A stretch of 64,000 nt of DNA, from the NCBI RefSeq assembly GCF_947648125.1, contig NZ_CANSMR010000001.1, forward strand, positions 620,001-684,000. Direction: 5' to 3'. The position numbers and the translations under genes are program-made. The notes under the pieces were generated by a model that did no database searches, had not been told where the DNA came from, and saw nothing but the letters and a program-made list of their open reading frames with translations. Shown one piece after another: positions 1 through 64,000 of the stretch; position 1 is the first letter of the stretch; every line of letters starts with the position of its first letter. Origin of the DNA: an uncultured Bradyrhizobium sp. GTDB taxonomy: Bacteria > Pseudomonadota > Alphaproteobacteria > Rhizobiales > Xanthobacteraceae.

Positions 1-359
1 CTGCCCTTTCGCCGGCTGCGTCTTTGTTGGCTTCGCTTCGCTCCGCTGAGGTCACTTTTGAGGCGATGGAACGACTGCTCGGGCCAAACAATGTGTTGCC
101 TTGTGGACAAGGCGCATCGGCAGGACTCGGCCTGTGGCAGTCTGCTCACCTTTCTCGATGATTGCGGTGTCGAGGCAAGAGGTCCGCTGCAATGGTCCAC
201 AAGGCCCAAGCAGTCGTTCGCGCGGGAGAGGGCTTCCTCTCGGGGGCGGTTGGGAGATTGCCCCAAGGGCCAGTGTGAGAGTTAGAGGGCGGAGCCTTGT
301 CGAGCGACGGGTTGGAGGCTGAGAGAGAGGCTTTCGGCCGCCCGTCGTGGAGTATCGAC
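1..359. other. Non-coding leader upstream of the parB-like gene
   Basis: No convincing gene lies here. Short open frames on both strands have no recognisable domain and no ribosome binding site. Bases about 24-50 carry a TTCGCTTCGCTCCGCTGAGG-type stretch that resembles the structured leaders before the DUF2493 and DUF736 genes further on. Upstream ICE genes are cut off by the window edge. Confidence 0.5.
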
Positions 360-2477
360 ATGACTAAGGCTGTCCAAAAGATCACGCTGTCTCCCTCGCG
401 CGACATCCCTTTCAACAAGCTAGTGCTGAGCCAGTCCAACGTTCGTCGTGTGAAAGCGGGAATTTCCATCGAGCAGCTCGCTGAAAGTATCGCGCAGCGC
501 ACGCTTCTGCAGAGCCTCAATGTTCGTTCCGTCTTTGATGCCGAACGAAACGAAACTGGCATGTTCGAAGTGCCGGCAGGTGGCAGGCGCTACCGGGCCC
601 TCGAACTGCTTGTGAAGCAAAAGCGCATGGCCAGGACGCAAGCCGTTCCCTGCATCGTGCGTGACCGGGGAATTGCCGAAGATGACTCGCTCGCAGAGAA
701 TGACGAGCGGGTCGGTCTGCACCCCCTCGATCAGTTTCGAGCTTTCCAGACGTTGAGCGACGCCGGGTTGAGCGAGGAAGATATCGCCGCGCGGCATTTC
801 GTGACGCCGGCCATCGTGAAGCAGAGATTGCGCCTGGCGTCGGTGTCGCAGAAGCTGCACGAGCTCTACGCCGACGACCGCATGACCCTCGAACAGCTCA
901 TGGCGTTCTCGGTCACCGGCGATCACGCCCGACGGGAGCAAGTTTGGGACAACGTCAGTCGCTCCGGCTGCGACGAGCCCTATCAGATCCGACGCATGCT
1001 GACGGAAAGCACCGCCCGCGCATCTGATCGACGCGTGCAATTCGTTGGGCTGGCTGCTTACGAGCAAGCCGGCGGCGGCGTTCTGCGGGACCTGTTTGAG
1101 CACGATGACGGCGGCTGGCTTCAGGACATCGCATTGCTCGACCGCCTCGTTACGGAAAAGCTCAAAGTCGAGGCTGAGACCATTGCCGCCGAAGGTTGGA
1201 GGTGGATATCGGTGGCCGTCGATTTCCCCTTCAATCACACCAGGGGTCTCAGAAAACTCGACGGCAAACTTGTCGATCTCTCTCCTGAGGAGCAGGCCAC
1301 CATCGACGCCCTCAACGCCGAGCAGGTCAAGCTTGAATCCGATTACCAGGATGCCGACGAGTTGCCGGACGAGATCGATCAGCGTCTCCGCCAAATCGAG
1401 GCGGTGTTGATGGCGTTCGAGGACCGGTCGATGATTTACGATCCGGCCGAGATCGTCCATGCCGGTGTATTTGTCAGCGTCGATTCCGAAGGGCGTCTCC
1501 AGGTGGACCGGGGTTATGTCCGTCCGGAGGACGACATGGCCGCAGTCAATCCCGACGTCGCGCAGGGCGCCGATACACCGTCGATCGAGGGGAAGGAGGC
1601 AGGTAGCTCCGTCCAGCACACGGTCATCGCGGTCGCTGGTGACGCTGCTGATGCTGAAGAAGATGATGAGGACGCGAGGAAGCCTCTGCCAGATCGGCTT
1701 ATCACCGAGCTGACGGCGCATCGCACGCTGGCATTGCGAGATGCGCTGGCAGAAAATCCCGCGATCGCGTTCCAGGCAGTGCTGCACAACTTCGTGCTGA
1801 CGGCCTTTTACCGGTTCTCGTCGTCTGGGAGCTCCCTTGAGATCGGACTTCGCACGCCGACCTTTCCCGCTCAAGCCCCCGGCCTGAGGGAGAGCGCGTC
1901 CGCGAAGGCCGTTGAGGCGCGGCACGAGTTCTGGAAAGCACGGTTGCCGAAGGGCGAGAACGATCTTTGGGATGCGCTCACAGCTCTCGACGGTGCCGCT
2001 CAGGCGTCCCTGTTCGCTCACTGTGCCTCATTTGCGATCAACGCTCTCTACGAGCCAGCCAACCGCTACAATCAGGGCCGTGTCTCCGCCCACGGCGTCC
2101 GAACGCGTCTCGACCAGGCAAATGTGCTGGCGCGCGCGGTCGGGCTCGACATGGTGCAGGCCGGCTGGCGACCTACCGCCGACAACTATCTCGGCCGGGT
2201 CACCAAGCCTCGCATTCTGGAGGCGGTGCGGGAAGCACGGGGTGAATCGTCCGCGCAACTGATCGACCACCTGAAGAAAGCTGACATGGCCAAGGAGGCT
2301 GAGCGGCTTCTCGACGGCTCGGGTTGGTTACCGGAACCGCTGCGTCTCGTCGATCCCGATGCGGCGCCAGTGGCGCAGGAGGGCGAAGCGGGCCCGCTGC
2401 CCGAATTCCTCGCCGACGATGAGGATCGGGAGAACGCGAGCGACGACGACCCGCAACAGCTTGACGCGGCTGAGTGA
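360..2477 (+). CDS. ParB/RepB/Spo0J-family partition-like nuclease domain protein (ICE type)
   Basis: A 705-residue protein whose first ~220 residues match the ParB N-terminal domain: a VRR-type segment near residues 25-30, the nucleotide-pocket motif GGRRYRAL near residue 75, and a following helix-turn-helix region (SEEDIAARHFVTPAIVKQRL). The remaining ~480 residues are acidic and of unknown fold. Much longer than canonical ParB (~300 residues) and without a ParA partner nearby, so a role in DNA binding or nicking on the element is more likely than classical partition. The ATG at 360 is preferred over a TTG at 297 because the ParB domain starts a few residues after it. Genes of this size and order are typical of the left arm of rhizobial ICEs. 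Function beyond DNA binding is inference. Confidence 0.85.
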   Translation: MTKAVQKITLSPSRDIPFNKLVLSQSNVRRVKAGISIEQLAESIAQRTLLQSLNVRSVFDAERNETGMFEVPAGGRRYRALELLVKQKRMARTQAVPCIVRDRGIAEDDSLAENDERVGLHPLDQFRAFQTLSDAGLSEEDIAARHFVTPAIVKQRLRLASVSQKLHELYADDRMTLEQLMAFSVTGDHARREQVWDNVSRSGCDEPYQIRRMLTESTARASDRRVQFVGLAAYEQAGGGVLRDLFEHDDGGWLQDIALLDRLVTEKLKVEAETIAAEGWRWISVAVDFPFNHTRGLRKLDGKLVDLSPEEQATIDALNAEQVKLESDYQDADELPDEIDQRLRQIEAVLMAFEDRSMIYDPAEIVHAGVFVSVDSEGRLQVDRGYVRPEDDMAAVNPDVAQGADTPSIEGKEAGSSVQHTVIAVAGDAADAEEDDEDARKPLPDRLITELTAHRTLALRDALAENPAIAFQAVLHNFVLTAFYRFSSSGSSLEIGLRTPTFPAQAPGLRESASAKAVEARHEFWKARLPKGENDLWDALTALDGAAQASLFAHCASFAINALYEPANRYNQGRVSAHGVRTRLDQANVLARAVGLDMVQAGWRPTADNYLGRVTKPRILEAVREARGESSAQLIDHLKKADMAKEAERLLDGSGWLPEPLRLVDPDAAPVAQEGEAGPLPEFLADDEDRENASDDDPQQLDAAE

Positions 2478-2514
2478 CATGAGCGGGACGGCTCCGGCCG
2501 TCCTGCAGTTGCTT

Positions 2515-2547
2515 GGGGACCGGCGTGCAGCGCCGGTCCCCATTTTT
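2515..2547 (+). terminator. Rho-independent terminator after the parB-like gene
   Basis: A perfect 11-bp stem (2515-2525 GGGGACCGGCG with 2531-2541) closes a 5-nt TGCAG loop and is followed by ATTTTT at 2542-2547. It separates the parB-like gene from the following helicase gene, which therefore should have its own promoter. Confidence 0.85.
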
Positions 2548-2617
2548 GTGGGCGAGCGCTGAGAGGGAGAGTCGGGCCGGGAAGGGTTTGAGCCGTTGGG
2601 TCAAAGGAGAGCGCCTG

Positions 2618-5600
2618 ATGGTTCGACCCGTTCCTGCTCTCCCGAGAAATCCTGCCATGACCGAATCCCTCGCTGGCGGCGCCGCCGCCGCGCCGCTCTC
2701 GATGCATGCCGCTGCCACTCTCACCTCTGCCGCCCTCAAGGCCGCCCGACAGATATTGACTGATCTCGAACGCGGACGTCGCATCGATGCCGCCGTCCTG
2801 CGTGGCGCCATGGAGGCTGCATTCGGTGCCTCGGACGCAACCGGAGCCTGGAATTGGAAGACCGCCTATGACGTTTGCGAGGCGGCAACCGTTCTCTTCC
2901 TGCGCAAGTTTGGTCCGGCCATGCGCGCCAAGGCTGGCTCGACGGCTGCCATGCTGCCAATGCTCGCGAGAATCGCGAGCTGTCTGCCGACCCATACGCG
3001 GCGTTCCGAGGACAGTCAGGCGCTCCAGCAATACTCGACGCCGATCCCGCTTGGGCTGACCGCATGCGCCGCGGCCGGCATTACGCCTGCCGACCGCGTT
3101 CTGGAGCCATCCGCGGGGACCGGCTTGCTCGCCATCCTTGCCGAGCTCGCCGGTGGCTCTCTGATGTTGAACGAGTTGGCCGATAGCCGAGCGGCGTTGC
3201 TAGACCATTTGTTTGCCGACATTGAGGTTACGCGGTTCGACGGCGCGCAGATCGATGATCATCTCGACACGAGGGTAGTACCAAGCGTCGTTCTGATGAA
3301 CCCGCCGTTCTCCGCGGTAGCGAATGTCGATCGACGGATGGCGGACGCCGCCTTCCGGCACATCGCTTCGGCACTCGCGCGTCTTTGCGACGGTGGACGC
3401 CTCGTCGCCATCGCTGGCGCAGGCCTTGCGCCGGATAACCCAGCGTGGCTAGAGGCCTTTATTCGCCTCCAGGAGCGCGGACGGGTCGTGTTTTCTGCCG
3501 CGATCGACGGCGCCGTCTACGCCAAGCACGGCACTCAGACGGACACGCGGCTGCTTGTGATCGACAAGCTGCCCGCTGCCGATCTGAAGGCTTTTCCTGC
3601 TTCGCAAGGCATGGCCGGCGATGTCGCCACCTTGCTCAATTGGGTAACCCAGCATGTGCCTCCGAGGCTGCCCCTCGCCGCGCCGGTCGTGGCCGACGTC
3701 GTCAGGCGGCGTGCAATGTCTCGATCAGCGGGCGCTTCCGCATCACGTCTGTCGTCCACTTCGGAAAGTGCAGCGCCAAATGGCGTCGAACTAACGTACG
3801 AGACGGTCGAATGGTCGCCGCCGGAAGGCGCCCGGCTAACCGACGCGCTCTATGAGGAGTACGGATTGCAGTCGATCCGTATTCCCGGATCGTGCGCGCA
3901 TCCGACCAAGCTCGTGCAATCCGCGGCGATGGCGTCCGTTGCGCCGCCGAAGCCGTCCTACCGTCCGCACCTGCCGTCGACCCTGGTGGCAGATGGAGTT
4001 CTGTCGGACGCCCAGATGGAGAGCGTCATTTATGCCGGCGAGGCGCATTCCGAATTTCTGGCGGGCTCCTGGACGGTCGACGCGACGTTTGATGTTGTAA
4101 CTGCCGCGCGCGACGACGCAGAGAATGCCGTCCGCTTTCGCCGCGGCTGGTTTCTCGGCGATGGTACCGGCGCGGGCAAGGGGCGGCAGGTCGCCGGAAT
4201 CCTGCTCGACAATTGGCTTAAGGATCGCCGCCGTGCGGTCTGGATCAGCAAATCCGACAAGCTGATCGAAGATGCCCAGCGCGACTGGTCCGCGCTCGCC
4301 ATGGAGCGACTGCTCGTTACACCTCTGTCCCGGTTTCGCCAGGGCACCCCAATCCGCCTTTCGGAAGGCATCCTTTTTGCCACCTACGCCACGCTACGCA
4401 CCGACGAGCGTGGCGAAAAGCTTTCGCGTGTACGGCAGATCGTAGAATGGTTGGGCTCCGACTTCGACGGAGTGATCGTCTTCGACGAGAGCCATGCCAT
4501 GCAGAATGCGGTCGGGGGCAAGGGCGAGCGCGGCGACCAGGCGGCCTCTCAGCAGGGGCGTGCGGGCCTGAGGCTCCAGCACGCCTTGCCCAATGCTCGC
4601 GTGGTTTATGTCTCGGCGACTGGCGCCACCACGGTCCACAACCTCGCTTATGCCCAACGCCTCGGCCTTTGGGGCGGTGCCGATTTCCCATTCGCCACAC
4701 GCGCCGAGTTCGTTGAGGCAATCGAGGAGGGTGGAGTTGCGGCAATGGAGGTGCTGGCGCGCGACCTCAAGGCGCTTGGTCTCTACGCTGCCCGCTCATT
4801 GTCCTATGAGGGCGTCGAGTACGAACTCGCTGAACACCAGCTTACGCCGGAACAGGTTCGCGTCTACGACGCTTATGCAGATGCGTTCAGCATCATCCAT
4901 AACAACCTCGACGCGGCGATGCGGGCCGCCAACATCACCGGCGAAACCGGAACGCTGAACGGGCAGGCAAAATCCGCGGCCCGATCCGCCTTCGAGAGCG
5001 CCAAACAGCGCTTCTTCGGCCATCTGCTGACCTCGATGAAGACGCCGTCGCTCATTCGATCGATCGACCGCGATCTCGACGCCGGCCATGCCGCTGTCAT
5101 CCAGATTGTCTCAACGGGCGAAGCGCTGATGGAGCGCCGGCTCGCCGAGATCCCGACCGAAGACTGGGGCGACGTCCAGGTCGACATCACCCCGCGCGAG
5201 TATGTGCTCGACTATCTCGCCCATTCCTTTCCGGTCCAGCTCTACGAGCCCTTTACCGACTCGGAGGGCAACCTCTGCTCTCGGCCTGTTTATCGTGATG
5301 GCCAACCGGTTGAGAGCCGGGAAGCCGTAACACGACGCGGCCGCCTCATCGAGAAACTCGCCTCGCTGCCTCCGGTACCCGGGGCGCTGGATCAAATCGT
5401 GCAGCGCTTCGGCACCGACATGGTCGCTGAAGTGACTGGCCGCTCGCGCCGAATCATTCGTAAGGGCGACCGGTTGGTGGTCGAAAATCGCGCGGGTTCG
5501 GCCAATCTAGCTGAGACATCGGCCTTCATGGACGACATCAAGCGCATCCTCGTGTTCTCCGACGCGGGTGGCACCGGGAGGAGCTACCATGCCGAGTTGT

Positions 5601-6979
5601 CGGCGCGGAATCGCCGCTTGCGGGTCCACTATCTGCTCGAGCCCGGCTGGAAGGCGGATGCTGCGATCCAGGGGCTCGGCCGGACAAACCGGACCAATCA
5701 AGCTCAGCCCCCGCTGTTTCGCCCCATTGCGACCGACGTGAAGGCCGAAAAGCGTTTTCTCAGCACCATCGCCCGACGGCTCGACACCTTGGGAGCCATT
5801 ACGCGCGGCCAGCGCCAGACCGGAGGACAGGGGCTGTTCCGGCCCGAGGACAACCTCGAAAGTCAGTATGGGCGTGACGCGTTGCGTCAACTCTACATGT
5901 TGCTCGTCCGAGGCAAGGTCGACGGTTGCTCGCTTGGGAGGTTCGAGGATGCGACCGGTCTGAAGCTCATGGATGCCAATGGGCTCAGGGATGACCTGCC
6001 GCCGATCACGACCTTTCTGAACAGGTTATTGGCGCTCACCATTGACCTACAGAATGTGCTGTTCACCGCCTTCGAGCAGCTCTTGACCGCTCGGATCGAA
6101 GGCGCGGTTGCATCCGGCACCTACGAAGTGGGGTTGGAAACCCTCCGTGCCGAGAGCTTTGTCGTCACCGACCGGCGGACGATCTATGACCATCCGGGGA
6201 CCGGCGCCGAGACCCGGCTGCTCACGGTCGCCCAGCGCCAGCGCAATCATCCGGTGAGTCTGGATGATGCTCTTGCTCGTCTTTCCGATCGTCAGGCCGT
6301 CCTGCTGGTCAATGAGCGCTCGGGACGAGCCGCCGTGCAGGTTCCGGCCCCGAGCATCATGCTCGATGACGGCGAGATCGAGCAGCGCGTCCGTCTGATC
6401 CGGCCGATGGATCAGCACACGGTCCCCTTGACCACCATGGCCGAAAGTCATTGGGACGAAGCGGATCGTGAACGCTTTGCCTCGACCTGGCTGGCGGAGC
6501 TTGCCGAGGTACCCGAGTTCACGGAAAGCACGATCCACGTTGTGGCGGGCTTGCTGTTACCGATCTGGAAGCGGTTGCCGAACGAGTCGACCCGCGTCTA
6601 TCGGCTCCAAACCGATGCGGGCGAACGCATCATCGGACGCAAGGTCTCTGCTGTCTGGGTCGCAAGCGTCCTTGCGGCGGACGCACCTTCGCTGACGCCG
6701 GATGCTGCCTTTGCCGCGCTGATGGAAGGACGGACCGTCCTCGATCTAACGGAGGGGCTCCAGCTTCGTCGAGTTCGGGTGATGGGTGCATATCGCATCG
6801 AGCTGTCGGGATTCAACGACACGATGCGCGATCGCCTCCGTGCTTACGGCCTCTTTGGGGAGATCATCTCCTGGAAGCTGCGCATGTTCGTACCCACGGA
6901 CGCGAGCGGCATTGAAGTCCTGTCGAGGGTGCTCGACACCTATCCTGTTACGGGCGTCAGTGAGCGGGAGGCCGCGTGA
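2618..6979 (+). CDS. Class I methyltransferase / strawberry notch-like (Sno) helicase fusion
   Basis: A 1453-residue protein with two recognisable parts. Residues ~155-240 look like an N6-adenine-type methyltransferase: SAM motif EPSAGTG near 161 and catalytic-type NPPF near 227. From ~residue 450 it is a superfamily 2 helicase of the strawberry notch family: Walker A DGTGAGKG near 512, DESH box near 622, and a C-terminal helicase half with FSDAGGTGRSYHAE and a GRTNRTNQ arginine-rich motif. The ATG at 2618 follows AAGGAGAG. It overlaps the Toprim gene by one base (TGATG), so the two are translationally coupled. Genes like this are regular residents of alphaproteobacterial ICEs and plasmids; a role in DNA modification, entry or protection from host defence is inference. 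Confidence 0.88.
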   Translation: MVRPVPALPRNPAMTESLAGGAAAAPLSMHAAATLTSAALKAARQILTDLERGRRIDAAVLRGAMEAAFGASDATGAWNWKTAYDVCEAATVLFLRKFGPAMRAKAGSTAAMLPMLARIASCLPTHTRRSEDSQALQQYSTPIPLGLTACAAAGITPADRVLEPSAGTGLLAILAELAGGSLMLNELADSRAALLDHLFADIEVTRFDGAQIDDHLDTRVVPSVVLMNPPFSAVANVDRRMADAAFRHIASALARLCDGGRLVAIAGAGLAPDNPAWLEAFIRLQERGRVVFSAAIDGAVYAKHGTQTDTRLLVIDKLPAADLKAFPASQGMAGDVATLLNWVTQHVPPRLPLAAPVVADVVRRRAMSRSAGASASRLSSTSESAAPNGVELTYETVEWSPPEGARLTDALYEEYGLQSIRIPGSCAHPTKLVQSAAMASVAPPKPSYRPHLPSTLVADGVLSDAQMESVIYAGEAHSEFLAGSWTVDATFDVVTAARDDAENAVRFRRGWFLGDGTGAGKGRQVAGILLDNWLKDRRRAVWISKSDKLIEDAQRDWSALAMERLLVTPLSRFRQGTPIRLSEGILFATYATLRTDERGEKLSRVRQIVEWLGSDFDGVIVFDESHAMQNAVGGKGERGDQAASQQGRAGLRLQHALPNARVVYVSATGATTVHNLAYAQRLGLWGGADFPFATRAEFVEAIEEGGVAAMEVLARDLKALGLYAARSLSYEGVEYELAEHQLTPEQVRVYDAYADAFSIIHNNLDAAMRAANITGETGTLNGQAKSAARSAFESAKQRFFGHLLTSMKTPSLIRSIDRDLDAGHAAVIQIVSTGEALMERRLAEIPTEDWGDVQVDITPREYVLDYLAHSFPVQLYEPFTDSEGNLCSRPVYRDGQPVESREAVTRRGRLIEKLASLPPVPGALDQIVQRFGTDMVAEVTGRSRRIIRKGDRLVVENRAGSANLAETSAFMDDIKRILVFSDAGGTGRSYHAELSARNRRLRVHYLLEPGWKADAAIQGLGRTNRTNQAQPPLFRPIATDVKAEKRFLSTIARRLDTLGAITRGQRQTGGQGLFRPEDNLESQYGRDALRQLYMLLVRGKVDGCSLGRFEDATGLKLMDANGLRDDLPPITTFLNRLLALTIDLQNVLFTAFEQLLTARIEGAVASGTYEVGLETLRAESFVVTDRRTIYDHPGTGAETRLLTVAQRQRNHPVSLDDALARLSDRQAVLLVNERSGRAAVQVPAPSIMLDDGEIEQRVRLIRPMDQHTVPLTTMAESHWDEADRERFASTWLAELAEVPEFTESTIHVVAGLLLPIWKRLPNESTRVYRLQTDAGERIIGRKVSAVWVASVLAADAPSLTPDAAFAALMEGRTVLDLTEGLQLRRVRVMGAYRIELSGFNDTMRDRLRAYGLFGEIISWKLRMFVPTDASGIEVLSRVLDTYPVTGVSEREAA

Positions 6980-8040
6980 TGTCCGGCGATGTCTCCGAGC
7001 TGGCACGCCGCCTCGCGCGCGAGGCCGAGGCGGTGTGCCGACACTATCTCCCCAATGGTAAGCGGGCGGGGCGGTACTGGGTGGTTGGCGACGTCCACAA
7101 TACTCCGGGCCGCTCGTTATTTGTGCGGCTCCAGGAATCGTCGAAGGGCCCCGCCGGCAAATGGACCGACGCCGCGACCGGGGGGCATGGCGATCTCCTC
7201 GACATCATCCGCGAAAGCCTTTCCCTGCGAGACTTCCGCGAGGTCGCCGAGGAGGCGAGGCGCTTTCTGAAGCTGCCTCGTTCTGAGGAGCAATCACTCC
7301 CGAGACCCGTTCGTCCAGTCGTGCCGGCCGGATCGCAAGAAGCCGCCCGTCGACTCTTTGCGATATCCGGTCCGATCGAAGGGACGTTGGTGGAAACGTA
7401 TTTGCAACGTCGTGGAATAAGCCAAATCCACCATGGTGGTAGCCTGCGCTTCCACCCACGTTGCTACTACCGACCGGACGAGCATTTGCCGACTGAAACC
7501 TGGCCGGCGATGATAGGCTCTGTCACGGACCTCGAGGGACGGATCACCGGCGTGCATCGCACCTGGCTAGATCCACACGGCTTTGATCGCGTGCGGCTCG
7601 GCAAGGCCCCGATCGACACGCCACGACGGGCCATGGGCGACCTGCTTGGTAACGCCGTTCGCTTCGGCGTGGTGGACGACGTGCTCGCTGCGGGCGAGGG
7701 GATCGAGACCATGCTGTCGCTGCGTTGTGTACTGCCGACCTTGCCCATGACCGCTGCTCTCTCGGCCAATCACCTCTCAGCCATGTTGCTGCCGTCTGGC
7801 CTACGCCGACTCTATATCGCCCGTGACGCAGATGCCGCCGGAGATGCCGTACAGGCTATTCTCACCCAGCGCGCAGAAGCCGCCGGCATTGAAGCGATCG
7901 CATTGTCGCCCCGGCTGGGCGACTTCAACGAAGATCTGCACATCTTCGGCCTTGAGGCCCTACGAGCAGCGTTGCTACTTCAACTCGTACCGGAGGACGT
8001 CGTCCGTTTCCTGCATTCGTCGATGGCAACCGCGGAATAG
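6979..8040 (+). CDS. Toprim domain protein (primase-like)
   Basis: A 353-residue protein with an N-terminal zinc-free primase-like segment (CRHYLPNGKRAG near residue 15, GHGDLLDII near 70) and a C-terminal Toprim fold: the acidic motif AAGEGIE near residue 237 and RDADAAGDA near 281 supply the Glu and DxD metal ligands. Toprim proteins of this layout are known from conjugative elements, where they act in priming or processing of the transferred strand. The start overlaps the stop of the Sno helicase gene, implying joint expression; a GTG at 6976 is an alternative start in the same frame. Confidence 0.85.
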   Translation: MSGDVSELARRLAREAEAVCRHYLPNGKRAGRYWVVGDVHNTPGRSLFVRLQESSKGPAGKWTDAATGGHGDLLDIIRESLSLRDFREVAEEARRFLKLPRSEEQSLPRPVRPVVPAGSQEAARRLFAISGPIEGTLVETYLQRRGISQIHHGGSLRFHPRCYYRPDEHLPTETWPAMIGSVTDLEGRITGVHRTWLDPHGFDRVRLGKAPIDTPRRAMGDLLGNAVRFGVVDDVLAAGEGIETMLSLRCVLPTLPMTAALSANHLSAMLLPSGLRRLYIARDADAAGDAVQAILTQRAEAAGIEAIALSPRLGDFNEDLHIFGLEALRAALLLQLVPEDVVRFLHSSMATAE

Positions 8041-8378
8041 CCCCGGCAATTCGATGGGCGTCGACAGGTCGGTCGCGGTGCCGCCACTGCCGGAAGAGGA
8101 CGCGACCACGGCCTTCTAGAGGGCGATCGGACGGCAAGCGGCTCGGGCCGGCAATGGCTGCATCCGGCTATTTTCCGCCGCGCGCCGGCGACGAGAAGTC
8201 ACATTAGCCATCTGGCGAGCGCGCTTTGCATCGCGAAGCAAAATAGCCGGCCTCCGCCATCCTCCGCTGAGCTTCGGCCCTCCGCTCTGCTCCGGGTTCT
8301 GGCCCGTTCCGCTTGCCGTCTGAGTGATCGCCACGAAGGCCGCGATGGTCGCGGCCGATCCGGCAAAGGATCGCCTCC
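8041..8378. other. Structured non-coding leader before the DUF2493 gene
   Basis: No credible gene in 338 bp. It contains an 11-bp inverted repeat (CCGGCTATTTT at 8164-8174 with its complement at 8240-8250) and ends with the box GATCGCCACGAAGGCCGCGA and TGGTCGCGG shortly before the ATG. A very similar box precedes the DUF736 gene, suggesting a shared regulatory leader or small RNA. Function unknown. Confidence 0.5.
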
Positions 8379-9302
8379 ATGACCGACCACGATGACATCG
8401 AACCGCCGCACGCCGCATCTGCGACCGAACACGTTCTTACCGAATTGCAGCTCTTCGGTTACCGCCCCTTCGACGACCAGCCCGATCCACGGCCGCTTCC
8501 CGAGGGCAGGATCATTACCGGTGCCGTCGCTGACATCTTCGATGCCTTGGTCGCCACGTTGAGCGACACGCGGCTCGAGCCGGACCTCGACGATCTGCTC
8601 TGGTCGACTGTCAACCTGTTCCATCGTGCCGTCGACCGCATCGGTCGCCAACTCGACGACAACGAACAGGCGCAACAGAAGAGTCAGCGCGAGCAGGACG
8701 GTTCCGAAATTCGATCCGTCGAACTCGAACGCATCACGGCGGAAGGCATCACGTTGATTGAGCGCCGCAACTGCCTGGAGCTCTTCCGTGATCAGGCCAT
8801 AGAGCGCTTCGAGACTCACACCGGCTCATTCTGGCGCCCCCGATCGGGATCGTTGGTAAACCACCGTACGCTAACCGCGGCCATGATCGACTCCCGCGAC
8901 TTCATCGCAGCCAAGCGTCGGGCCGAGACGGAAGTCATGTTGCCACCGGGACCAAAGATCGCACTCACCGGTGGGCTCGACTTCAACGACCATCACCTCA
9001 TCTGGGACCGCCTCGACAAGGTTCATGGCAAGCATCCAGACATGGTGCTGCTCCACGGCGGCTCCCCGAAAGGAGCCGAACTGATCGCCTCCAAATGGGC
9101 GATCAACCGCAAAGTGCCTCAGATCGGCTTCAAGCCCGACTGGACGAAGCACGCCAAGGCGGCACCGTTCAAGCGCAATGACGCCATGCTCGAACTTCTT
9201 CCGATCGGAGTCATGCATTTCCCAGGCACGGGAATTCAGGACAACCTCGCTGACAAGGCGAAGCGCCTCGGTATTCCCGTTTGGAGGTTCGGCGGCGCGT
9301 GA
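8379..9302 (+). CDS. DUF2493 domain protein (SLOG/YspA-like)
   Basis: A 307-residue protein. The C-terminal third carries the DUF2493 signature: KIALTGGLDFNDHHLIWDRL near residue 190, then VLLHGGSPKGAELIASKWA and a run ending in KAKRLGIPVWRF. The fold is related to the SLOG superfamily of nucleotide- or ligand-binding domains. The N-terminal half is helical and charged with no known domain. This gene is a regular member of the same ICE segment as the Sno helicase and DUF736 genes. Its biochemical role is not known; nucleotide sensing is only a suggestion from the fold. Confidence 0.85.
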   Translation: MTDHDDIEPPHAASATEHVLTELQLFGYRPFDDQPDPRPLPEGRIITGAVADIFDALVATLSDTRLEPDLDDLLWSTVNLFHRAVDRIGRQLDDNEQAQQKSQREQDGSEIRSVELERITAEGITLIERRNCLELFRDQAIERFETHTGSFWRPRSGSLVNHRTLTAAMIDSRDFIAAKRRAETEVMLPPGPKIALTGGLDFNDHHLIWDRLDKVHGKHPDMVLLHGGSPKGAELIASKWAINRKVPQIGFKPDWTKHAKAAPFKRNDAMLELLPIGVMHFPGTGIQDNLADKAKRLGIPVWRFGGA

Positions 9303-9436
9303 GCGCCGTCTTCTCGCCTCCAACCATCAAAGCGGGGTGCGCCGCAACTCCGCCTCGTTTCGATCTTATGTCCAGGTTGCGCCGTGGTGGTGGTGGAAGG
9401 CGCGACTCTCAAATCTATGCACATGGAGCCACCACC

Positions 9437-9919
9437 ATGCTCGCCATTGGGCTTGTTCTCAACACACTCGGCATCGGCTTGTTCTGCTGGGCGATTTTTG
9501 CGCTCGCTGTGTATGCCTTGCCGTTTTTCGTCGCACTCACTATCGGGATGATGGCGTTACAGAGCGGTGCCGGCCTCATTGGCGCGCTGCTTATCGCAAC
9601 GGCGGGCGGTGCGCTGACGCTCGTCCTCGGCCAGATCGCGGTTGCCGTTGCTCGGTCCTTGGCCTTGCGCATCGCAATCGCGACAGCATTCGCTATTCCC
9701 GCCGCCGTCGCCGGCTATCATTTGGCGTTCGCTCTGTCCCAGATCGGTATGCCCTCGCTGGCTTGGCGAGAGATCCTCGCTTGCCTGGGCGCGGTCTGTA
9801 TTGGAGGCACAACGTGGACACGCTTGACTGCTTTTGCAGAGCCACGCCCGCTCGAACTGGCTGGGCTGGTGGAGAATCCATCACACCCAGTTCTTCCAGC
9901 CGCTACGCGCGAGGGATGA
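9437..9919 (+). CDS. Hypothetical polytopic membrane protein
   Basis: A 160-residue protein that I do not recognise. It is strongly hydrophobic with about four likely membrane segments: residues ~3-45 (two helices), ~50-75, ~80-105 and ~115-130. There are no charged catalytic motifs. The ATG at 9437 starts directly at the first membrane segment; the reading frame extends further upstream, but that part overlaps the end of the DUF2493 gene region and has no plausible start signal. Position inside the ICE maintenance region suggests an inner-membrane accessory. Confidence 0.6.
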   Translation: MLAIGLVLNTLGIGLFCWAIFALAVYALPFFVALTIGMMALQSGAGLIGALLIATAGGALTLVLGQIAVAVARSLALRIAIATAFAIPAAVAGYHLAFALSQIGMPSLAWREILACLGAVCIGGTTWTRLTAFAEPRPLELAGLVENPSHPVLPAATREG

Positions 9920-10465
9920 CCGTTCACCGCCTTCGTCGCCGAGCAGGCTCGCATAGATCGAAGCATTGAACGAGGGATGATCGGGACCTGAGCGGGGAGG
10001 GGCAGTCCCCCTCGGGGCCTTGACCAAGCGCCCCATTTTCGGCCGGGCCCACTAAGCCTGCGGCGGAGCAGCGATGTCTCGATCGTTTCTTCGGAGACGA
10101 TACCACCCTTTGCAGCAGGTTGTTTCTCTTTCTGCGCCGAATCGTTTCCATCTCTTGTTCAGCACAACCGAGATACGCCACGTCTTCTCCCGAGATTGCG
10201 GTTCAGCACGCGACGCACGTGGCCTCATTGATGGCTTGATCTGGCCGAAGACCGGCTTCGCCTCGATCGTCTGAGCCGCAACGCCGTTGATGCGACTTTC
10301 TTCCCCTGGGCTTCGCCCATTCCTCGCGAGGCAAGAAAGTCGCCACAACGGCGTCCTCCGCTGTGCTCCGGCCCGCGAGCGGGTGCGTCGCCGATCGTCT
10401 TCGGCCTGCAGATCGCCATCGAGGCCGCGGTGGTCGCGGGCTCGAAACACAACAGGAGAAGTGAC
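9920..10465. other. 546-bp non-coding region with strong secondary structure
   Basis: No gene. A near-perfect 22-bp inverted repeat (10281-10302 and 10333-10354, two mismatches) encloses a 30-nt loop that itself holds TGGGC-TTC-GCCCA and the palindrome CCTCGCGAGG. The region ends with a GATCGCCATCGAGGCCGCGG box and an AGGAGAA ribosome binding site for the DUF736 gene. GGGCAGTCCCC at 10000-10010 recurs at 12498-12508. Could encode a structured RNA. Confidence 0.6.
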
Positions 10466-10786
10466 ATGGCTAACATCGGTTCTTTCAAGAAGGTCGGCAA
10501 CGATTTCCAGGGCGAGATCGTCACCCTGAGCCTGCAAGCTAAGGGCGTCCGCATCGTCGCCGAGACGAACCGGTCCAACGACAACGCGCCCAGCCACCGC
10601 ATCTACGTGGGCCGGGCCGAGATCGGGGCTGCCTGGTCGAAGCGCTCCGAGGAGGGCCGGGACTACCTCTCGCTCAAGCTCGACGACCCCTCCTTCAACG
10701 CTCCGATCTACGCGAACCTGTTCGATGATGAGGGCGGTGAAGGCTACAATCTCCTGTGGTCGCGGCCACGCAAGACCGGCGAGTAA
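10466..10786 (+). CDS. DUF736 family protein
   Basis: A 106-residue protein beginning MANIGSFKK and matching DUF736 along its whole length (GEIVTLSLQAKGVRI, SHRIYVG near residue 48, the AAW...DYLSLKLDDPSF core and a YNLLWSRP end). Such proteins are common, often single-copy, on alphaproteobacterial plasmids and ICEs. Their role is unknown. A good AGGAG lies 7 bases before the ATG. The gene is convergent with the XRE regulator that follows. Confidence 0.9.
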   Translation: MANIGSFKKVGNDFQGEIVTLSLQAKGVRIVAETNRSNDNAPSHRIYVGRAEIGAAWSKRSEEGRDYLSLKLDDPSFNAPIYANLFDDEGGEGYNLLWSRPRKTGE

Positions 10787-10788
10787 GA

Positions 10789-10828
10789 GCGCCCCACCAA
10801 GCCCCGTCCGGTCCGCCGGGCGGGGCGC
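10789..10828. terminator. GC-rich hairpin between convergent genes
   Basis: GCGCCCC at 10789-10795 pairs with GGGGCGC at 10822-10828, with an alternative inner pairing GCCCCG (10801-10806)/CGGGGC (10821-10826). It lies between the convergent DUF736 and XRE genes, where a bidirectional terminator would be expected. There is no clear T-run, so the call is moderate. Confidence 0.45.
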
Positions 10829-10850
10829 TTCGCGGCAGGCCTGAGGCGGC

Positions 10851-11078
10851 TTACGATTTGCTAAGCCGCGCAGCCTTTTTGAGCAGGTCCCCCGGTTCGA
10901 CCCCCAATGCTTCAGCTATTTGCCCGAGCACGGTGACGCTTGCTGATACGTCACCGCGCTCGATGGCGCCGACGTAGCGGGCGCTTAAACCCGCGCGCTC
11001 GGCCAGCTCCTCCTGCGTCATTTGTAGATCGTGGCGTTTCCGACGCAGGTTCACAGCCATGATCTCTTTGAGATCCAT
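10851..11078 (-). CDS. qseC: XRE-family repressor, QseC-like
   Basis: A 75-residue single-domain helix-turn-helix protein (LRRKRHDLQMTQEELAERAG...SARYVGAIERGD). It is divergent from the QseM-like gene, and the space between contains two copies of the palindrome GAACGATCGTTC. In the Mesorhizobium loti ICE studied by Ramsay and co-workers, QseC is a small XRE protein that binds paired operators between qseC and qseM and sets a bistable choice. Arrangement and size here match that module. An internal ATG at 11060 with a closer purine-rich site is an alternative start. The symbol is by synteny and family, not tested. Confidence 0.75.
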   Translation of the reverse strand: MDLKEIMAVNLRRKRHDLQMTQEELAERAGLSARYVGAIERGDVSASVTVLGQIAEALGVEPGDLLKKAARLSKS

Positions 11079-11096
11079 GGCGATATGGGAACTGAG

Positions 11097-11129
11097 CCGG
11101 AACGATCGTTCTAGGAACGATCGTTCCTA
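11097..11129. promoter_or_regulatory. Tandem palindromic operator of the QseC-like repressor
   Basis: Two adjacent copies of the 12-bp palindrome GAACGATCGTTC at 11100-11111 and 11115-11126. The second is embedded in an 18-bp perfect palindrome at 11112-11129. The pair sits 19 bp upstream of the XRE start and before the leader of the QseM-like gene. Two operator copies in the intergenic space between a divergent repressor and antiactivator are what the known bistable switch needs. Confidence 0.8.
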
Positions 11130-11285
11130 TTCGTGTCCGAACATGCTATCGACTGTGGCGACGGGACGTACGCGACCGAGCTCGGCCACCGATCTACCGA
11201 ACGACTATCCAGGATTCCAACGGGCAACGGAGTCTGGATTGCGACCAAACCATGGCGTAGCTTATAGGCGTTCTAAAAGCGGGGT

Positions 11286-11561
11286 ATGATGCAGAAGCCA
11301 TCCCTAGATCCAAACGTAGCTGACAGTGCGCCGAACGAGCCGACGTTGACGGCTTATGACGAACAGCATGTCGTCACGTACATTCGCCTTCTGCAGGCCG
11401 AAGGTGAAGGGGCGGACTGGCGCGAAGTGGCTCGATTGGTCTTGCATATGGACCCCGAGCGAGAGCCGGACCGTGCGCGGAGCGCATATCAGAGCCACCT
11501 TGCGCGTGCCAAATGGGTAACTGAGCAGGGCCGCCTATTACGTGGCACTGGCTCCAAATAG
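11286..11561 (+). CDS. qseM: DUF2285 short protein, QseM-like antiactivator
   Basis: A 91-residue protein. After a variable N-terminus it carries the conserved run ADWREVARLVLHMDPEREPD, then RARSAYQSHLARAKW and a short tail, the typical short DUF2285 protein of rhizobial ICEs. In M. loti, QseM binds and blocks the FseA activator, keeping the element integrated until quorum sensing and QseC permit excision. Context fits exactly: XRE repressor and operators upstream, FseA-like gene downstream. The start is one of two adjacent ATGs (11286 or 11289). Confidence 0.75.
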   Translation: MMQKPSLDPNVADSAPNEPTLTAYDEQHVVTYIRLLQAEGEGADWREVARLVLHMDPEREPDRARSAYQSHLARAKWVTEQGRLLRGTGSK

Positions 11562-11608
11562 AAGAAAATGGCCGGCTGCCGACTTGCAGGCAGAACTATT
11601 TTCTTTTG
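11562..11608 (+). terminator. Probable terminator after the QseM-like gene
   Basis: AAGAAAAT (11562-11569) pairs with ATTTTCTT (11598-11605), with an inner CTGCC/GGCAG stem (11576-11580/11589-11593); the 3' arm is followed by TTT. It begins right after the stop codon. Confidence 0.5.
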
Positions 11609-11629
11609 CTGACGGGTGGTCATTCCGGT

Positions 11630-11643
11630 GCACCACGTGGTGC
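11630..11643. promoter_or_regulatory. 14-bp palindrome upstream of the FseA-like gene
   Basis: GCACCACGTGGTGC is a perfect palindrome about 85 bp before the start of the FseA-like reading frame. It may be an activator or repressor site for the excision genes, for instance for the LuxR-type regulator at 34 kb, but no second copy was found to support that. Confidence 0.35.
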
Positions 11644-11726
11644 CAAACTAGGGGCTTCCTACAACCGCCTCGTTCATACCTATTGCGCCGCAATCCTTGT
11701 TAGCTGCGTGCAATGGGGCGGAAGCA

Positions 11727-11921
11727 ATGCCTGAATTCGACTGGCGGTCGCCGGATTCCTACAAGAGCCTACAAGACGCCGAAATCACCGACATCGCCTG
11801 GGAATGTCTTCGCCGTAACGCGGACTATCGACGCGAGTACGCGGCGATGATCGCAAGCAACTCAGATGGTGCAGTGACCGAGGAATTCAGGAGGAAATGG
11901 GGTATCTGCTTTCGCCCATGA
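11727..11921 (+). CDS. FseA-like activator, first half (DUF6499; Msi172-like)
   Basis: A 64-residue reading frame (PEFDWRSPDSYKSLQDAEI..., AWECLRRNADYRREYAAM) that matches the short DUF6499 N-terminal module, ending FRRKWGICFRP then TGA at 11919-11921. Without a stop, the next frame (+1) continues directly as DPQRSFDEQTIFWTPEV into the DUF2285 half, as in fused DUF6499-DUF2285 proteins. In M. loti the two halves (Msi172 and Msi171) are joined by a programmed +1 ribosomal frameshift to make FseA, which activates rdfS. The same geometry here (CGC-CCA-TGA at the junction) suggests the same mechanism. Joined length would be 256 residues. Confidence 0.78.
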   Translation: MPEFDWRSPDSYKSLQDAEITDIAWECLRRNADYRREYAAMIASNSDGAVTEEFRRKWGICFRP

Positions 11922-12000
11922 TCCGCAGAGGTCGTTCGACGAGCAGACGATCTTTTGGACGCCCGAAGTTTTAGCGGCGGTCGTTCCGGTCAAGGTCGCA

Positions 12001-12498
12001 ATGGCCGACGATGGCAGGGCGCCGTCTCGGCCACTGCTCGATCTTACGGCGGGCCAGATGCGCCGCGCTGCCGACGGCTGGCATGCCGTGCTGCGTATTG
12101 GCGCGGTAGATCATCGTGTCTGGTCCAAAGAGCCGCCGGTGCTCGGCGCGTCATACGCAGCCGAATTGCCGTTCGATGGCGATTTCGACACACGTGCGTA
12201 TGCAGCCCGACGGCTATGGCGCGCGATGAATGGACGCGCGCCAGGCCCTGCCTTTCACCAATTACCTAAACACCGGCGCGAACGCCTGAGCGCTGCGATC
12301 CGGGCGCTCGATGCTCACCGCGCCGGCGGTAGCTATCGCGTTATCGCCGAGGCGCTCTTCGGCAAAAAGCGCGTCCCTGATCGCGCCTGGAAAACGCATG
12401 ATCTGCGCAATCGAACAATCCGCCTGGTGCAAGGCGGCCTCGCGTTGATGCGCGGCGGTTACCGCAAACTCCTGCGGCCCGGGCGCAGGGACGAGTAG
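12001..12498 (+). CDS. fseA: FseA-like activator, second half (DUF2285; Msi171-like)
   Basis: DUF2285 domain protein of 165 residues from the ATG at 12001; the frame is open back to 11920, where it abuts the DUF6499 frame in the +1 register. Recognisable blocks are ARRLWRAMNGRAPGP near residue 70, the segment around YRVIAEALFGKKRVP, and the end in which WKTHDLRNRTIRLVQGG aligns with DUF2285 helix-turn-helix regions. Joined to the preceding frame it would form the transcriptional activator of the excisionase gene that follows. Whether the second half is also made alone from 12001 cannot be told from sequence. Confidence 0.8.
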   Translation: MADDGRAPSRPLLDLTAGQMRRAADGWHAVLRIGAVDHRVWSKEPPVLGASYAAELPFDGDFDTRAYAARRLWRAMNGRAPGPAFHQLPKHRRERLSAAIRALDAHRAGGSYRVIAEALFGKKRVPDRAWKTHDLRNRTIRLVQGGLALMRGGYRKLLRPGRRDE

Positions 12499-12631
12499 GG
12501 CAGTCCCCGAGGGGTGCCGAAAATCGTACCCTCAACATTCAGCATCCCCCTCCGAGATCCTGCTCCTCCATGATGACCGCACGCACGCCGGCCTAGCCAA
12601 GCGTAATGCGCTGTCCTCCTGGAGTTCCCAA

Positions 12632-12913
12632 ATGCCCGATCCAATGGCCGGTCTTCCCCCGCGCTTCCTGCGTACACCTGAGGCCGCGCGCTATCTTGGC
12701 CTGTCCGGTCGTACGCTGGAAAAGCACCGCACATACGGCACGGGACCGACGTATCGGAAGATTGGCGGACGTGTCGTCTACGCCGTCGATGACCTGAAAG
12801 CGTGGGCCGATCTCGGCTCCAAAACGTCAACGTCAGATCCCGGAAAGGGCACTGTGCTGCCGGCCAAGAAGCATCCGGTGCTGCGCCCGTATGCGGGCCA
12901 GGAACGTCGCTGA
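12632..12913 (+). CDS. rdfS: AlpA/MerR-like excisionase (recombination directionality factor), RdfS-like
   Basis: A 93-residue protein with a winged helix-turn-helix of the AlpA/excisionase group: FLRTPEAARYLGLSGRTLEK at residues ~10-30, then the wing YRKIGGRVVYAVDDLKAW. Small proteins of this type direct tyrosine recombinases towards excision. The gene lies directly behind the FseA-like activator and ahead of repA, as for rdfS in the M. loti ICE. A GGAG sequence lies about 8 bases before the ATG. Strictly, the family also holds other DNA-binding regulators; the excisionase call relies on context. Confidence 0.75.
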   Translation: MPDPMAGLPPRFLRTPEAARYLGLSGRTLEKHRTYGTGPTYRKIGGRVVYAVDDLKAWADLGSKTSTSDPGKGTVLPAKKHPVLRPYAGQERR

Positions 12914-12929
12914 TCGCCGCGTGAGAGCA

Positions 12930-13817
12930 ATGACCATGCGGCGCAAACACCATTCCGAGCGCGAGCAGCTTGAGCTCTTTCGAACGCTGCCCGGTGATCT
13001 CGCGCCCCGCGAAGCGCAGGATCTGATGGCTTATCCGTTCTTCTCGCTCGCAAAGACCAAGCGGATCGTGCCGATCGATTTCCGCGCGGGTACGATCGCA
13101 ATTCGTGTCGAACCGGTGCCGGAACACGGCATGGCGACCATCTGGGATGCAGACGTTCTGATTTGGGCCGCGTCCCAGATTGTCGAAGCCCGTGACGCAG
13201 GCTTGAAGACCTCGCGCCTGATGGCTGCAACGCCTTACGAGATTTTGACGTTCGTGGGCCGCGGCACCAGCGCACGTGACTATGACCGCCTGAAGGCTGG
13301 TCTTGACAGACTTCAGTCAACGACCGTGCTGACGTCGATCCGTCAGCCGGCAGAACGACGGCGACACCGCTTCTCCTGGATCAACGAATGGAAGGAGACG
13401 GCCGATGCAAACGGTCGTCCATTTGGGATCGAGCTGATCCTGCCGGATTGGTTCTACGCTGGCGTCATCGATGAAGCGCTCGTGCTGACGATCGATCGCG
13501 CCTATTTCGATCTGACGGGCGGACTTGAGCGGTGGCTCTATCGGCTCGTGCGCAAGCATGGCGGTCGGCAGGACAGCGGCTGGAGCTTTGATCTTCTGCA
13601 CCTCCATGCCAAGTCCGGCATTCTCTCGCCGCTTAAGCATTTTTCTTACGACGTCCGCCAGATCGTCCAGCGCCAGACATTGCCCGGCTATCAGCTCGCG
13701 CTGACGCGCGATCCGAACGGTACCGAGCGGCTGAACTTCGCTCCTACGCCTGTTGCTCCCTTAACGGCACGCCTGCGCCGGCGCGGTCTCGTTCCAAATT
13801 CGGAGGACAACCTGTGA
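12930..13817 (+). CDS. repA: Replication initiator protein A (RPA family)
   Basis: A 295-residue protein matching the RepA/RPA family found on alphaproteobacterial plasmids and ICEs: DLMAYPFFSLAKTKR near residue 30, MATIWDADVLIWAASQI near 68, and WLYRLVRKHGG near 205. It probably binds origin DNA and starts replication of the excised circle, or supports its stability. Three iteron-like repeats begin 7 bp after its stop. The ATG at 12930 is chosen over the upstream in-frame codon at 12891 because the latter overlaps the excisionase gene; 12936 is also possible. No parA gene follows, although one often does in this position. Confidence 0.88.
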   Translation: MTMRRKHHSEREQLELFRTLPGDLAPREAQDLMAYPFFSLAKTKRIVPIDFRAGTIAIRVEPVPEHGMATIWDADVLIWAASQIVEARDAGLKTSRLMAATPYEILTFVGRGTSARDYDRLKAGLDRLQSTTVLTSIRQPAERRRHRFSWINEWKETADANGRPFGIELILPDWFYAGVIDEALVLTIDRAYFDLTGGLERWLYRLVRKHGGRQDSGWSFDLLHLHAKSGILSPLKHFSYDVRQIVQRQTLPGYQLALTRDPNGTERLNFAPTPVAPLTARLRRRGLVPNSEDNL

Positions 13818-13823
13818 ATCAAC

Positions 13824-13887
13824 TCGTGCTATCGGGGACCGCAACCCTCGTGCTATGGAGGACCCAATCATCGTGCTATCGGGGACC
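13824..13887 (+). repeat. Three iteron-like direct repeats after repA
   Basis: TCGTGCTATCGGGGACC at 13824-13840 and 13871-13887, and the variant TCGTGCTATGGAGGACC at 13848-13864. Spacing is 24 and 23 bp, roughly two helical turns, as for initiator-bound iterons. They are in the non-coding region next to repA, so an origin of replication is the natural reading. Confidence 0.75.
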
Positions 13888-14106
13888 GGAATCGAGCCTA
13901 AGAGCTTGTTTCTTCGCGCTTTCTAGACCCTCTAACTTTACTAACCAGAAATCCTTCGGATTTCTTCTAACGGATCAGACGACCAGCCACATTGGAGGTG
14001 ACTGGCAGCGGGGGCCCGTCAATCCTGCTCGCCGCCAGAAGCCGCGCCAGTCCTTCATCGGCCTCAACGCTCACCGCACTCCGTCCCAGCATCAGGGAGC
14101 GGCGGC
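13888..14106. other. Non-coding region with AT-rich stretch and hairpin (possible oriV)
   Basis: Downstream of the iterons, the DNA is locally AT-rich (13906-13972) and holds an 8-bp perfect hairpin AGAAATCC-TTC-GGATTTCT at 13947-13965. Such a layout could be the melting region of an origin. No gene is supported; the one open frame simply translates the repeats. Confidence 0.45.
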
Positions 14107-14571
14107 GTGAGCGATCTTACCGAAGTAGAAGTGCTGTGGCTTGAGAAACGCATCGAAAACCGCATTCGGTTCGGTCGTATCGTGAAGGAACGGAAGCTTG
14201 ATCGCCATCGGCGCGTCCTGTCATTTGCGCCCGGCAGCATCTTTGCTTTCGTCCGTTGGACCTCCAACGACTTTGGGACAATCATTTCGCGGATCGACAT
14301 CTTGCGCGCGGTCGCTCCGGGACAGCGCTGCTCGACCGTCCCTTATGTGACACCCGGCGGTGAGATTCTGCTGCGCCTGTCCAGCTGGCCGAAGGTCGAG
14401 CGAGTGCTGCAAATAACCGATGCCGTTGAGGCACTCGGCATCGATCCAGCTGATGTCGCGCCTGATCATTGGCATCACGTCCATAACCGCTTGTCCGTCA
14501 ACGAAAACCCGCGCCCATACACGAAAGCGCGCCATCAGGCCTGGCTTCACCGTCAGAGGACAATGCGATGA
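14107..14571 (+). CDS. DUF2840 domain protein
   Basis: A 154-residue protein of the DUF2840 family, with EVEVLWLEKRIENRIRFGR near the N-terminus, FAFVRWTSNDFGTI near residue 41, and RVLQITDAVEALGIDP near 100. It starts at a GTG and overlaps traF by 4 bases (ATGA). DUF2840 genes are a fixed neighbour of traF in this class of ICEs; the function is unknown but a part in DNA processing or pilus maturation is implied by the operon. Confidence 0.85.
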   Translation: MSDLTEVEVLWLEKRIENRIRFGRIVKERKLDRHRRVLSFAPGSIFAFVRWTSNDFGTIISRIDILRAVAPGQRCSTVPYVTPGGEILLRLSSWPKVERVLQITDAVEALGIDPADVAPDHWHHVHNRLSVNENPRPYTKARHQAWLHRQRTMR

Positions 14572-15080
14572 CGGGCCGCTTGAAGACGCTGACCGCGACG
14601 TTTGGGGCGGCTACTGCGCTCGTCACGACGATCATCCTGGAGCCGCTTCCGCTTTACATCTGGAACGCATCCGCGAGCGTGCCGATCGGTCTCTACCGCC
14701 TCCGGCCGGCGGACCAATTCCAAGTCACTGAATTGGTCGCCGTGCAGCCGCCGGAGCCGCTCGCGACCTTCCTCGACCTTAATGGCTATTTGCCCATTGG
14801 CGTCCCCATGCTGAAACGCGTGCTCGCCCTTCCGGGGCAGAGCGTTTGCAGATCCGGCCTCACGATTTCGGTCGACGACCTCGCGGTGGGCGAGGCGAAG
14901 GATCACGACAGACGAGGCAGGCGGCTGCCGAAATGGCAGGGCTGCCGCGTCGTCGGCGACGGCGAGCTGTTTCTGATGAACTGGCAGTCGGACGACTCTT
15001 TTGATGGCCGGTATTTTGGATTTCTTCCGGCATCTAGCGTGATCGGCCGCGCGATCCCGGTGTGGTCGTGGGAGGAGTGA
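14568..15080 (+). CDS. traF: Conjugative transfer signal peptidase TraF (S26 family)
   Basis: A 170-residue inner-membrane peptidase with an N-terminal membrane segment (residues ~8-32). The catalytic serine is S37 in ASVPIGLYR and the general-base lysine K83 in MLKRVLALPG, the serine-lysine dyad of TraF/LepB enzymes. TraF trims and cyclises the TrbC pilin in IncP-type systems, consistent with trbC at 23.2 kb. It is coupled to the DUF2840 gene upstream and to the transglycosylase downstream (TGATG overlap). Confidence 0.9.
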   Translation: MTGRLKTLTATFGAATALVTTIILEPLPLYIWNASASVPIGLYRLRPADQFQVTELVAVQPPEPLATFLDLNGYLPIGVPMLKRVLALPGQSVCRSGLTISVDDLAVGEAKDHDRRGRRLPKWQGCRVVGDGELFLMNWQSDDSFDGRYFGFLPASSVIGRAIPVWSWEE

Positions 15081-15913
15081 TGGTGCGTATTCGACGTGTT
15101 ATCCTCCCCGTTCCCTTGTTTGATCGGTCACGGGATCGCACCTCCGTCTCGATCGATGTCGGCAAGGCTGGCGCGAGCCCGACCGCGTGCTTGGGTCGGT
15201 TGGGCACGCGCGTTTGTTCTGTCGTGCCCTTGCTGCTTCTTCTGACCGCGCCCGACAGTGATGCTTTTGCCCAGAGCGCATCAGAGGGACGTCCGGCGAT
15301 CAGTCAGACCGCTCACTCATTTGCCCGCTTCATCAATGAAGCCTCACTACGCTTTGCAATTCCGCCCAACTGGATCCGTTCAGTCCAAAGTATCGAGAGT
15401 GCTGGTGACGTGCACGCCAGATCGCCGAAAGGCGCAATGGGCCTGATGCAAATCATGCCGGCGACTTGGGCTGAACTGCGCGAGCGCTACAATCTCGGGA
15501 ACGACCCCTACGACCCGCACGACAACATCTTGGCCGGCACGGCTTACTTGCGCGAACTGCTCGATCGGTATGGCTCGCCTGGCGTGTTTGCCGCGTACAA
15601 CGCGGGACCATCTCGCTACGAAGAGCATCTCGCTGACGGCTCCTTGCCAGAAGAGACGCGAACATACGTTGCAAAGCTAGCAAATCTGCTTGCGATCGAA
15701 CTGCCGCCGAGGTGGGCGTTCATCGGCCAATCATCAGCGGCGGCGACGCAATTCGTCGGGCGATCCGATCTCATGAAAACGCGCGATCGGTTGCTGGCGC
15801 TCATGCCGTCGAGCGGTGTCACGACCGCAATCTCGGCGCCCGATGTTTCAGCCATGGTCCCCAAGCCGATTGGCATGTTCGTCCCTCGATCGGATTCGGG
15901 AGCATCGCAATGA
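15080..15913 (+). CDS. Lytic transglycosylase (SLT domain)
   Basis: A 277-residue exported enzyme. A hydrophobic stretch near residues 42-60 ending in DAFAQ is a likely signal sequence. The SLT domain follows: catalytic glutamate in SIESAGD near residue 105, GAMGLMQIMPATW near 120, NILAGTAYLRELL and AYNAGPSRYEE. It opens peptidoglycan locally for the conjugation channel (role analogous to VirB1/TrbN). The ATG at 15080 overlaps the traF stop. Confidence 0.88.
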   Translation: MVRIRRVILPVPLFDRSRDRTSVSIDVGKAGASPTACLGRLGTRVCSVVPLLLLLTAPDSDAFAQSASEGRPAISQTAHSFARFINEASLRFAIPPNWIRSVQSIESAGDVHARSPKGAMGLMQIMPATWAELRERYNLGNDPYDPHDNILAGTAYLRELLDRYGSPGVFAAYNAGPSRYEEHLADGSLPEETRTYVAKLANLLAIELPPRWAFIGQSSAAATQFVGRSDLMKTRDRLLALMPSSGVTTAISAPDVSAMVPKPIGMFVPRSDSGASQ

Positions 15914-16331
15914 CCAACTGTGCGAGTTCGCAAGCCTTGGCGTGCTTCACAAAGCTAGTGGCACGTGCTGATGGCATACGGGCGATGCCTTCGGCCCGCG
16001 CTCTACTCGTCGCTTTGCTCCTCACCGAGCCACCCTTCGGGTGTCTCGGCCCTTCGGGTAACGATCGCTATCGCAAGCGCTCGGAAGCAGTGGGGGCTTC
16101 GCGAGTTGGCTGCCAAGTCGCGGCGGCTCTTTGGGGAACCGGCGACCGGGAGACCACGACGGCAGGACGGCGAGATAAAAGAGGCTCGCCGGTCGAACAG
16201 CAAGCCACTGACGTGGCTTGGGTTCTTCCGTGCCGGTCGGTCGTGGCGCGTGCCGCGCCTTGCGTTTTGAGCAATGCAATCAAGGACATTTTCGGCACTG
16301 TAGGCGCTTTTGAGCTCTTCGGGGCCCAGCC
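15914..16331. other. Non-coding region, candidate origin of transfer (oriT)
   Basis: 418 bp without a credible gene, immediately before the relaxase gene, the usual place for oriT in this ICE family. It contains a perfect 8-bp inverted repeat CAAGCCACTGACGTGGCTTG at 16201-16220 and a nested hairpin (CGAG-C-CACCC-TTC-GGGTG-T-CTCG around 16026-16048). The nick site cannot be read from the sequence alone. Confidence 0.5.
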
Positions 16332-18095
16332 ATGATCGTACGCGACAGTGAACTGCGTATTCGGCCAGGGCGCATCCGTAGCACCCGCGCGCCCAAGCCG
16401 AAGAGCTTCATCAACCAAGTGCTCCGCGCGGCGAACAAAGCCGGGCACACCTCGGGTCAGGCTGCGTATGGTAAGCGTTCCGCAGCCTATGGGCGCTCGA
16501 CGTTTGGACGCGGCAGGCTCGCGTTTAGCCGCAGCCGGTTGTTCAGTCCGACGCGGCGTGTGGTGATGAAGGCGCGCGTCGTTCGACACAAAGGGCGAGC
16601 GTTCCGTTCGGCGCCGCCGACTGCCCATATCTCATATCTGAGGCGCGATGGCGTGACTCGGAGCGGTGAGCGGGCCGAGATGTTCGACGCCGGCAGCGAC
16701 CGTGCCGATGGCGTGGCCTTCGCGGAACGGTGTGAGGGCGACCGGCATCATTTCCGGTTCATCGTCTCGCCCGAGGATGCTGGCGAGATGACCGACCTCA
16801 AGGCCTTCACCCGCGACCTCGCCAAGCAGATGGAAACCGACCTTGGCACGCGGCTCGATTGGGTAGCCGTCGATCATTGGAACACAGACAACCCTCACGT
16901 CCATCTTCTCGTTCGAGGAGTCGATCAGGAAGGAGCTGACCTCGTGATCTCCCGGGACTACATCAGCCGAGGCCTCCGCTCACGCGCTGAAGAACTCGTC
17001 TCCATCGAACTCGGTCCTAAGCGGGAGCACGCGATTCGTAACGCGTTGGATAGGGAAGTCACGGCAGAGCGATGGACGCGGCTCGATCGGGAGATCCGGT
17101 GGGCAGCCGATGAAACCGGCTATATCGATCTTCGGCCCGAGAATCCCGGTAGCTCCGATCCTGAGATCCGACGTCTGATGGTTGGTCGCCTCCAGCATCT
17201 GGAGAAGATGGGCCTCGCGGCACCAGCGTCGCCAGGGGAATGGATGGTCGGGCTCGAGGCGGAGCGCAACCTCCGGGATCTCGGTATGCGCGGCGATATC
17301 ATCAAGACCATGCACCGCGCCTTCACCGAGCGCGGCGAGGCGCGCGGAGTTGCCGACTTCGTTATCGAAGGCGGACAGCCGTCGGCCCAGACAGCCGGCC
17401 GGTTGGTCGATCGGGGATTGCATGACGAACTGACGGGCGAGGCCTACGCCCTGATCGACGGAACAGACGGACGCGCGCACCACGTTCGTTTCCGTGGAAT
17501 CGAGGCCTTCGACCATGCGCCGCCGGTCGGCGGCATCGTTGAAGTCCGAAGTTTCGGTCACGCCAGTGATCCGCGTCCCACCCTGGTACTCGCGACCCGT
17601 TCAGATCTCGATCTGGCTGAGCAGGTTACTGCCAAGGGAGCGACCTGGCTCGACCATCGGCTGGTCGAACGTGATCCGATGCCGCTCGCCATGGGAGGAT
17701 TTGGTCGCGAGGCTCGAGAGGCCATGGAAGCTCGCGCCGAGCGTCTGGTTGAGGAAGGACTGGCGCGGCGGCAGGGCCAGCGCATCATCCTGCAACGCGA
17801 CCTTCTGAATACGTTGCGCCGACGCGAACTGGACGAGGTAGCCGTAAAGGTCTCGGCCGACACAGGGCTGCCTCACACGAAGGCGGCTTCCGGAGAGCAT
17901 GTGGCGGGTACGTATCGCCAGCGGCTGACGCTCGCCTCGGGACGCTTCGCCATGATCGACAACGGGCTCGGCTTCCAGCTCGTGCCGTGGTCGCGCGAGC
18001 TTGAGAAGAAGTTGGGCCAACACGTCACCGGCGTCGCGAAGGATAGCGGCGGCATCGAATGGGGCTTTGGCCGCAAGCGCGACCTGGGCCTCTAG
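16332..18095 (+). CDS. rlxS: Relaxase/mobilization nuclease with DUF3363 domain (RlxS-like)
   Basis: A 587-residue relaxase. A basic N-terminal region (residues 1-95) is followed by the nuclease core with the metal-binding histidine signature DHWNTDNPHVHLLVRG at residues ~180-195 (HxxxxxxHxH). The C-terminal two-thirds match DUF3363. It should nick oriT and stay covalently bound to the transferred strand. Its position between the candidate oriT and traG fits. The assignment to the RlxS type rests on this architecture and synteny with the M. loti ICE. Confidence 0.88.
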   Translation: MIVRDSELRIRPGRIRSTRAPKPKSFINQVLRAANKAGHTSGQAAYGKRSAAYGRSTFGRGRLAFSRSRLFSPTRRVVMKARVVRHKGRAFRSAPPTAHISYLRRDGVTRSGERAEMFDAGSDRADGVAFAERCEGDRHHFRFIVSPEDAGEMTDLKAFTRDLAKQMETDLGTRLDWVAVDHWNTDNPHVHLLVRGVDQEGADLVISRDYISRGLRSRAEELVSIELGPKREHAIRNALDREVTAERWTRLDREIRWAADETGYIDLRPENPGSSDPEIRRLMVGRLQHLEKMGLAAPASPGEWMVGLEAERNLRDLGMRGDIIKTMHRAFTERGEARGVADFVIEGGQPSAQTAGRLVDRGLHDELTGEAYALIDGTDGRAHHVRFRGIEAFDHAPPVGGIVEVRSFGHASDPRPTLVLATRSDLDLAEQVTAKGATWLDHRLVERDPMPLAMGGFGREAREAMEARAERLVEEGLARRQGQRIILQRDLLNTLRRRELDEVAVKVSADTGLPHTKAASGEHVAGTYRQRLTLASGRFAMIDNGLGFQLVPWSRELEKKLGQHVTGVAKDSGGIEWGFGRKRDLGL

Positions 18096-18131
18096 CTATC
18101 ACGATAACCCCATTGCGGAGGGACCTTCGAG

Positions 18132-20120
18132 ATGTCCGGAACCAAGATCCTTTGGGGCCAGTCGATCGTCGTCGGCCTGATCGTTTTGATGGCCGTCTGG
18201 GGAGCAACCGAGTGGACGGCCTGGCGGCTCGCGTACCAGCCGGAGCTGGGGCGGCCGTGGTTCGAACTGTCGGACTGGAAAGTCTATTACCCGCCAATCT
18301 TCTTCTGGTGGTGGTTCGTCTACGACGCCTACGCGCCTCAGGTTTTTGTCGAGGGAGCCCTCATCGTGGCGTCAGGAACATTTCTTTCGATTGCCGCGGC
18401 GATTGGCATGTCGGTCTGGCGGGCGCGGGAGGCCAAGAATGTCGAGACCTATGGCTCGGCGCGCTGGGCCGATAAGCAGGAGGTCAGAGCTGCTGGACTG
18501 CTCGGTCCGGATGGCGTGGTGCTAGGCAAGCTCGAGGAGGACTACCTTCGCCATGACGGACCGGAACACGTGTTGTGTTTCGCGCCCACACGATCGGGCA
18601 AGGGCGTCGGGCTCGTCGTTCCCTCGCTTCTGGCCTGGCCGGGATCGGCCATCGTTCACGACATCAAGGGAGAGAACTGGCAACTGACCGCCGGCTTCCG
18701 TTCGCGGAATGGCCGCGTCCTGTTGTTCGATCCGACCAACCTCAAGTCTTCAGCGTACAATCCGCTTCTCGAGGTCCGGCGCGGGGAGTGGGAGGTGCGC
18801 GACGTCCAGAACGTCGCCGACGTCCTGGTTGACCCCGAAGGCTCACTGGACAAGCGGAACCACTGGGAGAAGACCAGTCACTCGCTCCTGGTCGGTACCA
18901 TCCTCCACGTCCTTTATGCGGAGGCGGACAAGACCTTGGCCGGTGTGGCGGCCTTCCTGTCCGATCCGAAGCGGTCGATCGAGGCGACGTTGAAGGCCAT
19001 GATGACCACGCCGCACCTTGGCGAGCAGGGCGCCCATCCGGTGGTCGCTTCGACTGCGCGCGAGCTCCTCAACAAGTCCGAGAATGAACGGTCCGGCGTC
19101 CTCTCCACGGCGATGTCGTTCCTCGGGCTTTACCGTGATCCCGTCGTGGCACGGGTGACCCGGCGGTGCGATTGGCGTATCGCCGACCTGATTGCTGATG
19201 GCCGACCAACGTCGCTCTACCTCGTGGTCCCGCCATCCGATATCTCGCGGACCAAGCCGTTGATCCGCCTGGTGCTGAACCAGATCGGCCGCCGCCTGAC
19301 CGAAGACTTGCATGCCAGCGACCGCCGGCACCGAGTTCTCATGATGCTCGATGAGTTCCCAGCACTTGGACGTCTCGATTTCTTCGAGTCCGCGCTGGCA
19401 TTCATGGCTGGTTATGGGATCAAGAGCTTCCTGATCGCGCAATCGCTCAATCAGATCGAGAAGGCTTATGGGCCGAACAACGCGATCCTCGACAATTGCC
19501 ACGTCCGAGTCAGCTTCGCGACCAACGACGAGCGGACCGCAAAGCGGGTCTCAGACGCGCTGGGTACGGCGACCGAGATGCGGGCGATGAAGAACTATGC
19601 CGGTCACCGGTTGAATCCCTGGCTGGGGCACCTCATGGTCTCGCGTCAGGAAACGGCGAGGCCGCTCTTGACTCCTGGTGAGGTCATGCAGCTCCCGCCG
19701 CGGGAGGAAATCGTCATGGTGGCAGGGACACCCCCGATCCGCGCCAAGAAGGTGCGCTATTACGAGGATCAGCGGTTCTCCGAACGCGTCTTGTCGCCGC
19801 CGGATCCTGCGGCCTCTGGCCTCTCATCGCGGACGGACGGATGGTCGACGCTTGGAACCCTTACGCCGGCAGCGCTTCCAACCAGCAGGGCGGAGCAGGC
19901 AGAGGACGACACGGCGAACAGCGGGCTCCGTCGCGAGCCTGAGCTCCCCGATCACGTTGCGATCGTGAAGGAGACGATCGATTCAACGCCGGCAGAAGAA
20001 TTTTCCGTTGTTCTTGACGACGATGATGATGCGGTACGCCAGTCCCGACTTCTCCGTCAGCAGATGCGTGGCGTCCCCCGTCAAGTCGCGATGGACCCGA
20101 ATGACGGCATGGAGCTGTGA
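18132..20120 (+). CDS. traG: Type IV coupling protein TraG/VirD4
   Basis: A 662-residue hexameric ATPase that links the relaxosome to the mating channel. The N-terminus has membrane segments near residues 8-28, 55-72 and 76-96. Walker A PTRSGKGVG lies near residue 150, and the Walker B segment VLMMLDEFPALGRLDFFE near 402, followed by the sensor-like SFLIAQSLNQI. The length is normal for the family. It is followed at 6 bp by the ribbon-helix-helix gene. Confidence 0.95.
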   Translation: MSGTKILWGQSIVVGLIVLMAVWGATEWTAWRLAYQPELGRPWFELSDWKVYYPPIFFWWWFVYDAYAPQVFVEGALIVASGTFLSIAAAIGMSVWRAREAKNVETYGSARWADKQEVRAAGLLGPDGVVLGKLEEDYLRHDGPEHVLCFAPTRSGKGVGLVVPSLLAWPGSAIVHDIKGENWQLTAGFRSRNGRVLLFDPTNLKSSAYNPLLEVRRGEWEVRDVQNVADVLVDPEGSLDKRNHWEKTSHSLLVGTILHVLYAEADKTLAGVAAFLSDPKRSIEATLKAMMTTPHLGEQGAHPVVASTARELLNKSENERSGVLSTAMSFLGLYRDPVVARVTRRCDWRIADLIADGRPTSLYLVVPPSDISRTKPLIRLVLNQIGRRLTEDLHASDRRHRVLMMLDEFPALGRLDFFESALAFMAGYGIKSFLIAQSLNQIEKAYGPNNAILDNCHVRVSFATNDERTAKRVSDALGTATEMRAMKNYAGHRLNPWLGHLMVSRQETARPLLTPGEVMQLPPREEIVMVAGTPPIRAKKVRYYEDQRFSERVLSPPDPAASGLSSRTDGWSTLGTLTPAALPTSRAEQAEDDTANSGLRREPELPDHVAIVKETIDSTPAEEFSVVLDDDDDAVRQSRLLRQQMRGVPRQVAMDPNDGMEL

Positions 20121-20126
20121 GCCAAC

Positions 20127-20552
20127 ATGCGCGACCGCATGAATGTGTACTTTCCGCCGGAGCTTCTGAAGCAGATCGCAGATCTCGCCGATCGTAAGAA
20201 TCTTTCCAGGTCTGCGATCGTGGAAGCGGCCGTTGCGTCCTTTCTGTCACCAGACGGGGCGGACAGGCGGGAGGCGGCGTTCACCCGTCGCCTGGACCGT
20301 CTATCGCGTCAGATGCAGAGGCTGGAGCGTGACGTTGGCCTGACGGCCGAAACCCTAGCCCTATTCATCCGCTTCTGGCTGACCATCACGCCACCGCTGC
20401 CCAACGACGCACAGGCGGCCGCGCAGCTCAAGGGCCGGGAACGCTTTGAAGGATTTATCGAGGCGCTCGGGCGCCGCCTGCAAAAGGGGCAGAGCTTTCT
20501 ACGAGAGATTCCGGAAGATATCGTCTGTCAGGAACCTGGCAACGAAACCTGA
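20127..20552 (+). CDS. Ribbon-helix-helix (CopG-type) DNA-binding protein
   Basis: A 141-residue protein. Its first 45 residues form a ribbon-helix-helix (RMNVYFPPELLKQIADLADR, then NLSRSAIVEAAVASFL). The rest is helical with one hydrophobic stretch (ETLALFIRFWLTITPPLP). Such proteins sit between traG and trbB in these ICEs and probably regulate the transfer genes or assist the relaxosome. An internal ATG at 20139 could also serve as start. Confidence 0.82.
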   Translation: MRDRMNVYFPPELLKQIADLADRKNLSRSAIVEAAVASFLSPDGADRREAAFTRRLDRLSRQMQRLERDVGLTAETLALFIRFWLTITPPLPNDAQAAAQLKGRERFEGFIEALGRRLQKGQSFLREIPEDIVCQEPGNET

Positions 20553-20582
20553 TTGAATGACGAGACACGCTGTTCGCGGGTC

Positions 20583-20610
20583 TTCCTTTTTCTACGCCAG
20601 TCCACGACCG
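20583..20610 (+). repeat. Left copy of the 28-bp repeat flanking the MFS cassette
   Basis: The first 19 bases, TTCCTTTTTCTACGCCAGT, are identical to 22073-22091, and the 28-bp units differ at only two positions. The two copies bracket the transporter gene, so the 1490 bp between equivalent positions looks like an inserted unit. Confidence 0.8.
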
Positions 20611-20686
20611 TAGTAATTTAGCCAAGCCGACAAAAAGCTGGACGCGCTATCGGCTCGAATGAGCTGAGGAGCAAAAGGGGGCCAGC

Positions 20687-22021
20687 ATGCAAACTTCAGT
20701 GGCATGGCGTCTCGTCGCGCGCGTTTTTCTTCCATTCACCGCCGCATACTATCTTTCATATCTGTTTCGAACGATCAACGCTTTGATCTCCGGCCGTCTC
20801 GTCTCGGATGCCGGGCTCGGGACTGCCGACCTCGGGTTGCTCACGTCAGTCTATTTCCTGGTGTTCGCGGCGGCTCAGATCCCCATCGGTATATTGCTGG
20901 ACCGCTTTGGCCCGCGCCGCGTCCAAAGTGCGTTGCTCTTGGTCGCCGCCGCGGGTGCCGGTCTGTTCGCGATGTCGACGGGATTACCGTCGCTTTTGAT
21001 TTCACGAGCAATGATCGGCCTTGGAGTTGCGGCTGCGCTGACGGCCGGGTTGAAATCCATCGTTCTCTGGTTTCCTGGGGAACGGGTAGCCTTGCTGAAT
21101 GGCTACATGATCATGTTGGGGTCGCTCGGCGCGGTGACCGCGACTGCTCCCGCTGAACACCTGCTCGCCTGGATGGACTGGCGACAGCTCCTTGAAATCC
21201 TGGCGGCCGCGACCGGCGCGACGGCGGTGCTCATCTATCTCGCTGTTCCTGAACGAGCCATCATCCCACCAACCGCATCAAATCCCGCCACCCTTAGGTC
21301 CGTTTTTGGCGACAGGCGTTTCTGGCGCGTTGCCCCGTTGTCAGCGACTTGTGTGGGATCCGCCTGGTCTCTGCAGGGATTATGGGCGTCGTCGTGGCTG
21401 ACGGACGTAGAGGGATTTGATCGTGCTGGCCTTGTCGGACAGCTGTTCACGATGTCGACGGCACTCTGCGGCGGTGCCTGGATATTCGGTACCACGGTTC
21501 ATTATCTAAGACGAAGAGGGGTGGGAGCCGAAACGATATTAGCGATTGTCGCAGTGCTGTTCATCGTCGCCGAGCTTGCCTTGATCCTGCGCGCGCCTTT
21601 GCCATCCCTTTTGCCGTGGTCCGTTGTAGCAATTGTCGGAACTGCGACAGTGGTCAGCTTTACGGTCATAGCGGATTACTTTCCGCCAGAGCTTGCCGGG
21701 CGTGCAAACGGTGCGTTGAACCTGCTGCACTTCGGTTGGGCATTTCTCGCCCAATATGGGACGGGCCTGGTTCTGGACCAGTGGTCCACGGTGGATGGCC
21801 ATCGGGCCATCCTGGCTTATCAAGTCGCGTTCGGTCTCAACGTAGCAGCACAGATAGCGGCGTTCGTTTGGTTTGCGCTACCATGGCTTCGATCCTTTGC
21901 CTGGAGAAGGGGTTCAATACCCTCCTTCGAGGGGGTTGGCGTCTCCGACGCAGTCGAGCTGGTCATTCCATACGACCAAGCGGTCGTACTAATCCCAGCG
22001 GATGGCGATGTGGAGTGGTGA
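20687..22021 (+). CDS. MFS transporter inserted between tra and trb genes
   Basis: A 444-residue major facilitator with ~12 membrane segments and the loop 2-3 motif GILLDRFGPRRVQ near residue 65. The substrate cannot be read; the overall look is of a small-organic-anion carrier of the kind grouped with cyanate/oxalate-type MFS proteins. A purine-rich site (AAAAGGGGG) precedes the ATG. It is not a conjugation gene: in the usual order trbB follows the ribbon-helix-helix gene directly. Flanking 28-bp repeats and a terminator behind it mark it as a cargo insertion. Confidence 0.8.
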   Translation: MQTSVAWRLVARVFLPFTAAYYLSYLFRTINALISGRLVSDAGLGTADLGLLTSVYFLVFAAAQIPIGILLDRFGPRRVQSALLLVAAAGAGLFAMSTGLPSLLISRAMIGLGVAAALTAGLKSIVLWFPGERVALLNGYMIMLGSLGAVTATAPAEHLLAWMDWRQLLEILAAATGATAVLIYLAVPERAIIPPTASNPATLRSVFGDRRFWRVAPLSATCVGSAWSLQGLWASSWLTDVEGFDRAGLVGQLFTMSTALCGGAWIFGTTVHYLRRRGVGAETILAIVAVLFIVAELALILRAPLPSLLPWSVVAIVGTATVVSFTVIADYFPPELAGRANGALNLLHFGWAFLAQYGTGLVLDQWSTVDGHRAILAYQVAFGLNVAAQIAAFVWFALPWLRSFAWRRGSIPSFEGVGVSDAVELVIPYDQAVVLIPADGDVEW

Positions 22022-22072
22022 GCAGCGACCGCAACGTTCGAGCAGACGACGTCAAGTATCTGTATCTAGTCT

Positions 22073-22100
22073 TTCCTTTTTCTACGCCAGTCTACGATCG
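22073..22100 (+). repeat. Right copy of the 28-bp repeat flanking the MFS cassette
   Basis: Partner of 20583-20610, differing only in two C-to-T type positions (CTACGATCG versus CCACGACCG). It lies 51 bp after the transporter stop and about 95 bp before trbB. Confidence 0.8.
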
Positions 22101-22153
22101 ATGAAAGCGCTTGTTGCGCTAGGTCGATCGGTGGCTTTTCTAATCATCCCATC

Positions 22154-22178
22154 TGAGGGCGTTCTTTAGACGCCCTCA
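22154..22178 (+). terminator. Hairpin terminator between MFS gene and trbB
   Basis: A perfect 9-bp stem TGAGGGCGT (22154-22162) / ACGCCCTCA (22170-22178) with a 7-nt loop, followed by TTTGG. It should end transcription from the transporter gene, so trbB needs a promoter in or after this short stretch or depends on readthrough. Confidence 0.65.
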
Positions 22179-22194
22179 TTTGGTGAGGACGGCG

Positions 22195-23157
22195 GTGGCA
22201 ATCCATTCCTTTCAATCGGAGGCGAATTCGCGCGGCGCGCGAATGCTCCGCAGCGCACTTGGTACGGCGATTGCCGGCTACCTAGAAGACGACGCAATCA
22301 TCGAGGTCATGCTCAATCCGGACGGGCGTTTGTGGATCGACCGGCTGTCGACTGGCCTCACCGATACTGGCGAAACCTTGTCCGCGGCGGACGGCGAACG
22401 CATTGTACGCCTGGTAGCGCACCACGTGGGCACCGAGGTGCATGCCGGCTCGCCACGCGTCTCGGCCGAACTCCCCGGAACTGGGGAGCGCTTCGAAGGC
22501 CTGTTGCCTCCAGTCGTTGCCGCTCCCGCCTTCGCCATCCGCAAGCCCGCCGTCGCCGTGTTCACACTCGACGACTATGTCGCTGCCGGAACCATGACAT
22601 CAGATCATGGCAGCGCCTTAAGGGCTGCGGTCGCTGCGCGCAAGAACATCCTCGTCGCTGGTGGGACGTCGACCGGCAAGACCACGTTGACCAACGCGCT
22701 CCTGGCCGAGGTGGCCAAGACCTCTGACCGGGTCGTGCTGATCGAAGACACGCGCGAACTTCAGTGTAAGGCGTCCAATCTTGTCGCGCTGCGGACAAAG
22801 GACGGGGTAGCCACCTTATCAGACCTTGTCCGCTCCTCGCTTCGACTGCGTCCTGACCGTATCCCGATCGGCGAGGTCCGGGGCGCTGAAGCGCTCGACT
22901 TGCTCAAGGCCTGGGGCACCGGTCACCCCGGCGGCATCGGCACCATCCATGCCGGCACCGCGCTCGGTGCGCTACGGCGGCTTGAGCAACTCATCCAGGA
23001 AGCCGTCATCAAGGTGCCGCGGGCGCTGATCGCCGAGACCATCAACCTCGTCGCTGTGCTCACGGGACGCGGTGCCGATCGTCGCCTTGCCGAGCTCGCC
23101 CTCGTCACGGGGCTTGGAGCCACTGGCGATTATAGCCTTTCACCAGCAGGAGACTGA
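22195..23157 (+). CDS. trbB: Conjugal transfer ATPase TrbB
   Basis: A 320-residue VirB11-type secretion ATPase: Walker [12 protein letters not shown] near residue 155, the Asp box [10 protein letters not shown] near 182, and the His/Walker B region [22 protein letters not shown] near 225. It powers pilus assembly on the cytoplasmic side. The GTG at 22195 is preferred because GAGGA lies 5 bases before it; earlier TTG (22180) and GTG (22183) codons have no such signal. Confidence 0.93.
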
Positions 23158-23158
23158 T

Positions 23159-23485
23159 ATGCGTCCGCAGTTTCGCTTTCTTCGAGAAGCCGCCTCACTG
23201 GGAGCTTTTGGCGCTATTCTCCTGACGGCCGCGCCGGCACGGGCGGCTGGCTCGAACATGCCGTGGGAGCAGCCACTCAATCAGATCCTGCAATCGGTTG
23301 AAGGTCCGGTCGCAAAGATTATGGCCGTCATCATTATCGTTGTGACCGGGCTCACGCTCGCGTTCGGCGATTCATCGGGTGGTTTCCGGCGGCTGATCCA
23401 GATCGTGTTCGGACTGTCGATCGCGTTCGCAGCCTCGAGCTTCTTCCTGTCGTTCTTCTCTTTCGGCGGCGGCGTGGTGATCTGA
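23159..23485 (+). CDS. trbC: Prepilin TrbC
   Basis: A 108-residue pilin precursor of the VirB2/TrbC group: a signal sequence ending PARAAG near residue 30, and two hydrophobic segments (residues ~52-72 and ~80-100). AGGAG precedes the ATG. It is the likely substrate of TraF. It overlaps trbD at the stop. Confidence 0.9.
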   Translation: MRPQFRFLREAASLGAFGAILLTAAPARAAGSNMPWEQPLNQILQSVEGPVAKIMAVIIIVVTGLTLAFGDSSGGFRRLIQIVFGLSIAFAASSFFLSFFSFGGGVVI

Positions 23486-23748
23486 TGGATGAGCCAGTCG
23501 CAGGCTTTGTTGTGCCCGTGCATCGCGCACTCACCGAGCCCATCCTAATGGGTGGCGCGCCGCGATCGGTCGCGATCATCAACGGCACGTTGGCGGCCGC
23601 TCTTGGACTTGGACTGCGGCTGTGGATCGCGGGTCTCGTTCTCTGGTTCATCGGTCACATGGCCGCCGTCTGGGCCGCCAAGCGCGATCCTGCCTTCGTC
23701 GATGTGGTGCGCCGACATTTGCGCATTCCCGGTCACCTCAACGCTTGA
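23485..23748 (+). CDS. trbD: Conjugal transfer protein TrbD (VirB3-like)
   Basis: An 87-residue small inner-membrane protein with conserved VHRALTEPILMGGAPR at the N-terminus and one or two membrane segments (residues ~32-65). VirB3-like partner of TrbE. Start overlaps the trbC stop (TGATG). Confidence 0.9.
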   Translation: MDEPVAGFVVPVHRALTEPILMGGAPRSVAIINGTLAAALGLGLRLWIAGLVLWFIGHMAAVWAAKRDPAFVDVVRRHLRIPGHLNA

Positions 23749-23756
23749 GCTCAGTC

Positions 23757-26198
23757 ATGATGAACCTTGCCGAATATCGCCATTCCAATGCTCGCCTCGC
23801 CGACTTCCTGCCTTGGGCAGCGCTGGTCGATGAGGGGATCATTCTGAACAAGGACGGTTCGTTTCAGCGGACTGCGAAATTCAGGGGCCCCGACCTCGAC
23901 AGCGCAGTGCCGGCTGAACTTGTCGCCGTCGCCGGCCGTCTGAACAACGCTTTGCGTCGTCTGGGATCCGGCTGGGCCGTGTTCGTTGAGGCGCAGCGTC
24001 ATTTTTCAGGTGTTTACCCGCCGAACACCTTTCCGGACGTCGCGTCTGCACTGGTCGACGCCGAGCGCCGAGCGCAATTCGAAGAGGCAGGCGCCCACTA
24101 TGAGTCGAGCTATTTCCTGACCTTCCTCTATTTGCCGCCGGAGGAGGGGGCGGCGAAGGCAGAGCGACTGCTCTATGAGGGACGCGATCGGACCGTGGGA
24201 GCAGACGCTCGCGAGGTACTCCGCGGGTTCACCGATCAAACCACCCGCGTGCTTCAGCTCCTCGAAGGGTTCATGCCGGAATGTGGCTGGCTCGATGATC
24301 AGGACACCCTGACCTACCTGCATTCAACGATTTCGACCAAGCGTCATCGCGTTCGAGTGCCCGAAATTCCCATGTACATCGATGCACTCTTGGCCGACCA
24401 GCCGCTCACTGGCGGGCTCGAGCCGATGTTGGGCTCAGCCAATTTGCGAGTTCTCACGATCGTTGGCTTCCCGGGCACGACGACGCCGGGAATTCTGGAT
24501 GACTTGAACCGCCTGGCATTTTCGTATCGCTGGTCGACCCGCGCAATCATGCTCGACAAGACCGATGCCACCAAGCTCCTGACTAAGATCCGCCGCCAGT
24601 GGTTCGCAAAGAGAAAGTCGATTGGTGCCATTCTCAAGGAGGTCATGACCAACGAGGCGTCGACGCTGCTCGATACCGATGCCCACAACAAGGCTATCGA
24701 CGCCGACGCCGCTCTGCAGGAACTGGGTTCGGACCAGATCGGACAAGCCTTCGTCACGGCGACCATCACTGTCTGGGATAGTGATCCCGGTGCTGCCGAT
24801 GAAAAGCTGAGGCTTGTCGAGAAGGTCATCCAGGGGCGAGATTTCACCTGCATGATCGAGACGGTGAACGCCGTTGAAGCCTGGCTCGGTAGCCTGCCGG
24901 GACATGTCTATGCCAACGTGCGGCAGCCGCCGGTCTCGACCCTCAACCTCGCTCATATGATTCCGATGTCGGCCGTGTGGGCAGGCGAAGCGAGGGATCT
25001 GCATTTCAAGGGTCCGCCACTCCTGTTCGGCAAGACCGAGGGATCGACCCCATTCCGATTCTCTCTCCACGTCGGTGACGTCGGCCATACTCTCGTGGTG
25101 GGACCGACGGGAGCTGGCAAATCGGTCCTGCTCGCTCTGATGGCGCTACAGTTCAGGCGTTATCCGAACTCTCAGATCTTTGCGTTCGATTTTGGTGGCT
25201 CGATCCGGGCGGCCGCGATCGCGATGGACGGCGACTGGCATGATCTCGGCGGTGCATTGTCCGACGGAGACGAAAACCCTGTCGCGCTGCAACCGCTGGC
25301 CTGGATCGACGATCCTTCTGAGCGAGGATGGGCGACCGAATGGATCGGCGCGATCCTGGCGCGTGAAAGGATCGAGATCAACCCGGAGGTCAAGGACCAT
25401 CTGTGGTCGGCGCTGACGTCTCTCGCTTCAGCGCCGAGGGAGGAACGTACGTTCACGGGCCTTTCAGTCTTGCTGCAATCCAATTCCCTGAAACGTGCCC
25501 TCCAGCCTTATTGCCTGGGCGGTCCGTCAGGTCGTCTGCTCGACGCCGAATTCGAGCGCCTTGGCGAGTCCTCTGTCCAGGCGTTCGAGACCGAAGGGTT
25601 GATCGGAACGAGCGCGGCGCCGGCCGTGCTGGCCTACCTCTTTCATCGAATCGGGGACCGTCTCGATGGCCGGCCCACACTTCTTATTGTCGATGAAGGC
25701 TGGCTTGCCCTCGATGATGAGGATTTTGCCGGCCAACTCCGGGAATGGCTGAAGACGCTCCGCAAGAAGAACGCGTCGGTCATCTTCGCCACCCAATCGC
25801 TCTCGGACATCGACGGCTCCGCGATCGCGCCGGCGATTATCGAAAGTTGTCCAACGCGGCTGTTGCTGCCGAACGAGCGGGCGATCGAGCCGCAGATATC
25901 AGCTATCTACCGCCGCTTCGGCCTCAATGACCGCCAGATCGAGCTTCTGAGCCGGGCGACGCCCAAGCGCGACTACTACTGCCAGTCCCGCCGCGGCAAC
26001 CGGATGTTCGAACTTGGGCTTGGCGAGGTGGCCCTCGCCTTTACGGCGGCCTCGTCCAAGACGGACCAGGCTGCCATCGAACGGCTCCTTGCCGAGCACG
26101 GACGTGACGGCTTCGTGCCCGCCTGGCTCCAGCACCGCGGCGTCGCCTGGGCCACGGATCTGATCCCCAATCTCGGCAACCTAGAGAGATCGCTATGA
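23757..26198 (+). CDS. trbE: Conjugal transfer ATPase TrbE (VirB4-like)
   Basis: An 813-residue ATPase. The CagE/TrbE N-terminal domain spans ~1-420; Walker A VVGPTGAGKSVL is near residue 447 and Walker B LLIVDEGWLALDD near 641, followed by VIFATQSLSDIDGS. It energises channel and pilus assembly. Two adjacent ATGs (23757, 23760) are possible starts. It overlaps trbJ by 4 bases. Confidence 0.95.
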   Translation: MMNLAEYRHSNARLADFLPWAALVDEGIILNKDGSFQRTAKFRGPDLDSAVPAELVAVAGRLNNALRRLGSGWAVFVEAQRHFSGVYPPNTFPDVASALVDAERRAQFEEAGAHYESSYFLTFLYLPPEEGAAKAERLLYEGRDRTVGADAREVLRGFTDQTTRVLQLLEGFMPECGWLDDQDTLTYLHSTISTKRHRVRVPEIPMYIDALLADQPLTGGLEPMLGSANLRVLTIVGFPGTTTPGILDDLNRLAFSYRWSTRAIMLDKTDATKLLTKIRRQWFAKRKSIGAILKEVMTNEASTLLDTDAHNKAIDADAALQELGSDQIGQAFVTATITVWDSDPGAADEKLRLVEKVIQGRDFTCMIETVNAVEAWLGSLPGHVYANVRQPPVSTLNLAHMIPMSAVWAGEARDLHFKGPPLLFGKTEGSTPFRFSLHVGDVGHTLVVGPTGAGKSVLLALMALQFRRYPNSQIFAFDFGGSIRAAAIAMDGDWHDLGGALSDGDENPVALQPLAWIDDPSERGWATEWIGAILARERIEINPEVKDHLWSALTSLASAPREERTFTGLSVLLQSNSLKRALQPYCLGGPSGRLLDAEFERLGESSVQAFETEGLIGTSAAPAVLAYLFHRIGDRLDGRPTLLIVDEGWLALDDEDFAGQLREWLKTLRKKNASVIFATQSLSDIDGSAIAPAIIESCPTRLLLPNERAIEPQISAIYRRFGLNDRQIELLSRATPKRDYYCQSRRGNRMFELGLGEVALAFTAASSKTDQAAIERLLAEHGRDGFVPAWLQHRGVAWATDLIPNLGNLERSL

Positions 26199-26923
26199 GC
26201 CGCTTTAACTGTTTGCTGGCTGCCAGCACTATTGCCCTGGCGCTTGGCGCCACAGCGCCGGCGCGGGCGCTGATCGTCTTCGATCCCAGCAATTACGTCC
26301 AGAACGTCCTGACCGCCGCGCGCGAGCTGCAGCAGATCAACAATCAGATCACCTCGTTGCAAAACGAGGCGCAGATGCTGATCAATCAGGCCAGGAATCT
26401 GGCAAACCTGCCGTACTCGTCCTTGCAGCAATTGCAAGCATCGATCCAACGGACCCAGCAATTGCTGGCCCAGGCTCAGCGGATCGCCTACGACGTCCAG
26501 CAGATCGATCGCGCGTTCTCGACCAGCTATGCGCCAGCTACGGGCAGCCAGTCGAGCCAAGTGCTGACCAGCAACGCTCAATCGCGGTGGCAAAATTCTG
26601 TCGCAGCGTTGCAAGACTCGCTCCGGGTCCAGGCCGGAGTCGTCAGCAATCTCGACACCAACCGCATCCAGACATCGGCACTTGTCACATCCAGTCAAGA
26701 TGCCAGCGGCGCGCTGCAGGCAACCCAGGCCGGCAACCAGATCCTTGCGCTTCAAGCGCAGCAACTCGCGGATCTTACCGCCGCCGTGGCGGCACAGGGC
26801 AGGGCGCAAAGCCTTGAAGCGGCACAGCGCGCTGCGGCGCAAGACCAGGGCCGAGAGCAACTCAGGCGGTTTCTGACGCCGGCACAGGGCTATCAATCCT
26901 CCAACGTGCAGATGTTTCACTGA
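26195..26923 (+). CDS. trbJ: Conjugal transfer protein TrbJ (VirB5-like)
   Basis: A 242-residue exported protein with a signal sequence (cleavage after ARA near residue 27) and a long glutamine-rich coiled-coil body (AARELQQINNQITSLQNEAQ, QLQASIQRTQQLLAQ). This is the VirB5-type minor pilus component. Coupled to trbE and to trbK. Confidence 0.93.
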   Translation: MSRFNCLLAASTIALALGATAPARALIVFDPSNYVQNVLTAARELQQINNQITSLQNEAQMLINQARNLANLPYSSLQQLQASIQRTQQLLAQAQRIAYDVQQIDRAFSTSYAPATGSQSSQVLTSNAQSRWQNSVAALQDSLRVQAGVVSNLDTNRIQTSALVTSSQDASGALQATQAGNQILALQAQQLADLTAAVAAQGRAQSLEAAQRAAAQDQGREQLRRFLTPAQGYQSSNVQMFH

Positions 26924-27285
26924 TGAGCGATACAGGGCCATTCAAGGCGTTGTCGCTGCTCGTATCCGCCGGGATATTGGTCGTCGCAGCCTGCGCGATC
27001 CAGCTCCGTGGCGGAGAGGAGACATCTGCGCCGCCAAAGGCGGAGCAGACCTCGAACGTCGACAGTTCCGACCTAGCCCGCTGCCGTACCGTCACTTCGG
27101 AGGACGCGGCAGGTTATCAATATTGCCAAAAAGTTTGGGCCGAAAGCCGGCGTCGCTTCTTTGGCGGTGGTGCCGCGTCTCGGCGTCCCGATCTGGCCTC
27201 GAGTCTGTCGCCCACGCCAAAGGATGAGAGCCGGATGCCGCAAGGGTATCCATCCGTGGCGCTACCTGAAGCGAGCAGGCCATGA
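26923..27285 (+). CDS. trbK: Putative entry-exclusion protein TrbK-alt
   Basis: A 120-residue protein with an N-terminal hydrophobic segment (LSLLVSAGILVVAACAIQLR) whose cysteine near residue 23 could be a lipidation site. The ARCRTVT...YQYCQKVWAESRRRFFG core is typical of the alternative TrbK family located between trbJ and trbL. It should hinder redundant transfer into cells that already carry the element. Confidence 0.85.
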   Translation: MSDTGPFKALSLLVSAGILVVAACAIQLRGGEETSAPPKAEQTSNVDSSDLARCRTVTSEDAAGYQYCQKVWAESRRRFFGGGAASRRPDLASSLSPTPKDESRMPQGYPSVALPEASRP

Positions 27286-28511
27286 CCGGTACCGGCATTA
27301 TCGATCAGTTTCTGGAGACGTTTACCCGCTACATCGATAATGGCTTTGGGCTATTAGGTGGCGATGTCGGATATCTCGCAACAACCCTGGCTGCGATCGA
27401 CATTACGCTCGCCGCATTGTTCTGGAGTTGGGGAACGGACGAGGACATCATCGCGCGCCTCGTCAAGAAGACGCTGTTCGTTGGCGTCTTTGCCTACCTC
27501 ATCGGCAACTGGAACGGCCTCGCACGCATCGTCTTCGAGAGCTTTGCCGGTCTTGGGCTGAAAGCATCTGGCGCTAGCCTCTCCTCGGCAGATTTCCTGC
27601 GACCGGGAAAGATCGCGCAAGTCGGGCTCGATGCTGGTCGACCGCTGCTCGACTCGATCTCCAGCTTGATGGGCTACATCAGCTTCTTCGAGAATTTCGT
27701 CCAGATCGTCGTTCTCTTGTTCGCGTGGGTTGTTGTTCTGCTCACCTTCTTCATCTTGGCGATCCAGCTCTTCGTCACCCTGATCGAGTTCAAGTTAACG
27801 ACACTCGCCGGCTTCGTGCTCATTCCCTTCGGCTTGTTTGGTAAGACTGCCTTCGCGGCCGAGCGCGTGCTGGGCAACGTCATATCGTCCGGAATCAAGG
27901 TTCTGGTCCTGGCCGTGATTGTCGGCATCGGCTCGACCCTGTTCTCGCAGTTCACCTCAGGCTTCGGCGGCGGACAGCCGACCATCGAGGACGCGATGAC
28001 GTTGGTACTTGCGGCGCTCTCGTTGTTGGGCCTCGGTATCTTCGGTCCCGGAATCGCAAATGGCCTGGTGTCCGGCGGACCGCAAGTCGGCGCTGGCGCT
28101 GCGATCGGAACGGGTCTTGCCGCTGGCGGCGTCGCTGCAGCGGGCGCGGGCCTTGCTGCTGGTGGTGCCGGCCTCGCCGGCGGAGCCATAGCCGGTGCTG
28201 CGCGCGGTGGGAGCTTTGTCTTAAGTGGAGCAACCGCAGCTTATCGAAGCGGTGGTCTTGCCGGCGTCGCCGAAGCCGGTAGCTCGACCGCCATGAGTCC
28301 GCTACGTCGGGCGGTCGCCGCATTCACCAGCAACGGCCAGGGGAATGAACCGGCTGCGAGCGCTTCCGCGGACGGGCAGCCTGATTGGGCGCGGCGCTTG
28401 AAACGTGCCCAGACCATCCAACATGGCGCGGCGACCGCCGGCCACGCGGTCCGCTCCGGCGATCATGGCGGCAGCGGTTCCTCCGTCGATTTGTCCGAAG
28501 GAGAGCGCTGA
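27282..28511 (+). CDS. trbL: Conjugal transfer protein TrbL (VirB6-like)
   Basis: A 409-residue polytopic inner-membrane protein with about six membrane segments between residues ~25 and 265, then a long glycine/alanine-rich stretch (residues ~265-310) and a hydrophilic tail. VirB6/TrbL channel subunit. It overlaps trbK by 4 bases. A 105-bp gap with a GC-rich hairpin separates it from trbF. Confidence 0.92.
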   Translation: MTGTGIIDQFLETFTRYIDNGFGLLGGDVGYLATTLAAIDITLAALFWSWGTDEDIIARLVKKTLFVGVFAYLIGNWNGLARIVFESFAGLGLKASGASLSSADFLRPGKIAQVGLDAGRPLLDSISSLMGYISFFENFVQIVVLLFAWVVVLLTFFILAIQLFVTLIEFKLTTLAGFVLIPFGLFGKTAFAAERVLGNVISSGIKVLVLAVIVGIGSTLFSQFTSGFGGGQPTIEDAMTLVLAALSLLGLGIFGPGIANGLVSGGPQVGAGAAIGTGLAAGGVAAAGAGLAAGGAGLAGGAIAGAARGGSFVLSGATAAYRSGGLAGVAEAGSSTAMSPLRRAVAAFTSNGQGNEPAASASADGQPDWARRLKRAQTIQHGAATAGHAVRSGDHGGSGSSVDLSEGER

Positions 28512-28616
28512 AACGCAGCCAAGCATCGCCTTAGCCACCCGCCGCAGGCGGCGACGGCTCAAACCATAAAGCCGCGCGACTTGACACCGATCACTCGATC
28601 CACTGGGGCAACATCG

Positions 28617-29300
28617 ATGTTCAAACGATCTTCCGTTCATTACGGGCGCATGCCCGGACCGATTACGCCTTATCAAAAGGCGGCACAGGTCTGGGACGAA
28701 CGCATTGGATCCGCCCGCGTGCAGGCTAAAAACTGGCGCTTCATGGCGTTCGGCTGTCTCATGCTGTCGGCAGGTCTTGCAAGCGGACTTGTCTGGCAAT
28801 CTGCGCAGGGGTCGATCACGCCTTGGGTGGTCGAGGTCGATCGTCTCGGCCAGGCTCAAAGGGTCGCTCCGGCCAGCGTCGACTATCAACCCACTGATGC
28901 ACAGATCGCCTATCACTTAGCGCGCTTTATCGAGGATGTCAGAGGCCTTCCCGCCGATGGCATCGTGCTGCGCCAGAATTGGCTTCGGGCCTATGACTTT
29001 GCGACCGATCGCGGCGCGGTCGCCCTCAACGACTTCGCGCGCAACAACGATCCCTTTGCCAAGTTGGGCAAAACGCAGATTTCCGTCGAGGTCTCGAGCG
29101 TCATCCGTGCCTCACCCGACAGCTTTCGGGTCGCGTGGAATCAGCGCATTTACGACAACGGCTCGTTGAGCTCGACCGAACGTTGGACCGCGATACTCAC
29201 GGTCGTCATCGAGATGCCGCGCGATGCCGAACGCCTGCGCAAAAATCCTCTTGGCGTCTACGTCCGCGCCATCAACTGGTCGAAGGAGCTGGGTCAGTGA
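28617..29300 (+). CDS. trbF: Conjugal transfer protein TrbF (VirB8-like)
   Basis: A 227-residue bitopic inner-membrane protein: a single membrane segment at residues ~42-60 and a periplasmic VirB8-type domain (WVVEVDRLGQAQRVAP, then YHLARFIEDVRGLP and NGSLSSTERWTA). The ATG at 28617 is used; an upstream TTG at 28581 is less likely. Overlaps trbG by 4 bases. Confidence 0.93.
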   Translation: MFKRSSVHYGRMPGPITPYQKAAQVWDERIGSARVQAKNWRFMAFGCLMLSAGLASGLVWQSAQGSITPWVVEVDRLGQAQRVAPASVDYQPTDAQIAYHLARFIEDVRGLPADGIVLRQNWLRAYDFATDRGAVALNDFARNNDPFAKLGKTQISVEVSSVIRASPDSFRVAWNQRIYDNGSLSSTERWTAILTVVIEMPRDAERLRKNPLGVYVRAINWSKELGQ

Positions 29301-30319
29301 CCAAGACGACGTCAAACGCTTGTGCAAAGCCTTCTATTCGACACAGCAGGCTCAACGCCGGGTTCGTAACCTCGAAGCGAGCGATCTTGTCCACTCTGCT
29401 GTTTTGTACGTCGGCCCTCGGAGGTTGCGCGACCTATATTCCACCAGAGATCAGCTATGACGCGGAAGTGCCAGCGCTGCCGGCGCCTCCAGTGCCCGTC
29501 GACGACAGATCGAAATCGCTTCACGTTCCTCCGCTTTGGAAACCAGTGCTCGGCGGCAAGTCGGGGGTGAAGGAAGAGGCCGAACCTGTAAGCCGGGTTG
29601 AAGCCGCAAACAGCGCGGCGCGCGTCGAACCGCGTAAGCGGGGATATTTCAACGCGGCTCAGATCTACGCTTACAGTCCGGGAGCGCTCTACCAGGTTTA
29701 CGCGGCCCCGGGTCAGATCACGGACATTGCGCTCGAGGAGGGAGAGCAACTGACAGGATCGGGGCCAATCGCGGCCGGAGACACAGTGCGCTGGGTCGTA
29801 GGCGATACCGAGAGCGGAAGTGGTGACACGCGACGCGTCCATATCCTGGTGAAGCCGACCCGCGCGTCGATCGAAACCAACCTTGTCGTCAATACAGACC
29901 AGCGTACTTATCTGATCGAGCTCCGCTCCCGCGAGCGGCCCTACATGCCATCCGTCGCCTGGTACTATCCCGAAACCGTTCGCGAACGATCGCGATCGGC
30001 CACGCTCAGACCCGTCCTTCCCGATCCAGCCCAGCGTGTCTTTCGTTATGCGATCGAAGGAGACAGCCCACCCTGGCGGCCGCTTGCCGCATATGACGAC
30101 GGCCGTAAGGTCTACGTCGAATTTCCACAAGGGATTGTCCAAGGCGAGATGCCTCCGCTCTTCGTCATCGGCCCCGACGGCAAGACGCAACTCGTCAACT
30201 ATCGCGCCTACGGCAATGTGTTGATTGTGGATCGACTGTTTGCTGCCGCGGAACTGCGGCTCGGGGGTGAACACCAGCAGAAGGTCAGAGTTGTCAGGAC
30301 CGACGGGAGGCCGTCGTAA
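29297..30319 (+). CDS. trbG: Conjugal transfer lipoprotein TrbG (VirB9-like)
   Basis: A 340-residue outer-membrane-complex protein. Signal peptide with lipobox LGGC near residue 48, a proline-rich linker, then the VirB9 domain (GALYQVYAAPGQITDIALEE, VHILVKPTRASIETNLVV, YVEFPQGI, LFVIGPDGKTQLVNYR). The GTG at 29297 overlaps the trbF stop and gives a complete lipoprotein signal; the frame upstream of it lies inside trbF. Confidence 0.92.
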   Translation: MTKTTSNACAKPSIRHSRLNAGFVTSKRAILSTLLFCTSALGGCATYIPPEISYDAEVPALPAPPVPVDDRSKSLHVPPLWKPVLGGKSGVKEEAEPVSRVEAANSAARVEPRKRGYFNAAQIYAYSPGALYQVYAAPGQITDIALEEGEQLTGSGPIAAGDTVRWVVGDTESGSGDTRRVHILVKPTRASIETNLVVNTDQRTYLIELRSRERPYMPSVAWYYPETVRERSRSATLRPVLPDPAQRVFRYAIEGDSPPWRPLAAYDDGRKVYVEFPQGIVQGEMPPLFVIGPDGKTQLVNYRAYGNVLIVDRLFAAAELRLGGEHQQKVRVVRTDGRPS

Positions 30320-31530
30320 TGAACACGCAGAACGGAAATGACCGCGAAGAGGCGATTCCTCCGCAAACGCAGGACGATGCGTCCAGAAGTTTCCGGCTAA
30401 GAGCGGACCATCCGCGCGTGACACGGTTGTCGCGGAAGGTTCTGGCGGGAGGAAGCGCGGTTGCCTTGCTCGTCATCGGCGGAGCTATGTTGTGGTCGTT
30501 GCAGAGCAATCGTGCCCGAAACCAGGCGACCGATGAGCTTTACAGCACCGACCACCACAATGTTGCCGACGGCATAGCGACGCTGCCGAAGGACTACACT
30601 GGCATTCCACGTCAGGCGGTACCGCAGCTAGGTCCGCCGCTCCCTGGTGACCTCGGTCGACCAATCCTTGCTTCCCGAGGCCAGTCGTCGACGATCGGCG
30701 CTGACTCGGAACAGCAGCGCCGAGACCAAGAGACCGAAGCAGCCCGGATCAGCCATTTGTTCGCTGCGACCAATGGAGGAGAGGTGCGTCCGCCCGCCGC
30801 TGCGGCTGCTGTAGGCGACCGTGTCGGGTCACCGAACGCAGCGAGCACCGCCGCCGACGGATTTTTGCAGAACGGTCAGGACGGGAAGCTTGCCTTCGTG
30901 AATGCTGCTGTGGATCGTCGCACGGTGAGCCCTGACCGAATCTCCAGGCCGGCTTCACCGTATATTGTACAGGCCGGGACGGTCATTCCGGGGGCCCTGA
31001 TCACCGGGATCCGATCGGACCTTCCAGGCCAAATCACAGCGCAGGTGACAGAGAATGTTTTTGACACGCCAACTGGCCGCTATCTGCTTGTGCCTCAGGG
31101 AGCGCGTCTGATCGGCATCTACGACAGCCAGGTCGCTTTTGGCCAATCCCGCGTCCTCCTTGTTTGGACGAGGCTGATCATGCCGAATGGACATTCCATC
31201 GTTCTTGAGCGGCAGTCTGGCGCTGACACCGCCGGCTATGCAGGCCTCGAAGACCAGGTCGACAATCACTGGGGTGAGTTATTCAAGGCGGCTGCGCTGT
31301 CGACGTTCTTGGCTGTCGGGACGGAACTAGGTGCAGGATCCGACACAAATAGCAACGACAGCGCCATCATTCAGGCGTTGCGGCATGGCGCCTCCGACTC
31401 ATTGAACCAAACTGGACAGCAGGTGGTTCGGCGTAGCCTCAATATTCAACCCACTTTGACCATACGACCTGGTTTCCCGGTTCGCGTTCTTGTCAACCGC
31501 GACCTCATACTCGCACCATACGGAGGGTAG
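30319..31530 (+). CDS. trbI: Conjugal transfer protein TrbI (VirB10-like)
   Basis: A 403-residue envelope-spanning protein: membrane segment at residues ~44-62, a variable periplasmic region, and the conserved VirB10 C-terminal domain (YIVQAGTVIPGALITGIRSD near 214, GRYLLVPQGARLIGIYDSQV near 252, and the final PGFPVRVLVNRDLILAPY). Overlaps trbG by one base. Confidence 0.94.
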   Translation: MNTQNGNDREEAIPPQTQDDASRSFRLRADHPRVTRLSRKVLAGGSAVALLVIGGAMLWSLQSNRARNQATDELYSTDHHNVADGIATLPKDYTGIPRQAVPQLGPPLPGDLGRPILASRGQSSTIGADSEQQRRDQETEAARISHLFAATNGGEVRPPAAAAAVGDRVGSPNAASTAADGFLQNGQDGKLAFVNAAVDRRTVSPDRISRPASPYIVQAGTVIPGALITGIRSDLPGQITAQVTENVFDTPTGRYLLVPQGARLIGIYDSQVAFGQSRVLLVWTRLIMPNGHSIVLERQSGADTAGYAGLEDQVDNHWGELFKAAALSTFLAVGTELGAGSDTNSNDSAIIQALRHGASDSLNQTGQQVVRRSLNIQPTLTIRPGFPVRVLVNRDLILAPYGG

Positions 31531-31534
31531 TGCC

Positions 31535-31780
31535 ATGCCCAAGCTTAAAATAGGAGCGTTGCCCGACGATAAGCCGGTCAAGGTCACCACTGAGCTTTCA
31601 GCTTCAGTTCATCGAGATCTAGTCGCATATGCAGAGGTTTTGGCACGCGAATGTGGGCAGTCCATCGATCCGGCGAGGCTGATCGCGCCTATGTTGGCGC
31701 GCTTCATGGCCACGGACCGTGGATTTGCAAAGGCGAGGCGAGCCGGTCACAGCCTGAGAGCTGTGGGAGGTGAGGGATAG
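31535..31780 (+). CDS. DUF2274 domain protein
   Basis: An 81-residue protein of the DUF2274 family (KVTTELSASVHRDLVAYAEV, LIAPMLARFMATDR), a standard last gene of trb operons of this type; probably a small DNA-binding or accessory protein. CGGAGGG precedes the ATG. Its last ~34 bp overlap the end of the convergent LysR gene. Confidence 0.85.
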   Translation: MPKLKIGALPDDKPVKVTTELSASVHRDLVAYAEVLARECGQSIDPARLIAPMLARFMATDRGFAKARRAGHSLRAVGGEG

Positions 31781-32700
31781 CGTTCCGCCAACAGGCTGAG
31801 GAAACGCTTCAGAGCCGGATTCCCATTGTCGCCGCGCCAATGCGCGTAGAAGTCCACCTGGCTTGGCCCCGTTCCATCCTGCAATTCCCGGTACACCAGG
31901 CCAGCGAAACTTGCGCCGATATCCGATTCCATCACCAGAGTGAGCCCCATGCCCATATTCGTCAGATTTTTGATAATGCCGCGGCTTACGTCATGGCGCT
32001 CTACCGCGGGCCGGTCGTCAGATAACACGAGCTTCGAAATCAAGAGATCCTCGAGCTCTCGTCCAGGATCAATCTTGCTTAGAAGTATCTTTTCGTTACG
32101 CAAATCGGCCCAATAAATGATCTCGCGTGCCGCCAACCAGTGATCCTGACGCAACGAGATCAAGATGCGTTCGCTCCAGAGCAGCCGTGAGTTGACATCC
32201 TTTGAAACCAGACGTCCAGGGCTAATGACGACATCGACGGTCCCGTTACGGAGCGCGGTCATCAGATGAAAGCGAGAGCGCTCCATCGTTGCCAATTCGA
32301 TCTGCGGGAGCAGCTTCTTGAATTCACCTATCGTTGTTCGCAAATTTCCGGTGGACACCGACGTGTAGAAGCCAATGACAAGATGGCCAGCATCGCCGCG
32401 ACCACCGGACCTCCCAGTGTCAACGAGCGTGTCGACCTGTTCCAGGATCAGCCGCGCAATTCGCAAAACCGCTTGGCCAGCGACAGTGGGCTTGATTCCC
32501 CCGCTGGAGCGCTCGAACAGCGAAGTCCCAACTAGATATTCAAGCTGACCGATGGATCGGCTCAGGGCAGTGTGCTTGATCGAAAGCACTTCAGCGGCTC
32601 GTCGAAAGCTGCCGTAGTCGCAGGCAACCACGGCGAATCGAAGCTGTTGCAGGTTAACGGCGCTCGCCGCGTTTCGTCGATTGTTCTCTGTCATGTTCAT
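31747..32700 (-). CDS. LysR-family transcriptional regulator
   Basis: A 317-residue LysR protein: winged helix-turn-helix at residues ~17-75 (LQQLRFAVVACDYGSFRRAA..., HTALSRSIGQLEYLVGTSLFER) and a LysR substrate-binding domain (LVIGFYTSVSTGNLR, WLAAREIIYWADL). Effector and targets are unknown. LysR genes at this position between trbI/DUF2274 and the luxI gene are usual in related ICEs, so a link to transfer control is possible. Confidence 0.88.
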   Translation of the reverse strand: MNMTENNRRNAASAVNLQQLRFAVVACDYGSFRRAAEVLSIKHTALSRSIGQLEYLVGTSLFERSSGGIKPTVAGQAVLRIARLILEQVDTLVDTGRSGGRGDAGHLVIGFYTSVSTGNLRTTIGEFKKLLPQIELATMERSRFHLMTALRNGTVDVVISPGRLVSKDVNSRLLWSERILISLRQDHWLAAREIIYWADLRNEKILLSKIDPGRELEDLLISKLVLSDDRPAVERHDVSRGIIKNLTNMGMGLTLVMESDIGASFAGLVYRELQDGTGPSQVDFYAHWRGDNGNPALKRFLSLLAERYPSPPTALRL

Positions 32701-32776
32701 AGCCAGTAGGCAAACCGCAAGACACGGCGTCCCGCTTAAGGCGGGACGTGCATATTGCTTGTTGGCATAGATCGTT

Positions 32777-33409
32777 CTAGACGGCCGCGGAGATTACTGG
32801 CGTCCAAAGGACCGGTGCCGAGAGACCGCCGGCCTTACGAAGGCTGACCAGAGTATCGCGAGAAACCTGAAGGTAACCCGCCACGGCTAACGTGTTGCCA
32901 ATTGTGGAAGGAATGCCAATACGTCGCAGCGGCCAGCCAGCTCGTCGGAGGATTCTCTCCATTCGGACGTCCGTGACGGTAACGATATCCGTGAGCTGCC
33001 TAGAAAGCCCGAACTCGACCATTCCCGTAAATAGCTCGTAAGCAGCGCGAGTGATACCGTGATCTCCTTTTGGGGCATCGGCAGCAACATCGATTGCAAA
33101 TCTACTACTTTCCCAGACGAGAGGAGTTGATGGCGTGGGTCGGCCTTCAAGGAGCGTTGGAAAGGTGTCGCGAAGCATGGTCGGGCCAAGAGTTGGAAGC
33201 AGGCGAACGGAACCTTGCACTTGGCCGTTTTCATCTATCTGGATTAGATAGTCAGGATACAGCGCATCGAATTCGTCGATCTCCATGTCGCCGCTGATCT
33301 GGACTTCCCATGCCATGCGCAGCTTGAAGACACGATGCCTCAACCGATGCATTTCAACGAGAGTGCCGGAAAACTCCCCATACGAAGGTGGCGTGATCAG
33401 TTGAATCAT
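32777..33409 (-). CDS. traI: N-acyl-homoserine lactone synthase (LuxI/TraI-like)
   Basis: A 210-residue autoinducer synthase: RHRVFKLRMAWEV near residue 24 (Arg, Phe and Trp of the active site), the acidic pair EIDEFDALYPDYLI near 44, GSVRLLPTLGPTML near 68 and VWESSRFAID near 97. The ATG at 33409 has a GGAGGG site 4 bases upstream and gives the usual length; the frame extends 8 codons further upstream. Lies just downstream of the luxR gene on the same strand, so the two probably form one quorum-sensing unit controlling transfer. Confidence 0.9.
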   Translation of the reverse strand: MIQLITPPSYGEFSGTLVEMHRLRHRVFKLRMAWEVQISGDMEIDEFDALYPDYLIQIDENGQVQGSVRLLPTLGPTMLRDTFPTLLEGRPTPSTPLVWESSRFAIDVAADAPKGDHGITRAAYELFTGMVEFGLSRQLTDIVTVTDVRMERILRRAGWPLRRIGIPSTIGNTLAVAGYLQVSRDTLVSLRKAGGLSAPVLWTPVISAAV

Positions 33410-33492
33410 AATCCCTCCAAAGGTGATCATCACTCCTTTGAAGCGAGATTGTTGATGTGAGTCATTACCTGTGGTTGTAGGGGGCGTGCGTC

Positions 33493-34221
33493 CTAATTCT
33501 GCTTTCTTTTGCTAGCAGCGGCTAGATGCGTCACCGCCTGCGCGATCGTGCGAACGCCCAGCTTTTCCTTCGCATTCTCGAGGTAGTACGCAACTGTGTT
33601 GCGCGAGATACCGAGAATGCAGCCGATTTCCCAAGAGCTCTTTCCTTGAGCCGCCCACTCCAAACATTCTACTTCGCGGCGCGACAGTCGAATTCCGTCG
33701 AGACCATGTTCGTTCCCGAGCTTGCGACGAAGGTGAGCATGAAAATACATTGCCATGAGCTGAAGAACACGCGCGTACGAATCAATGCACTTCTCGAACT
33801 GTGGCCGGCGCTCGTCGGTGGCGAAAGTCAATGCAGCGATTGGGCCATACCCATCGTGAATGGGAACCGTGAAGCCAGACCGGATTCCGAATTGCGCGGC
33901 TTCGTCGAATAGTTGCCGCTGCGCCATCGAAGTGGTTTGTGATCGAAAATCGACTCCCCATCGAAAGGGCTCTGGGTTCTGAAGCGCTTCTCTAATGACG
34001 GGGTCGATGATTTGATACTTGTTGTGTAGATAATGGGCCGTCCACCGCGATGGATAAGTCGAGATGAGTTGGGGATGCTTGTTTTCTTCGCTCTTGAGAG
34101 CGAGATAAGCGAAACACGATAGGTCCAAAGCGGATGCTGTTTTCGCCAGCGCGTTGGAGAAGCCTGCGGCATCTTCGGCGCCGACTATTGCATCAATGAA
34201 TTCTTGGAATACCTGATGCAT
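33493..34221 (-). CDS. traR: LuxR-family quorum-sensing regulator (TraR-like)
   Basis: A 242-residue regulator with an N-terminal autoinducer-binding domain (ligand-pocket residues in RWTAHYLHNKYQIIDPV near 57-74 and FRWGVDF near 86; FGIRSGFTVPIHDGYG near 110) and a C-terminal LuxR helix-turn-helix (LSRREVECLEWAAQGKSSWE, then ISRNTVAYYLENAKEKLGV). Partner of the synthase gene just downstream. Likely activates excision and transfer genes at high density, as TraR does in the M. loti ICE; the binding box was not identified. Confidence 0.9.
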   Translation of the reverse strand: MHQVFQEFIDAIVGAEDAAGFSNALAKTASALDLSCFAYLALKSEENKHPQLISTYPSRWTAHYLHNKYQIIDPVIREALQNPEPFRWGVDFRSQTTSMAQRQLFDEAAQFGIRSGFTVPIHDGYGPIAALTFATDERRPQFEKCIDSYARVLQLMAMYFHAHLRRKLGNEHGLDGIRLSRREVECLEWAAQGKSSWEIGCILGISRNTVAYYLENAKEKLGVRTIAQAVTHLAAASKRKQN

Positions 34222-34511
34222 ATGTTCTCTCCCAGATCAGTATGCGCATTAGCCTTGTAGGCGACCCACCGCAGCGTCGTCGCGGTGCGGCGCTTGAGGA
34301 TGCCTTGCCCGTCGGGCTGACGGAAAGCCTGCTAACGTCAAGCGCCACACGTCTCTGCAGCTACGCCGAAGGGAACTAATCAAGGCCTGGATCGCACGGG
34401 GCTCGCCCATCACATTCGGATCTCTCATGTGCAGCAACGGCGATACGCGGGATTCTGCGGACGCGAGGACCGTCTCATTGATAGGGTTTGCGCAGGCAGG
34501 CCAGACGTAGG
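34222..34511. other. Non-coding region between luxR and tetR genes
   Basis: 290 bp with no credible gene; open frames on both strands look like random high-GC shadows. It must contain the luxR promoter. It marks the change from transfer genes to catabolic cargo. Confidence 0.4.
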
Positions 34512-35111
34512 TTAGAGGTCGCCGCGGCCGAGCAGCGCGTGTAGCGCAGCCTGCCGCATGATGGAGACGATTGACGCCTCGTCTAGGCCCTTCTTGAGTG
34601 TCGCCGCCGTGTTGAGCATGGAGAACACGCCCTGCGTTAGCAGTCGCGCCTCCGGTTCGGACAGGTCGGGCCGAAGCGGCATTACGACGGAAACCCACTC
34701 TTCGGCGTACAACGCCATCTCGCGCCGGATCCTTCTGTGGTCGTGTTCAGGAAGAGCGTGCTCGTTCTTTGTGAAGATGAGCGTGCTGGGTGGTCCCTTG
34801 AGAATCAACCGGATGTGCGACTCGACCATCGCCACGATGGCCGCCTTAGGTTCCGTCGTCGTTTCCGCGATCCGCTTTGCGATCCCGTGCACGATCTGCG
34901 TCGGCTCCTCCAGAACCGCGATCAGAAGTGCCTGCTTGTTCTGAAAGTGGCGATAAAGTCCGGGGCCGGTGATGCCCGCGCGTGCAGCGATCATCTCGAC
35001 AGTGACCGCGTCGTAGGAGTGCTGCAGGAAGAGCTCGGCGGCGACCGCGATCAACTGTGCGCGCCGCCCGCTGCTGTATGCCCGCTTGATCGGTAATGGC
35101 TGGATGCTCAT
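34512..35111 (-). CDS. TetR-family transcriptional repressor
   Basis: A 199-residue TetR protein: helix-turn-helix at residues ~16-62 (AQLIAVAAELFLQHSYDAVT, ARAGITGPGLYRHFQNKQAL) and an all-helical ligand domain. Start set at 35111 (MSIQPLPIKR) because the frame upstream lacks family similarity. Divergent from the flavin monooxygenase gene; the intergenic 7-8-7 inverted repeat at 35397-35418 is its probable operator. TetR proteins next to acyl-CoA ligase and crotonase genes often answer to acyl-CoA intermediates; that is only a suggestion here. Confidence 0.88.
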   Translation of the reverse strand: MSIQPLPIKRAYSSGRRAQLIAVAAELFLQHSYDAVTVEMIAARAGITGPGLYRHFQNKQALLIAVLEEPTQIVHGIAKRIAETTTEPKAAIVAMVESHIRLILKGPPSTLIFTKNEHALPEHDHRRIRREMALYAEEWVSVVMPLRPDLSEPEARLLTQGVFSMLNTAATLKKGLDEASIVSIMRQAALHALLGRGDL

Positions 35112-35443
35112 CGGGACGAACCGTACCACGCAGCGCACACGAAGCACCTTGCCATCCCTCGCGCCCGCGTCGTCTGTCCCAAGCTGAATGAACGGATCAC
35201 GTAAACATCTCGTTTCATCGGAATGTAAATCATGCCTAACTTTTTTGCGACGTCGCCTGGCCTCGGGTAAGGGCCTCGGCACCTTGTTGTACGCGCTTTG
35301 CTTTACAGCATTTCATATTTTTGCGAGAAATCTAGAAATATTCTATTCAAGGGCCCGGCTGACTGAAGGCTGTTGACAAGGCGATTCACTGAGCTCAATG
35401 TTAGTGCAGATTAACATTTTGGACTCAAATGGAGGCGCGACGC
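35112..35443. other. Divergent promoter region of the tetR/monooxygenase genes
   Basis: 332 bp without a gene. A good -35 hexamer TTGACA is at 35373-35378. GGAGG at 35431-35435 is the ribosome binding site of the monooxygenase gene. Confidence 0.5.
35397..35418. promoter_or_regulatory. Candidate TetR operator
   Basis: Perfect inverted repeat AATGTTA (35397-35403), 8-bp spacer, TAACATT (35412-35418). It overlaps the region where the -10 element of the TTGACA promoter would fall, just ahead of the first catabolic gene, a classical place for a TetR repressor site. Confidence 0.6.
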
Positions 35444-36667
35444 ATGCGGTTTGTCTTCTTTAGCGAGGGGGAGACCCCACCGGGACATACCCACGCGCGG
35501 CGCTACCGCGAGCTCATTGACGAGGTTCTGCTGGCGGAAAAAGTGGGCTTCGATGCGTTCGGGTGCTCGGAACAACACGTCGCGATTGGCACGGCCTCGA
35601 CCTCAGCCCCCGAAGTGATTTTTCCGTACTTGATGGCGCTGACCAGCAGGATCCAATTCATCCACCTGATCACGCCGCTGCCCAAGAAGATCAACCACGC
35701 GCTGCGCGTTGCGGAGCGGCTGGCGACCGAGGATATCCTGTCCAACGGCCGCGTCGCGCTTGGCGTCGGACGCGGCAACACCACCCTCGCGCTGCGCGCC
35801 TTCGAGGTTTCCCCCGACGAGACGCGGGGCCAGCAAATCGAAGGCATCGAGGTCATTCGCCGAGCCCTCGCGAACGACGTCTTCTCCTTCGTCGGAGAGC
35901 ACTACAAGATCCCGCCGCGCAGCCTGGTTCCCAAGCACGTTCAGCAGCCCTATCCGCCGATCCTGATGGCGACCGGAAGCCCGGAGTCGGTCACTGCTGC
36001 GGCCCGGATGGGCATCGGCGCCATGATGGGTGGCGGCTATAGCGGATTCGGCTCCGTGCAGAGGATGGCCGACCTCTACGACAAGGAGCTGGCGAGCGCC
36101 GAGCATGTGTACCCGGTGCAGGCGCAGAAGGTAGCGGTCGTGTCCGGCGGAATGCACTGCGCTGAGACGAGTGAGGAGGCGGAGCGGTGGGCGGCCACTC
36201 TGGCCGAGAGCGTCGCTCTGTCCATCGACGCCTACGAGCGGCTCTCGAAGCTGTCCAGCGACTATGCGAGCCTCGGAAAGATCAAGAACGTCGACTTCAG
36301 AAACCAACGCTACCTATTTGATGAGTCGGCCAGCTTCATCGTCGGGGATCCCAAGACCTGCATCGCCCAGGTTCAGCGGTTCGTCGACATAGGCATCGAC
36401 GCGATCGCGATGCGCGTCGACGGTCTCCCGCACCGGGAGTTGATGAAGTCCATCGAGCTCTTCGGCAATTACGTTATCCCTGCTTTCAAGAACCCCAGGT
36501 CGGTGGTGCGCAGGGCAGAGGAGATCCTTGCCGACATTCGAACCGCTCGCCCTGCCCACTATGCCGAAGTCGAGGCCCACCAGCGCGCCGCCGGAAAGAC
36601 CGACGAGACTGCTCCCAAGAAAGCCGACAAGGCCGTCGGCGCCGCCATGGTGGGAGAGACCCGATGA
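35444..36667 (+). CDS. Luciferase-like flavin-dependent monooxygenase
   Basis: A 407-residue TIM-barrel protein of the bacterial luciferase-like monooxygenase superfamily (MRFVFFSEGE, FDAFGCSEQHVAIG near residue 35, NGRVALGVGRGNTT near 98, PPILMATGSPESVTAAARMG near 168, VGDPKTCIAQVQRFVDIGID near 300). Uses reduced FMN from a separate reductase; the flavin reductase five genes down is the natural partner. It could carry out an oxygenative ring or C-N cleavage as RutA-type enzymes do; the substrate is unknown. The ATG at 35444 is chosen because GGAGG lies 8 bases ahead of it; an ATG at 35429 is in frame. The charged Lys/Ala-rich tail is unusual. Confidence 0.88.
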   Translation: MRFVFFSEGETPPGHTHARRYRELIDEVLLAEKVGFDAFGCSEQHVAIGTASTSAPEVIFPYLMALTSRIQFIHLITPLPKKINHALRVAERLATEDILSNGRVALGVGRGNTTLALRAFEVSPDETRGQQIEGIEVIRRALANDVFSFVGEHYKIPPRSLVPKHVQQPYPPILMATGSPESVTAAARMGIGAMMGGGYSGFGSVQRMADLYDKELASAEHVYPVQAQKVAVVSGGMHCAETSEEAERWAATLAESVALSIDAYERLSKLSSDYASLGKIKNVDFRNQRYLFDESASFIVGDPKTCIAQVQRFVDIGIDAIAMRVDGLPHRELMKSIELFGNYVIPAFKNPRSVVRRAEEILADIRTARPAHYAEVEAHQRAAGKTDETAPKKADKAVGAAMVGETR

Positions 36668-36753
36668 CCAACTTGCCCCACGACGACATCTTCGCGGAGG
36701 CCGGCAGGCCTTCCGTGAAAAGCGACCCTCGCGCTTCCATCGGCCCGCGATGA
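36664..36753 (+). CDS. 29-residue open frame coupled to the monooxygenase gene
   Basis: A short frame (MTNLPHDDIFAEAGRPSVKS...) that overlaps the preceding stop by ATGA. It resembles no family I know. It may be a remnant of a deleted gene or simply a chance frame in the 130-bp gap before the crotonase gene. Confidence 0.25.
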   Translation: MTNLPHDDIFAEAGRPSVKSDPRASIGPR

Positions 36754-36797
36754 GGACCGTTCGGTCATGATCACACGCTCGAGCAACTAGAGGAGCG

Positions 36798-37682
36798 ATG
36801 CATCAGATGACGGCTCCATCCACGCCAAACGAGAGCGAGGCGGCTACCGGGCTGCTGACGGTCGACCACGACGGTGTCGTGGTCGCAACGCTCAACAGGA
36901 GGCCGGCCAATGCGTTGAACCGTCCGCTGCTGCTCGCCATGACGGCGCTGTTCGGGGATCGTGGCGAGAGCGATCCGCCGCCGCTGGTGATCACCGGCGC
37001 CGGAAAGCGGTTCTTCTGCGTCGGCGGCGACATCAAGGAGGCGGATGGCCTCGCCGCTGACCCGATCGCGGACCGGATGCGGGCGTTCCACAACCTGCTG
37101 GTTGCGATGGAACGATACCCGGCTCCGGTGATCGCCGCCGTCAACGGCGACTGCGTCGGCGGCGGCGTGGAATACGCGCTCTTTGCGGACGCTGTGCTTG
37201 CCGTGCCTCACGCCAGGTTCGGATTTCCAGAGATCAGACATGGCCTTCTGCCTGCGGATAAAGGCATCCAGCGGCTCGTCCGACTGATCGGGATGCGGGC
37301 CGCGCGTGACCTGCTGCTGAGCGGGGAGCTCATCGGCGCTGACCAGGCGGCGCGGTTGGGTCTCGTCGACGCCATCGTCGAGCCGGACCGATTAGTGGCG
37401 GAAGCGCTCGGCCGAGCCCGCGAGGCCGGACGACGCGCGCCTGTCCTCTATGCGGCGCTCAAGCATACCGTGAACGACTACGACGACATTGAGAATCAAC
37501 AGCGAGCCGAAATGACGCTCGCCAAGGCTGCCTCCTGGTTCAATGACCCCGTGGCCCGGAGCCTCCGTGAAGGATGGAGGCAGGGTCGTGCGTTGTCGCG
37601 ACCTTCCGACGGAAGGCCGCCAGCGCTGAACACCACACCGAACGCAGGCCCGGCAGGTCTGCTTCACGAACCGGAGCGATGA
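36798..37682 (+). CDS. Enoyl-CoA hydratase/isomerase (crotonase) family protein
   Basis: A 294-residue crotonase: oxyanion-hole segments VITGAGKRFFCVGGDIKEAD near residue 65 and NGDCVGGGVEYALFADAVLA near 116, and a catalytic-region glutamate in FGFPEIRHGLLPADKG near 141. A 30-residue proline-rich C-terminal extension is beyond the family length. GAGGAG precedes the ATG. The next gene overlaps by ATGA. Probably hydrates or isomerises a CoA ester made by the ligase that follows. Confidence 0.85.
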   Translation: MHQMTAPSTPNESEAATGLLTVDHDGVVVATLNRRPANALNRPLLLAMTALFGDRGESDPPPLVITGAGKRFFCVGGDIKEADGLAADPIADRMRAFHNLLVAMERYPAPVIAAVNGDCVGGGVEYALFADAVLAVPHARFGFPEIRHGLLPADKGIQRLVRLIGMRAARDLLLSGELIGADQAARLGLVDAIVEPDRLVAEALGRAREAGRRAPVLYAALKHTVNDYDDIENQQRAEMTLAKAASWFNDPVARSLREGWRQGRALSRPSDGRPPALNTTPNAGPAGLLHEPER

Positions 37683-39586
37683 CAATGGTCACAAATCCCG
37701 CCCCCGCAGCCGCCGCCCGCACACAGCAGGTGCCAGTGCTGAGCGGCGTCGTCGACAGCGGCGTCGCCAACTTCGAGGCCGTCGAGCGAACCTTCGCCCA
37801 GATGGTGCAGGACCGAGCCGAGATCGAACCCGAGGAGGTCGCGTTCTGTCAATGGGACGGTACGCGCGCGATCCCGACCACGTGGGCGCAGTATGCCTCG
37901 GCCGTGCGCGAGGTGGCGCTCGGCCTGGCCGCCCTCGGCGTCACGCGCGGGGACAGGGTCGCCATCATGGCGCCAGGCCGGGGCGAGTGGGTGATAACGG
38001 CGCTCGGCATCCTCTCCGTCGGGGCGATCCCGGTGGGCGTCTACCCCACGAGCGCCGCCGTGGAGGTGAGGCAGCTCGCCGGGCACAGCGAAGCTGTCGC
38101 CATGGTCGTCGGAGACGATGCCGACGTCGCAAAGGTTGCCGCGGTCGCTGCGGAGCTTCCCGCGCTGCGGGCCGTGATCAGCTTCGACGGCGCTCCGTCG
38201 GGGCTGCCCGAGACGGTCGCCAGCAAGACTTGGGCCGACCTGCGCGAGGCCGGCCAAGCCCTCGACGAAACCAACCCGGCTCTGTTCGACTTCCTCCTCG
38301 ACGGTGGGGGCATCGATCAAACGGCGGCCTTGTTCTACACCTCAGGATCCACAGGAACCCCCAAGGGGGTCATCCATACCCACCGCACCCTGCAGTACTC
38401 GATACTCGGCTCCGTCGTTCTCAACCCCGAACTGACCAAGAGCCGCCGAGACTCAGTCAGTTTCCTGGGCCTGTCACACGTCTCTCCGGCCTTGTCCGGC
38501 GTTTTTGCGCCGATCATGACCCGGGCGGTGGTGACCTTCTGCCGCTTGGACCAGAGCTCCGAGGCCCTCCGCGGCGTACGTCCTACCGGGATCGTTTGGC
38601 CGCCGCGGCTTCATGAGAAGCTGCTCAGCGGCGCACTCTCGGCGATCAAAGCTTCGCCGGCATCCTTCCAAAAGTCCTACGAGGACGCGATGGCGGTGGC
38701 TCGAGAGGTCGCCGCCGCGCGCCGGCGCGGCGACATCGTGCCTGCCGAACTGCAAGCACGCTACGACAAGGCGCAGGAGCAGGTGTTCCTGCCCCTGCGC
38801 GCGAAGTTGGGCGTGGATCGGGTCGACGTCGCTTGGACCGCGTCGGGAGCGATGACCCCCGAGGTGCATGCCTTGTGGCAAATGTGGGGCTTGGATTTGC
38901 GCGAGCTCTACGGCACCACCGAGACCTGCGGTTGGGTCCTCGCGCAGTGGGACCGCGCCTTCCCACCTCCGGGATCCGTCGGCAAGGCGATGCCGGATCC
39001 GCGATTCGCGATCAAGATCAGCAGCGAGGGCGAGCTGATGGTGAAGGGGCCCCTGCTGTTCCGCGGCTACTGGAACGACCCGGAGGCGTCCGCGGCAGTG
39101 ATGGATGGGGAGTGGTACCGCACTGGCGACCTCGTCCAGGTCGACGCCTCCGGAGAGGTCAAGCTCATCGGTCGGGCCAAGGACATCATCGTCACCAGTG
39201 GCGGCAAGACCATTAGCCCGCAGCCCATCGAGGTGCGCCTCAAGGCAAGTCCCCTTGTCGAGGAGGCCGTGGTTGTCGGTGATGGCCGCAATTACCTCAC
39301 CGTCCTCATTTGGCCGACCGAGAAGGGCGGCAGGCTCAACAGGGATGCGCTGCATGAGGGCCTGCGATCCTGGATCGAGCAACTCAACGCCGAACTCGCG
39401 CGTCCCCTTCAGCTCAAGGACTTCCGTATCGCGCCACGTGCGCTCTCGCCCGGCGCGGGTGAGCTCACGTCCAAGGGCACGATCCGTCGAGCTGCGGTGC
39501 TGACCTCGTTCAGCGCGCTCGTCGACGAGATGTACAGCGCCGCGGAGCGCAACGAGTTCGCTGGCCAGGCGCGGCTCCAGGGCTGA
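37679..39586 (+). CDS. AMP-forming acyl-CoA synthetase (long-chain/FAA1-like)
   Basis: A 635-residue ANL ligase. The ATP-binding motif ALFYTSGSTGTPKGVIHTH is near residue 218, the LRELYGTTETCGW motif near 408, YRTGDLVQVD near 480, and the catalytic lysine region VTSGGKTISPQPIE near 505. The size and the domain between motifs match the long-chain acyl-CoA synthetase (FadD15/AMP-dependent) group rather than small-acid ligases. The substrate is unknown; it would activate a carboxylic acid formed by the upstream enzymes. Confidence 0.88.
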   Translation: MTMVTNPAPAAAARTQQVPVLSGVVDSGVANFEAVERTFAQMVQDRAEIEPEEVAFCQWDGTRAIPTTWAQYASAVREVALGLAALGVTRGDRVAIMAPGRGEWVITALGILSVGAIPVGVYPTSAAVEVRQLAGHSEAVAMVVGDDADVAKVAAVAAELPALRAVISFDGAPSGLPETVASKTWADLREAGQALDETNPALFDFLLDGGGIDQTAALFYTSGSTGTPKGVIHTHRTLQYSILGSVVLNPELTKSRRDSVSFLGLSHVSPALSGVFAPIMTRAVVTFCRLDQSSEALRGVRPTGIVWPPRLHEKLLSGALSAIKASPASFQKSYEDAMAVAREVAAARRRGDIVPAELQARYDKAQEQVFLPLRAKLGVDRVDVAWTASGAMTPEVHALWQMWGLDLRELYGTTETCGWVLAQWDRAFPPPGSVGKAMPDPRFAIKISSEGELMVKGPLLFRGYWNDPEASAAVMDGEWYRTGDLVQVDASGEVKLIGRAKDIIVTSGGKTISPQPIEVRLKASPLVEEAVVVGDGRNYLTVLIWPTEKGGRLNRDALHEGLRSWIEQLNAELARPLQLKDFRIAPRALSPGAGELTSKGTIRRAAVLTSFSALVDEMYSAAERNEFAGQARLQG

Positions 39587-39599
39587 GGAGGGACATGAG

Positions 39600-40376
39600 A
39601 TGAAGTATCCCAGGCGACCGAGGGAGCTGCGAATGGAGTATCTGACCAGCGCCGAGATCGTTGAGGCGATCGCCGGCGGCGCCCGTACGGCGATCCTTCC
39701 GCTGGGCGCGATCGAACAGCACGGACCTCATCTCCCGCTGTCAGTGGACAGCGATCACGCCGACGCCCTCGCGCTTCGCATCGCCAACAAGCTAGGCACT
39801 GCACTGGTCCTGCCCACGGTCAGGGTGGGGTACTCGCCCCACCACCTCGGCTTCGCCGGTACCCTCTCGGTGCGTCCCTCCACCTTGGAGGCGATCTGTA
39901 TGGATTACTGCAGCAGCCTGGCTGCGCACGGGTTCACCCGCGTCGTCCTCTTCTCCGGTCATATCGGCAACTATCCGATCATGCGCGACTTCGAGCCGCG
40001 GCTGGCTGCGGCGCTCACCCCGACACTTCAGGTCATCGTCTATAGAGACAGTGCCGCGATTCTGGACGCGTGGCGGAGGTCCGCGCAGTCGGTCGCTGGT
40101 CTGGGAAGCCACGTCGGTGGTCACGCAGACGTGGCGGAGACCTCGGTGATGCTCGTCCTGCACCCCGAAAGCGTTCGGGCAGACCGGGCGGCGGCGGGAT
40201 ACCTGGGCACGGTCGACGAGGAATTTCTGCATCGGGCGTTCGTCGACGGCATCGACGCGGTCTCGCCCAACGGTGTCCTCGGCGACCCCAAAGGGAGTTC
40301 GACAGCGATCGGCCACGCCGCACTGGATGCCGTGACCGATCTCGTGGTCGAGTACGCCACCGCGTACGGAGCGTGA
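39600..40376 (+). CDS. Creatininase-family amidohydrolase
   Basis: A 258-residue metalloenzyme of the creatininase family: PLGAIEQHGPHLPLSVDSDH near residue 34 carries the Glu, His and Asp metal ligands, SGHIGNYPI near 119 replaces the usual NGHGGN, and GGHADVAETSVML near 167 has the His and Glu of the second site. The family opens cyclic amides (creatinine, related rings). In this operon it may hydrolyse a lactam or amide made by the monooxygenase. GGAGGG precedes the ATG at 39600; 39633 is an alternative start with its own GGGAG. Confidence 0.85.
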   Translation: MKYPRRPRELRMEYLTSAEIVEAIAGGARTAILPLGAIEQHGPHLPLSVDSDHADALALRIANKLGTALVLPTVRVGYSPHHLGFAGTLSVRPSTLEAICMDYCSSLAAHGFTRVVLFSGHIGNYPIMRDFEPRLAAALTPTLQVIVYRDSAAILDAWRRSAQSVAGLGSHVGGHADVAETSVMLVLHPESVRADRAAAGYLGTVDEEFLHRAFVDGIDAVSPNGVLGDPKGSSTAIGHAALDAVTDLVVEYATAYGA

Positions 40377-40381
40377 GTCGC

Positions 40382-40879
40382 ATGCCATCCATGAGCGAGC
40401 AGATGGATAGCAGGATGCTGCGCGACGCTTTCGGCGCATTCCCGACCGGTGTGGTGGCGGTGGCGGCGCAGGTCGACGGGAGGCTGATGGGTCTCGCGGC
40501 CTCCTCGTTCGCCTCGGTCTCTCTCGAACCCCCGCTGGTGTCATTCTGTGTTGCGAAAGGCTCGTCCACGTGGCCCGAGCTGCGCAAAGCCGAGCACCTC
40601 GGTGTCACGGTGCTCGCCGAAGACCACGGCGCATTGTGCCGCCAGCTCGCCGGCCCGGCTCAGGAGCGGTTCAGCGGCATCGCCTTCGAGATCACTGATA
40701 GCGGTGCGGTGATGCTCACCGAGGGGATCGCCCAGTATGACTGCACTGTCCGCGAGGAGTTGGAGGCGGGCGATCACGTCATCGTGCTGCTCCAACTCCA
40801 TGCCGTCGTCGTCCATAGCCGCGGGCAGCCCCTCATCTTCCACCGCAGCGAGTTCGGAAGGCTGCAGCCGCAGACGTAA
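40382..40879 (+). CDS. Flavin reductase (RutF/HpaC-like)
   Basis: A 165-residue FMN-binding split-barrel reductase: LRDAFGAFPTGVVAVAAQVD near residue 12, GLAASSFASVSLEPPLVSFC near 36, and DHVIVLLQLHAVVV near the C-terminus. Supplies reduced flavin; the luciferase-like monooxygenase of the same cluster is the obvious customer. It begins 5 bp after the creatininase gene. Confidence 0.88.
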   Translation: MPSMSEQMDSRMLRDAFGAFPTGVVAVAAQVDGRLMGLAASSFASVSLEPPLVSFCVAKGSSTWPELRKAEHLGVTVLAEDHGALCRQLAGPAQERFSGIAFEITDSGAVMLTEGIAQYDCTVREELEAGDHVIVLLQLHAVVVHSRGQPLIFHRSEFGRLQPQT

Positions 40880-40907
40880 CCGACAGGGAAACAAAAGGAA
40901 AAGATCA

Positions 40908-41702
40908 ATGACACAGCATGGCTACAAGTATCTGATCATCGAGAAGCGCGACAGCGGCGTCGCCGTTGTGACGATGAACCGGCCGGATATTCTGAACGCG
41001 ATCAACTGGGAAATGCACGAGGAACTGGAGCAGGTCTTTGTGGATCTCGACAAGGACGAGTCCGTCCGTGCGATCGTTCTGACCGGTGCAGGCCGCGGCT
41101 TCTGCTCGGGGGGCGATCAGAAGTCGCTCGACACGGGGCTCGGCAAGGGCAAGGGTCCGTCGCCAACGAGGGGCGGACGCCACCTCATCCGCAATATGCT
41201 TGAGGTGGAGGTGCCACTTATCGGCGCCGTCAACGGCGTTGCTGTCGGTCTAGGTGCAACACTTGCATTGTTCTGCGACGTCATCTTCGCAAGCCCGACT
41301 GCGCGATTTGCCGATACCCATGTGACGGCCGGCGTGGTGGCCGGAGATGGTGGTGCCGTGATCTGGCCGCTGCTGATGGGACCGGTGCGAGCGAAACACT
41401 ATCTCATGACGGGCGAGTTCATTTCCGCGGAGAAGGCGGCGTCCATGGGGATGATCAACGAAGTCATTTCTGACCGGGACGTTAAGGACGCAGCCATCGA
41501 GTATGCCGAGATGCTCGCCGGCGGTCCGCAGAAGTCAATCATCTGGACCAAATACAGCATCAACAAGATTATCAAGCAGTATGCGCATCTGCTGCTCGAT
41601 ACGTCTGTTGCACTGGAGGCACTGACTTTCACGTCGCCAGAGCGACGCGAAGCTGTGGCCGCATTTGCAGAGAAGCGGAAGCGCTTTGCGGAGCGAGGAT
41701 GA
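40908..41702 (+). CDS. Second enoyl-CoA hydratase/isomerase family protein
   Basis: A 264-residue crotonase: VVTMNRPDILNAINWEMHEE near residue 20, VLTGAGRGFCSGGDQKSLD near 55, NGVAVGLGATLALFCDVIFA near 106. The usual catalytic-loop glutamate segment is replaced by FADTHVTAGVVAGDGGAVIW, so simple hydration chemistry is uncertain; an isomerase, lyase or thioesterase-like role is possible. AAAAGGAAAAG precedes the ATG. Unlike the first crotonase in the cluster, its codon style (by eye) is closer to the binding-protein gene that follows. Confidence 0.85.
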   Translation: MTQHGYKYLIIEKRDSGVAVVTMNRPDILNAINWEMHEELEQVFVDLDKDESVRAIVLTGAGRGFCSGGDQKSLDTGLGKGKGPSPTRGGRHLIRNMLEVEVPLIGAVNGVAVGLGATLALFCDVIFASPTARFADTHVTAGVVAGDGGAVIWPLLMGPVRAKHYLMTGEFISAEKAASMGMINEVISDRDVKDAAIEYAEMLAGGPQKSIIWTKYSINKIIKQYAHLLLDTSVALEALTFTSPERREAVAAFAEKRKRFAERG

Positions 41703-41738
41703 ATGTCGAATCCCTTGATGCACTGGAGGAGACATTAC

Positions 41739-42995
41739 ATGAAGAATTGCATCGGAAAGGAAATGAGAATGAGGACTGGGTTTCTGCATCTGGTCATCGC
41801 AATGGTGCTAACGATTACGCTGACGGTCTCACCGGCGAAAGCCCAGAAAAAATACGACCCCGGCGCCAGCGATGCGGAGATCAAGGTCGGTCAGACCATG
41901 CCATTCTCGGGGCCGGCATCGGCCTATGCCTCGATCGGCAAGACAGAGGCCGCCTATTTCAAGATGATCAACGATCAGGGCGGTATCAACGGCCGCAAGA
42001 TCAACCTGATTCAGTATGACGACGCCTATTCGCCGCCGAAGGCGGTGGAGCAGGTGCGCAAGCTCATTGAGAGCGACGAGGTGCTCCTGACTTTCCAGAT
42101 CCTCGGCACGCCTTCGAACGCAGCCGTGCAGAAATATCTCAATTCCAGGAAGGTGCCACAGCTGTTCGCGGCCGCCAGCGCCTCGAGGTTCTCCGATCCG
42201 AAAGACTTTCCGTGGACCATGGGCTATGACCCGAACAACTTTGTCGAGGGGCGCATCTACGGCCAGTTCATCCTGAAGGAGCATCCGGACGCCAGGATCG
42301 GCGTGCTTTATCAGAATGACGACTTCGGCAAGGATTATCTGAACGGCATCAAGGCGGGGCTCGGAGACAATGCCGCCAAGATGGTGGTCGCGGAAGCTGC
42401 CTACGAGGTGACCGATCCGGCCGTCGACTCGCAAGTCCTCAGGATCAAGGATGCCGGCGCCGACCTGTTCTTCATCGCCGCCACCCCGAAGCAGACGGCG
42501 CAGGCAATCAAGAAGACCGCTGAGATCGGGTGGCATCCGGTCCAGATCGTCGACATGAAGGCTAGCTCGGTCGGCAGCGTCCTGAAACCGGCCGGGCTTG
42601 AAAACGCCAAGGGTCTCATCAGCACCAATTACGGCAAGGAGCCGCTCGATCCGCAATGGAAGGACGATCCGGGCATAAAACGCTATCTGGCTTTCATGGA
42701 GAAGTACGATCCGGACGGGGACAAGAGCTCGAACTTCAACACCTATGCCTACAGCGCGGCACAGCTTCTGGTCCACGTGCTGCAGCAGTGCGGCGACAAC
42801 CTGACGCGCGAGAACGTCATGAAGCAGGCGGCCTCGCTCAAGAATGTCACGGGCGACCTCGCGCTGCCCGGGATCACGATCGACACCTCGCCGACCGACT
42901 ACCGCCTCCACAAACGGTTGCAGATGATGCGGTTCAACGGCGAACGCTGGGAGCTGTTCGGCCCAATCCTGGAGGTCGCGGGGCCTGCGGGCTAG
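41739..42995 (+). CDS. ABC transporter substrate-binding protein (Leu/Ile/Val-binding type)
   Basis: A 418-residue exported binding protein. The signal sequence ends at SPAKAQ near residue 36; the periplasmic-binding fold shows IKVGQTMPFSGPASAYASIG near 49, INGRKINLIQYDDAYSP and IGVLYQNDDFGKDYLNGIKAG near 190. GGAGGA precedes the ATG at 41739. Permease and ATPase genes are absent from the window, so it must work with a distant transporter. A strong terminator closes the operon behind it. Confidence 0.88.
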   Translation: MKNCIGKEMRMRTGFLHLVIAMVLTITLTVSPAKAQKKYDPGASDAEIKVGQTMPFSGPASAYASIGKTEAAYFKMINDQGGINGRKINLIQYDDAYSPPKAVEQVRKLIESDEVLLTFQILGTPSNAAVQKYLNSRKVPQLFAAASASRFSDPKDFPWTMGYDPNNFVEGRIYGQFILKEHPDARIGVLYQNDDFGKDYLNGIKAGLGDNAAKMVVAEAAYEVTDPAVDSQVLRIKDAGADLFFIAATPKQTAQAIKKTAEIGWHPVQIVDMKASSVGSVLKPAGLENAKGLISTNYGKEPLDPQWKDDPGIKRYLAFMEKYDPDGDKSSNFNTYAYSAAQLLVHVLQQCGDNLTRENVMKQAASLKNVTGDLALPGITIDTSPTDYRLHKRLQMMRFNGERWELFGPILEVAGPAG

Positions 42996-43014
42996 TTGCT
43001 TAGTTCTGCGATCC

Positions 43015-43045
43015 AATCGGCGGCCTGTGGGCCGCCGATTTTTTT
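43015..43045 (+). terminator. Rho-independent terminator after the binding-protein gene
   Basis: Perfect 11-bp stem AATCGGCGGCC (43015-43025) / GGCCGCCGATT (43030-43040) with a 4-nt loop, followed by a run of seven T ending at 43045. Ends the TetR-controlled cluster. Confidence 0.92.
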
Positions 43046-43105
43046 CGGAGGCGGCATCGCGTGCCGGATCAGGCGCAAAATCCTCGACCCCGGACGGGAA
43101 CGGGC

Positions 43106-43573
43106 TCAGCGGCGTATGATCTTCTTGAGGATTTCGGTAAGTGTTCGAAATTCTTCCCGGGTCAAGGGAGCGAACGTCTCGCTTGAAATCTCACCGACCG
43201 TTTCGATTGCGGCGTCCGCCACTCGTCTGCCCTTGTCGGTCAAATCGACCTCCCGCCGTCGCGGATCCAAAGGATCCTCGGAACTCGTTATAAGGCCGCG
43301 TAATTTGAGACGATTAATAACGCCGGTAATGGTAGCCGAGTCGTAGTGTATAAGGCGTCCCAAATGGTTTTGCGAACAAGGTCCGACCTCCCTCAATTTC
43401 GCCAGCGTTGAGAATTGGGGCGCCGTCAATTCTTCAATCATCTTCGCGGCAAAGATGGCTGTGTGAGTACGGAGCGCGACGCGCAGCAAGAAGCCCGGTG
43501 CGTCATCCAGCCTGTATGACTGTGCAGCTTCTTTTTTCTTTTCCACCGAGCGCCGCTTCGTTTTCGTTTGCAC
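43106..43573 (-). CDS. nicR: MarR-family regulator (NicR-like)
   Basis: A 155-residue MarR protein: AKMIEELTAPQFSTLAKLRE, winged helix LIHYDSATITGVINRLKLRG near residue 79, and the wing EDPLDPRRREVDLTDKGRR. Divergent from the nicotinate hydroxylase operon. In Pseudomonas putida the MarR protein NicR represses the nic genes and is released by 6-hydroxynicotinate; the same role is likely here. The symbol is by context. Confidence 0.8.
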   Translation of the reverse strand: MQTKTKRRSVEKKKEAAQSYRLDDAPGFLLRVALRTHTAIFAAKMIEELTAPQFSTLAKLREVGPCSQNHLGRLIHYDSATITGVINRLKLRGLITSSEDPLDPRRREVDLTDKGRRVADAAIETVGEISSETFAPLTREEFRTLTEILKKIIRR

Positions 43574-43977
43574 GACTTTCGTTCCCTTGCGGTTGCCGCA
43601 TCTCGCCGAGAGAGCTTTGGCTGATCGACTCCGAAGTCCTCGGCGCCGATCATTGGTCTACATTCGTTGAACTCAGGAATCCATCTTTGTTGGCCGGAGA
43701 CCGACTTTATCGTCCCACCGCCGTGTTGAGGTGATCCGGCACGAGCTGCCCGTTTCCCGGCTCCTCGGTCGTCCGGGTGGCGGACATCTACAGCTTTAAG
43801 GACTGAAGCCGTGCGGCGCTCAACATTCGGCCGCGAGCTGTTGGACGGGCTCCCCTCATTCGCGGTGCGGTGCATCATAGATCATGTGTACAAGTGCAGC
43901 ACTTGCATACAAGTGATAAATGCCGTAGTGTCCTCAGATCGCCTCAGCGGGGCACCAAGGCACCATCGGCTTCACGA
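43574..43977. other. Divergent regulatory region of the nic cluster
   Basis: 404 bp without a gene. It holds the CAAGTG palindrome described separately, and the promoters for the MarR gene and the nic operon must be here. Open frames on either strand show no family. Confidence 0.5.
43891..43915. promoter_or_regulatory. Candidate NicR (MarR) operator
   Basis: CAAGTGCAGCACTTG at 43891-43905 is an inverted repeat (6-bp arms, 3-bp spacer), and a third half-site TACAAGTG follows at 43908-43915. It lies 63-87 bp before the hydroxylase start and near the divergent MarR gene, matching the usual size of a MarR site. Confidence 0.5.
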
Positions 43978-46236
43978 ATGTCGGCAACTGACCAAATGAG
44001 CTCCGTTCGACCAGACCTGATCGAGAAGGTCACGGGGCGCGCCGAATACATTACCGACCTGACGGTCCCGGGGATGCTGCACGGATTTGTGGTTCGTTCG
44101 CCGGCCGTTCATGCCCGCATCGTTTCGATCGACACGAGCGCAGCCCGTTCGATGGACGGCGTCGTGGACGTGCTTGTCGGCAAGGATGTCGCCTCGTTCG
44201 GGCGCTGGGGCGTTGTGCTCAAGGACCGGCCCATCATTGCTACCGACCGTGTGCGATATGTAGGCGAACCCGTCGCCGTGGTGATCGCTGAAACAATCGA
44301 GATCGCGGAAAACGCCGCAGAACTAGTTGATATCGAATACGATGAGCTTCCGCGCGCGACGACCATCCAGGAGGCCATGGCGGAAGACGCGCCGCTGATC
44401 CATGAACGCCACGAAAATCTTCAGGACTTCTATTTCAAGGGTGGCGCCAAGCCGACGCAAGGTAGCAACATCTTCCACACCTACCGCAGCAATGTCGGCG
44501 ATGTCGACGCCGCCGAGGCGGCCGCTGCCTACGTTCACGAGGATCACTTCACGTTTCCAGCCATCTCTCACTTTGCGATGGAGCCGCACACGGTCATCGC
44601 GGACTTCAAGGGCGATTCCCTCACAGTCTGGGCCGGTGCGCAGACGCCGACCGCGGTTCAAAAGGTGCTGTCGCGCCTGTTCGGTCTGCAGTTGGCCAAG
44701 GTCCGTGTCATCGTCCCTTTCGTCGGCGGCGGCTTCGGCGGCAAGGCCTCAGTGAAGATCGAGCCGCTGGTGGCGGCCGCTTCGTGGAAGGTGCAGCGCG
44801 CTGTCCGCGTGGCCCAATCGATTTCCGATTCGATGCTGACCTGCCGAAGGCTCGGGGCCGACGTCACGATTCGCACGGCCGTGGACGCAAAGGGACGAAT
44901 CCTCGCCAAGAGCGCCAAACTGCTACTCGATGGCGGCGCCTATTCCGACACGGGTTCGGCTGTCGCTACCAAATCAGCCAATCGCATCATTGGCCCCTAT
45001 GCGGTGCCGAACCTGCGCCTCGAGGCCTCGGCTATCTATACCAACACCGTTCCCGGCGCCGCCTTCCGTTCTATCGGCGGGCCGCAGGCTGTCTGGGCCA
45101 AAGAATCCCATATGGACAATGTCGCTGCGGCCATCGGCATGGATCCGGCCGAGTTCCGGTTGAAGAACCTCGCTGCCCGTGGTGAGCGCACACGGCCCGA
45201 TCTCCGTGCGCTCGACATGGACATGAGTGAGCTGATGGGCCGTGTGACCCAGTCGTTCGCATCGGACTCGCAGGCTTCGAATCGGCGGCCTCGCGGAATG
45301 GCGGTCGCCGCGACCGATCCGGCGAACACGCCGATCGCCAACGCGATCGTCCGTCTCAAGATCGATGGATCGATCCTGGTTTCGGTCTCCAGCGTCGAAG
45401 TCGGCCAGGGCGCGCATGCAACCATGGCCCGGATCGCCGCGCAGACGCTGAAGCAGCCGTTCTCCGCAGTCAGCACCTTGCGCGCAGATACGGCCGTCGC
45501 CCCATACGACTGGGGCACGGGCGCGAGCCGATCGACCGTCGTGGTCGGCCTGTCGGTCGAGAATGCTGCGCTCGATGCCGCCGATCAGATCCTCGACATG
45601 GTCATGGATGTCTGGGAGCTTCCCAAGGAGAGTCTGTCGCTCGTCGAGGGGGGGGTCTCTACCGGGTCGGAGGTTCTGACCTTCCATCAGATCTTCCACC
45701 GCACGCTCGGCGTCGACTCCGGGGAGGTCGTCGGGCGTGGCGCGATCACGCCGCGTTCGAAGAAAGGCGCGCTGGCCGAGTCACCGCTGTTCTGGGAAAC
45801 ATCCGCGGGCCTTGCCGAAATCGTCGTCGATGAGGACACCGGCGAGATTCGCGTGCCACGTTACGCGAGCGCCGCCGACGTCGGGCGCGTGATCAATCGC
45901 GTCGCCGCGGAAGGCCAGGACGAGGGCGCCGCCACCATGGGCTTCGGACACGCGCTCTACGAACAGCTAGAATTCGAGGACGGTCAACCCATCAACGCGA
46001 CGCCAATCGACTACATGATCCCGCGCATTTCGGACGTGCCGCCGGTGTTTGACACCATCCTGGTCGAGAATGGCGACGGGCCGGGCCCGGGCGGCGCCAA
46101 AGGAATGGGTGAAGGAGCAATCCTGCCCGTCGCGCCGGCGATCGCCAATGCGCTGTTCTCGGCCTACGGCATCCGAATTACGGATCTCCCCATGACGCCT
46201 GAAAAGGTATGGCGCGCCTTGCAGAAGAGAAAGTGA
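43978..46236 (+). CDS. Molybdopterin-binding subunit of nicotinate hydroxylase (xanthine dehydrogenase family)
   Basis: A 752-residue large subunit of the xanthine dehydrogenase family: YITDLTVPGMLHGFVVRSPA near residue 22, RVRYVGEPVAVVIAET near 90, PFVGGGFGGKASVKIEPLVA near 245, AAFRSIGGPQAVWAKES near 360, and the catalytic glutamate segment GAKGMGEGAILPVAPAIANA near 710. With the FAD and 2Fe-2S subunits downstream it forms a three-subunit hydroxylase, expected to convert nicotinate to 6-hydroxynicotinate since NicC, NicX, NicD and NicF follow. The P. putida enzyme is organised differently (NicA plus a cytochrome-linked NicB). Start at 43978 is tentative; 43996 is possible. Confidence 0.85.
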   Translation: MSATDQMSSVRPDLIEKVTGRAEYITDLTVPGMLHGFVVRSPAVHARIVSIDTSAARSMDGVVDVLVGKDVASFGRWGVVLKDRPIIATDRVRYVGEPVAVVIAETIEIAENAAELVDIEYDELPRATTIQEAMAEDAPLIHERHENLQDFYFKGGAKPTQGSNIFHTYRSNVGDVDAAEAAAAYVHEDHFTFPAISHFAMEPHTVIADFKGDSLTVWAGAQTPTAVQKVLSRLFGLQLAKVRVIVPFVGGGFGGKASVKIEPLVAAASWKVQRAVRVAQSISDSMLTCRRLGADVTIRTAVDAKGRILAKSAKLLLDGGAYSDTGSAVATKSANRIIGPYAVPNLRLEASAIYTNTVPGAAFRSIGGPQAVWAKESHMDNVAAAIGMDPAEFRLKNLAARGERTRPDLRALDMDMSELMGRVTQSFASDSQASNRRPRGMAVAATDPANTPIANAIVRLKIDGSILVSVSSVEVGQGAHATMARIAAQTLKQPFSAVSTLRADTAVAPYDWGTGASRSTVVVGLSVENAALDAADQILDMVMDVWELPKESLSLVEGGVSTGSEVLTFHQIFHRTLGVDSGEVVGRGAITPRSKKGALAESPLFWETSAGLAEIVVDEDTGEIRVPRYASAADVGRVINRVAAEGQDEGAATMGFGHALYEQLEFEDGQPINATPIDYMIPRISDVPPVFDTILVENGDGPGPGGAKGMGEGAILPVAPAIANALFSAYGIRITDLPMTPEKVWRALQKRK

Positions 46237-46240
46237 ATTC

Positions 46241-46690
46241 ATGGAATTCAATATGTCGATGCTGGTGCCGGCGACGCCAGAGGATCTCTGGAAGACGTTG
46301 ATTGACGTGCCCAGCATCTCGTCCTGTATCCCCGGATGCGAGGACGTCGAAGAGATCGCGCGGCTGGAATCCTACAAGGCGACGGTCAAGCAGAAGATCG
46401 GGCCTTTCAAGCTCGAAGTGCCGGCCGAGATCCTTGTCGAGTCGGTGACGGAGCCGTCTCACGTCCGCACTCGTGCCACGGGCCGCGACAAAATCACCGG
46501 GACCAGGCTCGCGGTCATCCTCGACGTCAGCGTGATTCCGGAAGACTCGGGCTCCAAGCTGGCCGTCGACGCGAAGGTCGACATCCAGGGGCGCCTGGCG
46601 ACCATGGGACTCGGGATCATCAGACGCCGCGTTGACCAGAATTTCGAGGAATTCGAGGCGCGACTCAAAAACCTGCTAGGCGCGGCCTGA
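46241..46690 (+). CDS. CoxG-like SRPBCC protein
   Basis: A 149-residue CoxG-family protein: VPATPEDLWKTLIDVPSISS, then CIPGCEDVEEIARLESYKAT and FKLEVPAEILVESVTEP. CoxG proteins accompany molybdenum hydroxylases and are thought to help with membrane attachment or maturation. It is placed inside the hydroxylase operon between large and FAD subunits, 4 bp after the former. There is no hydrophobic C-terminal anchor, unlike full CoxG, so membrane recruitment is doubtful. Confidence 0.85.
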   Translation: MEFNMSMLVPATPEDLWKTLIDVPSISSCIPGCEDVEEIARLESYKATVKQKIGPFKLEVPAEILVESVTEPSHVRTRATGRDKITGTRLAVILDVSVIPEDSGSKLAVDAKVDIQGRLATMGLGIIRRRVDQNFEEFEARLKNLLGAA

Positions 46691-46692
46691 TC

Positions 46693-47562
46693 ATGCTGAC
46701 GACTCCTTTCGAATTTGAGAGGGCATCCACCATCGCCGACGCCATCAGGGCGGTCGGGCAGGAGGGCGACGGCATGTTTTATTCCGGCGGCACCGAATTG
46801 CTGCTGGCGATGAAGATGCGCGTCATCCATACCGAGCGGCTTATCGACATCAAGGGAATCCCCGGCCTCGATCGCATCGTCCTGAACGACGCGAACGAGC
46901 TGGAAATCGGCTCGCGCTGCACGCACGCAAAGATCGCGGGCGATCCCGTCATTCGCGAACATGTGCCGGCGCTGGCCTCGCTCTGTGCCGATGTGGCGAA
47001 CGTCCGGGTCCGCAGCGTCGGAACAATCGGCGGCAATCTGTGCTTCGGCGAGCCGCATGCGGATCCGCCAACGATGCTCGGGGCGTTGGATGCGCGGCTG
47101 GTGCTTCAAGGTCCGAGCGGCACCCGCTTGGTCCACGCCGACGATTTTATCCGGAGCGAGCTGGAAACGGTGCGGGAGCCCGACGAGTTGCTGACGCGCG
47201 TGGTGTTTCCGCGCCCTGCCGGGCCCGTGACCTATCGGCGGTTCAAGCACGGTGAGAGGCCCTCGGTGAACGTCGCCATGGCCTGGTCGCTGGACGCCAA
47301 CGGAAGGAGGATCAGAAGCGCCCGCGTGCGGGTCGGAGCGCTCGGTTCGCGACCTCAGCCCTTGAAGGCAGTTGAAGAAGCCCTCCAGGGCATATCCGTC
47401 GCCGAGGTTCGCCCGGCTATCGAGGCGGTGCTCCCGACGGCACTGGATGAGCTTGAAGTCAATGAGGATAGGCATGGCGGCGCCGACTATAAGCGCCATC
47501 TTGCAGGTGTCTTGCTGCTGCGAAACGCCGAAGAGGCCATCGCAGCAGGCGGGTGCGCATGA
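46693..47562 (+). CDS. FAD-binding subunit of the molybdenum hydroxylase
   Basis: A 289-residue medium subunit of the xanthine dehydrogenase family: YSGGTELLLAMKMRVIHTER near residue 30 (FAD diphosphate loop), NVRVRSVGTIGGNLCFGEPH near 104, and the CO dehydrogenase flavoprotein C-terminal domain from ~175. Transfers electrons between the 2Fe-2S subunit and the acceptor. Confidence 0.9.
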   Translation: MLTTPFEFERASTIADAIRAVGQEGDGMFYSGGTELLLAMKMRVIHTERLIDIKGIPGLDRIVLNDANELEIGSRCTHAKIAGDPVIREHVPALASLCADVANVRVRSVGTIGGNLCFGEPHADPPTMLGALDARLVLQGPSGTRLVHADDFIRSELETVREPDELLTRVVFPRPAGPVTYRRFKHGERPSVNVAMAWSLDANGRRIRSARVRVGALGSRPQPLKAVEEALQGISVAEVRPAIEAVLPTALDELEVNEDRHGGADYKRHLAGVLLLRNAEEAIAAGGCA

Positions 47563-47563
47563 C

Positions 47564-48052
47564 ATGACGTATGCGCTGCCAATTTCATTCTCGTTGAATG
47601 GCCAGGCGACCGCGATCGAGGTTCCGACCCATACGCTGTTGATCGATCTGATCCGCGATCGCCTTGGCCTAAAGGGGACCAAGCGTTCCTGCGACATGGA
47701 AGTGTGCGGCGCTTGCACCGTTCTGCTCGACGGTGAACCGATATCGAGTTGCACCACACTCGCCGTCGATGTCGATCGGCGGGAAGTCACGACAATTGAG
47801 GGCGTGACGCCGCCCGATGGCCTATCACGGATTCAGAAGGCGTTCGTACTTCACGGCGGCCTTCAGTGCGGCTTCTGCACGCCGGGCTTCATTATGGCGG
47901 TCACAGCATTGCTGAAGGCGACGCCGCACCCGACCGATGAAGAAATCCGTCACTACCTGCACGGCAACCTCTGCCGTTGCACGGGATACACCAAGATTTT
48001 CGTAGCCGTAAGGAGCCTTGCCGCCGGGCAAGTCTCCGAAGATGCCGCTTAA
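47564..48052 (+). CDS. 2Fe-2S subunit of the molybdenum hydroxylase
   Basis: A 162-residue small subunit with both iron-sulfur centres: the plant ferredoxin-type cluster C43-x4-C48-x2-C51-x11-C63 and the second cluster from QCGFCTPGF and LCRCTGY. The ATG at 47564 follows the FAD-subunit stop by one base, giving the usual family length; the frame upstream overlaps the FAD gene and is discarded. Confidence 0.92.
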   Translation: MTYALPISFSLNGQATAIEVPTHTLLIDLIRDRLGLKGTKRSCDMEVCGACTVLLDGEPISSCTTLAVDVDRREVTTIEGVTPPDGLSRIQKAFVLHGGLQCGFCTPGFIMAVTALLKATPHPTDEEIRHYLHGNLCRCTGYTKIFVAVRSLAAGQVSEDAA

Positions 48053-48090
48053 TCCGTTGCGAGACAGCGCAATTATCGTTTGGAGATGTC

Positions 48091-49332
48091 ATGAGCATTG
48101 AACAGGTCAGCAAATCAAGCGTCCTCATTGCCGGCGCCGGCATCGGCGGTTTAGCGATGGCGCTGTCACTGCTCCGTCGCGGCATCGATTGTGACGTACT
48201 TGAGCAAGCGTCCGAGTTGCGCGAGGTGGGAGCCGGCCTTTGGATCTCCATGAACGGCGTGCGCGTTCTTCGGGATCTTGGCCTCACCGAACAGGTCGAG
48301 CAAAACTGCATAGCGGCCGAGCGACGCTCGATTCGGCTGTGGAACACCGGGGATAGGTGGCCGCTCTACAACCGCAGCTCCGATGCAGCGCGCAATCAAC
48401 CCTATCTGCTGCTGCGCGCTCACCTGCTGAAGATCCTGGTTGACGGCGTGCGCCAGTTGAAGCCGGGCGCCATTCATCTGAACGCCCACGTTGTCGGGTT
48501 CAGTCAAAACGGCGAAGGGGTACGGGCCAAGCTCGCTGACAGCTCCGAAGTCGAAGGGCGCGCCCTGATCGGCGCTGACGGTGCTCATTCGAAGGTCCGT
48601 CTTGGCCTTATCGGCAAGATCGAGAGCCAGTACACGAAGACCATCGCCTGGCGCGGCCTTGTGCCGGTCGACCGCCTTGCGCCGCATCAGCGCGAACCCG
48701 AGGTGGCAACATGGATTGGGCCCACCGCGCATGTCACGGCCTACCCGGTCCGCTGGCAGAACACGGTGATGATGACCTTTTCGGGCCAGGTCGACCATGA
48801 CGATTGGCTTCTCGAATCCTGGTCGGAGAGCGGTTCGGTCGAGGAATGCCTAAAGGACTTTGAGGGTTGGCATCCGGACATCGTCGACTTGGTCAAGAAC
48901 GTCGATACCCTGAACAAATGGGGCCTATTCGTGCGGCCGTCGCTGGCTAGCTGGTCGAAGGGGCGCGTTACCCTGCTTGGCGACGCCTGCCATTCGATGC
49001 TGCCGTACCTCGGGCAGGGCGTGAACATGGCGCTGGAGGATGCATCAGTCCTCGCCCGTTGCCTCGATGAGAATCCCAACGACGTCGCGGCGGTATTCGA
49101 GGCATATCAAAGTCTCCGGCTCGATCGCACCAGCAAGGTCGTGAAGTCGGCGGCCGGCATGCTGCCGATCTTCCATAACAAGGCGTTGTGCAAGCCGGAG
49201 ACGGCGGGTGATTACATCAAGACGCAGTGGTCATCGGAAGCAACATCCGCACGCTACGACTGGATCTACCGGTACGACGCGACCACCATTCCTCTTCACT
49301 CCGCCGACGAACATAACTGGAGCGGGCAATGA
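48091..49332 (+). CDS. nicC: 6-hydroxynicotinate 3-monooxygenase NicC (FAD-dependent)
   Basis: A 413-residue single-component flavin hydroxylase: dinucleotide fold GAGIGG at residues 15-20, the DG motif ALIGADGAHSKVR near 157, and the GD motif LLGDACHSMLPYLGQG near 295. NicC decarboxylates and hydroxylates 6-hydroxynicotinate to 2,5-dihydroxypyridine using NADH and O2. Slightly longer than the Pseudomonas enzyme. The family also includes salicylate hydroxylases; the call depends on NicX, NicD and NicF lying next to it. TGGAGA precedes the ATG; overlaps nicF by ATGA. Confidence 0.85.
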   Translation: MSIEQVSKSSVLIAGAGIGGLAMALSLLRRGIDCDVLEQASELREVGAGLWISMNGVRVLRDLGLTEQVEQNCIAAERRSIRLWNTGDRWPLYNRSSDAARNQPYLLLRAHLLKILVDGVRQLKPGAIHLNAHVVGFSQNGEGVRAKLADSSEVEGRALIGADGAHSKVRLGLIGKIESQYTKTIAWRGLVPVDRLAPHQREPEVATWIGPTAHVTAYPVRWQNTVMMTFSGQVDHDDWLLESWSESGSVEECLKDFEGWHPDIVDLVKNVDTLNKWGLFVRPSLASWSKGRVTLLGDACHSMLPYLGQGVNMALEDASVLARCLDENPNDVAAVFEAYQSLRLDRTSKVVKSAAGMLPIFHNKALCKPETAGDYIKTQWSSEATSARYDWIYRYDATTIPLHSADEHNWSGQ

Positions 49333-50045
49333 CTGCCGTAAAGCAGCCGTGGGATGATGTGCTGCCTCTCGAAGAGCGCGAGACGTATGTGCTCGCAGGG
49401 CTAGGTGGCGCGGCTGGATTTGGCAAACGACCTGCGCTTCTTGTCATCGATGTGCAGTACCGCTCGGTCGGCGACAGGCCGATGCCGATCCGCGAGGCAA
49501 TCAAGCAATATCCCACCAGCTGCGGCGAAGCGGGTTGGCATGCCATCGCACATATCGCCGAATTGGTGCGGCTGTTTCGCGAGAGAAAATGGCCGGTGAT
49601 TTTCCCGCATGTAGCGCGGAAGGTGGGCCAGGACCAGGGCGCGTTCTCCGCAAAGATCCCCGGTATCATGCGGATCCCGCCCGAGGGCTATGAGTTCGTC
49701 CGTGAAGTGGCTCCGGAGCCCGGCGAGTTACTGCTGCCGAAGACGCAGGCAAGCGCATTCTTCGGCACTCCGCTTGCGACGTATCTGATCGGGGCCGCCA
49801 TCGACTCGCTTGTGGTGACCGGCTGCACGACAAGCGGCTGCGTCCGGGCCTCGGTCGTGGATGCGTGCGCGTTGAACTTCAAATCAATCGTGCCGAGCGA
49901 TGCGGTCTATGACCGCTCGCCCACGTCGCACGCCATCAACCTGTTCGATATCGCCAGCAAGTACGCAGACGTGGTGCCGACGGACGTCGCAATCGAGCGC
50001 CTTCGTCCGCTGTCGGACTTTCGTACAGAGGATCAGCTGACGTGA
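49329..50045 (+). CDS. nicF: Maleamate amidohydrolase NicF (isochorismatase family)
   Basis: A 238-residue cysteine hydrolase with the full catalytic triad: D41 in LLVIDVQ, K138 in LLPKTQASAFFGT and C166 in VTGCTTSGCVRASVVDA. In the nic pathway it hydrolyses maleamate to maleate and ammonia. Translationally coupled to nicC and nicD. Confidence 0.88.
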   Translation: MTAVKQPWDDVLPLEERETYVLAGLGGAAGFGKRPALLVIDVQYRSVGDRPMPIREAIKQYPTSCGEAGWHAIAHIAELVRLFRERKWPVIFPHVARKVGQDQGAFSAKIPGIMRIPPEGYEFVREVAPEPGELLLPKTQASAFFGTPLATYLIGAAIDSLVVTGCTTSGCVRASVVDACALNFKSIVPSDAVYDRSPTSHAINLFDIASKYADVVPTDVAIERLRPLSDFRTEDQLT

Positions 50046-50902
50046 GCCGCGCCCCAGCATCCGGACTTCTGTACGGGGCACATGTGCGCGCCAACAGCAT
50101 CCGTCAGCACTATCTGCGTTTCGGCGGAACAGGAACTGCTATCGTGATTGTGCCGGGCATATCGACGACTGCGGCGCAATGGGCTTTCATCGCGGAGCGA
50201 TTGTGCATCGGACACGACGTATACGTGCTCGATGTCCGCGGCCGCGGCCTGTCCGAAAGTGGCCCGCATCTCAATTACTCTCTCGACGCGTGCGCATCCG
50301 ATCTCGTCTCGTTCGCTGGGGCGCTCGGACTTGGTCCGTACACACTGATGGGCCACTCAATGGGCGGCCGCATCGGAATACGTGCTGCACGCTGGCGGCC
50401 ATCATCTGTTGAACAGCTGATATTGATCGATCCACCGGTCTCTGGTCCGGGACGCCGGGCCTACCCGATTCCGATCGAACCCCTCCTCAAACTGCTTCAT
50501 AGCGCAAAGCGTGGCGAGATCGACGCAGCTCTGCGCAGCCCTTCCGCGCCTCGGTGGCCTGAGCAGCACATCCGCGCCAGGGCGGAGTGGATGCATACTT
50601 GCGACGAGCGCGCGCTCATCGAAGGTCACAGGGGCTTTCATCACGATGACATTCATCGCGACCTCGCCCACCTCAGCGTTCCGACCGCATTAATCGTTGC
50701 GGGGCGAGGAGGGGTCATTCGGCCCGAAGATGAAACAGAAATTCGCAGATTGCTGCCGTCGATCGCGATCAGGACGCTGGAGAGCGCGGGGCACCAAATG
50801 CAGATCGACGATACGGAGGGCTTTCTTTCGATCGTTGAAGAGCTTCTAGCGCGACCGGTTCGACCGTCGCGCGTCCACGTCCAGCAAACAGGAGATCAGT
50901 GA
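50042..50902 (+). CDS. nicD: N-formylmaleamate deformylase NicD (alpha/beta hydrolase)
   Basis: A 286-residue alpha/beta hydrolase: nucleophile S106 in MGHSMGGRIG, C-terminal His near 251 in SAGHQMQID, and the oxyanion-side segment IVIVPGISTTAAQW near 35. NicD removes formate from N-formylmaleamate. The GTG start overlaps the nicF stop; the gene overlaps nicX by 4 bases at the other end. Confidence 0.87.
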   Translation: MSRAPASGLLYGAHVRANSIRQHYLRFGGTGTAIVIVPGISTTAAQWAFIAERLCIGHDVYVLDVRGRGLSESGPHLNYSLDACASDLVSFAGALGLGPYTLMGHSMGGRIGIRAARWRPSSVEQLILIDPPVSGPGRRAYPIPIEPLLKLLHSAKRGEIDAALRSPSAPRWPEQHIRARAEWMHTCDERALIEGHRGFHHDDIHRDLAHLSVPTALIVAGRGGVIRPEDETEIRRLLPSIAIRTLESAGHQMQIDDTEGFLSIVEELLARPVRPSRVHVQQTGDQ

Positions 50903-51957
50903 AGATGTCCCGACAAATCGTTGATGTTGACATGCTAGAGCTTTTCAAGGCCGAGTTGACACTCTGCAAGGTGAAGAAGGGCGAAATTGTTGCGGTCCTG
51001 AGCGGCGGCGAGGATCAGCAGGAATACGCCCAGGCTTTCATGCTCGCTGCGCAAAGCCTGGGCGCAACGACCTTTCATCTCAACGTGCCCAAGTACGGCC
51101 AGGGCAAGGTCGCGGGCGTGCAGGGCCGGCATGCGCTCGCCGGCAACCAGCCGGCGATCGATACGCTCAAGCGCGTGGATATGGTGATCGATCTTCTGGG
51201 GTTGCTGTTCTCCCGTGAGCAACTCGAAATTCAGGAGGCAGGCACGCGCATCCTGCGTGTGATGGAACCGTTCCACATCCTCAAGAAAATGTTCCCGACC
51301 GAAGATCTGCGCCGGCGAACAGAGCTCTCGCGAACCCTGCTGCAGTCGGCCAGCAAAATGCGGATCACGTCACCGGGCGGAACGGACGTCATCTATGGCC
51401 TGAAGCAATACCCGGTCATTTCCGAATACGGATACACGGATGAGCCCGGGCGCTGGGATCACTTCCCGTCAGGTTTTGCCTTTACCCAGGCGACCGACGG
51501 CGAGGTCAACGGCACTGTGGTGCTGATGCCCGGTGACATCCTCTGCGCGTTTAAACGTTACATCCAGTCGCCGGTCACGCTGACCATCAAGGATGGCTAC
51601 ATCGTCGACCTCAAGGGTGAAGGCACCGATGCGTTGCTCATCAAGAATTATATCGACAGCTTCGGCGATACGCGCGGCTGGGCGATCTCGCATATCGGCT
51701 GGGGGGCGAACGAGCGTGCCACCTGGCACCACATCGCCGCTTCCCAGGAATTCTCGTCGGAGCACATCATGAATGCGCTCTCCTTCTACGGGAACGTCCT
51801 GTTCTCGACGGGTCCGAACACGGAGCTCGGCGGTACGAATGACACGCCGTGTCATTTGGACATTCCGCTTCGCGGCTGCAGCCTGTGGCTCGATGATATT
51901 CACATCCTCGACAAGGGCGATTTTGCTTATCCGCAGTTGAAGGCACCGGGCCGCTAG
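50899..51957 (+). CDS. nicX: 2,5-dihydroxypyridine 5,6-dioxygenase NicX
   Basis: A 352-residue ring-cleaving non-haem iron dioxygenase of the fold related to M29 aminopeptidases. A histidine at 265 (AISHIGWGANERATWHH) and the H-x-D pair at 319-321 (CHLDIPLRGCS) fall where the iron ligands of the Pseudomonas enzyme are expected. It converts 2,5-dihydroxypyridine to N-formylmaleamate. The GTG at 50899 overlaps the nicD stop; an ATG at 50905 is equally possible. NicX is the most specific marker that this is a nicotinate cluster. Confidence 0.9.
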   Translation: MKMSRQIVDVDMLELFKAELTLCKVKKGEIVAVLSGGEDQQEYAQAFMLAAQSLGATTFHLNVPKYGQGKVAGVQGRHALAGNQPAIDTLKRVDMVIDLLGLLFSREQLEIQEAGTRILRVMEPFHILKKMFPTEDLRRRTELSRTLLQSASKMRITSPGGTDVIYGLKQYPVISEYGYTDEPGRWDHFPSGFAFTQATDGEVNGTVVLMPGDILCAFKRYIQSPVTLTIKDGYIVDLKGEGTDALLIKNYIDSFGDTRGWAISHIGWGANERATWHHIAASQEFSSEHIMNALSFYGNVLFSTGPNTELGGTNDTPCHLDIPLRGCSLWLDDIHILDKGDFAYPQLKAPGR

Positions 51958-51981
51958 GCCCTGCGCATCACGCGCGCAAGT

Positions 51982-52051
51982 CCGGAGTCGCGAATGCGCT
52001 CCGAATGATACCGGGGTCGCGTTTGTGCCCTCCAATAAATGCCGGAGTCGC
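51982..52051 (+). repeat. Three short CCGGRGTCGC repeats
   Basis: CCGGAGTCGC at 51982-51991, CCGGGGTCGC at 52011-52020 and CCGGAGTCGC at 52042-52051, spaced 29 and 31 bp, in the 168-bp gap between nicX and the first transporter gene. Meaning unknown; may be an operator array or an element scar. Confidence 0.45.
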
Positions 52052-52125
52052 CGTTCGACCCTCAAAGACGCAGCAAGCGTCTCGGCAATTCTATCGATCT
52101 CAATCCTCCAACAGGAACGCGTCAC

Positions 52126-53475
52126 ATGTCGGCAGCCACCTCGAGTTCGGAAGACTACACCCCGGGGCAACGGTACTCGATCATGATATCGGCGATGCTG
52201 GGCTACATACTCGATTTCTATGACGTTCTGATATTCCCGTTCCTCTTGCCTGCGATCCAGCGATCGATGTCGCTATCGCTCACCGAGGTCGGCTCGCTGC
52301 AAGCGCTTACATTGTTCGGATCGGCCATCGGTGGAGCGCTATTCGGCGTTATCGGTGATCGATTTGGCCGAAAGACTTCGCTTCAGCTCACAATCGCACT
52401 GTTTTCTGTCGCCGCGATTGTTTCGGCGTTCGCATGGAATTACTGGTCTCTTGCCGCGCTGCGCTTGATCACCGGCATCGGTCTCGGCGGCGAGTACGGC
52501 GTCGGCATGGTGCTCTTCAACGAGGCCTGGAAAAAAGGCAGCCGAGGTTTGGGGGCGGCCGCGCTCCAAGGTTGCGCCGTGATCGCGTCGTCCACGGCTT
52601 CAATCGTTGGCATCTGGTTGATTGCAACGTTCAGTGACGAGTGGAGCTGGCGCATCGGTTTGCTGAGTGGCGGCGTGCCCATTCTACTGATCATCTTTAT
52701 TCGCTTCTTCATGCCTGAATCCAAGATCTGGCTGGAGTATGAGGCGCAACGCAAGGCCAGCCGGGCCACGGCAGAAGCTCGCACACTTCCGCTCGCGGAT
52801 CTCTTCCGGAACGGGCTGGCACGGCAGACCGTCATCGGCTTCGTATGGTTGATGAGCTATATGCTCTGCTACTACAGCGTCGTCTCTTTTATTCCGACGC
52901 TGCTTCTACGTGATATGCATACGCCAGGTGATGTCGTCCGTACGACGGCCGTCCTGCTCTCCGTAGTCAGCGGCATTTGCTACCTCGCGAACGGCTTTTT
53001 CAACGACAGAGCCGGCCGCCGCTTCGGAGCTCTCGTGCCCGCGCTGTTTTGGGTCGGGTCTCTGGTCGGTATGGCCGTATGGGGCAGTCAGCTCTACGCC
53101 GGATCGAAGACCGAATGGCCGATGTTCTGGCTCTACATCGGTTTCGGCATTGGCAACGTGGCGCTGGGTGTGACAGGCGTCTGGATTTCCGAACTCTATC
53201 CGGTCAACCTGCGTGCGACGGCGGTGTCTACATTCTATATGGGAGGTCGAGGGCTCGGCAGCATCGCCCCCGTGATTGTACCGCTTGCGGCCGGGCATTT
53301 AGGCGGAAGCCTGCTGAACGGCATGGTGGCCGTGGCCCTTCCCGCTGCGGCTATTTTCATTCTCTCCTCACTTCTGCTTCCCGAGACCCTGGGTCGTGAT
53401 TTATCCGCAAGGGGCTTTAAGGTCGACACGGAAACGGAAGGCAACATGAAGGCAGCTTCGGTCTCGGGTGTTTGA
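52126..53475 (+). CDS. MFS transporter (aromatic acid/sugar symporter type)
   Basis: A 449-residue major facilitator with 12 likely membrane segments; conserved DFYDVLIFPFLLPAI near residue 30, GDRFGRKTSLQLTIALF near 82, and GIGLGGEYGVGMVLFNEAW near 120. The aspartate-containing first helix and GGEYG motif point to the metabolite:H+ symporter/AAHS-like group. Following nicX, uptake of nicotinate or a related acid is likely. Start at 52126 (ACAGGAACG upstream). Confidence 0.85.
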   Translation: MSAATSSSEDYTPGQRYSIMISAMLGYILDFYDVLIFPFLLPAIQRSMSLSLTEVGSLQALTLFGSAIGGALFGVIGDRFGRKTSLQLTIALFSVAAIVSAFAWNYWSLAALRLITGIGLGGEYGVGMVLFNEAWKKGSRGLGAAALQGCAVIASSTASIVGIWLIATFSDEWSWRIGLLSGGVPILLIIFIRFFMPESKIWLEYEAQRKASRATAEARTLPLADLFRNGLARQTVIGFVWLMSYMLCYYSVVSFIPTLLLRDMHTPGDVVRTTAVLLSVVSGICYLANGFFNDRAGRRFGALVPALFWVGSLVGMAVWGSQLYAGSKTEWPMFWLYIGFGIGNVALGVTGVWISELYPVNLRATAVSTFYMGGRGLGSIAPVIVPLAAGHLGGSLLNGMVAVALPAAAIFILSSLLLPETLGRDLSARGFKVDTETEGNMKAASVSGV

Positions 53476-53966
53476 CAGACGAACGAGTAGATGACGGCGC
53501 GCGCATTATGCGCATGCGGCATATCTCGAGGTTGTACCGGCTGCACTGACATTGGATGAAAAGATATTCCGCGCAGCTACGTCGACCACTCGCCCGAGTA
53601 TAGTGGTCCCGAACATAAGCGCATCGCAGCGGCCGCAGCTCGCAGGACGAGTCCTATGAGTTGATCGATCACTTTCGCGCGGCGTTGCGGGAGATTCATG
53701 CGCTGCCATCCGTCGCCGCGACGGCCACGCCGCCAACAATGGCGTCGAACGAGCCTGTCGAGGTTTCCACGAAGGGAGCATCGATAAGGCCCGCGCCTCC
53801 CGTAGCCGCGCATCAGGGCCCGACGGCGGCAGAAGAAACCGCAAGCGGCCGGACGAGCGGCGAGGTAACGCCGCCGCGGCGGGATTGACCCAAAATATCT
53901 CGCCGGGGCCGGCGGGCGAATGCCGCGCGCGGGTCACCAGAGTCCAGGAATATCGGGTGGAAGCAT
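53476..53966. other. Non-coding or degenerate region between the two transporter genes
   Basis: About 490 bp. Frames on both strands are open for up to ~160 codons but show no family. A fragment reading SYELIDHFRAALREIHALP (about 53656-53713) looks protein-like but runs into stops upstream, so a decayed gene is possible. I looked here for the missing maleate isomerase and saw no trace. Confidence 0.4.
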
Positions 53967-55316
53967 ATGCATTTGCAGCCTGCAAATAGCGTCGCGTCGT
54001 CGGCGCTGGAAAACCCGTCTGTCAAGGCCGTGTTCTCGAAGATCGACTGGCGTCTCCTGCCGCTGCTGCTCGTTGCGTACATGGTCGCCTACCTGGACCG
54101 TATCAACATCGGATATGCGCAGCTGCAGATGAAGCAGACCTTGCCGTTCGACGATGCTGTCTACGGCCTCGGCGCGGGCATCTTCTTCATCGGATATTTC
54201 CTCTTTGAAGTGCCCAGCAATCTTCTTTTGGACAGAATCGGCGCGCGCAAGACGTTGCTGCGCATCATGGTGCTCTGGGGCCTGGCCGCGTCCGCCATGA
54301 TGTTCGTATCAACGCCTCTCCAGTTTTACGTTGTGCGATTTCTGCTTGGCGTCTTTGAGGCGGGCTTCTTTCCGGGCGTAATTCTGTACTTCACCTACTG
54401 GTATCCGTCAGCGCGGCGCGGGCAGGTGATTGCGATCTTCATGTCGGCCACCACGATAGGATCGCTTGTGGCGGGACCACTGAACGGATTCATTCTGAAA
54501 TACCTCGACGGTTTCGCCAGTCTTCATGGCTGGCAATGGCTGTTCCTCGCGCAGGGATTGCCCGCGATTGTTCTCGGCTTTTTGGTCTACCTCCTGCTGA
54601 AGGACAAACCTGACCAAGCCCCCTGGCTCTCGACTGAGGAAAAGGGGTTGGTCGAGGATGCCTTCCGGCATGACGTCAAGGATGTCGCAGGCGAGGCTGA
54701 CGGAACCTTTGTGCAGATGCTGCAGGATCCGAAGGCCTATGCGCTGGCGCTGGTCTATTTCTTTCTGCTGGGCGCCACTTACACAATGGTGTTTTGGGTG
54801 CCGACCCTGATCCAGAGCTGGGGCGTCAAGGATCTGTTCCTCGTCGGGATCTACGCGAGCTTCCCGAATGCCGCCGGGATCATCGGCATGATCCTGATTG
54901 GCCGTCATTCGGATAAGCGACATGAGCGCCGATGGCACTTTGCGGTCTGCGTCGTCATTGCGGCGATCGGTCTTTTCACAACCACCCTGTTGCAGGGGAA
55001 TTTGGTCGGATCGATCCTGGCGCTCGCCGTCGCCGTCATCGGGATCGCCTCGGCGACTCCGCTCTTTTTCGCGCTGACGAGCGAGTATTTGTCGGCCGGG
55101 GCCGCCGCCGGCGGTCTTGCTCTCATCAGCAGCCTTGGAAATCTCGGTCCGGCGGTCAGCCCGTCAATCAACGGGTTGATCCTGAGAAGCACCGGCGACA
55201 ATATATACAGCATCTACTTCGTGATGGCTTTGTACCTGCTGTCGGGGGCGCTTCTGTTGCTGGCGATACGTCCAGCCTCCGCCAAAGGTCTACCGGCGGC
55301 CGCGCCCGCGCATTGA
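53967..55316 (+). CDS. nicT: MFS transporter, anion:cation symporter family (NicT-like)
   Basis: A 449-residue major facilitator of the ACS family: YMVAYLDRINIGYAQLQM near residue 34, GIFFIGYFLFEVPSNLLLDR near 70, and GVFEAGFFPGVILYFTYWYP near 128. P. putida NicT belongs to this group and carries nicotinate-related pyridines; the neighbouring nic genes suggest the same substrate class. The symbol is by context. 12 membrane segments. Confidence 0.8.
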   Translation: MHLQPANSVASSALENPSVKAVFSKIDWRLLPLLLVAYMVAYLDRINIGYAQLQMKQTLPFDDAVYGLGAGIFFIGYFLFEVPSNLLLDRIGARKTLLRIMVLWGLAASAMMFVSTPLQFYVVRFLLGVFEAGFFPGVILYFTYWYPSARRGQVIAIFMSATTIGSLVAGPLNGFILKYLDGFASLHGWQWLFLAQGLPAIVLGFLVYLLLKDKPDQAPWLSTEEKGLVEDAFRHDVKDVAGEADGTFVQMLQDPKAYALALVYFFLLGATYTMVFWVPTLIQSWGVKDLFLVGIYASFPNAAGIIGMILIGRHSDKRHERRWHFAVCVVIAAIGLFTTTLLQGNLVGSILALAVAVIGIASATPLFFALTSEYLSAGAAAGGLALISSLGNLGPAVSPSINGLILRSTGDNIYSIYFVMALYLLSGALLLLAIRPASAKGLPAAAPAH

Positions 55317-55342
55317 GGGACGCGCGGCCCGCGAACGCATGT

Positions 55343-55387
55343 GAATGATCCAGGGATCTGGCCATGGGAATGATCCAGGGATCTGGC
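55343..55387 (+). repeat. Perfect 20-bp tandem repeat before the acetyltransferase gene
   Basis: GAATGATCCAGGGATCTGGC at 55343-55362 and again at 55368-55387 (25-bp period). It lies directly ahead of the acetyltransferase start. It could be a regulator site pair or the scar of a mobile element. Confidence 0.8.
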
Positions 55388-55392
55388 TGGGA

Positions 55393-55950
55393 ATGAGCGC
55401 ACTGACGCGTGAACTACACGCGAACGAACGGCCGCAACTGCTCACCCATTTGCTGGCCCTTGACGTGGAAGATCGCCACCTCAGATTCGCGCATATGCTG
55501 TCCGACGATGGTATACGCCACTACGTCGAAGGTATCGACTTGACCCGTGACGTCGTCTTTGTCGTCACGGGTAACGATCTCGAAATCATTGGTGCGGCCC
55601 ACCTCGCTCGCGAGGACGGACATGCGCAGTTGGGCATCTCCGTTTTGCCGCAGAGCCGAGGCCAAGGTATCGGCGGCGCTCTGCTCGAACGTTGCACGGC
55701 GCGTGCCCGCAACTGGGGTATGCGCGTGATGTTCATGAACTGCCTGGTCGAGAATGTCGCCATGATGCATTTGGCGCGCAAGCAGGGTCTCAAGATCGCT
55801 GTGTCAGGCGCCGAGGCGGAAGCATTCGTGCGTTTACCGCGACCCGACCTGACCAGTCTGGCCGCCGAGGCCATCGCCGAGCACCTCGGCCTATTCGACC
55901 ACGCCCAGAAATCCTGTTGGGTGGCGCTGCAGGCTCGGCCTCTGCCATGA
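55393..55950 (+). CDS. GNAT-family N-acetyltransferase
   Basis: A 185-residue GNAT protein: acetyl-CoA loop LGISVLPQSRGQGIGGALLE at ~75-95, then the C-terminal strand region MRVMFMNCLVENVAMMHLARKQG cut short here for brevity. Substrate unknown. The start at 55393 is chosen because upstream in-frame codons fall in the tandem repeat; the frame is open back to 55345. Last cargo gene before the probable border. Confidence 0.8.
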   Translation: MSALTRELHANERPQLLTHLLALDVEDRHLRFAHMLSDDGIRHYVEGIDLTRDVVFVVTGNDLEIIGAAHLAREDGHAQLGISVLPQSRGQGIGGALLERCTARARNWGMRVMFMNCLVENVAMMHLARKQGLKIAVSGAEAEAFVRLPRPDLTSLAAEAIAEHLGLFDHAQKSCWVALQARPLP

Positions 55951-56598
55951 AAGCGTTCCGCGACCACTGACTCGAACCCCGACCGCTCACAGAGGACTCA
56001 CCGCTTCGTGCAAGATGGCCTCAGTTTCGTGCCCGTCGCGCCGGAGAGCCGGTCTGGCAATGACCGCTTGGTCGGGTGGACCTTGCCCGAGTTCCGACCA
56101 GCTATCCAAGTCTCCGAAAGCCCGAACGCTGCAGCGAATGCAGTTCTCGTTGAGAAACTCCGCAACGAAATCGCAACGAATTGGGGTGAAACGACCGTGA
56201 ACAAAACGGTACGAAAACGGATGTCACGCAAGAAAAATCAATAGCTTAGAAGATGCTCACTGCGTTCGGGACGCACTGGCCAGGAGACGAGGCGGGGTTC
56301 AGTCAGGCTACTGCCTGAAACAGCAATTTGAGATGGTTGCACGTCCGGGATTTGAACCTGCTCGGGCACTATTCTGGGGGGAAGAATCGCGCGAAAATGG
56401 CAGCTTTGACGAACTGTCAATGAGCCGCCTCGCGAGTCATACCGCTCTGCGGTAAGAAAACTGAGCGTCCAAAATAGTGGGTTTCGTGACTCGAACCCCC
56501 ACGACATAAGTTGCGCCCTCATTGCCCCGTGCGCAGAACATCGCCCAGCGCTATGGCCCCGCCATAATACCTGAGGGTATCAGCAAATGAGGCGGGAT
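55951..56598. other. Gene-free region with tRNA-3'-end-like fragments, probable right border of the element
   Basis: No credible gene in ~650 bp. Three stretches look like minus-strand tRNA 3' ends: near 55968 (GACTCGAACCCCGACC), 56336-56356 (TGGTTGCACG then TCCGGGATTTGAACC) and 56488-56505 (TGACTCGAACCCCCACG). None is followed by D-arm and anticodon-arm sequence, so no whole tRNA exists. Gene content changes from ICE cargo to chromosome-like genes here. The exact attachment core cannot be set without the left end. Confidence 0.45.
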
Positions 56599-57027
56599 CT
56601 AACCCGCGTTGGCCTTCAGGCCAGCGGCTTCGATACCGGCCACAGCGCAGATCTCGTCATTGTCTGAGGTGTCGCCGCTGACGCCGACAGCGCCGAGCAG
56701 GGTGCCTCCGTTCATGATCAGCACGCCGCCGGGGACCGGCACCAGCCGACCCTGCGCCAGCGTGTTCACGCTGTCGATGAAATAGGCCTGCTCCTGCGCG
56801 CGCTGAAACAGCGCCCGCGATCCCATCCCGAGCGCCAGCGCGCCATAGGCCTTGCCGTGGGCGATCTCGGCCCGCATCAGGCTGGTGCCGTCCTGCGCCG
56901 CCGTCACCTTCACCGCGCCACGCGCGTCGAGGATGGTGACCACCAGCGGCTTCAGCTTCTTCTCGACGCCCTTGGCGAGCGCGGCATCCAGAATCTTGCG
57001 GGCAATATCGAGAGTGAGCTCAGCCAT
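56599..57027 (-). CDS. HbpS/GlcG-like (DUF336) protein
   Basis: A 142-residue protein of the GlcG/HbpS family: LDIARKILDAALAKGVEKKL, LVVTILDARGAVKVTAAQDG near residue 28, GVLIMNGGTLLGAVGVSGDT near 100. GlcG proteins occur next to glycolate or other 2-hydroxyacid oxidase genes and may bind haem or a small ligand. Its start overlaps the end of the oxidase gene by 8 bases, so they are translationally coupled. Confidence 0.88.
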   Translation of the reverse strand: MAELTLDIARKILDAALAKGVEKKLKPLVVTILDARGAVKVTAAQDGTSLMRAEIAHGKAYGALALGMGSRALFQRAQEQAYFIDSVNTLAQGRLVPVPGGVLIMNGGTLLGAVGVSGDTSDNDEICAVAGIEAAGLKANAG

Positions 57028-59998
57028 GGGCCTCTTCCTTTGTCGGTAACGATTGGTCGGAATTCGATGTCGCACGTTTCAGGCTCATCGCCAATACGCT
57101 GGCGACATGCAGCGGCGTGCGTCCGCTGCCGTCCTTGATCTGGTGCCGGCATGAGGTGCCGTCGGCCACGATCAGCGTGTCCTGATCCGCGCTACGGACT
57201 GCCGGCAACAGCGACAGCTCGGCCATCTCGATCGAGGTTTGATAGGTGTCCGCGCCGTAGCCGAACGCCCCGGCCATGCCGCAGCAGCTCGACTCGATGG
57301 TCTTGACGTCGAGGCCCGGCACGAGCCGCAGCACCTTCTCCACCGGCTTGAACGCGCCGAAGGATTTCTGGTGGCAATGACCGTGCACGACCGCCTTGCC
57401 GGCGACCGCGCCGAGCGGCAGAGCGAGGCGCCCGGCCTCGGCCTCGCGCACCAGAAATTCCTCGAGCAGCAGAGCGTGCGCGCTGACGGTCTCCGCAGCG
57501 TCGTCCGAGCGCAGCGACAGCAGCTCGTCGCGCAGCGTTAGCAGGCAGCTCGGCTCAAGGCCGATGATCGGCACGCCGCGCGCCGCGAACGGCGCGTAGG
57601 TCGCAACCAGCCGGTCGAGCTCGGCGCGGGCCTGCTCGACCAGCCCGGCCGACAGGAACGTGCGCCCGCAGCACGGCGGGCGGCCGCCGTCCGACGGCCT
57701 GGGCAGATGCACGCGATAGCCGCCGGCGACCAGGACCTCGACCGCGGCGTCGAGATTCTCGCGCTCATAACCGCGGTTGAACGTATCGACGAACAGCACC
57801 ACCTCGCGGCCATCCGCCGGACCCAGCATCTCGGCGTCCGGCCGGAAGGTGTCGCGGCGAAACGCCGGCAGCGCGCGCTTGGCGCTGATCCCGGCGACCT
57901 TCTCGAACAGCACGCGCAGCAGCGGGCTGCGGTTGCGCCAGTTCGCGACCGGCGCAAGGCGCGAGGCGAGATCGACGTAGCGCGGCAGATAGCCGACCAG
58001 CCGGTCGCGCAGCGACAGGCCGTGCGTCGCGGCGCGCGCGGCCAGCACCTCGATCTTCATCTTGGCCATGTCGACGCCGGTCGGGCATTCGTGGCGGCAG
58101 GCCTTGCAGGAGACGCAGAGTTTCAGCGTCTCCATCATCTCGTCGGAGGCGAGTGCGTTCGGCCCCAACTGGCCCGAGATCGCCAGCCGCAACGTGTTGG
58201 CGCGGCCGCGGGTGACGTCCTTCTCATTACGCGTCGCCCGATAGGACGGGCACATCACGCCGCCTTCGAGCTTCCGGCAGGCGCCGTTGTTGTTGCACAT
58301 CTCGACCGCGCCCTGGAAACCGCCGCCGGCGCCGGGATAGGCCGACCAGTCGAGTGCGGTCTTCAATTCGCCGACGCGATACTCCGGCGAGAAACGGAGC
58401 AGCGAGCGGTCGTCCATTTTGGGCGGATCGACGATCTTGCCCGGGTTGAGCGTATTGGTCGGATCGAAGCGCTGCTTGACCTCGCGGAAATCCGCCACGA
58501 TGCGCGCGCCGAACATGGTCTCGTGGAATTCCGAGCGCACCAGGCCGTCGCCGTGCTCGCCGGAATGCGAGCCCTTGTACTCGCGCACCATCGCGAAGGC
58601 TTCCTCGGCAATGGCACGCATTGCCTTGACGTCCTTCTCGAGCTTCAGATTGAGCACCGGGCGCACATGCAGGCAGCCTTCGGAGGCATGCGCATACATC
58701 GTGCCGCGGGTGCCGTGCTTGGCAAACACGGCGTTGAGCCTTTCGGTATAGTCGGCAAGATGCGGCAGCGGCACCGCGCAATCCTCGACGAAGGAGACCG
58801 GTTTGCCCTCCTGCTTCATCGACATCATGACGTTGAGCCCGGCGGCGCGGAAATCGGCGATGCCGGTCTGCAGTGCGGGATCGACGATCTCGAGCACGCC
58901 GCCCCATTTGCGCTGCGGCTTGTCCCAGCCGAAGCCGAGGTCGCCCATCAGCTGTCCGAGCTGCTTCAGGCGGGCGAGATTGTCGGCCTGGTCTTCCTCG
59001 GCGAACTCGACCACCAGGATGGCGTCCGGATCGCCGCGCACGGCTGCTGCGATGATCGGCTGGAACATCGCGATCTCGCGGCCCAGCGCGATCATGGTGC
59101 GATCGACCAGCTCCACGGCAATGGGCCGCAGCTTGACCAGATGCTGGGCCGCGTCCATCGCCTCGTAGAAGCTGCCGAAATGGCAGACGCCGAGTGCCTT
59201 GTTGCGGATCACAGGCCACAGCTTCAGCTCGACCTGCGTGGTGAAGGCGAGCGTGCCTTCCGAGCCGACCAGAAGATGCGCCATGTTGTTCGGCGCGTTG
59301 CGTGGCACCAGCGCGTCGAGGTTATAGCCGCCGACGCGGCGCTGCACCTTGGGGAATTTGTCCGCGATCTCGGCCGCCTCGCGTTCGCCGAGATCGAGCA
59401 TGTCGCGGAATAGCTGCGATCCGCTGTCGGGAGCGTTGATCCGCGTCAGGTCGCGCGGCACCTCGCCGAAATGCAGCAGCGTGCCGTCGGCAAGCGCCGC
59501 ATCCATCGACAGCGTATTGTCGCGCATCGTGCCATAGCGCAGCGAGCGTCCGCCGCAGGAATTGTTGCCGGCCATGCCGCCGATCGTGGCGCGCGACGCG
59601 GTCGAGACGTCGACCGGAAACCACAGCCCATGCTTCTTGAGCTGGCGGTTGAGATCGTCGAGCACGATGCCGGGCTCGACCACGCAGATGCGGTTCTCGA
59701 CATCGAGCGAGACGATGCGGTTCAGGTGCTTGGACAGGTCGACCACGATGCCGTCATTGACGGTCTGGCCGCATTGCGACGTGCCGCCGCCGCGCGGGGT
59801 CACGATCCGCCCGGCGTCGCGGACGATCGCAAGCGTTCGCAGCGCCTCGTCGACGGTGCGCGGCACCACCACGCCGGCCGGCATGATCTGGTAGAACGAG
59901 GCGTCGGTCGCGTAGCGGCCGCGGTTGAAGGCATCGAAAAACACGTCGCCGGTCAGGTCGGACCGCAGGCGCTGTTCGAGCGATGAGGCGTTCTTCAT
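57020..59998 (-). CDS. FAD-binding 2-hydroxyacid dehydrogenase with Fe-S domain (GlcD-GlcF fusion type)
   Basis: A 992-residue protein. The FAD_binding_4 domain spans ~40-260 (VTPRGGGTSQCGQTVNDGIV near 70, IGGMAGNNSCGGRSLRYG near 137, GSEGTLAFTTQVELKLW near 245), the FAD-linked oxidase C-terminal domain ~270-540, then a 4Fe-4S region (LCVSCKACRHECPTGVDMAK near 650) and CCG domains (PPCCGRTFLSAG near 790, SSCCGMAGAFGYG near 925). It oxidises a 2-hydroxyacid such as D-lactate, glycolate or 2-hydroxyglutarate and passes electrons to the respiratory chain. Substrate not determinable. Confidence 0.9.
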   Translation of the reverse strand: MKNASSLEQRLRSDLTGDVFFDAFNRGRYATDASFYQIMPAGVVVPRTVDEALRTLAIVRDAGRIVTPRGGGTSQCGQTVNDGIVVDLSKHLNRIVSLDVENRICVVEPGIVLDDLNRQLKKHGLWFPVDVSTASRATIGGMAGNNSCGGRSLRYGTMRDNTLSMDAALADGTLLHFGEVPRDLTRINAPDSGSQLFRDMLDLGEREAAEIADKFPKVQRRVGGYNLDALVPRNAPNNMAHLLVGSEGTLAFTTQVELKLWPVIRNKALGVCHFGSFYEAMDAAQHLVKLRPIAVELVDRTMIALGREIAMFQPIIAAAVRGDPDAILVVEFAEEDQADNLARLKQLGQLMGDLGFGWDKPQRKWGGVLEIVDPALQTGIADFRAAGLNVMMSMKQEGKPVSFVEDCAVPLPHLADYTERLNAVFAKHGTRGTMYAHASEGCLHVRPVLNLKLEKDVKAMRAIAEEAFAMVREYKGSHSGEHGDGLVRSEFHETMFGARIVADFREVKQRFDPTNTLNPGKIVDPPKMDDRSLLRFSPEYRVGELKTALDWSAYPGAGGGFQGAVEMCNNNGACRKLEGGVMCPSYRATRNEKDVTRGRANTLRLAISGQLGPNALASDEMMETLKLCVSCKACRHECPTGVDMAKMKIEVLAARAATHGLSLRDRLVGYLPRYVDLASRLAPVANWRNRSPLLRVLFEKVAGISAKRALPAFRRDTFRPDAEMLGPADGREVVLFVDTFNRGYERENLDAAVEVLVAGGYRVHLPRPSDGGRPPCCGRTFLSAGLVEQARAELDRLVATYAPFAARGVPIIGLEPSCLLTLRDELLSLRSDDAAETVSAHALLLEEFLVREAEAGRLALPLGAVAGKAVVHGHCHQKSFGAFKPVEKVLRLVPGLDVKTIESSCCGMAGAFGYGADTYQTSIEMAELSLLPAVRSADQDTLIVADGTSCRHQIKDGSGRTPLHVASVLAMSLKRATSNSDQSLPTKEEAHG

Positions 59999-60074
59999 CC
60001 CAGATCCGATGTGATCCGCGGCGCAACCCATATTGCCCGTGGATTATTCATTCGATTGCGCCGAGAATTACATT

Positions 60075-60090
60075 ATGAATTCAAAATGAG
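60075..60090. promoter_or_regulatory. Candidate GntR box upstream of the oxidase operon
   Basis: ATGAATTCAAAATGAG lies 77 bp before the oxidase start; it differs in two positions from ATGAATGCAAAATGAC upstream of the aminotransferase gene. Confidence 0.45.
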
Positions 60091-60093
60091 CAA

Positions 60094-60846
60094 CTAGCTG
60101 CCGTGAGGCGCTGCCTCCTGGGTGCCATCCGCTCCCTCGGCGAGGTGCTCGATCGCGGCGCTCCGCTTGTTGCGCAGGTGGGCGAACAGGATGTCGCTGA
60201 GTTCGCTGCCGGCGCGGCGACGCAGCGCATCGAGGATCGCCTCGTGCTCGCGCATCGCCTCGGCCCAGCGTTGCCGCTTGCGGGCGAAATTGGCGGAGTA
60301 GCGCACGCGGCGGATCCGGCCCGCGAAGTTGGCGTAGGTCGTCTTCAGCGTCTCGTTGCGCGCGGCCGCAACGATGCTCTCGTGGATCTGCTGGTTGTTC
60401 TGGAAATAGCCGTGCATGTCGCGGTGCAAATAGTGGCCGTACATCTCGTAGTGCAGGCGCTCGATCGCGGCGATTTCCTCGTCGGTGATGCTCTCGCAGG
60501 CCAGCCGTCCGGCCAGGCTCTCCAGCCCGGCCATGACGTCGAACAATTCCTCGAGGTCGCGCTGGCTGAGCTGGCGCACCCGGGCGCCGCGATTGGGCAA
60601 TAGCTCGATCAGGCCTTCGGCGGCCAGCACCTTGAGCGCCTCGCGCAGCGGCGTCCGGGAGATGCCCAGCATTTCGCAGAGCTGGCGTTCGGGAACGCGC
60701 CCGCCCTCGGGAATGTTGCCCTCCACGACGTAGTCGCGGAGCCGCAACAGGATCTCGCCGTGCAGCGAGACCTCCTGGCGGTCGCCGCCGTTGCCGGCGG
60801 CTGGCTCGGTGATCGGAGCCCCAATCTCGGGAATCGCAGATTTCAT
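60094..60846 (-). CDS. GntR-family (FCD) transcriptional regulator
   Basis: A 250-residue FadR/FCD-type GntR protein: winged helix at ~25-90 (ILLRLRDYVVEGNIPEGGRV, LCEMLGISRTPLREALKVLA) and an FCD ligand domain (LEELFDVMAGLESLAGRLAC, MREHEAILDALRRRAG). Divergent from the aminotransferase gene and upstream of the oxidase operon; near-identical boxes before both operons suggest it controls both. The frame extends far upstream on the minus strand, but that part is antisense to the aminotransferase gene; the start is set at 60846. Confidence 0.88.
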   Translation of the reverse strand: MKSAIPEIGAPITEPAAGNGGDRQEVSLHGEILLRLRDYVVEGNIPEGGRVPERQLCEMLGISRTPLREALKVLAAEGLIELLPNRGARVRQLSQRDLEELFDVMAGLESLAGRLACESITDEEIAAIERLHYEMYGHYLHRDMHGYFQNNQQIHESIVAAARNETLKTTYANFAGRIRRVRYSANFARKRQRWAEAMREHEAILDALRRRAGSELSDILFAHLRNKRSAAIEHLAEGADGTQEAAPHGS

Positions 60847-60924
60847 ATTCTGAACAATAATTTGCCGGCGCGGTCGCGTCGATCTCCACAATCGAATACC
60901 AAAATTGGATTGAAAATACAAAAA

Positions 60925-60940
60925 ATGAATGCAAAATGAC
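60925..60940. promoter_or_regulatory. Candidate GntR box upstream of the aminotransferase gene
   Basis: ATGAATGCAAAATGAC, 39 bp before the aminotransferase start, matches the box at 60075-60090 in 14 of 16 positions. It sits in a locally AT-rich divergent promoter region. Confidence 0.45.
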
Positions 60941-60978
60941 TGACGGCGAGGCCGAAATCCGGCGATTGGGAGGTTCTC

Positions 60979-62178
60979 ATGCATCAAGGACGCCATTTTC
61001 TGCAGATTCCAGGCCCAAGCCCGGTCCCGGATCGCATTCTTCGCGCGATGGACATGCCGGTCATCGACCACCGCAGCGCGGAGTTTGCCGCGCTTGGCCG
61101 CACCGTGCTCGAAGGAAGCGCCAAGATCTTCCAGACCACATGCCCGGTGGTGATCCTCCCATCGTCGGGCACCGGTGCCTGGGAAGCCGCGATCGTCAAC
61201 ACGCTGTCGCCCGGCGACAAGGTGCTGATGGTCGAGACCGGCCACTTCGCCACGCTGTGGCGGCAGCTCGCCGGCCGTTTCGGCATCGAGGTCGACTTCA
61301 TCGCCGGCGATTGGCGGCGCGGCGCCGATCCTGCGTTGATCGAAGCAAGGCTCGCCGAGGACACCGCGCACAGCATCAAGGCGGTGATGGTCGTCCACAA
61401 TGAGACCTCGACCGGCGCGACCAGCCGGATCGCCGACATCCGTGCCGGCATCGACCGCACCGCGCATCCGGCGCTGCTGATGGTCGATACCATTTCCTCG
61501 CTCGGCTCGGTCGATTACCGGCACGACGAGTGGAAGGTCGATGTCAGCGTCAGCTGCTCGCAGAAGGGGTTCATGCTGCCGCCCGGCCTCGGCTTCAACG
61601 CCATTTCGGAAAAGGCCCGCGCCGCCTCCCGCAGCAACAAGATGCCGCGCTCCTATTTCGATTGGGAGGAGATGCTGAAGCCGAACGCCAAGGGCTTCTT
61701 CCCCTATACGCCGGCGACGAACCTGCTCTACGGGCTGCGCGAGGCGATCGCGATGCTGCTGGAGGAGGGGCTCGACAACGTGTTCGCCCGCCATCGGCGG
61801 CTCGCCGCCGCCACGCGCGCGGCCGTCAACCAATGGGGGCTCGAGAATCTCTGCCAGGAGCCGTCGGAGTTCTCGCCGGTGCTGACTGCGGTGTTGATGC
61901 CGCCCGGCCATGATGCCGATCAGTTCCGCAAGGCCGTGCTCGACAATTTCAACATGTCGCTCGGGGCCGGCCTGTCGAAGGTCGCCGGCAAGGTGTTCCG
62001 CATCGGCCATCTCGGCGAATGCAATGAGCTGACGCTGCTCGGCGCGCTCACCGGCGTCGAGATGGGATTGTCGGTTGCCGGCGTGCCGCACCGCTCGGGC
62101 GGCGTCGAGGCGGCGATGCGGCTGCTGGAGCAGCGCGATCAACGCAACGCGTCGCATCTGAAGGTGGTCGGTACCTAA
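60979..62178 (+). CDS. Class V aminotransferase (serine/alanine/aspartate-glyoxylate type)
   Basis: A 399-residue PLP enzyme: HFLQIPGPSPVPDRILRAMD at the N-terminus, LPSSGTGAWEAAIVNTLSPG near residue 60, VDTISSLGSVDYRHDEW near 173, and the PLP lysine in SCSQKGFMLPPGLGF near 195. The family transfers amino groups to glyoxylate. Next to a 2-hydroxyacid oxidase that could make glyoxylate from glycolate, the pairing is sensible. The donor amino acid is not determinable. Confidence 0.88.
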   Translation: MHQGRHFLQIPGPSPVPDRILRAMDMPVIDHRSAEFAALGRTVLEGSAKIFQTTCPVVILPSSGTGAWEAAIVNTLSPGDKVLMVETGHFATLWRQLAGRFGIEVDFIAGDWRRGADPALIEARLAEDTAHSIKAVMVVHNETSTGATSRIADIRAGIDRTAHPALLMVDTISSLGSVDYRHDEWKVDVSVSCSQKGFMLPPGLGFNAISEKARAASRSNKMPRSYFDWEEMLKPNAKGFFPYTPATNLLYGLREAIAMLLEEGLDNVFARHRRLAAATRAAVNQWGLENLCQEPSEFSPVLTAVLMPPGHDADQFRKAVLDNFNMSLGAGLSKVAGKVFRIGHLGECNELTLLGALTGVEMGLSVAGVPHRSGGVEAAMRLLEQRDQRNASHLKVVGT

Positions 62179-62245
62179 GCGCCGACCAACGGCATACCGC
62201 ACGCCAACGGCTCAGAAAAATCGCGGATCTAGGGAGGGGAGGGAT

Positions 62246-63529
62246 ATGAGGCTTCGGTTCAAGGCCACGCATGTCGTGTTGGCCATGCTCTGCGTGATGT
62301 ACTTCATCACCTATGTCGACCGCGTCAACATCGGCACCGCGGCCAGCGAGATCCAGAAGGAGCTCGGTCTGTCGAACACCGAGCTCGGCCTGGTGTTCTC
62401 GGCCTTCGCTTATCCGTATCTGCTGTTCCAGGTGATCGGCGGTTGGGTCGGCGATCGCTTCGGGCCGCGCCAGACCTTGTTCTGGTGCGGCATGATCTGG
62501 GCTGCGGCGACCATCATGACCGGCTTTGTCCATGGTCTTGCCGCGCTGTTCATCGCGCGCTTCGCGCTCGGGTTCGGCGAAGGCGCGACGTTCCCGACCG
62601 CGACCCGCGCCATGCAGTACTGGACGCCCGCGAACCGCCGCGGCTTCGCGCAGGGCCTGACACACGCCTTCGCACGGCTCGGCAACGCAGTGACCCCGCC
62701 GGTGGTCGCGCTGCTGATCCTCTGGCTGACATGGCGCGGCGCCTTCGTCGTGCTCGGCGTTGTCAGTCTGATCTGGGGTGTCGCGTGGGTCTGGTACTTC
62801 CGCAACGAGCCGGGCGACCATGGCTCCATCACCGCGGCCGAGCTTGCGACCTTGCCGCCGCGGCCGCAGGGCGAGCGGCCGAAAGTGCCGTGGGGACCGC
62901 TGTTGCAGCGGATGTGGCCGGTGACGCTGACCTATTTCTGCTACGGCTGGTGCCTGTGGCTCTACCTCAACTGGCTGCCGCTGTTCTTCAAGAACAACTA
63001 CAGCCTCGATCTGAAGAACTCGGCGCTGTTCGCATCCGGCGTGTTCTTTGCCGGCGTCGTCGGCGACAGCATCGGCGGCGTCATCTCTGACCGCATCCTC
63101 GAGCGCACGGGCAATGTGCGGCTGGCGCGGCTCAGCGTCACGATCGTGGGATTTGCCGGCGCGCTGCTCTCGCTGATGCCGATCCTGTTCGTTCACGACA
63201 TCACGGTGGTCGCGCTCTGCCTGTCGGCCGGCTTCTTCTGCGCCGAGCTCGTGATCGGCCCGATGTGGTCGATCCCGATGGACATCGCGCCGAAATATTC
63301 CGGCACGGCGGCTGGGCTCATGAACACCGGCTCGGCGTTTGCGGCGATCGTCTCGCCGCTGGTTGCCGGCTTCGTCATCGACGCCACCGGCAACTGGTAC
63401 CTGCCGTTCCTGATGTCGATGGGCCTCTTGCTGCTCGGCGGTTTCTCGGCGTTCCTGATGCACCCCGAGCGTCCGTTCGAAGAGGCGAGCGAACTGGCGA
63501 CGACGGGGAAGGTGGTGGCCGCCGAATGA
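62246..63529 (+). CDS. MFS transporter, anion:cation symporter family
   Basis: A 427-residue ACS-type major facilitator: MYFITYVDRVNIGTAASEIQ near residue 19, GGWVGDRFGPRQTLFWCGMI near 66 and RFALGFGEGATFPTATRAMQ near 108. Similar carriers take up hexuronates, tartrate or other hydroxy acids. 67 bp after the aminotransferase gene, so probably the same operon; AGGGAGGGGAGGG precedes the ATG. Confidence 0.88.
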   Translation: MRLRFKATHVVLAMLCVMYFITYVDRVNIGTAASEIQKELGLSNTELGLVFSAFAYPYLLFQVIGGWVGDRFGPRQTLFWCGMIWAAATIMTGFVHGLAALFIARFALGFGEGATFPTATRAMQYWTPANRRGFAQGLTHAFARLGNAVTPPVVALLILWLTWRGAFVVLGVVSLIWGVAWVWYFRNEPGDHGSITAAELATLPPRPQGERPKVPWGPLLQRMWPVTLTYFCYGWCLWLYLNWLPLFFKNNYSLDLKNSALFASGVFFAGVVGDSIGGVISDRILERTGNVRLARLSVTIVGFAGALLSLMPILFVHDITVVALCLSAGFFCAELVIGPMWSIPMDIAPKYSGTAAGLMNTGSAFAAIVSPLVAGFVIDATGNWYLPFLMSMGLLLLGGFSAFLMHPERPFEEASELATTGKVVAAE

Positions 63530-63658
63530 GCGGCTGCCGGCCTCGGCGGAGCGCCGTCAGATATGCATGACGGCCCCCCGCCGGGAGGAGAACAAACCCG
63601 GCGAAAATGGTGACATGGATGCGATCTTGAAGAGAGGTCGGGAGGTTTGAGCTTGGGT

Positions 63659-64000
63659 ATGCTTCGCGGCGGCTGCCATTGCGGTGAGATCAGGTTCGAA
63701 ATCCCCGATCAGGCGGCTTTCAGTACCGTCTGCCATTGCCACGATTGTCGTAAGCAATCTGGCGCGCCGATGCTGGCATGGGCAATGGTCCCGCGGGCCG
63801 CGGTCTCGATCCAGGGGAAGCCGAAGCTTTATTCGTCTTCAGAGAACGGCCAGCGCTCGTTCTGCCCGGCATGCGGCGCGGGGCTGTTCTTCAGCAACGG
63901 AATTCTCGACCAGATGGGCATGATGCAGGTCAGGATCGCCGCGCTTGACGATCCGAATGCGATCGCGCCCAGGGTTCAGGTGCAGACGGCCGAACGCGTC
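63659..64000 (+). CDS. GFA-family (CENP-V/GFA domain) protein, 3' end cut by the window
   Basis: At least 114 residues of a zinc-binding GFA domain protein: MLRGGCHCGEIRFEIP, VCHCHDCRKQSGAPMLAWA near residue 25 and FCPACGAGLFFSNG near 68, with cysteines for two zinc sites. These relatives of glutathione-dependent formaldehyde-activating enzyme mostly have unknown substrates. GGAGG at 63641-63645 could also serve a TTG start at 63653. Confidence 0.85.
   Translation, partial: MLRGGCHCGEIRFEIPDQAAFSTVCHCHDCRKQSGAPMLAWAMVPRAAVSIQGKPKLYSSSENGQRSFCPACGAGLFFSNGILDQMGMMQVRIAALDDPNAIAPRVQVQTAERV

Follow-up and report, generated by a model that had tools for sequence, protein, structure and literature searches.

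What does the operon at this locus degrade? It is carried by a Bradyrhizobium conjugative element and neighbours genes of a 2,5-dihydroxypyridine-type pathway. We analysed a stretch of 64,000 nucleotides, referred to here as the window. In a Pfam scan, all operon genes scored above the gathering thresholds, bearing out the family named for every gene in the original prediction. The bit scores are 154 for Bac_luciferase, 141 and 177 for the two ECH_1 proteins, 195 for AMP-binding, 214 for Creatininase, 116 for Flavin_Reduct, 203 for Peripla_BP_6 and 62 for TetR_N. Here, "creatininase" and "enoyl-CoA hydratase" denote the protein family alone; among the NCBIfam matches listed for those proteins (the best 25 where there were more), no cut-off was reached. 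The operon genes run in one direction and are closely spaced. The widest gap, of 130 bases, separates the monooxygenase from the first crotonase. The features are as follows.

34512..35111, minus strand: TetR-family regulator, divergent from the operon (Pfam TetR_N)
35373..35418, plus strand: predicted promoter and presumed TetR operator (TTGACA at 35373; palindrome AATGTTAGTGCAGATTAACATT at 35397-35418)
35444..36667, plus strand: luciferase-like monooxygenase (LLM), FMNH2-dependent, proposed ring opener (Pfam Bac_luciferase, E 7.4e-45)
36798..37682, plus strand: crotonase 1, ECH1 (Pfam ECH_1)
37679..39586, plus strand: AMP-forming acyl-CoA ligase, proposed to activate the substrate (Pfam AMP-binding and AMP-binding_C_3)
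39600..40376, plus strand: creatininase-family metal hydrolase, proposed deformylase (Pfam Creatininase)
40391..40879, plus strand: flavin reductase, presumed reductase component of a two-component monooxygenase (Pfam Flavin_Reduct)
40908..41702, plus strand: crotonase 2, ECH2, proposed C-C bond hydrolase (Pfam ECH_1)
41703..42995, plus strand: periplasmic binding protein of branched-chain amino acid type (Pfam Peripla_BP_6)
43106..43573, minus strand: putative MarR regulator, so labelled by its position beside the pyridine genes; outside the operon (context)
43996..51957, plus strand: pyridine-carboxylate pathway via 2,5-dihydroxypyridine (context; Pfam families)

The regulator most likely starts at 35111, not at the longest-ORF start. 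Similarly, the LLM most likely starts at 35444 (longest ORF from 35429). The ligase start was chosen from the overlap with the ECH1 stop; the longest ORF begins at 37574. The TetR protein would bind the palindrome, and so repress the operon. The palindrome begins at 35397, exactly where the original prediction placed the start of the cluster. The motif ATGTTA-N8-TAACAT occurs once within the window. Eleven loci were aligned: the motif is exact in five (the window, RD5-C2, S69, G018 and Streptomyces SAT1), has one mismatch in five and finds no good match in R. opacus.

The gene set singled out by the original prediction proved to be conserved. Among 265 Bradyrhizobium genomes, 10 carry a close version, type A, and 37 a divergent version, type B. 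LLM identity between the types is 39-44%. Beyond this genus, type B is present in Azospirillum, Burkholderia and Paraburkholderia. In the LLM tree, the nearest kin of type A outside Bradyrhizobium are actinobacterial copies, from Rhodococcus and Streptomyces. The TetR orthologue occupies the same place in 9 of the 10 type A loci (it was not seen in G256), with 53% identity to the Streptomyces SAT1 protein and 62% to that of R. opacus VOC-14. For the ligase, identity is 47% with SAT1, 59% with VOC-14 and 33% with type B. A separate PF01613 reductase gene is present in the window operon and in all 10 type A loci. Of 38 type B places, the creatininase search returned 20 with DNA, and in all 20 the ECH1, creatininase and LLM genes were adjacent. 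Type B loci add permease and ATPase genes of branched-chain amino acid type, which the window operon lacks. Annotated plasmid copies of the cluster exist, with relatives on Burkholderia plasmids, and both types apparently sit in one family of conjugative elements.

The LLM belongs to the PF00296 superfamily (154.1 bits against a gathering score of 27.9; profile positions 1-313 of 314). Among the best 25 of 26 named NCBIfam subfamilies, none passes; the best, TIGR03858, scores 103 against a cut-off of 462. The LLM and flavin reductase presumably form a two-component flavin monooxygenase. The original prediction had proposed opening of an N-heterocycle or lactam. The first part gains support from 38% identity to the LLM of a tetramethylpyrazine (tpd) locus, from linkage to pyridine genes, and from two other related LLM loci where an amidase replaces the creatininase and a Rid-type hydrolase is added. 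The proposed hydrolysis of a lactam or cyclic amide and ordinary beta-oxidation did not gain support, as described below.

The two crotonases differ at their active sites. Classical enoyl-CoA hydratases use two catalytic glutamates, which we take to be Glu144 and Glu164 of the rat enzyme. ECH1 has both in all 25 rows kept, after dropping rows below 35% identity or containing a stop. By-eye sequence comparison places Thr and His at those positions in ECH2. Its His138 and Asp147 are invariant in 13 of 13 sequences, and the H-x8-D pattern occurs in all 39 rows at 35% identity or above. ECH2 matches 6-oxocamphor hydrolase (7.2e-31) and beta-diketone hydrolase (6.5e-31). Profile positions 3-237 align to residues 12-246 of the former (1szo), an offset of 9 at both ends, although compensating gaps are possible. 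By that offset the pair, at profile positions 136 and 145, would fall at residues 145 and 154 of the chain, presumably its catalytic His and Asp. By its sequence, ECH2 resembles a C-C hydrolase more than a hydratase, but EchA15-like crotonases also share the pair and score above 6-oxocamphor hydrolase. Trees indicate that ECH2 was exchanged between types A and B whereas the LLMs were not, which suggests a single shared reaction.

Many type B copies adjoin genes predicted to convert 2-oxobutyrate to succinyl-CoA. In type B islands, the interval from the cluster to the pyridine genes holds E1, E2, E3, propionyl-CoA carboxylase and both subunits of methylmalonyl-CoA mutase, with families assigned on the copies of G151 and Bradyrhizobium sp. 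195. The island E1 scores 1532 bits against the TIGR03186 cut-off of 1408; we take this MdeB-type E1 to have 2-oxobutyrate activity. The island methylmalonyl-CoA mutase is a second copy in all six island genomes searched. E1-E2-E3 sets are found beside the cluster in B. cepacia and B. arboris as well. The R. opacus cluster has an E1 and an E2 nearby, but these share just 27% and 35% identity with the type B proteins. Among 12 genomes searched, an mdeB-type E1 was absent at E 1e-100 from four, including the window's own, and far from the cluster in two more. No E1-E2-E3 complex was found in the stretches read around the clusters of Streptomyces SAT1, Azospirillum and three rhizobia (f35). A second acyl-CoA synthetase lies near the cluster in Paraburkholderia, Azospirillum, B. 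cepacia and R. opacus. Next to the Azospirillum cluster lies a FUSC/HlyD-type efflux set, in keeping with fusaric acid, but this was the sole locus seen with one, and many aromatic acids are exported by pumps of the FUSC type.

The conserved set of types A and B, the kin of the LLM, the 2-oxobutyrate genes and the His/Asp pair of ECH2 are best joined by opening of a 5-alkylpicolinate. We give even chances to the reading that the operon opens an N-heteroaromatic acid aerobically and in a CoA-dependent way, the most likely substrate being fusaric acid (5-butylpicolinate), a plant toxin of Fusarium. Confidence in this substrate is tempered because it was deduced from downstream genes, which are not universal. 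The order would be activation, oxygenation with ring opening, C-C hydrolysis and deformylation. Briefly, the ligase would form fusaryl-CoA. The LLM and flavin reductase would then open the ring at C5-C6 to an N-formyl enamide whose former C5 bears a ketone, namely 2-formamido-5-oxonon-2-enoyl-CoA. Using its His/Asp pair, ECH2 would hydrolyse C4-C5 in a vinylogous retro-Claisen reaction, giving valerate and 2-formamidocrotonyl-CoA. ECH1 may remove or reposition the thioester part. The creatininase-family hydrolase would release formate; deformylase precedent exists in this family, and its motif pattern is present in all 46 rows kept. Finally, 2-aminocrotonate would collapse to ammonia and 2-oxobutyrate. 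The carbon balance of fusaric acid fits formate, valerate and 2-oxobutyrate (10 = 1+5+4). Type B islands would carry 2-oxobutyrate through propionyl-CoA and methylmalonyl-CoA to succinyl-CoA with their own genes, while the window's host would use enzymes encoded elsewhere.

Could the same logic serve another N-heteroaromatic acid, such as a different alkylpicolinate or a pyrazine or pyrrole acid, with deamidation to a 2-oxo acid? The evidence for ring opening and for a C-C hydrolase applies equally, the side chain is not fixed by sequence and types A and B, given their LLM divergence, may differ. However, the 2-oxobutyrate route and the extra fatty-acid-type ligase best fit a butyl side chain, and we know of no other common natural compound with an equal carbon balance. 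We consider such a substrate possible but rather unlikely. A type II Baeyer-Villiger reaction is improbable. Here the LLM would oxygenate a terpenoid-like cyclic ketone acid and the creatininase-family enzyme would open the lactone. Diketocamphane monooxygenases are likewise LLMs with a flavin reductase, CoA ligases serve in terpene breakdown and 6-oxocamphor hydrolase, which ECH2 matches, is a terpene enzyme. Nevertheless, 3,6-diketocamphane monooxygenase comes only 13th of 33 when ranked by the LLM profile, with 65 bits where the best chain has 130, and the amidase, Rid and pyridine genes nearby suggest a nitrogenous substrate.

The adjoining pyridine-ring pathway of the original prediction is present. 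NicX matches a solved 2,5-dihydroxypyridine dioxygenase (7cn3) at E 1.1e-80, the match covering residues 10-346 of 352. The NicC-like protein matches 6-hydroxynicotinate 3-monooxygenase at 6.6e-51 and tropone 2-monooxygenase at 1.1e-63. The MarR-labelled gene has no NCBIfam match at E 1e-20, and its orthologue adjoins nicB in four other type A loci (L008, L009, L010 and G018). The operon might feed this pathway by cutting a side chain off a larger pyridine compound, leaving nicotinate or picolinate. Indeed, of 27 Bradyrhizobium genomes that have a close NicX, 23 carry the cluster no more than 35 kb from the pyridine genes, with type A and type B alike. This linkage is not independent, because both types share what appears to be one conjugative-element family. 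Furthermore, the window's pyridine genes had no match in the stretches read from Burkholderia, Paraburkholderia, Azospirillum, Streptomyces and Rhodococcus, and type B has its own downstream route. We think a feeding role quite improbable. To degradation of a lactam or cyclic amide with ordinary beta-oxidation, as originally predicted, we give the least credence. The hydrolase is of the creatininase family, but scores 111.4 bits against the creatininase cut-off of 235 (TIGR04448) and 138.1 against 172 for mycofactocin MftE (TIGR03964), and Gly replaces the Glu of the creatininase HxEN motif. The Pfam scan found no acyl-CoA dehydrogenase, hydroxyacyl-CoA dehydrogenase or thiolase among the operon genes, and one crotonase resembles a C-C hydrolase rather than a hydratase.

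Returning to fusaric acid, our full model is tentative, and we place it just short of an even chance. It comprises CoA-dependent pyridine opening through a CoA ester, an LLM, a crotonase C-C hydrolase acting on a vinylogous beta-diketone-like bond and a creatininase-family enamide deformylase, yielding valerate and 2-oxobutyrate. Two distantly related versions would exist, that of the window having passed from actinobacteria to rhizobia and now travelling on a conjugative element. If so, the cell could feed on a pyridine-type acid, fusaric acid being the best candidate. This would give a gene-level account of soil and root bacteria consuming a Fusarium wilt toxin, and explain an unnamed operon found across alphaproteobacteria, betaproteobacteria and actinobacteria. 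It would also extend the known reactions of the creatininase and crotonase families and imply that toxin-breakdown genes move on conjugative elements among root-nodule bacteria.

Among known systems, the tpd locus of Rhodococcus likewise combines an LLM oxygenase with an amide hydrolase, the flavin reductase being separate. It differs in having an amidase where the operon has a creatininase-family enzyme, and its regulator is large and of LuxR type, not TetR. The R. opacus 1CP locus, source of the 38% identical LLM, carries tpdB, the amidase and a regulator gene of the length of tpdR; no CoA ligase or crotonase adjoins it in the stretch read. Membership of the tpd pathway was considered and rejected: the tpdA-tpdB-amidase order is not found, and the operon has no amidase-family gene and a gene order differing from R. 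opacus 1CP. PyrA (pyridine), TgnA (trigonelline) and RutA (pyrimidine) are two-component flavin LLMs that open N-heterocycles to an amide, later hydrolysed. These systems are not known to be CoA-dependent. The window reductase scores 64 bits against the RutF model, whose cut-off is 255. ECH2 stands closer to EchA15-like crotonases, and to many other chains of the enoyl-CoA hydratase type, than to 6-oxocamphor and beta-diketone hydrolases. Creatininase and MftE share with the operon hydrolase the Pfam family and most metal-site residues. Lastly, the original prediction knew of no named pathway with this gene set. That statement may be wrong, the likely name being fusaric acid degradation. Vinacour et al. 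(2023, doi 10.1128/aem.00630-23) reportedly described fusaric acid degradation in Burkholderia ambifaria T16. The substrate is the one proposed here, and cluster relatives lie on plasmids of the same genus. If the T16 work already covers the same genes, what is new here would be the host group, the actinobacterial variant and the detailed mechanism.

The operon in the window comprises, in order, a luciferase-like monooxygenase (LLM), a first crotonase (ECH1), an AMP-forming ligase, a creatininase-family hydrolase, a flavin reductase, a second crotonase (ECH2) and a branched-chain-type binding protein. A TetR gene is divergent. Gene order and families confirm the gene set of the original prediction. 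Coding score and conservation gave corrected starts at 35111 for TetR, 35444 for the LLM and 40908 for ECH2. The ligase start at 37679, read off the sequence, lies in an ATGA shared with the ECH1 stop codon. Among the NCBIfam matches listed for the operon proteins, none passed its cut-off. The genome is 8.57 Mb and the window is 620001-684000 of contig 1. All three named relatives of the hydrolase are from Bradyrhizobium strains.

At E 1e-60, the hydrolase was matched in 42 of 265 Bradyrhizobium genomes, at 48 places. Type A, the close version, occupies 10 places, the window's own counted, with hydrolase identities of 88-100%. Type B, the divergent version, occupies 38 places in 37 genomes (48-53%). 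Five Bradyrhizobium genomes carry both. A doubled cluster in G126, an artefact of joined overlapping stretches, was left out of the counts. The LLM, ECH1, ECH2, hydrolase, reductase and binding protein are present in all 10 type A loci; among these, the ligase was undetected in G006 and TetR in G256. Between its ECH1 and hydrolase genes, the G006 cluster (L060) seemingly has no acyl-CoA ligase. ECH2 occupies the gap between LLM and ECH1 in seven type A loci and the gap between reductase and binding protein in three (the window, RD5-C2 and BR 10289). ECH1, the hydrolase and the LLM (39-44% identity) are adjacent in 20 of the 20 type B loci returned with DNA by the hydrolase search. Outside the genus, plasmid copies are annotated in Streptomyces sp. 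SAT1, Azospirillum oryzae, Burkholderia cepacia ATCC 25416 and Paraburkholderia caledonica; within it, one is annotated in Bradyrhizobium sp. 195. Gene calling identified the cluster in R. opacus VOC-14 and B. arboris. The LLM was matched in 8 of 385 genomes of the class sample at E 1e-80, own genome counted, and at E 1e-70 in 1 of 398 of the phylum-wide sample, the window's own. Hence, the cluster is rare.

The element around the operon encodes a replication initiator, a DUF3363 relaxase-type gene, Trb/VirB transfer genes and LuxI/LuxR. Features of the window on either side of the operon are as follows.

16332-31530: Trb/VirB transfer set, adjoining the cargo
32777-34221: LuxI/LuxR quorum-sensing pair, adjoining the cargo
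43996-51957: pyridine pathway, with a three-subunit molybdenum hydroxylase and a CoxG-like protein
57020-60031: FAD/Fe-S oxidase of 1003 aa, a relative of the D-2-hydroxyglutarate dehydrogenase YdiJ (below cut-off)
60979-62178: BhcA-like aminotransferase (below cut-off)

Other Bradyrhizobium genomes have similar LuxI/LuxR and Trb-type genes beside their type A or type B cargo. The cargo lies between LuxI/LuxR- or Trb-type genes and pyridine genes for type A (window, RD5-C2, BR 10289) and for type B (G186, G035). Because the two types have equivalent flanks, we read them as variable cargo of one element family. This suggests that the elements form a single conjugative family that has a cargo site. 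The YdiJ-like oxidase and BhcA-like aminotransferase, together with an MFS transporter, are possibly a separate catabolic set, which also occurs in G036.

NicX, of the neighbouring pyridine pathway, matches a solved 2,5-dihydroxypyridine dioxygenase. The NicC-like protein, the FAD monooxygenase of this pathway, matched tropone 2-monooxygenase better than 6-hydroxynicotinate 3-monooxygenase. Hence, entry from nicotinate is uncertain; picolinate is a possible entry. Of the window's ORFs, the part that was scanned contained none named as a maleate isomerase. The linkage of cluster and pyridine genes is strong. The cluster hydrolase lies at most 35 kb from pyridine genes in 23 of the 27 genomes that have a close NicX (matches of at least 77%, with 19 weaker ones of 34-50% dropped), although these are not 23 independent events since there is seemingly one conjugative element family. 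In the exceptions, the two are 978 kb apart (G240), on different contigs (G006), or no cluster was found at the cut-off (G133, G224). In G133, remnants (ribB, Lrp and livH) persist.

Phylogenies of the LLM and ECH2 disagree. In the LLM tree (45 rows), R. opacus (100/98) and Streptomyces (100/98) are the neighbours of the 10 type A sequences (100/100), and 25 type B rows form a separate group (100/100). Midpoint rooting was for drawing only, and the two outermost rows carry a long-branch warning. In the ECH2 tree (40 rows, those below 35% identity excluded), rhizobial, Azospirillum and Burkholderia-type sequences group together. ECH2s from R. opacus, Streptomyces and four further alphaproteobacterial loci with an LLM lie apart from this group. 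The window's ECH2 is nested within the type B ECH2s of Bradyrhizobium (100/98 and 98/95). Because of this disagreement, the type A operon seems to have come from actinobacteria, with its ECH2 swapped for a proteobacterial one, a type B one in the window's lineage. Both versions presumably require one and the same reaction from ECH2. The operator pattern is partly in line with the grouping of type A with actinobacteria. The window, RD5-C2, S69, G018 and Streptomyces SAT1 all carry the presumed TetR operator, ATGTTA-N8-TAACAT, 24-25 bases downstream of where a TTGAC box begins. In five further type A loci the pattern holds with a single mismatch. The R. opacus locus lacks a good match; its nearest candidate was dropped, having at least 2 mismatches in 12 and a different place.

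Downstream genes of the type B islands bear on the product of the pathway. The islands of G088, G186 and G151 run from the LLM cluster through an AraC-type regulator, E1, E2, E3, propionyl-CoA carboxylase beta and alpha subunits, the small and large subunits of methylmalonyl-CoA mutase and a lipoamide dehydrogenase fragment to the pyridine genes. The G035 island has the same order over the stretch read. Families were scanned in the G151 copies and, for E1, in Bradyrhizobium sp. 195; other genes were assigned by similarity, place and size. E1 scored above the TIGR03186 cut-off, the alpha subunit above NF006367 and the large mutase subunit above NF006944. The small mutase and carboxylase beta subunits fell below theirs. 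In 6 of 6 island genomes searched, two mutase copies are present, one of them on the island. The E1 gene is named mdeB on annotated plasmids, and MdeB acts on 2-oxobutyrate. The clusters of B. cepacia and B. arboris likewise have an E1-E2-E3 set at their flank; the incomplete gene table of P. caledonica lists E2 and E3 and is blank at the place of E1. The mdeB-type E1 was absent at E 1e-100 from G000 (the window's genome), G018, G036 and G037, and lies away from the cluster in G147 and G240. On another contig, the window's genome encodes a carboxylase beta subunit with 94% identity to its island counterpart. The lipoamide dehydrogenase fragment is C-terminal, of 178-179 aa (12363-12899 in stretch L105), and is found at an equivalent position in four type B islands, including those of G088, G186 and G035. 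It is either a remnant or a small functional protein.

In the sequences compared, ECH2 has Thr and His at what we take to be the positions of the two glutamates of classical hydratases. Every one of 13 diverse sequences has both His138 and Asp147, and the H-x8-D pattern occurs in all 39 rows of at least 35% identity. These residues are profile positions 136 and 145. Profile positions 3-237 align to 12-246 of 6-oxocamphor hydrolase (1szo), an offset of 9 at both ends. Hence, the pair would fall at positions 145 and 154 of that enzyme, presumably catalytic. This likeness is a lead rather than proof, because EchA15-like crotonases have the pair in common with ECH2 and score above 6-oxocamphor hydrolase. 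The creatininase-family protein has an ExH...D, H and distal Glu pattern in all 46 rows, some from overlapping loci. Creatininase has HxEN where the window protein has HxGN. Functions in creatinine and mycofactocin metabolism were rejected, as the protein scored below the creatininase and MftE family cut-offs. The family includes a formylpyrimidine deformylase and, by analogy, we read the window protein as a putative deformylase. Lactam hydrolysis and plain beta-oxidation, both originally proposed, are unsupported.

The substrate sought would be an N-heteroaromatic acid that is frequent near roots, yielding a four-carbon 2-oxo acid and an alkanoate. Fusaric acid (5-butylpicolinate) has roughly an even chance of being this compound. 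Opening at C5-C6 would give a formamide and a ketone. Hydrolysis at C4-C5 would then release valerate and 2-formamidocrotonate, and the latter would yield formate, ammonia and 2-oxobutyrate. The carbon balance is 10 = 1+5+4. A second acyl-CoA synthetase is encoded in the Burkholderia, Paraburkholderia, Azospirillum and R. opacus stretches, and thiolase and FUSC/HlyD genes in that of Azospirillum. These genes, and ribB (flavin supply), fit the fusaric acid route without proving it. Fusaric acid degradation by Burkholderia ambifaria T16 reportedly involves a flavin monooxygenase and propionyl-CoA metabolism. For IMCC1007, another fusaric-acid-degrading Burkholderia, the available part of the genome note suggests fusC and nic genes, without tests. 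Pathways for indole, skatole and indole-acetate were rejected. The skatole oxygenase is of group E, not an LLM, in the available part of that paper, and no creatininase appeared in the papers listed for indole-acetate, 20 of 42. The 4-hydroxypyridine paper, so far as its available part goes, describes different chemistry. Literature searches found no paper on the operon's gene set among the matches listed, none on 6-oxocamphor hydrolase residues, and nothing usable on pyridine ring opening by LLMs.

Several LLM clusters repeatedly encode ribB (L051 3303-4379, L052 13883-15013, L119 2166-3314, L054 4119-5267, L118 688-1791), as though the pathway included additional flavin synthesis. The pyridine-opening enzymes PyrA and TgnA are LLMs. 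The window LLM is 38% identical to that of an R. opacus 1CP locus, which also encodes TpdB, an amidase and a LuxR-type regulator. The regulator gene is 2364 nt, the size given for tpdR in the available part of a tetramethylpyrazine promoter paper (PMC6099782). Related LLMs (50-51%) occur in Arthrobacter sulfonylureivorans (L049) and an ant-associated Pseudonocardia (L050), where plasmid sets of LLM, crotonase, ligase, amidase, ALDH and Rid genes form a further uncharacterised variant. There, an amidase and a Rid-family hydrolase, with Rid model scores below cut-off, replace the creatininase-family protein. This pattern would be expected if an N-heterocycle were opened to an N-acyl enamine, then deacylated and hydrolysed. 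Together, the 38% identity to the tpd-locus LLM and the amidase/Rid sets near related LLMs support the N-heterocycle opening first proposed for the operon.
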